A stretch of DNA of 27,280 nt, taken from the IMG/VR virus record IMGVR_UViG_3300024236_000021, positions 1-27,280 of that record; one strand, given 5' to 3'. The notes under the pieces are model-generated. The model was not told the origin of the DNA. It did no database searches and worked only from the letters and a program-made list of their open reading frames with translations. Shown one piece after another: positions 1 through 27,280 of this stretch; position 1 is the first letter of the stretch; each line of letters starts with the position of its first letter. Both the position numbers and the translations under genes were made by a program. The DNA is from a virus.

Positions 1-509
1 TGCTCAGGCTTTAGGTCACCGTGGTCTGGCATTCTAACTAATGCGTTCATATAAAAGCTAGGAAGTTCAAAATGACCAAACAAATACTTTGTTTTGATGT
101 CTTTCATCTTCTTCCACTCATCGCCAACAAGCCAAGGCACAAGTGCAACGTCATCTTCAATAAGAATTTCGTCTACAAACGTAATACCTGGAATGTGTTT
201 TGCAAATGCTGTACTGTTAACGTCACGTTTGTCTTTATAATACAAATCGTGGTTGCCATCAAAGAAGTAAAACTTCTCAAATGCGGCACCTAGCTTTTCC
301 ATGCTTCTAATTGTAGCATCCATAGTTGTAAGGTTAAGTGAATTACGATTATGATGCCAGTCTCCGCAGAAGATGCCAGTCTCGCAACCGGCAGCTTGTG
401 CTTGTTCTATGTACCAATCAATAAATTCTTCGCAATCTTCGTTATGTACACGACTATTGCCCTTTAGCCCAAAATGGATGTCTGTAAACACCGCAGCTTT
501 TTTAAACAA
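1..509 (-). CDS. gp47: gp47-like (SbcD/Mre11-type) recombination nuclease subunit, N-terminal part
   Basis: The reading frame starts at TTG (509-507) and runs off the left edge, giving about 169 residues. Metallophosphoesterase motifs are visible in order: D10-x-H12 (TDIHFG), G49-D50-W-H (GDWHH), G85-N-H-D88 (GNHD) and a later GH (H146, FGHFEL). These are the metal-binding blocks of the calcineurin-like/Mre11 fold. In T4 the gp47 subunit pairs with the ATPase gp46 to process DNA ends for recombination-dependent replication and host DNA breakdown. The TTG start is chosen because a strong ribosome site (GGAGG, 521-517) lies 7 bases upstream and the first motif begins at residue 9; the nearby ATG at 523-521 is in another frame. 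The gene lies 56 bases downstream of gp55 on the same strand with its own sigma70-like promoter. A generic phage phosphoesterase remains possible because the C-terminal capping domain is outside the window. Confidence 0.72.
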   Translation of the reverse strand, partial: MFKKAAVFTDIHFGLKGNSRVHNEDCEEFIDWYIEQAQAAGCETGIFCGDWHHNRNSLNLTTMDATIRSMEKLGAAFEKFYFFDGNHDLYYKDKRDVNSTAFAKHIPGITFVDEILIEDDVALVPWLVGDEWKKMKDIKTKYLFGHFELPSFYMNALVRMPDHGDLKPE

Positions 510-536
510 AGAGTATCCTCCATATATACTTGTTAA

Positions 537-565
537 AGTATATAACATTTTTTAACACTTGTCAA
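537..565 (-). promoter_or_regulatory. sigma70-type early promoter for gp47
   Basis: On the minus strand TTGACA (565-560) and TATACT (542-537) are separated by exactly 17 bases: a full consensus -35 and a 5/6 -10. The -35 begins at the base after the gp55 stop codon (TAG, 568-566). The expected start near 530 gives a leader of about 20 bases containing the GGAGG ribosome site for the TTG start. This implies recognition by the unmodified host vegetative sigma factor, typical of early phage genes. Confidence 0.8.
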
Positions 566-1408
566 CTACTTTTTAGAAAAAGATGTTGCGTCTGCTTCTT
601 CGTTACGCTTTACAGCAGCTTCCCATTCACCTTCGTGTAGTCTTGTATAACTTGGGTTTAAGTCATTCATTTCTAAAATATCGTCTCTAATGTTTTGATT
701 ACGTTTTTCAATGTTAATTACACGAACAAAACTGTTAGTAACTGCGGCTGTGTAGTATGCAAATGGGTTTTGTGATTTAGATTCGTCAAACTGTAGTCCG
801 ATTTGTGCCAATTGTAGTATTGCTTGACCGCGCATCTCGTCGTTATAAGTATATCCACGAACATTACCGCGTGTAGCATAGCGATCACATAATTTCATCC
901 ACATCATAGCAAGGTTATCAGTTGCTTTGCCGTGAGTTTTACTAAAGTTACCGTTTTCCATTCCACCTTCCCAATGGCTTTTACCTACACATTGTAAATT
1001 TCCTTCGTCATCAAACTTATAGTGTTGAAATGGCGGAAAATTTAATTTTGTCTTGGTATCTGCGATTGTTTTTGGATTCTTTTTACGACCAGGCTCTTCT
1101 GGAATATGGTCAAATGTCATTATACGGAAGATTAATTCTTCTTTTGTAATTTTTCTATAATCAATTTCGCAATCAGCTTGTTTTACTTTTTCACCAGCCA
1201 TCTTACGTGCTTCGTAGTCGGCTGTGCTTAGGCGTTTTGCTTTGTTGCGCTTTGCTTCCGCGATAGTTCTAATATTAATTTTGTCAACATCTAATAAAAT
1301 AATATCAAATTGTCCGTATTCTTTGTCTACGTAACTGTTAAATGTATTTTTAGATTTATGTATTTCTTTAAGAATATCCTTGTTATTAAGATAATTTCTT
1401 TTCCTCAT
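566..1408 (-). CDS. gp55: gp55-like RNA polymerase sigma factor for late transcription
   Basis: The 280-residue protein resembles T4 gp55 over residues about 162-255. The shared pattern runs from a helix in front of a GYT..EM segment (GYTYNDEM, from 185), through GLQFDESKSQNPFAYYTAA (T4 has NFDETKYKNPHAYITQA), to a basic INIEKRNQ region. gp55 is a minimal sigma that binds host RNA polymerase and recognises only the TATAAATA-type -10 of late promoters. The protein is longer than T4 gp55 (185 aa): about 120 extra N-terminal residues carry motifs such as FPPFQHYKF and GKSHWEGG. Its C terminus is polar (ends SFSKK) and lacks the hydrophobic end that T4 gp55 uses to touch the sliding clamp. The ATG start (1408) has AGGAG at 1418-1414, 5 bases upstream. 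The gene is driven by a consensus early promoter at 1432-1460 and is divergent from the baseplate operon that it probably activates. Confidence 0.85.
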   Translation of the reverse strand: MRKRNYLNNKDILKEIHKSKNTFNSYVDKEYGQFDIILLDVDKINIRTIAEAKRNKAKRLSTADYEARKMAGEKVKQADCEIDYRKITKEELIFRIMTFDHIPEEPGRKKNPKTIADTKTKLNFPPFQHYKFDDEGNLQCVGKSHWEGGMENGNFSKTHGKATDNLAMMWMKLCDRYATRGNVRGYTYNDEMRGQAILQLAQIGLQFDESKSQNPFAYYTAAVTNSFVRVINIEKRNQNIRDDILEMNDLNPSYTRLHEGEWEAAVKRNEEADATSFSKK

Positions 1409-1431
1409 AGTATCTCCTATTTACAATACTT

Positions 1432-1460
1432 ATTATAATATACTATGTTAATTTTGTCAA
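1432..1460 (-). promoter_or_regulatory. perfect-consensus sigma70 early promoter for gp55
   Basis: On the minus strand TTGACA (1460-1455), a 17-base spacer and TATAAT (1437-1432) match the bacterial vegetative consensus at all 12 positions. The expected start near 1425 leaves a leader of about 17 bases with AGGAG before the gp55 ATG. Such strength is typical of early phage promoters that compete for host RNA polymerase right after infection. Confidence 0.9.
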
Positions 1461-1473
1461 CTAAATACTATAG
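1461..1473 (+). promoter_or_regulatory. T4-type late promoter for the baseplate operon
   Basis: CTAAATACTAT (1461-1471) matches the extended T4 late consensus TATAAATACTATT except for the first bases, and matches the CTAAATA form known from cyanophages. No -35 is expected for gp55-dependent promoters. Transcription would begin near 1472-1474, close to the GGAG (1473-1476) that serves the ATG at 1487, so the leader would be very short. The motif directly abuts the -35 of the divergent gp55 promoter (1460/1461). Confidence 0.75.
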
Positions 1474-1486
1474 GAGATATGTTATT

Positions 1487-2383
1487 ATGATACCTGGATT
1501 TAATCAACTTTTAAATGCCGCGGCTTCGGGCGCCACAAGTGCTGTAGTTACTCAAGTGTTTTCTAGCTTAGGCATTGATGTTGAAAGACTTGCAAATCAA
1601 AGTTCGGGCGCATCAAGCGATTCAACTAATGCGCTAATTAATGCTTTATTATCATCAGGAGCCGGTTCTGGCGGCATCGGCGCTGCCTTGCGTATGATAC
1701 AAAACCTACAGCAAGGGCTAGGTTATGGCGCTGCCCCCGAAGAAGCAACATTTACAAAGGCTATTGTTAAAGATGATTATACTACATCTGATACAAAGGA
1801 TTGGCGCATAAAAATTAGAGGTCCAGCAGAATTAATGACTGGAGAAATTTTACAACCTATTGTAAACACAGAAAATAGCATGTTATTTCCTTTTACTCCT
1901 ACAGTAATTTTAGGATCAACAGCAAATTATAGTAATATAAACCCAGTTCACACAAATCATCCATTTTATGCATACGAAAATAGTCAAGTGCAAGATATTA
2001 CAATTACTGGAGAGTTTTTTAGTGAAAACGAAAAAGATGCAAAATATTGGATTGCATGCTTACATTTTTTAAGAACCATGACAAAAATGTATTACGGAAA
2101 AAGCGACAATTTAGGAAGTCCGCCACCTGTATGTAGACTTAACGGATACGGAAAACATGTTTTTAATGATATACCTGTGTTAATAAGTAATTTTACAACC
2201 GATATGCCAGCTGATGTCGACTACATACAATGCGACATAGGCAACGAAACAACATTTGTCCCAACACAAAGTATTATTACTGTGACTCTAATTCCAAATT
2301 ACGCAAGATCAACACAGAGTCAATTTAGTTTAGAAAAATTTGCTAAGGGTGGCTTTGTTAATACCGGCGAAGGATTTGTATAA
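1487..2383 (+). CDS. gp48: baseplate tail tube cap protein, gp48-like
   Basis: The 298-residue protein caps the baseplate hub and is the platform on which the tail tube polymerises. After an Ala/Ser/Gly-rich N terminus (residues 1-85) it carries the block that I associate with marine T4-like tube cap proteins: RIKIRGP, FPFTPTV (near 133), HPFYAYENSQVQDITITGEF (about 157-177), YWIACLHFLRTMTKM, a PPPV plus GYG segment and PADVDYI. The alignment between repeated strands fits the tube-protein-like fold shared by gp48 and gp54, and gp54 is the main alternative name. The ATG at 1487 is preferred over an in-frame ATG at 1445, because the latter lies upstream of the late promoter and ribosome site (TAGGAGA, 1471-1477). 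This is the first gene of the late operon; its stop overlaps the next start (TAATG). Confidence 0.7.
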   Translation: MIPGFNQLLNAAASGATSAVVTQVFSSLGIDVERLANQSSGASSDSTNALINALLSSGAGSGGIGAALRMIQNLQQGLGYGAAPEEATFTKAIVKDDYTTSDTKDWRIKIRGPAELMTGEILQPIVNTENSMLFPFTPTVILGSTANYSNINPVHTNHPFYAYENSQVQDITITGEFFSENEKDAKYWIACLHFLRTMTKMYYGKSDNLGSPPPVCRLNGYGKHVFNDIPVLISNFTTDMPADVDYIQCDIGNETTFVPTQSIITVTLIPNYARSTQSQFSLEKFAKGGFVNTGEGFV

Positions 2384-2691
2384 TGTCTTTAGAAAAAGTA
2401 AAAAATAAAGGACCATATAGTAACACAAACATAAATCCGGCAGGGTTTTTAGATGTTCTAAAACCGAGAGCAGTGCCTGTAGCAGGAGACGATGTGTATT
2501 ACGAAATAACTCCTGCTTATACATATAGACCAGACCTTTTAGCTCATGACTTATACGGATCAAGAGAACTATGGTGGATTTTTGCACAACGTAATCCTGA
2601 TATAATTAAAGATTCTGTTTTTGATTTTGTTGCAGGTACTAAAATATATGTTCCGCAAAAAAAGCATTTAAGAGCAATTTTAGGAATTTAA
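2383..2691 (+). CDS. gp53: baseplate wedge subunit gp53
   Basis: The 102-residue protein has the hallmark gp53 core at residues about 50-91: a segment LLAHDLYGSRELWWIFAQRN followed by PDIIKDS.. DFVAGTKIYVP. This is a LysM-like fold (HDLYG..LWW, then AG..I.VP); in T4 gp53 clamps neighbouring wedges together around the hub. It is shorter than T4 gp53 (about 196 aa), being essentially the LysM-like core with a short N-terminal arm. Start and preceding stop overlap (TAATG) with AAGGAT at 2370-2375 as ribosome site, so it is translationally coupled to the tube cap gene. The next gene starts directly after its stop. Confidence 0.88.
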   Translation: MSLEKVKNKGPYSNTNINPAGFLDVLKPRAVPVAGDDVYYEITPAYTYRPDLLAHDLYGSRELWWIFAQRNPDIIKDSVFDFVAGTKIYVPQKKHLRAILGI

Positions 2692-5600
2692 ATGACTAAA
2701 TCTTGGATAGATCCAGATAAAATTACAAATACTGTTGCTTCTAATACTGTAACTGCTGTAACTTCACTAACAAGAAGCAACGGTGTAACTACTGGAGTAG
2801 GTACAGCCGCTTCTGTTTACAACTCAGTCGCAACTGCGACTAGTAGAGGCACGGCTGATATATTTAATGACGCAAAAAACGAAGCAACAAGCGCAGCTTT
2901 AGGATACGGTTGGCCCGACTATGGCAGTAATCAACCAACAGGGATTGTAGATCAATTTAGACAAGGTGGATTTAATTTCTTACAAGAACAAGGTTCGCTT
3001 AAATTAGACAACTTGTTAGGTACGTTTAGTCAAGTTCCTAATGCTCCCCTCTCTAGTGCATTGTCTTCTAGTTTAGATACCCAAGCATTATTTGCAGGAT
3101 TAGATCAGTCTACAATAGATACTCTTACTGGAGAGATAGCCGGACAGTTAGGAAACTTTTCTAGCCCAGCAGATTTTGTTTTAGATTTTGGTTTTGATAA
3201 ACTGAATAATATTGTAGGCGGATTTAGTGATATCGAAAACTTTATCACTAAGACTGTAAATGTTATCCCTAAAGATTTTGAATCTATATTAGGCGCAGTT
3301 GGATCTCCAGGAGGAGTGTTTGACACATTACGTCAATTTGTTGAGAATATAGAAGATAGATCCGGAATAGACATTATTCCGGGTAACACTCCGTCAAGTA
3401 ACTTGCAAACAAACGTCCTTAGAGATTTTGACTCTTATAATTACATAATTACTCTAGGCATATTAAATGTAGACCAAGTAAATAATCCTTCAATGTTAAG
3501 ATTCAATGGAGGATTTGATAAAGTTATAGTGAGATCTGGAGGAGGAGCGTTAGATAAACGACAGCAAATACCGTTAGAAAAAAATGAAGGTATACATGCA
3601 GAATATTACATAGATAATCTAAGATCAACTTCTCTTATACAACCAAATACACAAACCGGTGTAGGTATAGGATTAGATATAAGTTTTGAAGTAATTGAAC
3701 CATATTCAATGGGAAATTTTTTACAAAGTTTAGTTATTGCTGCTGAAGAATTTGGGTTCCCGTCATTTAACGATACTCCGTTCTGTATAAAGATTGAATT
3801 TGTTGGCCACAAAGCTCCTAACACTTCTACATCTATGCCTCCGCCAATATATATGCCTATTCAAATATTAGATGTTGCATTTGATGTTAGTGGACAAGGA
3901 TCTAAATACAGCCTAAGTTGTGTTCCGTATAGTGAAATTGCATTCGGCGATCAAAATGCAGAAACATTGTCTGATATTACTGCAATAGGAACTACGGTTT
4001 CTGAGATGTTAAACGGAGTAGATAAGTCTGTTACTTCAACATTAAATCAACGTATAGACAAGTTAGAAGATACAAATACAATACCGGCAGGCGATAGATA
4101 TGTAATATGCTTTCCTAAAGACCCTACATTAGTAGGAAAAATTGTTTCGGGAGAAATAAGCGTACCAGAAACAACCGTAAGTGCAGTAGAACAAGTTAAA
4201 GCTGAAAAAGGTTTAGATAGTGTTAGTACATCTGGCTTAGAAGAAAAACAAAAAACTTTAGACACTGTTGCAGTGACAAGTTCGGGTTCTGGCTTATTTG
4301 ACAAACTAGATGCTTTTTCAAGAGAAAAAACATTTATGAACGAAATTGGTCTTGATCTAATGTTAACAGATGACGGCGAAGGCGGCACAGGAACAACAGC
4401 AGATATGAATGTAGTTCACGACGAGCTAGGAGATACTGTAGATGTCAATAGCCCAGAAGCAGCAGTAACAGAAAAAGCAAGGACTAAGGCGTTCCCATCA
4501 GGTATGCGTATAGATGAAATAATTGAAAAAGTTATTGTTGATAGTGAGTACTCTGCAAAAAATGCTGCTGAGTCTCCAGAAAACGGTGTAAGAAAATTTT
4601 TTAGAATTAATGCTCATACATATCTAGATCCTAACGCAGAAGCATCTGAAAAATTAGGAAGAGCTCCTAAAATATTTGTTTATATAGTAGTTCCATTTTA
4701 TGCTGATGATGCAAGTTTTACTGCACCTAACGCTGTTGCTGCTAATCGAGGCGGTATAAGAGCTGCTGCAAAAAAAGAATACAATTATATTTACACTGGA
4801 AAAAATGAAGATGTTATTAATTTTGATATAAATTTTAATAATGCATTTCTGCAAGAAGCGTATGCTAATTTTGGTATGAACCAAGCAGCTCGATCATCTG
4901 CCGGCAGTGATAGAAAAACTTTCCAAGCAACAGACGGTAATTCTGGATCTTCTCCTAGTACTGCAAAAAGTGATAGAAAAGGTCTAGGCGGCGGCCAAGT
5001 TGTAGAAACAACTAAAATGACAATTACAGGAGATAGCAGAACTAGTGATATAAGAAAAAGGATGGCTGAAACATTCCATCATAGATTACTAAATTCTGAC
5101 GTAGACTTAATTACAGCTGAAATAGAAATATGGGGAGACCCATTTTATCTTCCTAGCCAATCTGGAAACTACATGCCAGAACGTGCACAAGGAACGCCGT
5201 CAATGACAGACGAAGGATATATGACTTATATTGAAAATCAAGTTTATATAATTGTTAATTTTAGAACACCTCTTGATTATAGTCAAAACTCGCACAATAT
5301 GCTTTTTCCAGATGAAAAAATTGTTCCTGAATTTAGTGGTATTTTCCAAGTATTGTCTGTTGAAAATGTTTTCGAAGGTGGACAGTTTAAACAACGGTTA
5401 GATTTAATAAGATCAAGATCTCAAGAAGTATCAGGCGAAGCAGGAACATTCGTACAGGTCAACGACGAAGTAGGCGATAAAGTAAATGATAATCCACTAA
5501 GTGCAAGTAATGACGGCGATGAAGGCAGCAACAATGACGGCACAACAACAGACCAACCTTGTAATTCTAATAAACTTATTTCAACAGCTTATGGCGATCT

Positions 5601-5820
5601 TAAAGATAATGTTTCTAATTTGTTTCCTGATTTAAGTACCGTAGCCGGAGATGCAATTATGTCTCAAATTCCTAGTGTAACAGTTGCAGGAATAACTTGG
5701 TCTCCTTCAAAGAGTTTGTTTACTGCACCACCACAAATTAAAGAAGATATAACCGCAGCACAAGCAGCGTTTGAATCGGCTTTAGAAAATTCGCCCTTAA
5801 ATTTAAGAGGATTTAGCTAA
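2692..5820 (+). CDS. large baseplate hub-type structural protein (probable gp27 role)
   Basis: The 1042-residue protein has no single motif that names it outright. An N-terminal Thr/Ser/Ala-rich region (1-240) is followed by a segment with hub/tail-protein character at about 243-440: DFDSYNYIITLGI, FDKVIVRSGGG, EPYSMGNFLQ, FCIKIEFVGH and a GSKYSLSCVPYSEIAFG end. Further on are VYIVVPFYAD (near 660), YNYIYTGKNEDVINFDINFN (near 700) and a C-terminal part with EIEIWGDPFYLP (near 810) and FSGIFQVLSVENVFEGGQFK plus QRLDLIRSRS (about 880-910), which resembles the closing strands of gp27-like hub proteins. It sits between gp53 and the lysozyme/spike genes, where a hub protein would be expected, so a gp27-equivalent role is inferred. 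T4 gp27 is only 391 aa, so this would be an enlarged version. The start abuts the gp53 stop, with AGGA six bases upstream. Confidence 0.55.
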   Translation: MTKSWIDPDKITNTVASNTVTAVTSLTRSNGVTTGVGTAASVYNSVATATSRGTADIFNDAKNEATSAALGYGWPDYGSNQPTGIVDQFRQGGFNFLQEQGSLKLDNLLGTFSQVPNAPLSSALSSSLDTQALFAGLDQSTIDTLTGEIAGQLGNFSSPADFVLDFGFDKLNNIVGGFSDIENFITKTVNVIPKDFESILGAVGSPGGVFDTLRQFVENIEDRSGIDIIPGNTPSSNLQTNVLRDFDSYNYIITLGILNVDQVNNPSMLRFNGGFDKVIVRSGGGALDKRQQIPLEKNEGIHAEYYIDNLRSTSLIQPNTQTGVGIGLDISFEVIEPYSMGNFLQSLVIAAEEFGFPSFNDTPFCIKIEFVGHKAPNTSTSMPPPIYMPIQILDVAFDVSGQGSKYSLSCVPYSEIAFGDQNAETLSDITAIGTTVSEMLNGVDKSVTSTLNQRIDKLEDTNTIPAGDRYVICFPKDPTLVGKIVSGEISVPETTVSAVEQVKAEKGLDSVSTSGLEEKQKTLDTVAVTSSGSGLFDKLDAFSREKTFMNEIGLDLMLTDDGEGGTGTTADMNVVHDELGDTVDVNSPEAAVTEKARTKAFPSGMRIDEIIEKVIVDSEYSAKNAAESPENGVRKFFRINAHTYLDPNAEASEKLGRAPKIFVYIVVPFYADDASFTAPNAVAANRGGIRAAAKKEYNYIYTGKNEDVINFDINFNNAFLQEAYANFGMNQAARSSAGSDRKTFQATDGNSGSSPSTAKSDRKGLGGGQVVETTKMTITGDSRTSDIRKRMAETFHHRLLNSDVDLITAEIEIWGDPFYLPSQSGNYMPERAQGTPSMTDEGYMTYIENQVYIIVNFRTPLDYSQNSHNMLFPDEKIVPEFSGIFQVLSVENVFEGGQFKQRLDLIRSRSQEVSGEAGTFVQVNDEVGDKVNDNPLSASNDGDEGSNNDGTTTDQPCNSNKLISTAYGDLKDNVSNLFPDLSTVAGDAIMSQIPSVTVAGITWSPSKSLFTAPPQIKEDITAAQAAFESALENSPLNLRGFS

Positions 5821-7116
5821 ATGGCAGTTACAGTAAGTGATATGGACAGAGCATTACTTAGACTTATTGCTGACGGAGAAGCAGTACGGAGTAATCCGTA
5901 CTGTAGTGTATGGCCAGGACATGTTGAACCTGAGCTAACGGTAATGACGTTATCACAAGTTGAGTCATATCAGAAACAAAGAATAAAAGATGGAAGAAAA
6001 TCTAGTGCAGTAGGCAAGTACCAATTTATAAAAAGTACACTCAAAGAATGTGTAGGGTATTTAGGATGTGATCCTATGCGGACAGTGTTTTCTAGAGATG
6101 TTCAAGATGCGTTAATTATTCAGCGATTAATAAAATTTAGAAAATATGATCAATGGAAAGCAGAATCAATTGATACTGGAAAATTTATGATTTTCCTTGC
6201 TGCTGAATTTGCTAGTATGCCAGTTCCTTATGATATACCAGCAGGCAGCATATACAAAAATTCTCCTAGAAGAAATCTTAAAAAAGGACAAAGTTTTTAC
6301 GCAGGCGACGGATTGAATAAAGCCAACCATGACCCAGATCATCTATATCAAGCACTTGAGGACATTAAAGCTGGAGGATCGGGAGAAGTTCAAGAAATAG
6401 ATGTTACAACTACAGGTAGTAATAGAGCCCTTCCTCCAACAGGTGTAAGTGAAAAAGCACAAGTAGAAAAATCATCAGCAGGACCTGGGGTTGGAGCATA
6501 TAGGGGCACACGAGCAGGCAGCCAACCGCAAAATAGTGTTTCACCTCAAGATTATAATCCTTATATCTACGGAAGAATAGATCCGTTAGACGACAGATAT
6601 GATTTTAGGACTGGAGAAAAAATTAAAGATATTGGCATCCACGGAATAAGTTCAGCAGCAGCAACACCGGTTCAAACAGAAACTTCAGGCGCAACAAATT
6701 CTCCTACAAATGCAGGTGTTGCACCTGTTGAAGCACCGTCAAATCCAGATGCAGAAGATCCTCGAGGGCAAGAACAATTGCCTGATTTAATTCCAAAACC
6801 CGAAGAACCTGCACCGCCGCCGACTGACAAAAATCCTGACGAAGACCCCGGAGCACCAGGATTACCGTTTGGAGCAGACGAAATTATAGAAGCAATAGAG
6901 AAAAAAGTTGAAGTAGTAGCTACAAAAATAGATAATCTTTTACCTTGTGTTGAATCCGTAACAGACGGCTACAGCCTTTCAGGTGCAATAAGTATTGCTA
7001 CAGACGATATTACTGGCGCAGTAACTGGCGCAGTAACTGACGCAGTAACTGATGCTAAAGACGATCTAATTTCCACCAGCAAAAGCTGGCTAAATTCAAA
7101 CAAGGGACCCCAGTAA
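5821..7116 (+). CDS. baseplate-associated lysozyme/transglycosylase-like protein
   Basis: The 431-residue protein begins with a lysozyme-superfamily domain (about 1-160). Visible features are LLRLIADGEAVRSNPY with E20 as candidate catalytic glutamate, SSAVGKYQFIKSTL (61-74), and FSRDVQDALIIQRL further on. The order (early Glu, then S..G.YQ, then F...QD.A) resembles the lambda R-type lytic transglycosylase (GH104) and related muramidases. It would cut peptidoglycan glycan strands during tail penetration. Residues about 185-350 are a Pro/Glu/Ala/Gly-rich linker, and the end carries repeats of GAVT/DAVT followed by a short probable helix. It lies directly before the gp5-like spike, which itself lacks a lysozyme domain, so the two genes together seem to do the work of T4 gp5. 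There is no signal peptide. The stop overlaps the next ATG (TAATG). Confidence 0.7.
   Translation: MAVTVSDMDRALLRLIADGEAVRSNPYCSVWPGHVEPELTVMTLSQVESYQKQRIKDGRKSSAVGKYQFIKSTLKECVGYLGCDPMRTVFSRDVQDALIIQRLIKFRKYDQWKAESIDTGKFMIFLAAEFASMPVPYDIPAGSIYKNSPRRNLKKGQSFYAGDGLNKANHDPDHLYQALEDIKAGGSGEVQEIDVTTTGSNRALPPTGVSEKAQVEKSSAGPGVGAYRGTRAGSQPQNSVSPQDYNPYIYGRIDPLDDRYDFRTGEKIKDIGIHGISSAAATPVQTETSGATNSPTNAGVAPVEAPSNPDAEDPRGQEQLPDLIPKPEEPAPPPTDKNPDEDPGAPGLPFGADEIIEAIEKKVEVVATKIDNLLPCVESVTDGYSLSGAISIATDDITGAVTGAVTDAVTDAKDDLISTSKSWLNSNKGPQ
5882..5903 (+). repeat. 9-bp perfect hairpin with GNRA tetraloop inside the lysozyme-like gene
   Basis: CAGTACGGA (5882-5890) and TCCGTACTG (5895-5903) are perfect inverted repeats around GTAA, a GNRA-type tetraloop in RNA. 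A G-U pair (5881/5904) could lengthen the stem. It lies about 60 bases into the gene, just after the codon for the candidate catalytic E20, and includes an Arg CGG codon in a gene set that otherwise prefers AGA. Confidence 0.6.
7013..7055 (+). repeat. 12-base tandem repeat encoding GAVT/DAVT
   Basis: A roughly 12-base unit (actggcgcagta and close variants with gac or gat) is repeated about three to four times near the 3' end of the lysozyme-like gene. It encodes TGAVTGAVTDAVTDA, before a final charged segment. It is in frame and small. Confidence 0.7.
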
Positions 7117-9833
7117 TGGCAAGAAGAGGAACTACATACACCCGTACTGGAAGGTCAAGCAGTTTTCCAATAAAATCAGGTGTTCCTTACGAAGCAATTA
7201 TTATTAACAATTTAGATGTTAATAATATGGGCACTCTTGAAGTTGAATTACTAAAGTATACGTCAGCTGGAAATTTACCACAAAAAAGCGGACAGACTGC
7301 TACTGTAAAATACCTTAGTCCGTTTTATGGAACAACGCCTTCAGCAGGTGTTCAAAATAATGATGGATACGAATTTACTCAAAAAAGTTACGGCTTTTGG
7401 GCAGTCCCTCCTGACATAGGAACCAAAGTGTTAGTTATATTTGCAGAAGGAAATGCAAACTTTGGTTACTGGATGGGTTGTATACAAGATGATTTTATGA
7501 ATTTCATGGTTCCAGATGGCAGAGCTGCAACTACGCTGACTACTGAAAATACTCCAGATAATTTAAGAGGTGTTAAATTACCAGTAGGAGAATTTAACAA
7601 AAAAGTTGAAACTGGAAGCAAAGTTGATACTACTTTGTTTAATAAACCCTTTAACAAAGATTTTACAAGTGTATTAGAAGTTCAAGGTTTATTACTTGAC
7701 GAAGTTAGAGGAACTACAACAACTAGTGCAAGACGAGATTTTCCTAGTATGGTATTTGGCTGGAGCACACCAGGTCCTAAAGATAAGAGAAAAGAAAATC
7801 CTAAATTTGATGTAGGCGCCGAGGAAAAAAAGGCAAATGTTCCGTACAATAGATTAGGCGGATCATCCATTGTAATGGACGATGGCGACGAGCGTTTTGT
7901 AAGAGCAAATCATGCAGAAGACGGCCCCCCTGTTTATGTAAACAAAGGTCTTGGAGACCCAGGCGGCGACGAAACTATACCTCAAAATGAATTATTTAGA
8001 ATAAGAACACGCACAGGTCATCAAATACTGTTACACAATGCAGAGGATCTAATATACATTAGTAACAGCAGAGGAACAGCATGGGTAGAATTAAGTTCAG
8101 ATGGAAAAATAGATATCCATGCACAAGATAGTATAAGTGTAATGAGTAACCAAGACATCAATTTTACTGCTGAAAGAGACTTTAATATTGATGCAGGTCG
8201 TAACATAAACATGAGGGCTCAAGCAAGATATAGTGACGGACAAAAAACTTACGACGGATTAGAATGTGGTAGAATACAGATTGAGTCTAAATATGACACA
8301 AATATTTTAGTAGGTGATCAATACAAAAGAAATGTTCTTGGCACAAGTCAAATAAAAATAGATGATGATAGTTTTGTGACTGTGACAGGTAATAGCGAAT
8401 TATTAGCAGGTAATATTCTCGATACTTCAAAGGGTACATTTAATCAAAAATCTGCACACTCCTTTTATAGAGAAAGTGCAAGTAATATAAATGATCTAGC
8501 TGCTGGTTTATATATGAATAAAGCAGAAGATGTTAATCTACACGGGTTAGCAAATATTAAAATCTTATCTGGCGCAAATTTAGAAACAATCGTTTCTGGA
8601 GACAGTTTAACAACAATTACAGGCGTATTCGATGTACAATCTGATTCTGCACATTTTGAAACAACTAACGGCATTAATATGCTTGGCGGCACAGCGATTG
8701 CAGGTGATGCAACAAAAATAAGTTGGAATTCAGGAGTAGCAGTAGCAGGTACAGCAGCTACAACAGCCGTTAGTGCAACAGCATCAACCGCAGCAAAACC
8801 TGCTGAAGCAATAATTCCATTAACGCAAATTGTATTACCTTACACTTTTCCAGGAGCTCAAGACACCGTTCCTTATGAAAGTATTCTTACACGGGCACCG
8901 CAGCACGAACCATATATGCATCATGAAAATTTAAATCCTGCAGGATTTAAACCTGAGCAAACTGACAGAGAATCACCAGGGCAATTAATGCCAAGTGATA
9001 GAATTATAACGCCAGACACGTTTACTAAAACTAAATCTGCAAATCAAACCTCGTCACAAGTTTATGGATCCTCAGGAATTAACGATTACGGCACCACAGG
9101 CGATAATGCAATTGTTAACGGAGAAGTTGTTCCTCCTAAAAATGTGCCAGGCACTGCCGCAATTAGATCAATTGCGAATTTTGAAATTGATAAAGAAAGA
9201 TCAACAGATTCTTATGCTAATAGATTCTTTAAAGGTGACGGTCCGTTAGGAACAGTATCAACTAGTAAAGGAATTACAGCCGAAGTTGCTGAAATTTGGG
9301 TTCCTAATTTCCAAGGCTTTATTGATGCATTAGAAGCTACTGGCTATGAGATAAAAGTTTTATTAGGTTATAGCAAACGCAATATAGGAAATTCAAGCAA
9401 ATGGAGCACACATGCTAGCGGCGCGGCAATTGATATAAATCCGCCAAACCCGGTAAGGAATGGTGATCCAAATGGACTATGGATTCCAAGACCGTCTAAT
9501 GCTCCTATAACTGACATGCCTGCAAATACTGGCGAACTTGCTAAAAGCTTTGGCTTAGGTTGGGGCGGAGCTTGGAATAGTTTAGACGATGCAATGCACT
9601 TTAGTACCGCAGCAAATGAAGGTGGAAATTATAGATTTACACCAGGTCTAATACCGCAAGGTCCAACAACTGATGAACAGATTACAGAATCAGGCGATCC
9701 GAGAGGAGAAGATTATTATATTGCTCCTGCAAAAGAAATTACAGAAGAAAAAGATGCAGAATCGCCTACATCGCCGCAAGAACAAAATAATCCAGGACCT
9801 CAGAATGCTGACGGATCCTCTAATGTGCAATAG
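7116..9833 (+). CDS. gp5: gp5-like baseplate hub/spike with C-terminal M15 peptidase domain
   Basis: The 905-residue protein shows three parts. Residues about 20-135 are the gp5/VgrG-type OB-fold (YGFWAVPPDIGTKVLVIFAE, then GYWMGCIQDDF). Residues about 253-560 form a spike-like beta-helix region, with VMDDGDERFVRANH, RTRTGHQILLHN, then short repeating strands (KIDIHAQDSISVMSNQDINF and following); a His-rich linker (HEPYMHHENLNP) comes next. Residues about 720-840 match an M15 (VanY/L-Ala-D-Glu type) zinc peptidase: H766-A-S-G-A-A-I-D773 and D825-A-M-H828 supply the three zinc ligands and catalytic context. In T4 gp5 a lysozyme sits between OB-fold and helix; here it is absent and the gene before encodes one. 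The protein should trimerise, bind the hub and pierce the outer membrane, with the peptidase cutting peptide cross-links. It is followed 11 bases later by gp25. Confidence 0.85.
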   Translation: MARRGTTYTRTGRSSSFPIKSGVPYEAIIINNLDVNNMGTLEVELLKYTSAGNLPQKSGQTATVKYLSPFYGTTPSAGVQNNDGYEFTQKSYGFWAVPPDIGTKVLVIFAEGNANFGYWMGCIQDDFMNFMVPDGRAATTLTTENTPDNLRGVKLPVGEFNKKVETGSKVDTTLFNKPFNKDFTSVLEVQGLLLDEVRGTTTTSARRDFPSMVFGWSTPGPKDKRKENPKFDVGAEEKKANVPYNRLGGSSIVMDDGDERFVRANHAEDGPPVYVNKGLGDPGGDETIPQNELFRIRTRTGHQILLHNAEDLIYISNSRGTAWVELSSDGKIDIHAQDSISVMSNQDINFTAERDFNIDAGRNINMRAQARYSDGQKTYDGLECGRIQIESKYDTNILVGDQYKRNVLGTSQIKIDDDSFVTVTGNSELLAGNILDTSKGTFNQKSAHSFYRESASNINDLAAGLYMNKAEDVNLHGLANIKILSGANLETIVSGDSLTTITGVFDVQSDSAHFETTNGINMLGGTAIAGDATKISWNSGVAVAGTAATTAVSATASTAAKPAEAIIPLTQIVLPYTFPGAQDTVPYESILTRAPQHEPYMHHENLNPAGFKPEQTDRESPGQLMPSDRIITPDTFTKTKSANQTSSQVYGSSGINDYGTTGDNAIVNGEVVPPKNVPGTAAIRSIANFEIDKERSTDSYANRFFKGDGPLGTVSTSKGITAEVAEIWVPNFQGFIDALEATGYEIKVLLGYSKRNIGNSSKWSTHASGAAIDINPPNPVRNGDPNGLWIPRPSNAPITDMPANTGELAKSFGLGWGGAWNSLDDAMHFSTAANEGGNYRFTPGLIPQGPTTDEQITESGDPRGEDYYIAPAKEITEEKDAESPTSPQEQNNPGPQNADGSSNVQ

Positions 9834-9844
9834 GTAAATATGTT

Positions 9845-10285
9845 ATGAGTGAACTAGAAGACAATTTATACAAAAGAGTACAAGTTCCTAGTACTTCGAC
9901 AGCACCAACTGTATCTAGAACTTATAGAGGATTTTATTCAGGAGATTCGTCTAAAGGTTTTAAGCTGTACGATTTTGAAATTATCAAACAAGATTTAATT
10001 AATCATTTTCACATACGCCAGGGCGAAAAACTTGGTAATCCCGAGTTTGGATGCATAATATGGGACATACTATTTGAACCATTTACTCCGGCATTACAAC
10101 AAGCTATTGCAGAAAATGTTACGTATATTATTAATTATGACCCTAGGATTTCTGCAGAAGAAGTATTTGTAGAAGCATATGAAAACGGAATACAAGTTTC
10201 AGCTTCAGTAACATATAAATCCTATTCAATTACTGAGCAACTTAATTTTAAATTTGACAGTAATATTGGATTAATAGACAATTAA
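9845..10285 (+). CDS. gp25: baseplate wedge subunit gp25
   Basis: The 146-residue protein is of the GPW/gp25 family (T4 gp25 has 132 aa). The conserved core is seen at PEFGC (66-70), with W..LFEPFTP after it (T4: PEFGCDLSDQLFENMTP) and YDPRI at 98-102 (T4: YEPRI). gp25 lies at the inner baseplate next to gp6 and gp53, and its core bundle helps to start sheath polymerisation. An N-terminal stretch of about 40 residues rich in Ser/Thr precedes the family domain. The ATG at 9845 has only a weak ribosome site (TAGG, 9831-9834), so translation may depend on ribosomes arriving from the spike gene. Confidence 0.93.
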   Translation: MSELEDNLYKRVQVPSTSTAPTVSRTYRGFYSGDSSKGFKLYDFEIIKQDLINHFHIRQGEKLGNPEFGCIIWDILFEPFTPALQQAIAENVTYIINYDPRISAEEVFVEAYENGIQVSASVTYKSYSITEQLNFKFDSNIGLIDN

Positions 10286-10305
10286 ATACATACATTATTT
10301 CGTAG

Positions 10306-10315
10306 CATAAATACT
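10306..10315 (+). promoter_or_regulatory. T4-type late promoter before gp6
   Basis: CATAAATACT matches the T4 late consensus TATAAATACT at nine of ten positions and lies in the only larger gap of the operon (10286-10335). Transcription would start near 10319, leaving a short leader with AAGGAA (10323-10328) seven bases before the gp6 ATG. Confidence 0.78.
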
Positions 10316-10335
10316 TTATTATAAGGAATATTGGT

Positions 10336-13300
10336 ATGTCTTCAAGTGATAGACAGTCTAAGTTGCTAGTAACTGAAGACTGGAAAAGAATATATCAAAG
10401 CTTTAGAAATGCAGAATTTCAAAGCTATGATTTTGATAATCTTCGCCGCGCGATGATTAATTATCTGCGCCAAAATTATCCCGAAGATTTTAACGATTAC
10501 ATTGAATCAAGTGAATATCTTGCGCTGATTGATATGATTGCTTTCCTTGGGCAAAACTTATCATTCCGTATTGATTTAAACGCTCGTGAAAACTTCCTTG
10601 AAACAGCAGAACGCAGAGAAAGCGTCTTACGTCTTGCACGTATGCTGTCGTACAATCCTCGCAGAAATCAAGCAGCTAATGGACTGTTTAAATTTTCTAC
10701 TATTAAGACATCGGAATCAATTTTCGATAGTACAGGAATAAATTTACAAAATACAGTAATTAAATGGAATGATCAAACTAATACAAATTATTTTGAACAA
10801 TTTACTAAAATTTTAAATGCAGCATTACCCTTAGCAAACCAAATTGGTAATCCTTTAAAAAATGATACAATTTCAAACGTTTCAACACAAAAGTATAGAC
10901 TTAATGCAGTTAACACTGCATCTGCAATTTTTCCATTTACAAAAATAATTGAAGGTAATAATGTACCATTTGAAATTGTAAGTACAGATATAAAAAATAA
11001 TAGCTTATCAGAAGAACCTCCTCTACCAGGCACTAGTCCTGCATTTTTATTCAGAGATGACGGCCAAGGACCTGGGTCTTCAAACACTGGATTTTTTATG
11101 CATGCACGACAAGGTGTTTTGCAAACCGGAACTTTTAATGTTACTAATCCTGTGCCTAATCAAGTAGTAGGTATAGATGTTGCAAATATTAATGATAGCG
11201 ATGTATGGCTTTATAGTGTAGATACAAATGGCTTTGAAACAACTAATTGGACAAAATTAGATGCTGTAGAAGGCAACTCAGTCATTTACAATAGCTTGTT
11301 TAACCAAGTTAGAGATATATTTCAAGTCCAAACAAGAATAGGCGATAGAATTAATGTTGCGTTCAGTGACGGAACTTTTGGTAATTTGCCATCTGGCAAT
11401 TTTAAAATTTATTATAGAACAAGTATAAACAAACCATTATCAATATCTCCTGGTTCAATCGGTACAGTTTTAATTGATATTCCGTATCAAAGCAAATCGG
11501 GATCTCAAGAAACGTTAACTATAGGGTTGCGTCTTCAATATACTATTAACAATAGTGCTCAAGCTGAATCTAACGCTGAAATAAAATTAAATGCTCCTTC
11601 GACATTTTATACACAAAATAGATTAGTAACAGGAGAAGATTATAATATTGGCCCGTTATCAGTTAGTCAAGATATAATTAAAACACGAAGTGTAAACAGA
11701 ATTTCTAGTGGTATAAGCAGATACTTTGATTTAAAAGATCCTAGTGGAAAATATAGTACAACAAAATTATATGCAAATGACGGAATTGTATACAAAGAAC
11801 TATATCAAACAAAACAAGATTTTACTTTTACAAGCCAAAGCGACATTGAAGGCGTGATTGTAAACAATATACAAAGCATTGTGAGGTCTAATCCTTTACG
11901 TAATTTTTATATGAGCGAATATCTTGATTTGTTAGTAAGAGATTTAAATGCAGCATGGGTTAGCAAAACAGTAGCAACAAATAGAAATGTAGGAATACTA
12001 CAAAATCTAGATAGTGTTCCATTTAGGGTCGGGTCGTTTGCATCAAATAGTTTAAAATCTTTAACTGTAGGATCTATGCTTAAATTTGTTGCGCCTACAG
12101 GCAAGCATTTTATGGCGGACAACAGCCATACTATAATGGACGGAGATGCTGATCATCCTAACGCTGTGACATACAAATGGACAAGAGTAGTTAATATTAC
12201 AGAAGATGGTACAGAAGTAAGTAGTTTGACAGGTCAAGGAGGTATAGTTCTTAGTGACGTTATACCAGAAGGCGCCCTTTTAGAAAAGATTATTCCAGTT
12301 TACAGCACAAATTTTAGTAATGACTTAAAATTACAAATTATTGATCAAACCTTTGCATACAAAGACTTTGCGTTACGTTATGATAGGTTCGACAGAGAAT
12401 GGAAAATCATTACTGCTTCAAATATTAACACTGTAAATAACTTTAGCTTAGGTAAAACTGGAGACATTTCGGGGGAAAACTTAGATGCAAGCTGGCTACT
12501 ATATTTCAAAACAGACGGAGAAAAATACACTATTGTAAATAGAAATTTACGTTATGTTTTTGAAAGTGATAACGAATTAAGATTCTTCTTTGATAGCGCA
12601 GATAAAATTTATGATTACAAAACTGGTAAAATAGTTAGAGATAGAATATCGGTTTTAGATATTAACCGAACACCTGACACTAATATTCCATTTACAACTA
12701 ATTTTAACTGGAATATAAGTAATGCGTATAGGGACAAAGAAGGATATGTTGATAGTAAAAAAATACAAGTTGATTTTTATGATTTAGACGACGACGGCTA
12801 TATTGATGATCCTGATTTATTCACACAAATAGTAGATCCTAATATTAATCCTCAATCAAAAATAATATTTCAAAAAAAATATGTCACTAGTGACAATGTA
12901 GAGGAATTTAAGTATTTTGAAAATAAAGATAATGAAATATTAATAAAAACTAATTTGTCTGCTGTTGGAGCATATAGTCAGTATGATAATCCGAATCAGA
13001 TAATTTACCTATATGAGGAAGGTACTTTTATACAAATTAATTCTGTTTTAAACAACCATAGAGTAATTACAGATTATAAAGCATTTATTGGCAGAGATAA
13101 ATTAAGATTTGAATACACACATGTTGCAGACTCTAACTACAGATTAGATCCAGCAGTAAGTAATATTATTGATACCTATTTACTTACAAAAGCATATGAT
13201 ACTAATATTAGATTATACTTAAATGGTAGCTTAAATGAATTACCCTTACCTCAAAGTAATGACTCCTTATTTAAAAATTACGGAGCACAACTGTCAAATA

Positions 13301-13962
13301 TAAAGTCTATTAGCGACGAAATAATTTATCATCCTGTAAAATACAAAATACTGTTTGGCGAAAAGGCGAAAAAAGATTTGCAAGTAAAATTTAAAATTGT
13401 ACGTAACAAATCGATGGTTGTAAACGACAACGAGCTCAAAGCAGACGTTATACAAGCTATTGATAGATTCTTTGCTATAGAAAATTGGGACTTTGGAGAA
13501 ACTTTTTACTTCCAAGAACTTGCAGCATATATTATGAACCAACTAAGTCCAAAATTAGTAAGTATTGTAATTGTGCCTAGACAAGGGTCACAAACTTTTG
13601 GAAGTTTATTTGAAATACGTTCTGAACTTGACGAAATTTTTATAAGCGGAGCCACTGTATCTGATATAGAAATTATTGAAGAGCTTACATCTGTACAATT
13701 GCAAACGTCTGGCAATGTTATTACTAGTGTCAACAGCAATGCATCTGAAGTAACGTCGGCACCAATATTAAGCACAAATACAACAAACACAAGCGCAAAC
13801 ACAAGCACGAGCACACGCACAGTTGTTTCTAATAATTCTAGTACAAATGTGCCAAGCAACAGCGGATCTAGCAGCAGTAGTAGTTCTAGCAGCAGCAGTA
13901 GTTCTAGCAGCTCTAGTGGATCTAGCGGGTCAGGAAGTTCTAGCGGAGGATACAGCTACTAA
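10336..13962 (+). CDS. gp6: baseplate wedge subunit gp6
   Basis: The 1208-residue protein opens with the conserved gp6 N-terminal domain (about residues 28-115: FQSYDFDNLRRAM, YLALIDMIAFLGQN, RIDLNARENFLETAERRESV, ARMLSYNPRR). gp6 dimers form the continuous inner ring that ties baseplate wedges together and drives the dome-to-star change. T4 gp6 has 660 aa; the extra length is mainly in the middle and C-terminal parts. A segment at 816-827 (DLDDDGYIDDPD) fits an EF-hand-type calcium loop. The C terminus is Asn/Thr/Ser-rich from about 1135 and contains 17 consecutive serines (1178-1194) and a GGYSY end. Arg and Leu codons at about 36-116 differ from the rest (CGN and CTG instead of AGA and TTA). 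A late promoter and AAGGAA ribosome site precede it, and its stop overlaps the next start. Confidence 0.9.
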   Translation: MSSSDRQSKLLVTEDWKRIYQSFRNAEFQSYDFDNLRRAMINYLRQNYPEDFNDYIESSEYLALIDMIAFLGQNLSFRIDLNARENFLETAERRESVLRLARMLSYNPRRNQAANGLFKFSTIKTSESIFDSTGINLQNTVIKWNDQTNTNYFEQFTKILNAALPLANQIGNPLKNDTISNVSTQKYRLNAVNTASAIFPFTKIIEGNNVPFEIVSTDIKNNSLSEEPPLPGTSPAFLFRDDGQGPGSSNTGFFMHARQGVLQTGTFNVTNPVPNQVVGIDVANINDSDVWLYSVDTNGFETTNWTKLDAVEGNSVIYNSLFNQVRDIFQVQTRIGDRINVAFSDGTFGNLPSGNFKIYYRTSINKPLSISPGSIGTVLIDIPYQSKSGSQETLTIGLRLQYTINNSAQAESNAEIKLNAPSTFYTQNRLVTGEDYNIGPLSVSQDIIKTRSVNRISSGISRYFDLKDPSGKYSTTKLYANDGIVYKELYQTKQDFTFTSQSDIEGVIVNNIQSIVRSNPLRNFYMSEYLDLLVRDLNAAWVSKTVATNRNVGILQNLDSVPFRVGSFASNSLKSLTVGSMLKFVAPTGKHFMADNSHTIMDGDADHPNAVTYKWTRVVNITEDGTEVSSLTGQGGIVLSDVIPEGALLEKIIPVYSTNFSNDLKLQIIDQTFAYKDFALRYDRFDREWKIITASNINTVNNFSLGKTGDISGENLDASWLLYFKTDGEKYTIVNRNLRYVFESDNELRFFFDSADKIYDYKTGKIVRDRISVLDINRTPDTNIPFTTNFNWNISNAYRDKEGYVDSKKIQVDFYDLDDDGYIDDPDLFTQIVDPNINPQSKIIFQKKYVTSDNVEEFKYFENKDNEILIKTNLSAVGAYSQYDNPNQIIYLYEEGTFIQINSVLNNHRVITDYKAFIGRDKLRFEYTHVADSNYRLDPAVSNIIDTYLLTKAYDTNIRLYLNGSLNELPLPQSNDSLFKNYGAQLSNIKSISDEIIYHPVKYKILFGEKAKKDLQVKFKIVRNKSMVVNDNELKADVIQAIDRFFAIENWDFGETFYFQELAAYIMNQLSPKLVSIVIVPRQGSQTFGSLFEIRSELDEIFISGATVSDIEIIEELTSVQLQTSGNVITSVNSNASEVTSAPILSTNTTNTSANTSTSTRTVVSNNSSTNVPSNSGSSSSSSSSSSSSSSSSSGSSGSGSSSGGYSY
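13861..13944 (+). repeat. serine-codon low-complexity repeat at the gp6 3' end
   Basis: Imperfect 18-base units built of AGC, AGT and TCT codons encode 17 serines in a row (13867-13917), followed by Gly/Ser mix. All units are in frame. Alternating AGC/AGT/TCT codons mean the DNA is less repetitive than the protein. Confidence 0.9.
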
Positions 13963-16900
13963 TGGCATATAATAATAACCAAAACGAAAGTTCATTACCA
14001 ACTCCTGGCAATAATAAAAAACAGTCTATTGATTTTCTTCCTAAGTTCTTTAGGACTGAAGCAAATAGGAAATTTTTACAAGCAACACTAGATCAATTAA
14101 TTAGCAACGGTGCAGCAGAAAAAATTGATGGTTATGTGGGTAGAAAGTATAACGAATCATATAAATTAGGCGACCACTATTTAGAGGATGTTTCTAGATT
14201 ACGAAACGACTACCAGTTTGAACCGGCAGTGTCATTAAGAGATAATTTAGACAATGTAGAATTTGCAAAAGATTATCAAGATTATATTAATGTATTAAAA
14301 TACTTTGGCACTAATATCGAAAATCATGATAGATTAAATTCTGTTAACACTTATAGTTGGACACCACATATAAACTGGGATACGTTTACTAATTTTAGAG
14401 AATATTATTGGTTGCCAAATGGTCCGCTAACTGTACCAGTTACAGGACAATCAAGAGAAATTACTAGTACATACAGTGTTACTATTGAAGATCAGGGCGA
14501 TAACGTTGCCTATGTATTTAATGACGGATTTACTAGAAATCCTAAATTAAAATTATATCGAGGACAAACTTATAGATTTGATATCGACACTCCGGGTCAT
14601 CCTATTGCATTCTCAATAAGTAGATCATTTACACCCGGTGTTGCACTCCTAGTTGCAGGTCAAGAAGGCATCCGCGGCGACGGCTTGTTTGATGCTGTAC
14701 TTTACGGTAATGAATATGACCAAGGTGAATATGTTGTACTTCCTGTAGACAACTCTGTTACTTTTGAAGCTGACGAAAATGTTTCAACTCTTTTTCCAGA
14801 CGGAATAAGAAAATTTGACGAAGAAGGAAATGAAGTAGCAATTGCATATGTTGAAAAAGGAACAATAGAATTTACAGTTCCTTTTAACGCACCAACTCAT
14901 TTATTTTATATTAGTCAAAATGAAGTTAATACAAGCGGACAAATTAGAGTTTATGATGTAGAAGAAAATACATTTTTAAATGTAGAAGAAGATATTTTAA
15001 ATAAAAAACAATATAAGTCTTCAAATAATATAGAATTTACTAATGGTCTTTGTATACAATTTCAGGGAGATGTATATCCTGAAAAATATAGTTTAGGTGA
15101 ATGGTACGTAGAGGGCGTAGGATCTCAAATTGCTTTAATTAGTAAACAAGATCTTACTATTCCGTCGGCCTATACGTCAGACGTTGAAGTACCCTTCGAT
15201 ACTAACGAGTTTGATGTTTTTCCATTTGATACAGCAAATAATTTTCCTTTAGTCAAAGATTATATTACAATAAACAGGGCTACTAAAGATAAAAACCCTT
15301 GGAGTAGAAATAATCGATGGTTCCATAAAGATGTCGTATTAAAAAGCTTTAGATATAATAATGTTGCTGAAAATTTGGACGATAATTATAGAGCATCTCG
15401 TCCTATTATAGAGTTTGATGCTGGAATAAAGTTATTTAATTATGGAGTATCTGCAAAAAAAGATATAGATCTTTTAGATAGTTTTACTACAGATGTTTTT
15501 AGTACTATACAAGGACAGGTTGGTTATATTGTAGATGGGATAGAATTACAGCAAGGTATGCGTGTTCTCTTTACAAATGATTCTGATATACTTGTTAGCG
15601 GAAAAATATTTGAAGTAAAGTTTATTAATCTTAATAATCAACGGGTTATTAAATTAGAAGAAACTATAGATACAATGCCTTTAGATTTAGAAACTGTATT
15701 TGTAAAATCTGGTAAAAAATATTCTGGATTAAGCTTTCACTACACAAACAATAGTTGGGTGCAATCTCAAACAAAAGACAGTATTAATACAGAACCTATG
15801 TTTGATTTATGTTGCCCACAAGGTAATAGTTATGCAGATCCTACAGTATTTAATAGCACTACGTTTAAAGGTACGAAAATATTTTCTTACAAAAAAGGCA
15901 ACGGCAATGACGATACAGAATTAGGGTTTCCGCTGTCTTATAGAAATATAGAAAACTCTGGTGATATACTATTTGAATTTAATTTACTAACAGATTTCTT
16001 TAATGTGCAAGAGGGTGACGATTTAATCACAATTAAAACTGACACTGCAAATCTTAGAAAATATAAAGATAGAGAAAATTTTGACTATCTGAACGGCTGG
16101 AACAATACACCTTCAAGATTCCATCAATATGTAATTAAAGACATTGAAGTAGATTTATTAACTACAAATAAGATATCTATAGATACTTATAATGCACCTG
16201 CAAGACTTACTGACTTAAAAATTATTGTATATAAAAACAACAATCTTTTATTTAATAGCAAAGATTATACAATCGAAAAGAAAGAAAGTAATGTCTATTT
16301 AACTTTTGAAAAAGACTTGGAGCCAGGTGATCTTATAAAAATTAAAACACATAGTAAAGAATCAAAAAACGAAAATGGTTACTATGAGCTTCCGATTTCG
16401 TTAGAACGAAATCCATTAAATGACGACATTACCGAGTTTACTCTCGGAGAAGTGTTTGATCATGTTGATAGTATGATTGAAGAACTTAAAGACTTTCGAG
16501 GCACATATCCTGGAAACAATAATCTAAGAGATTTAAAAAATATATCAAAATTTGGTAAACGCTTTGTAAAGCATGAGTCAGGACTTGCAAATACAATTTA
16601 TCATTTTACAAGTAAAGAATATAACATTATTAGAGCTGTTGAATTTTCAAAAGAAAAATATCTAGAATTTAAGAGAAACTTTTTTGATACTTCTCAAAAA
16701 TTAGGATTCGACGGCACTGATATCGCACATGTCGATAAAATCCTATATGAACTTAACAAAGATAAAAATAAAACACAGCCGTTTTATTTTAGTGATATGC
16801 TTGCTGCTGGTGCAGCAGCAAGGAACGAATACAGAATAATCGATAACAATATTAATTTTTATCCGTTAACAAGAAAGTTTAATTTAGATGATTTGACTCA

Positions 16901-19900
16901 ACAAGCAGTTTATTTGTATATTAACGGGGTACAACTTGTTCATGGAAGAGACTATAAATTTACAGATGATAATTTTGTAGATATATTTCGAGAAAAAAAT
17001 AACGGTGATGTATTAGAAATATATGAATACGAATCAACAGATGGTAGTTTCATACCATCTACTCCGTCTAAACTCGGACTATATCCTACTTGGTATCCGC
17101 ATATTAAATTAGATGATACCTCGGCTAAAAAAGAAACAATATATAATGCAGGTCCTTTTAAAATTTACGGAGAATCTGAACTTGGAGAATCTAAAAATAA
17201 ATTTGGTTATTATTATCCAGTATTTACTACAAAATCTGCTGCTAAAGAATACAATACAACATCTGAAAACACTATAGAAGAAGTATATTTTAAAGGACTA
17301 AACAAAGTATTTTATATACCGTCTGATATAGGTAGTTTTGCAACTTTAAATGATACTGAAGATTTTGAATTTTTTCCAAATGTTCGTCCATTTATTATAG
17401 GTCATGATGGTAGCCAAATATTGTGTTATCTTGATTATAGAGACAAATTGGCAATAGAATTAGAAAAAAGAATTTACAACAATATAAAGGTTGATTATAA
17501 CGATAATGATATCGACGTTGAAGCTTACTTAGGTAATGATTTTGCAGACTATCCTGTGCCTCAAGAAATCCAAAATCAGTTGTTATTACGTGACTTCACA
17601 GCATGGCAAAAATTTATACAAGTAGGGTATGCAGAAAATAGTTTTTATGACGTTAACAATCCCTTTACATTTAACTATAAAGATGCAAATAATTTAAAAG
17701 GTAAACAATCACCAGGATTTTGGAGAAAAATTTACTTTAATAACTTTAACACTGATAATCCTCACAGTTGTCCGTGGGAAATGTTAGGATTTACAAATAA
17801 ACCAACATGGTGGAACACTGTGTATGGTCCTGCACCCTATACAAGTAACAATTTAATTTTATGGAATGATTTAGAATTAGGTCGTATTGCAGACCCAGAA
17901 AATACACGAATAGATAAAAGATTTGTACGCCCTGGATTAAGAAATTTTATACCTGTAAACGAAAAAGGAGATTTAATATCACCATTAGATTGTAATATTG
18001 TTTCAAACTTTAATCAAAGAACTGCAAGAGAGTCTTTTGAATTTGGAGACTATAGTCCTGTTGAATCAGCTTGGCGTAAAAGTTCAGATTTTCCCTTTGC
18101 ATTACTTAGAACTCTATTACTTACAAATCCTGCTGATACAATTGCTAAAGGATTTGATTTAGCAAATGCAAAACGTAACATTGCTAATCAAAAAACTTAT
18201 GCTCCTACAGGCAAATTTATTGCAAATAAGGATATAGTTGTACCTAATACAAATGTCGATTCAGTTAGAACCATTACTAGTGGACTTTTGAATTACATTT
18301 ATAATCTTGTAGCAAGCGATGTACTTAGTGTATATACAACCTACACAGACCAATTAAAAAATCTTCAAGTTAATTTAAGTTTTAGGCTTGCTGGGTTTAG
18401 TGATAAACAAAAAATTAATTTAATACTAGAAAGTAAATCGCCGAAACACGATATTGGATCGAGCGGCATATTTGTACCACAAGAAAATTACAAATTAGTT
18501 TACAATGTGAGTAGTCCGCTAGAGAATTTTACTTATAGCGGAGTTATAGTTGAAAAATCTCCAAACGGTTTTATAATTACAGGATACAATGAAAAATATC
18601 CTCAGTTTGATTATTTTAAACCTTTAATCGGATCAACGAAATATCCAGTTACAGTAGGCGGCCTTAGTGAAGAGTTTAGCACCTGGGCACCTCGAGCACC
18701 GTATAAAAAAGATCAAATAGTATTTCATTTAAATGCATATTATAGAGTGACTTCTGACTTTACAAGCAATACTACATTCACGCAAGATTTTTTAGCTAAA
18801 CTGTCTACATTACCTAGTGCAGGCGGCAGAGTTGCAAATTTCTATAAAAACTTTGACAATGTTACTACAAAGTCTTTGTCTTATGGCACTATATTAAAAA
18901 CTGTACAAGAAGTAGTTGATTTTTTATTAGGTTACGGTGCATTACTAAAATCAAAAGGATTTATATTTGATGATGTAACTGATGATGTAGTCAATGATTG
19001 GCCTTCTGTTGCAAAAGAATTTATGTTTTGGACTACACAGGGGTGGGCAGACGGTACAGTGATTTCTTTAAGTCCGTCTGCTAATGAATTAAGATTTCAA
19101 ACTGAATATTCAGTTGTAGATAATATATTTGATAAATTTTATGATACACATATTATTGCTAACACTGGCGATGAATTAGACGGAGAGTTTAGTAGTCTAC
19201 TTAGAGACGGTAATAGTTTTGGTCTAAAAATTAAAAATTCTGATCTAGGACTTTACGGCATGTCATTGCCTATAGTACAAAAAGAACACATAGTAATTTT
19301 AGACAATACTACTATTTTTAATGATGTAATCTATCATCCTGCATCAGGATACAGGCAAAAACGGATTAGAGTTACAGGTTATAGATCAGATGAATGGAAT
19401 GGCAGTTTAAATGTTCCAGGATTTTTATATGACGATGCTGTGGTAAAAGAATTTGAAGAATACAAAGATTATTCTATAGGTAATATAATAAAATATAAAC
19501 AGTTTTACTATGTTGCTACACAAAATACTATAGGATCTACAGAAATAGATTATAATCAATGGATACAATTAAATGAAAAACCAGTATCTGATCTAATTAC
19601 AAACTTTGACTATAGAGCATCACAATTTAACGATTTTTACGAATCTAATACTGCAAGCTTTGATCCAAATTTACAAGAATTATCTCAAAGATTTATAGGA
19701 TTTCAAAAGAGAGAATATTTGAGTAATCTTATTATAGACGATGTTAGTCAGTTAAAATTCTATCAAGGAATGATACAAGAAAAAGGCTCAAAAAATTCTA
19801 TAATGAAACTATTTGGAGCACTCAGTAGTAAGGGCCAAGAAAGTTTAGAGTTTTTTGAAGAATGGGCAGTAAAAACAGGAATGTACGGCTCGACTGAAGA

Positions 19901-22900
19901 TATAAAGCAGATAGAGATACAACTATCGGATACTGATATAGTAGAAAGCCCGCAAGCTGTACTCTTTACAGATAAAATTCCTAACAAAAACTTTGATAAA
20001 TTATTTAGAATAAAGCCTAGTGAGTTAGTAGATAAGCCTGCAGATTATACAAGTAACGTTTTTACAGTAAAACCGACAGTAAATGAATATGTAAAAACAT
20101 CTGGACCGGTAGATATTGACGATATAGATTTTGAAGTTTCTAATAGAAGTGATCTTTCATTAGGAAATATTAATCAATTTAAACTTGGCGGATACATTCA
20201 TTTAACAAATCAAATTAATGAAAATTGGCAAGTATATCAACATACACGTTTAAATTTAATTGCTGAAGAATTAACCGAAGTTGCAACTTTAAATGATGCA
20301 GGAGAGTTAATATACAGTGTAAAATTTAACAAATGGATCTCGTCATTTATTAGTGTAAGTCAGTTTATAGGAATTCGTGATGCTCAAGAATATAATTTAA
20401 ACGGATTTTATGAAGTTGTTGGCATTTCTAACAATACTGCATTTATTAAAGTACCAACTGATAATAATATTATTGGATTTATAAATGAAAAGCTATCAGT
20501 CTCTACACTAAGAGAAGTTAGAATTAACTCAACAACAGATATAAATCAAATTGTAAATGAGGAAATGTATAGCAACCAAAAAGTTTGGGTAGACAATTAT
20601 TCTAATCAAAACTGGGCAGTACTTCAAAATAATAGTGTATACAATTTGTTAGATCAGTATGATAATCCTACAGAATGGGATAGTACACAACAAAACTTTA
20701 CAGGCGCCATGGTAGCTACACCTGATAATAATAATGTTTTTGTTGCAGCAAGTGGAGACGATGCCGGTAAAATATTTGTATACAGGAGATCAAGAGATTC
20801 AGATAAACTTATTTTATCTCAAGAATTGAACTTAGAAGATGCTACAGAGAGTATAGATTCTTATAATGGATTTGGCCATAGTATTGATGTAAGTCCGGAT
20901 GGTGAATATCTTGTAGTAGGTATTCCTACTACATCGGGTATAAAAACTTTGTTTAAAGGAGATTTCGATCCTGATACCGAATATAGAAAAAATGATATTA
21001 TAAAATATAGAGAAAATTTTTGGAAAGCTAACAAAACTATTATTCCGCAAATTGGAATACAGCCATTTTCAACTTTTGATAGTTACGTAACTCTAGTTGA
21101 GCAAGAAGACACAGACAGTACAACTTTAAAGTTACTTGTTGCAGGTAACCCAGGTTTACCTACTAATAATATAGATCACTTTTTAGTACGTGCTCCTGAA
21201 GATATGTATATAGGCACAAAAGGCCAAACAGATGGCGAGGAAGGAACGGGCGATAAGGTTAACTTAGCTTGGAACAGAAGTAGTTATGCATTTCCTACAT
21301 TGGATGCTTATTTGCCATTTGATGGTGAGATACCAGCATTGACTGCGGAGTTTATCTCTCAAGAACATGAAATTGTAGAAAAAATTGATGCAATTCTTTA
21401 TATAGATACGTATGTAAGCCTACCCTCAGTAGGAGATCAAGTTGAGACTGATACAGGTAGCGGAATAGTCTATTATTTAGAGACATATAGAGACAGCGCA
21501 GTTTTATACTTAAAAAATCTAAACGGAGTTATGACTGTAACAGGAGAATTATTTGTCTCCAACGGAAACTTTATGGGATTTTATTCACAAGAATCTACAT
21601 TTGCTACGTCAGACGCTGTTGGCGGCTTTTGGCTTATTAAAACACCATTTAATTACGGAAATAATGGTAGATACTTTGATATAGGCAGAGGCCTTGTTTT
21701 TGCCGATGTGCGTACTTCGGACAGTGCAAGAATTACAAACATATATTCAAACATTCAAAACACTACTAGTGAAATAGGCACGTTTGTTAACGAAGAAAAT
21801 CGAGCTAGTTTTATAACACATTTATCCTACACAGGAGATCCAGACGGCACAGAAGCTCCGCAGCCAAGCAATCTTTGGGCAGTCAGAATAAGCAAAGATT
21901 TTACTCAAGAGCTACTAGACAAAAACTTTTACACTAGTGCAGGTTCTGAGTCAAATCAATCGTTATCGTTTAATTTTTATAATCTAGATAACAGTCCAGT
22001 AAGTCTTACAAATACAGGTTTTGATATTAACGAGTTAAACCAAAGTCATCAGCTATACGATATTTGGGATGGATATATTGATTTTGAATTTACAGAATTT
22101 GATTTCCAAGGTAATCCATTTGGATTGCAAGTTGGCGACATAGTGACAGACTCTCAGATTCCTAGAGACGGCCAAGGAGGATTAGCATTAACTAGTACGT
22201 CAACATCGTCTGCAGAAGTAGTATTTTATCAACGTAATTTTAATAGTGTGCGAATATACGTTAAAGTATTATCGGGAAGTTGGAGAGAACTTAATAATAT
22301 AGCTAAAGTTGAAATTCAACGATCAGCGAGAGATGAAAATGACGTAGACCGAATTGTTGGCACAATATCTGATACAAAAAACAACATTGTTATTGGAACA
22401 AACCTAGTAGGAAAATTACTTATTTTTCAAAAACAAACTGGGAATTTTAATATATCAAGTAATCCTGCAATACTAAATGCAGAGTATTATTTTTATAAGG
22501 AAAACATAGAAGGAGGTATACCTAGATTACCTAATCCTCCGTCTGAGCTGAATAAGGATTATGCTCATGTATATAATATTCCTCTTGATGCAAGAGGAAC
22601 GTCTAGCGGATTAAACAACGAAGGATCCGTTGCTATTTTTAGGCGCCAACCTAACGGAAAATATGACTATAAAAGAGTATTAACAAGTCAGTATAAAACA
22701 AATGAACGCAGATTTGGAGAAAAAGTACGTATAACACAACAAGATAACTTATACACACTTATGGTTAGTAGTGATAGTGTTGTTCTTGCTGGCGACGACT
22801 CTACAGATAGAAGAGAACATCCGGGCGCGATAGAAATATTCTATCACGGCACTGAAGAATTAGATCAATTTAAAGGTGGATATCAACTCACACAGTATAA

Positions 22901-25900
22901 TAAAGGCGACATCGTAATATACAAAGATGATTATTATGTTGCTAACAAAGATACAGACGAAGCAGTGATTAGTAATATAACAAATTCTATTGTATGGGAT
23001 AACATTAGTTTTAGATATGGTGTAGATCGAGACTATAAAGGAAATTGGGATAACTCCTATGGGTATCAAAAAGATTCTATTGTTTTATACGATAATAAAT
23101 TTTATAAAGCATTAACAAACATTGCCGCAGGAGTACAATGGATTACATCGTACTGGAAAGAAGTAACTAATAAATTTGATTACTTGGGTTACTTACCTAA
23201 CTTAACTGGCAATAACTATTATGGCGAGGATGTTTATGACCCAGTAACTAATATAATTGAATTTAGTGAGGCGTTTGATATTAGTCCTACAGGGCAGGTA
23301 TTAGCTGTAATTGCTCGAATTGAAGAATCAAATAGTACTGTTACAAAAAATTTAGCAATTTATAGAAAAGATGATTCTAAATATAAATTGTATCAAATAA
23401 TACAAAGTCCTAATGATATAGAGGATTGGGGATCACAAGTTTCTATTGCACCTGATGGACTATCAATAGCAGTGTCTGCACCAAAAACTACAGTCAATAA
23501 ATTGAATCAAGGTGCTGTGTATATTTACAAACAGGTAAACGGTCAGTTTGTATTAGATCTCCAAAACAAACAAGGACAAATTATTACAAGCCCGACTAGC
23601 GAATTGTCAGAATTATTTGGATATAAAATTGCTCTTACTGATCAAAATCTTGTAGTTACTAGTTTAAACGGAGATCAAAAGAGACCAACTACATTTGATG
23701 TCTTTTCTAAAAAAATAGAAGAATCTATATATGTAAATGACAGTCTGTCAACACGTAATAGCGTCGAAACAACATTTGATCAAAACTTTACGCAATTTGC
23801 AAACACAAATATAGACTCGGGAATGGTATATGTCTACGAAGATATACAAGGCTCGTATACTTACAGTGAAAACTTTAAATTTAACAATACAACATATGAA
23901 TTTGGCAAAAATTTACATGCATCGAACAATCACGTTTACATTGGCATACCATTTTATAGTGATGATCCGTCTAAAGGTATTTTCTTAGATTATAGAAAAC
24001 CAAAAAATAAGTTTGCATGGAATATATACAAAGAAATTAGACCTCCGGTAGATTTAGATCTAATCGAAGGTGCATTTATATATAACAAAAAAGAAAATAA
24101 AATTGTTAGCTATGTAGATTATATTGATCCTATACAAGGTAAAGTTGCAGGAATAGCAGAACAAGATATTACATTTAAGTCATATTATGACCCAGCATAT
24201 TATAATGTTGGATCTACTAATTCTATTAATGTAAATTCAGACCAAACATGGTTAGATAGTCATGTCGGCCAAGTTTGGTGGGACCTTACCTCGGCTAGAT
24301 ATGTTTATCCTTATCAAGGTTCGATAAATTATCAAAAAAATAATTGGAGTGCATTATCCGAAGGAGCAGAAATAAATGTTTACGAATGGGTAGAATCAGA
24401 TGTTTTACCTAGCCAATGGGCAGTCGAAGCAGATACTGAAAAAGGTATAGTCAAGAATATATCTGGACAACCTCTCTACGGCGATGCAAAGTATAGTGCA
24501 AAATTAAATTACGATCCGTTATCACAAACATTTACAACAAAATATTATTTCTGGGTCAAAGACAATAAAGTTATTCCGTCCCTTGAAAATAGAAATATAA
24601 GTGTGTATGATATTTCTCAATTGATTGAAAGACCACGAGAAAACGGATATAGATATATTTCTTTTATTGGTTCTGATAAGATTGTTTTAAATAATTTTGA
24701 CAAATTAATAAAAAGTAATGATTTAATTTTAAATATAAAATACAAAACTAAGCCTACAATAGATTCTAATCTACATATGCAATATAAATTAATTGCAGAT
24801 GGTGATTCCACTGCAACTATTCCGACAAATATAGAACGCAAATGGTTTGATAGTTTAATAGGATTTGACTCTAACGCTAGACATGTTCCCGATAGCAATT
24901 TACCTACCCCGCAAAAATATGGAATACTTAACAGTCCAAGACAAGGTATGTTTGTTAATCGTACTGAAGCATTGAAACAGTCAATTGAAAGAATTAACGA
25001 AGTATTTAATAATAACTTAATAGCCGATGAGTATAATATTAATGAACTTAATAGAATTGACGAACTCCCTTCAATATCGTCGGGCGATTACGATGTATCG
25101 ATAGATACTTATGAAGAATTACAATATATAAGCACTAACAAACTTATACAAGCAGTTTTAACTCCTATTATTATAAATGGTAGACTAGAAAGAATTCAAA
25201 TTACTAATCCTGGAAGAGGCTACAAAGTGCCGCCTACAATAGAAATACTAGGACAAGGAAGTGATGCAGAAATAAAATTAGAGATTAATAATTTAGGTAG
25301 TGTAACTAATGCTACAATAGTTAATAAAGGTCAAGGTTATGACGACACTACATCATTCTTTGTTAGAAGATTTAGTGTATTAGTCAAGTCAGATAGCACT
25401 AGCCAAGATTTTTGGTCAATTTACGGTTATAATGAAACTAGTAAAACTTGGTTTAGGCGCCGATCGCAGTCGTTTGATGTTAGCAGATATTGGAATTATA
25501 AAGATTGGTATGCAGAAGGATACAATCAATTTACTAAAATAGATTATGAAATTGATGCTAGTTATGAGCTCCAAGGTTTAAATCCTGAATTTAATTCAAT
25601 AATAAGAATTAACGATATCGGAAGCAGTGGTTGGCTATTGTTAAAAAGAACTGGAAATAGTGCTAGTGAGGATTATACAATTGATTACGAAACTATTGGC
25701 AGACAAAATGGTACTATAAACTTAAAAAGTTCGTTGTATAATACTCAAGAAAATATATCTGGTTATGATAATAGAACATTTGATAATGGAATATACGACA
25801 ATAACCCTGCCCAAGAGTTACGTATAATTTTAGAGTGCATTAAAAACAATATTTTTATAAATGACCTTGCTATAGAATATAATCAGCTGTTTTTTAGCAG

Positions 25901-27280
25901 CATACGTTATATTTTGGCTGAACAAATAAATGTTAATTGGGTATTTAAGAGTAGCTTTATAAAAGTAAATCATAAATTAAGCAGCTTGGAACAAGATATT
26001 ACATTTAATCAAGATAACAAACAATATTTCCAAGATTATATACAAGAAGTAAAACCATATAAGACACAAATTAGAGAATTTATTTCTAGTGTTGATGCTG
26101 TAGAGCCAACTAATACTTCAGTAACAGATTTTGATCTATCACCACAATATAATCCTGCAACACAAACTATAGAACCTATCTATACTGATGTAACGGAAGG
26201 CGTTGTGCGATCCTTCCGTCCCGATGCTACTTCTGTATATCCAAGAAAGCATTTTATTGATAATTTAGGTTCAGGCATAGAAAAAATTGTAATAAAAGAT
26301 CCAGGATCTGGATATACTATTCCGCCAAAAGTAATAATTGGTGATGGCACATCTTCTGCACAAGCTCAAGCATATGTAGGATATGGCAAAATTACAGATA
26401 TAAAAATAATAAATCCTGGAAATAATTTTATTTTACCGCCAACAATAAAGATTGAGGGCTCTCAAGCAGACAATGGCACCGTTGCAACTGCATTTGCAAG
26501 ACTATCTAAGGGAGTTGTGAGAACTCCAACTGTAAAGATTAAGTTTGATAGAATTGCAAGTGAGTTTTATATAGAAAATCTTTCTGTTACTGAATCAATA
26601 ACGCCTAGATCGACACAGCTTCGATATGATCTTGAATGGCCTGTGAATTTAGAAAATGATAAATTAAAAATTTATGTAAATTCACAAGAATTACTTAAAC
26701 GTGAATATGTTATTGAAAACATAGAAAAAACAGATAATCGAGCTACGTTTAAACACGGTAGAATTACATTTATAAACCAATTATCTGACAATGATATTGT
26801 AACAGTAGACTATTATAAATCTATAGAATTATTAGATGCAGCAGATAGAATTAATTTTGCATATAATCCCACTAGTTCAATGGCAGGAAAAAAACTTAAC
26901 CAATTAATGACTGGAGTTGATTATGGAGGCGTCGAAGTTAAGAGCTTTGATTTTGATAGTCCTAGCGGTTGGGATACTCAGCCGTGGTTTACTGATTCAT
27001 GGGATGCCTACAATAATACTTTTGAAGATGAAGTATTTACAAGTGACGGATCTACTATTGCAGTACAACTAAGTGCTCCTTTAGAAGACGGTATAGTTTA
27101 TAACTTTTATAAAAATGGTGTAAGAATTGATGCACCTGACTATGTAGAAAGTACTCCAGAAGTTCCAGGATACTCAGCTACTAATCCGTATGCAGAAACA
27201 GCAAGTATGACCGGCGATGGACAAACAGATATTATTTACACTCAAAATTTAGGTATAGATTTAAACGACGGCGATGTGTT
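13962..27280 (+). CDS. gp7: giant gp7-like baseplate wedge protein, 3' end beyond the window
   Basis: One frame is open from ATG 13962 (TAATG overlap with gp6; GGAGGA at 13945-13950) to the window edge, 4439 codons without a stop. The position after gp6 and a segment near residues 1918-1955 (FQKREYLSNLIIDD, LKFYQGMIQEKGSKNSIMK, LFGAL) recall T4 gp7 (KR..., YDFYSTKGIEASYKFLFKVL), so a gp7 role is inferred; T4 gp7 has only 1032 aa. Parts seen in order: N-terminal FLPKFFRTEANRKFLQATLD (near 25-44); cupredoxin-like domain (about 190-335); two NG...DY beta modules (about 755-1025); FPNVRPFIIGHDGSQ (near 1140); CBM5/12-like modules near 1572, 1834, 2332, 2970 and 3025; FG-GAP blades between about 2249 and 3335; GxGY repeats near 3733-3800 and 4106-4170; further NG...DY modules at 4238-4287 and at the edge. 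No transmembrane segment or signal peptide is evident. It could include parts of other wedge or fibre proteins by fusion. Confidence 0.7.
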   Translation, partial: MAYNNNQNESSLPTPGNNKKQSIDFLPKFFRTEANRKFLQATLDQLISNGAAEKIDGYVGRKYNESYKLGDHYLEDVSRLRNDYQFEPAVSLRDNLDNVEFAKDYQDYINVLKYFGTNIENHDRLNSVNTYSWTPHINWDTFTNFREYYWLPNGPLTVPVTGQSREITSTYSVTIEDQGDNVAYVFNDGFTRNPKLKLYRGQTYRFDIDTPGHPIAFSISRSFTPGVALLVAGQEGIRGDGLFDAVLYGNEYDQGEYVVLPVDNSVTFEADENVSTLFPDGIRKFDEEGNEVAIAYVEKGTIEFTVPFNAPTHLFYISQNEVNTSGQIRVYDVEENTFLNVEEDILNKKQYKSSNNIEFTNGLCIQFQGDVYPEKYSLGEWYVEGVGSQIALISKQDLTIPSAYTSDVEVPFDTNEFDVFPFDTANNFPLVKDYITINRATKDKNPWSRNNRWFHKDVVLKSFRYNNVAENLDDNYRASRPIIEFDAGIKLFNYGVSAKKDIDLLDSFTTDVFSTIQGQVGYIVDGIELQQGMRVLFTNDSDILVSGKIFEVKFINLNNQRVIKLEETIDTMPLDLETVFVKSGKKYSGLSFHYTNNSWVQSQTKDSINTEPMFDLCCPQGNSYADPTVFNSTTFKGTKIFSYKKGNGNDDTELGFPLSYRNIENSGDILFEFNLLTDFFNVQEGDDLITIKTDTANLRKYKDRENFDYLNGWNNTPSRFHQYVIKDIEVDLLTTNKISIDTYNAPARLTDLKIIVYKNNNLLFNSKDYTIEKKESNVYLTFEKDLEPGDLIKIKTHSKESKNENGYYELPISLERNPLNDDITEFTLGEVFDHVDSMIEELKDFRGTYPGNNNLRDLKNISKFGKRFVKHESGLANTIYHFTSKEYNIIRAVEFSKEKYLEFKRNFFDTSQKLGFDGTDIAHVDKILYELNKDKNKTQPFYFSDMLAAGAAARNEYRIIDNNINFYPLTRKFNLDDLTQQAVYLYINGVQLVHGRDYKFTDDNFVDIFREKNNGDVLEIYEYESTDGSFIPSTPSKLGLYPTWYPHIKLDDTSAKKETIYNAGPFKIYGESELGESKNKFGYYYPVFTTKSAAKEYNTTSENTIEEVYFKGLNKVFYIPSDIGSFATLNDTEDFEFFPNVRPFIIGHDGSQILCYLDYRDKLAIELEKRIYNNIKVDYNDNDIDVEAYLGNDFADYPVPQEIQNQLLLRDFTAWQKFIQVGYAENSFYDVNNPFTFNYKDANNLKGKQSPGFWRKIYFNNFNTDNPHSCPWEMLGFTNKPTWWNTVYGPAPYTSNNLILWNDLELGRIADPENTRIDKRFVRPGLRNFIPVNEKGDLISPLDCNIVSNFNQRTARESFEFGDYSPVESAWRKSSDFPFALLRTLLLTNPADTIAKGFDLANAKRNIANQKTYAPTGKFIANKDIVVPNTNVDSVRTITSGLLNYIYNLVASDVLSVYTTYTDQLKNLQVNLSFRLAGFSDKQKINLILESKSPKHDIGSSGIFVPQENYKLVYNVSSPLENFTYSGVIVEKSPNGFIITGYNEKYPQFDYFKPLIGSTKYPVTVGGLSEEFSTWAPRAPYKKDQIVFHLNAYYRVTSDFTSNTTFTQDFLAKLSTLPSAGGRVANFYKNFDNVTTKSLSYGTILKTVQEVVDFLLGYGALLKSKGFIFDDVTDDVVNDWPSVAKEFMFWTTQGWADGTVISLSPSANELRFQTEYSVVDNIFDKFYDTHIIANTGDELDGEFSSLLRDGNSFGLKIKNSDLGLYGMSLPIVQKEHIVILDNTTIFNDVIYHPASGYRQKRIRVTGYRSDEWNGSLNVPGFLYDDAVVKEFEEYKDYSIGNIIKYKQFYYVATQNTIGSTEIDYNQWIQLNEKPVSDLITNFDYRASQFNDFYESNTASFDPNLQELSQRFIGFQKREYLSNLIIDDVSQLKFYQGMIQEKGSKNSIMKLFGALSSKGQESLEFFEEWAVKTGMYGSTEDIKQIEIQLSDTDIVESPQAVLFTDKIPNKNFDKLFRIKPSELVDKPADYTSNVFTVKPTVNEYVKTSGPVDIDDIDFEVSNRSDLSLGNINQFKLGGYIHLTNQINENWQVYQHTRLNLIAEELTEVATLNDAGELIYSVKFNKWISSFISVSQFIGIRDAQEYNLNGFYEVVGISNNTAFIKVPTDNNIIGFINEKLSVSTLREVRINSTTDINQIVNEEMYSNQKVWVDNYSNQNWAVLQNNSVYNLLDQYDNPTEWDSTQQNFTGAMVATPDNNNVFVAASGDDAGKIFVYRRSRDSDKLILSQELNLEDATESIDSYNGFGHSIDVSPDGEYLVVGIPTTSGIKTLFKGDFDPDTEYRKNDIIKYRENFWKANKTIIPQIGIQPFSTFDSYVTLVEQEDTDSTTLKLLVAGNPGLPTNNIDHFLVRAPEDMYIGTKGQTDGEEGTGDKVNLAWNRSSYAFPTLDAYLPFDGEIPALTAEFISQEHEIVEKIDAILYIDTYVSLPSVGDQVETDTGSGIVYYLETYRDSAVLYLKNLNGVMTVTGELFVSNGNFMGFYSQESTFATSDAVGGFWLIKTPFNYGNNGRYFDIGRGLVFADVRTSDSARITNIYSNIQNTTSEIGTFVNEENRASFITHLSYTGDPDGTEAPQPSNLWAVRISKDFTQELLDKNFYTSAGSESNQSLSFNFYNLDNSPVSLTNTGFDINELNQSHQLYDIWDGYIDFEFTEFDFQGNPFGLQVGDIVTDSQIPRDGQGGLALTSTSTSSAEVVFYQRNFNSVRIYVKVLSGSWRELNNIAKVEIQRSARDENDVDRIVGTISDTKNNIVIGTNLVGKLLIFQKQTGNFNISSNPAILNAEYYFYKENIEGGIPRLPNPPSELNKDYAHVYNIPLDARGTSSGLNNEGSVAIFRRQPNGKYDYKRVLTSQYKTNERRFGEKVRITQQDNLYTLMVSSDSVVLAGDDSTDRREHPGAIEIFYHGTEELDQFKGGYQLTQYNKGDIVIYKDDYYVANKDTDEAVISNITNSIVWDNISFRYGVDRDYKGNWDNSYGYQKDSIVLYDNKFYKALTNIAAGVQWITSYWKEVTNKFDYLGYLPNLTGNNYYGEDVYDPVTNIIEFSEAFDISPTGQVLAVIARIEESNSTVTKNLAIYRKDDSKYKLYQIIQSPNDIEDWGSQVSIAPDGLSIAVSAPKTTVNKLNQGAVYIYKQVNGQFVLDLQNKQGQIITSPTSELSELFGYKIALTDQNLVVTSLNGDQKRPTTFDVFSKKIEESIYVNDSLSTRNSVETTFDQNFTQFANTNIDSGMVYVYEDIQGSYTYSENFKFNNTTYEFGKNLHASNNHVYIGIPFYSDDPSKGIFLDYRKPKNKFAWNIYKEIRPPVDLDLIEGAFIYNKKENKIVSYVDYIDPIQGKVAGIAEQDITFKSYYDPAYYNVGSTNSINVNSDQTWLDSHVGQVWWDLTSARYVYPYQGSINYQKNNWSALSEGAEINVYEWVESDVLPSQWAVEADTEKGIVKNISGQPLYGDAKYSAKLNYDPLSQTFTTKYYFWVKDNKVIPSLENRNISVYDISQLIERPRENGYRYISFIGSDKIVLNNFDKLIKSNDLILNIKYKTKPTIDSNLHMQYKLIADGDSTATIPTNIERKWFDSLIGFDSNARHVPDSNLPTPQKYGILNSPRQGMFVNRTEALKQSIERINEVFNNNLIADEYNINELNRIDELPSISSGDYDVSIDTYEELQYISTNKLIQAVLTPIIINGRLERIQITNPGRGYKVPPTIEILGQGSDAEIKLEINNLGSVTNATIVNKGQGYDDTTSFFVRRFSVLVKSDSTSQDFWSIYGYNETSKTWFRRRSQSFDVSRYWNYKDWYAEGYNQFTKIDYEIDASYELQGLNPEFNSIIRINDIGSSGWLLLKRTGNSASEDYTIDYETIGRQNGTINLKSSLYNTQENISGYDNRTFDNGIYDNNPAQELRIILECIKNNIFINDLAIEYNQLFFSSIRYILAEQINVNWVFKSSFIKVNHKLSSLEQDITFNQDNKQYFQDYIQEVKPYKTQIREFISSVDAVEPTNTSVTDFDLSPQYNPATQTIEPIYTDVTEGVVRSFRPDATSVYPRKHFIDNLGSGIEKIVIKDPGSGYTIPPKVIIGDGTSSAQAQAYVGYGKITDIKIINPGNNFILPPTIKIEGSQADNGTVATAFARLSKGVVRTPTVKIKFDRIASEFYIENLSVTESITPRSTQLRYDLEWPVNLENDKLKIYVNSQELLKREYVIENIEKTDNRATFKHGRITFINQLSDNDIVTVDYYKSIELLDAADRINFAYNPTSSMAGKKLNQLMTGVDYGGVEVKSFDFDSPSGWDTQPWFTDSWDAYNNTFEDEVFTSDGSTIAVQLSAPLEDGIVYNFYKNGVRIDAPDYVESTPEVPGYSATNPYAETASMTGDGQTDIIYTQNLGIDLNDGDV
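14536..14970 (+). other. cupredoxin-like domain in the giant wedge protein, copper ligands not kept
   Basis: Residues about 190-335 run LKLYRGQTYRFDIDTPGHPI ... GTIEFTVPFNAPTHLFYISQ, then an SGQI.VYDV end. Marine phage and bacterial cupredoxin-like domains have the same skeleton (Y..G.TY.F.V..PGHP, then G..T..VP..AP..LYY.C..H..M.G.I). Here the positions expected for Cys, His and Met near the end read Ser, Asn and Ser, so a structural beta-sandwich rather than a copper site is likely. Confidence 0.5.
18675..23172 (+). other. five CBM5/12-like carbohydrate-binding module candidates
   Basis: Five segments share the pattern Y..(G/D)xI(V)xYxxxYYxA....W: near 18675-18770 (YKKDQIVFHLNAYYRVT), 19459-19570 (YSIGNIIKYKQFYYVAT then NQW), 20956-21080 (YRKNDIIKYRENFWKAN), 22869-23006 (YNKGDIVIYKDDYYVAN) and 23034-23172 (YQKDSIVLYDNKFYKAL then YWKEV). 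This is the signature of type-3 chitin-binding/CBM5/12 modules. In a baseplate they could touch surface glycans or serve as spacer folds. Confidence 0.55.
20706..23970 (+). other. FG-GAP-type beta-propeller blades with insertions
   Basis: Blade-like segments follow the FG-GAP pattern (FG.S....DG..L.VG.P ... G.VY.Y): 20706-20795 and 20871-20928 (FGHSIDVSPDGEYLVVGIP), about 22630-22860 (GSVAIFRR, then RRFGEKVRI), 23265-23330 (FDISPTGQVLAVIA), 23430-23552 (GSQVSIAPDGLSIAVSAP then GAVYIYK), 23619-23680 (FGYKIALTDQNLVVTS) and 23817-23970 (GMVYVYE then FGKNLHASNNHVYIGIP). This gives roughly six or seven blades, interrupted by the CBM-like modules and a long insert (about 20930-22600). Confidence 0.55.
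25156..26470 (+). repeat. four GxGY-type beta repeats in the giant wedge protein
   Basis: Two pairs of short protein repeats: IQITNPGRGYKVPPTIEILG and TIVNKGQGYDDTTSFFV (about 25156-25366), then IVIKDPGSGYTIPPKVIIG and IKIINPGNNFILPPTIKIEG (about 26276-26470). The common form is I.I.(N/D)PG.GY..PP.(I/V).I.G. The two pairs are separated by about 300 residues of other sequence. Confidence 0.75.

Follow-up and report, generated by a model that had tools for sequence, protein, structure and literature searches.

A GH104-like lysozyme gene beside a spike gene with a C-terminal M15C-type peptidase domain in the baseplate cluster of a marine jumbo-phage-type fragment

The baseplate cluster and its lineage

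The window (the whole stretch of DNA analysed here) is an IMG/VR fragment of 27,280 bases from a contractile-tailed phage of the marine jumbo-phage type. Its plus strand carries, in this order, a virion structural gene, a gp53-like wedge gene, a hub candidate, a lysozyme gene, a spike gene, gp25-like and gp6-like wedge genes and a giant ORF; a late sigma factor and an SbcD-like nuclease are encoded on the minus strand, upstream of the baseplate cluster. The features considered below are the following:

2383–2691, plus strand: gp53-like baseplate wedge gene (phrog_7145 baseplate wedge, 1.3e-24)
2692–5820, plus strand: hub candidate, 1042 aa (phrog_11190, 3.2e-21; family alignment; C-terminal tails compared)
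5821–7116, plus strand: separate lysozyme gene, 431 aa, with an N-terminal GH104-like domain and a low-complexity tail that carries the RYDF motif
5827–6414, plus strand: lambda-type (GH104-like) lysozyme or lytic transglycosylase domain, with E20 and SAVGKYQ
6577–6636, plus strand: RYDF motif IDPLDDRYDFRTGEKIKDIG, lysozyme aa 253–272, a proposed docking tag
7116–9833, plus strand: spike gene, gp5/VgrG-like, 905 aa, with the putative C-terminal peptidase
7191–7772, plus strand: N-terminal OB-fold region of the spike (phrog match at aa 26–219; Phage_base_V at aa 90–123)
8076–8855, plus strand: beta-helix region, approximate (DUF2345 match from aa 321; VgrG profile match; end inferred)
8892–8951, plus strand: conserved helix-end motif RAPQHEPYMHHENLNPAGFK, aa 593–612 (invariant alignment columns)
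8952–9188, plus strand: variable linker from helix end to peptidase, aa 613–691 (gappy, poorly conserved alignment columns)
9189–9665, plus strand: M15C-type zinc peptidase domain, aa 692–850 (PF13539; Foldseek top match Ply500 2VO9; alignment)
9411–9434, plus strand: predicted zinc ligands H766 (9411–9413) and D773 (9432–9434) (alignment)
9588–9599, plus strand: putative catalytic D825 (9588–9590) and predicted zinc ligand H828 (9597–9599), in DAMH (alignment)
9845–10285, plus strand: gp25-like baseplate wedge (PF04965, 4.3e-9)
10336–13962, plus strand: gp6-like baseplate wedge (phrog_10646, 8e-298)

The giant ORF that follows the gp6-like gene (13962–27278, at least 4439 aa) is open at the 3' end of the fragment; Pseudomonas phage Paride and Phosso carry giant structural ORFs at the same position.

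The order sigma factor, gp53, hub, spike, gp25, gp6 is common to the window, RaK2, 121Q, XbC2 and Paride. Paride displays the gene order of the window minus the lysozyme gene, and the orders found in RaK2, XbC2 and 121Q are similar to that of the window, which therefore belongs, among jumbo myoviruses, to the RaK2/PA5oct side. Its closest named relatives are the phages RaK2, 121Q, XbC2 and PA5oct, not T4, and the nearest named spikes are only about 28–36% identical to the window spike over the OB/helix part. The hub candidate, which occupies the hub position of RaK2 and PA5oct, carries no enzyme, whereas the hub C-terminus of relatives bears an M15C domain or another peptidase. Since its family profile gave no credible match to solved structures in the PDB, its designation as a hub and its presumed homology with gp27 derive from synteny and position.

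The lysozyme gene, the spike and their conserved motifs

An earlier note on this DNA had proposed that a lysozyme/transglycosylase-like domain with E20 is encoded by a separate gene just upstream of the spike gene, and this is borne out. The ORF matches phrog_90 ('endolysin', 1.9e-24), and its family profile, in an alignment that includes the lambda E and S..GRYQ, matches the lambda lysozyme (1AM7/3D3D, about 5e-5). With the AlphaFold model of the domain (pLDDT 87.7), Foldseek gave a single confident match, 1AM7 (probability 0.99, TM 0.50/0.61, but a weak E of 0.025). The lysozyme profile check suggested in the note thus succeeded with phrog_90 and the GH104-like lambda profile and failed with Pfam, which gave no match to the ORF; a direct sequence search of the PDB with the ORF returned only chance matches to porins (E about 0.5). 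Taken together, the lambda-lysozyme profile match and the 1AM7 fold match support the assignment to GH104. The domain is confined to aa 3–198 of the 431, the remainder being a low-complexity tail in which one stretch, PLDDRYDFRTGEKIKD, is conserved.

The motif DDRYDFxTGxKV is common to standalone lysozymes, to the peptidase-bearing C-termini of hubs and to enzyme-free neighbours. Counted with a broad pattern, a stricter one missing the VgrG3-class adaptors, it occurs in 83 of the 1349 unique ORFs of the surveyed loci: 53 standalone GH104 genes, nine peptidase-bearing hub C-termini and 21 proteins without a detected enzyme, nearly all of the latter at the same gene position and three of them truncated pieces. 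Shuffled sequences gave 0.18 matches per set. Among the 1349 ORFs, the motif was found in no spike and in none of the 109 ORFs that match a hub but lack a peptidase, and it is absent from the RaK2-likes and cyanophages examined. Of the 54 standalone GH104 genes in this clade, 53 contain it, only L105 carrying it on the next gene instead, and a surveyed locus has either one copy (74 loci) or none (19 loci), never two. As DRYDFRTG is spelled by 28 different DNA sequences in 40 proteins, the motif is under selection as a peptide. Because the lysozyme and the M15-bearing hub C-termini share it, the separate lysozyme resembles a hub C-terminus that became detached more than it does a lost piece of gp5. 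The simplest reading is that RYDF is a candidate docking tag, and the window lysozyme gene would then be a tag-bearing adaptor loaded with a GH104 domain. Other short motifs (DPRGxDQ, DDAILRQ and GxGQVDPAL) are found repeatedly in this clade where hubs, third genes and some spikes have low-complexity tails, for example in the window (5821–9833) and in L087, L105 and L130.

The spike ORF overlaps the lysozyme ORF by one base (5821–7116 and 7116–9833). Its N-terminal 220 aa or so match phrog_13211 ('baseplate hub subunit and tail lysozyme', 3.5e-47) and its family profile matches a solved T6SS VgrG (8GRA, 3e-5) over the helix; the Phage_base_V (OB) and DUF2345 matches are both below the Pfam cutoffs, and direct sequence searches of the PDB with the spike gave no matches. 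An OB fold followed by a beta-helix, the arrangement of the gp5/VgrG superfamily, is recognized in this protein. The two regions are contiguous and, in agreement with the earlier note, Pfam and phrog profiles matched no lysozyme-type domain inside the 905 aa, including between the OB fold and the helix. In the helix-end motif, RAPQHEPxxHHENLNP (aa 593–608), nine positions are invariant over 14 diverse relatives. This motif lies about 85 aa before the peptidase and is also present in spikes without enzyme, those of Paride and SCTP-2 ending in a shortened form of it (HEP/FEP...H).

The spike C-terminus is predicted to be an M15C zinc peptidase with intact active-site residues. PF13539 (Peptidase_M15_4) matches aa 759–830 with an E of 2e-14 (54.3 bits for a cutoff of 25), and was above the cutoff again in a repeat search. 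VanY (PF02557) has no match in the window, so that the M15/VanY profile check suggested in the note succeeded for its M15 part and the domain is attributed to the M15C/Ply500-like branch. The zinc ligands announced as complete, i.e. those of SxHxxGxAxD (H766 and D773) and a distal histidine (H828), are all present, as is an acid three residues ahead of the latter (D825 in DAMH), which we take, from the role of the DxxH acid in Ply500, to be catalytic. Conservation of the residues argues against the degenerate active sites considered in the note: the H-D and DxxH pairs are retained in 49 of 49 unique relatives, down to 47% identity (the strict ligand pattern in 48, the 49th, L082, retaining DAMHF), and E20 of the lysozyme in 54 of 55 GH104-like domains. 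Compared with the PDB by Foldseek, the predicted M15 fold retrieved Ply500, Hedgehog, VanX and MepA, all LAS proteins, with an E of only 0.047 and a mean pLDDT of 76; a profile search of the PDB with the M15 domain gave no matches. In one locus (L014:2934–4802 and 4815–5663), the spike is encoded in two pieces, OB/helix in a 622-aa ORF and M15 in another of 282 aa, which reflects either a sequencing error or a real split since the near-identical L012 and L066 are intact.

The peptidase had also been placed at the tip of the spike. It is indeed C-terminal, but it need not replace a sharp tip, because the helix-end motif precedes it and a relative, L085, has a PAAR protein. The L085 spike carries an M15C domain and is of the same type as that of the window, and the record to which it belongs encodes a candidate tip PAAR protein. 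The PAAR-like gene of this 330-kb record (L218:1438–1755, 105 aa, PF05488 5.7e-9) is distant from the spike gene. A spike capped by PAAR and bearing three tethered peptidases is thus more likely than a peptidase acting as the tip.

Enzyme domains on spikes, hubs and third genes of relatives

Scans of IMG/VR yielded about 200 loci, among which 93 complete, distinct spikes were counted. The C-terminal slot of these spikes is either bare (5 of 93) or occupied by one of at least eight enzyme families. Whether relatives share the architecture of the window, a question that the earlier note had left to a survey of gp5 architectures, can be answered positively: 38 of the 93 combine a spike M15C domain with a separate GH104 gene, located upstream in 34 cases and downstream in four. 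A T6SS VgrG3-like C-terminal lysozyme domain is found on 19 others, in which no peptidase was detected; the glycan/peptide cutter pair is therefore not obligatory. These 19 are the complete members of a group of 20 relatives of the window spike that is represented by L113 (the other spikes of its cluster being L098–L101, L106–L108, L110, L111, L114, L116, L118–L122, L130, L135 and L139), and it is this scanned representative for which the PF21277 VgrG3-like domain was scored (L113:8630–9478, 6.6e-27).

The opposite arrangement, with M15C on the hub and GH104 on the spike, occurs in L125, L128 and L133 and also in the truncated loci L131 and L132. Other loci join a hub M15C domain to a spike bearing GH24 (L041, L109 and L127; PF00959 2.4e-20 for L041), a SleB-type domain (L141) or a transglycosylase-like domain (L087). 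CHAP genes lie downstream in L042, L045 and L142. The L105 spike carries a putative peptidase and a SleB-type domain, and L042 unites GH104 and a putative peptidase in a single spike chain. The latter (L042:5923–9960, 1345 aa) has in addition a stretch that by eye looks like SGNH, and the next protein, of 908 aa, matches CHAP/NlpC weakly. A second family of spike peptidases, PEP2, was found in L080, L086, L095 and L102; the name peptidase for PEP2 and PEP3 derives solely from RHDxGxAxD...HxD-type motifs, Pfam giving no support, and when PEP2 was compared with M15C by hhalign, the HxxGxAxD core alone aligned, not significantly. This shuffling of domains is directly visible in the loci, as are the domains themselves, their catalytic residues and the synteny.

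Parsimony on the spike-core tree requires 16 changes of cargo family. Association was counted over the 70 tree rows in which the hub could be seen. Of the 35 rows that have a spike peptidase, 34 also have a glycan cutter on a different protein (the remaining one is discordant), and rows without spike peptidase have no glycan cutter elsewhere (35 of 35). The pattern is striking but is no statistical proof, as it comprises only three phylogenetically independent contrasts (two agree, none opposes and one shows no difference) and cannot reach significance with that number. In the M15C tree, hub and spike copies lie on opposite sides (support 94); the relocation of M15C between hub and spike therefore looks like one old event, not many.

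A model for entry and the alternatives to it

As the earlier note had suggested, a glycan cutter and a peptide cutter appear from their sequences to be encoded side by side on proteins of the baseplate cluster. The two genes probably constitute an entry toolkit of a contractile-tailed jumbo phage, with swappable slots for wall hydrolases. We infer that both products are present in the virion and active, and their action can be viewed as follows. Upon sheath contraction, the trimeric spike (OB fold and beta-helix) would be driven through the outer membrane. The M15C zinc peptidases, borne on linkers past the end of the helix, would cut the stem peptides of peptidoglycan, and the neighbouring lysozyme, a lambda-type glycan cutter, would be held on the hub or the spike via its tail, probably by RYDF. 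The combined cutting of glycans and peptides would make an opening in the wall through which the tube can pass. In this lineage, three slots, at the C-terminus of the spike, at that of the hub and in the third gene, probably serve interchangeably for wall hydrolases. It is conceivable, though we lean slightly against it, that RYDF is the docking tag of a more general cargo-loading system of the baseplate, in which a small, largely disordered adaptor or a hub tail recruits to a single fixed position any wall enzyme with which it is fused, hub, adaptor and spike exchanging cargo in a T6SS-like manner.

Several known systems resemble parts of this arrangement. The spikes of RaK2 (PMC3622015) and CBB (PMC5259590) comprise an OB fold, a helix and a C-terminal lysozyme, an M23-like domain being present in CBB and its homologues. 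RaK2 gp078, CBB_240, 121Q and XbC2 share with the window the gene order and the succession of OB fold, helix and C-terminal hydrolase, and 121Q, XbC2 and RaK2 also have a small separate lysozyme gene nearby. However, RaK2-like spikes associate a C-terminal GH24 with an M23-like domain that is below the Pfam cutoff, whereas the window spike has an intact M15C, and the sugar cutter of the window is a GH104 domain on another protein with RYDF, a motif that the RaK2-likes do not have. The hub gp15 of the Anabaena myophage A-1(L) carries peptidase and endoglucanase domains that were tested in vitro, so that a baseplate with both glycan- and peptide-cutting domains is real (PMC10966104). Both kinds of cutters are likewise predicted from the sequence of the window; however, all the enzymes of A-1(L) are on the hub, and the C-terminus of its central spike is a plain loop. 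The lysozyme domain of the A-1(L) hub matches the GH104 family profile weakly (E 0.005). Among T6SS, evolved VgrGs (VgrG3, VgrG2b) are spikes with wall-active or zinc-peptidase cargo at their C-terminus, and that of VgrG2b acts in the periplasm (PMC6899460); VgrG2b is an HExxH enzyme, not an M15 one, unlike the spike of the window, whose neighbours (phage gp53, gp25, gp6 and late sigma factor) are not those of a T6SS cluster. Ply500 and the M15C L,D-endopeptidases share with the window domain the H-D-H ligands and DxxH, and Ply500 is the top, though weakly scored, match of its predicted fold, but Ply500 is a free endolysin and the window domain is fused to a spike.

The 431-aa lysozyme could instead be a late-acting lysis endolysin that merely sits in the baseplate cluster: phrog_90 is named endolysin, and among solved relatives whose enzyme is assigned the nearest, lambda R, is one. 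This is unlikely, however, as the gene is located between those of the hub and the spike, its product shares RYDF with hub C-termini, L125, L128 and L133 have this GH104 domain as part of the spike itself, and the GH104-like domain of cyanophages lies within 1300–1550 aa proteins of the tail cluster. That the spike M15 domain would be a non-catalytic, wall-binding or structural module has a precedent in a seemingly dead LAS peptidase on a spike, since the M23-like domain of RaK2 type, found below the Pfam cutoff, appears by eye no longer to have the HxH ligands in RaK2, 121Q, XbC2 and 2.275.O. All four metal-binding and catalytic residues are nevertheless kept throughout the M15C set, which makes this reading very improbable for the window.

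The earlier note had viewed the locus as a dismantled gp5. T4 gp5 is, like the window protein, a central spike with an OB fold and a beta-helix, and carries a GH24 lysozyme between them; no GH24 domain is found at this place in the 905-aa spike. Break-up of such an ancestor, with transfer of the internal lysozyme to a separate gene and addition of a peptidase at the tip, would agree with the OB fold and helix devoid of internal lysozyme and with the adjoining lysozyme gene. It seems scarcely credible, since the separate lysozyme is of the lambda/GH104 type and not GH24, its tail matches hub C-termini and not gp5, and the nearest relatives (RaK2, 121Q, XbC2 and PA5oct) have a contiguous OB fold and helix, with lysozyme or other hydrolases, if any, after the helix. 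Rather than a T4 gp5 that was broken up, the window spike thus resembles T6SS spikes in appearing to be a holder for swappable tools.

Since each element has a precedent, the novelty would reside in the intact spike M15C, in the mirror-image exchange among hub, third gene and spike, and in the RYDF motif, none of which was found described in the literature searched. The passage of contractile tails through peptidoglycan is usually told via the single internal lysozyme of T4. The 93 complete spikes of this clade provide a natural series in which the chassis is constant and sugar and peptide cutters change identity and attachment point. This series includes a candidate docking peptide, reveals a T6SS-type effector domain on phage spikes, and is a source of candidate wall enzymes with intact active sites. 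In cyanophages, GH104-like (Syn19 and P-TIM40) and M15C-like (S-H38) domains (loci L002, L003 and L217) are found in large, poorly annotated tail-cluster proteins encoded between gp26 and a tail protein.
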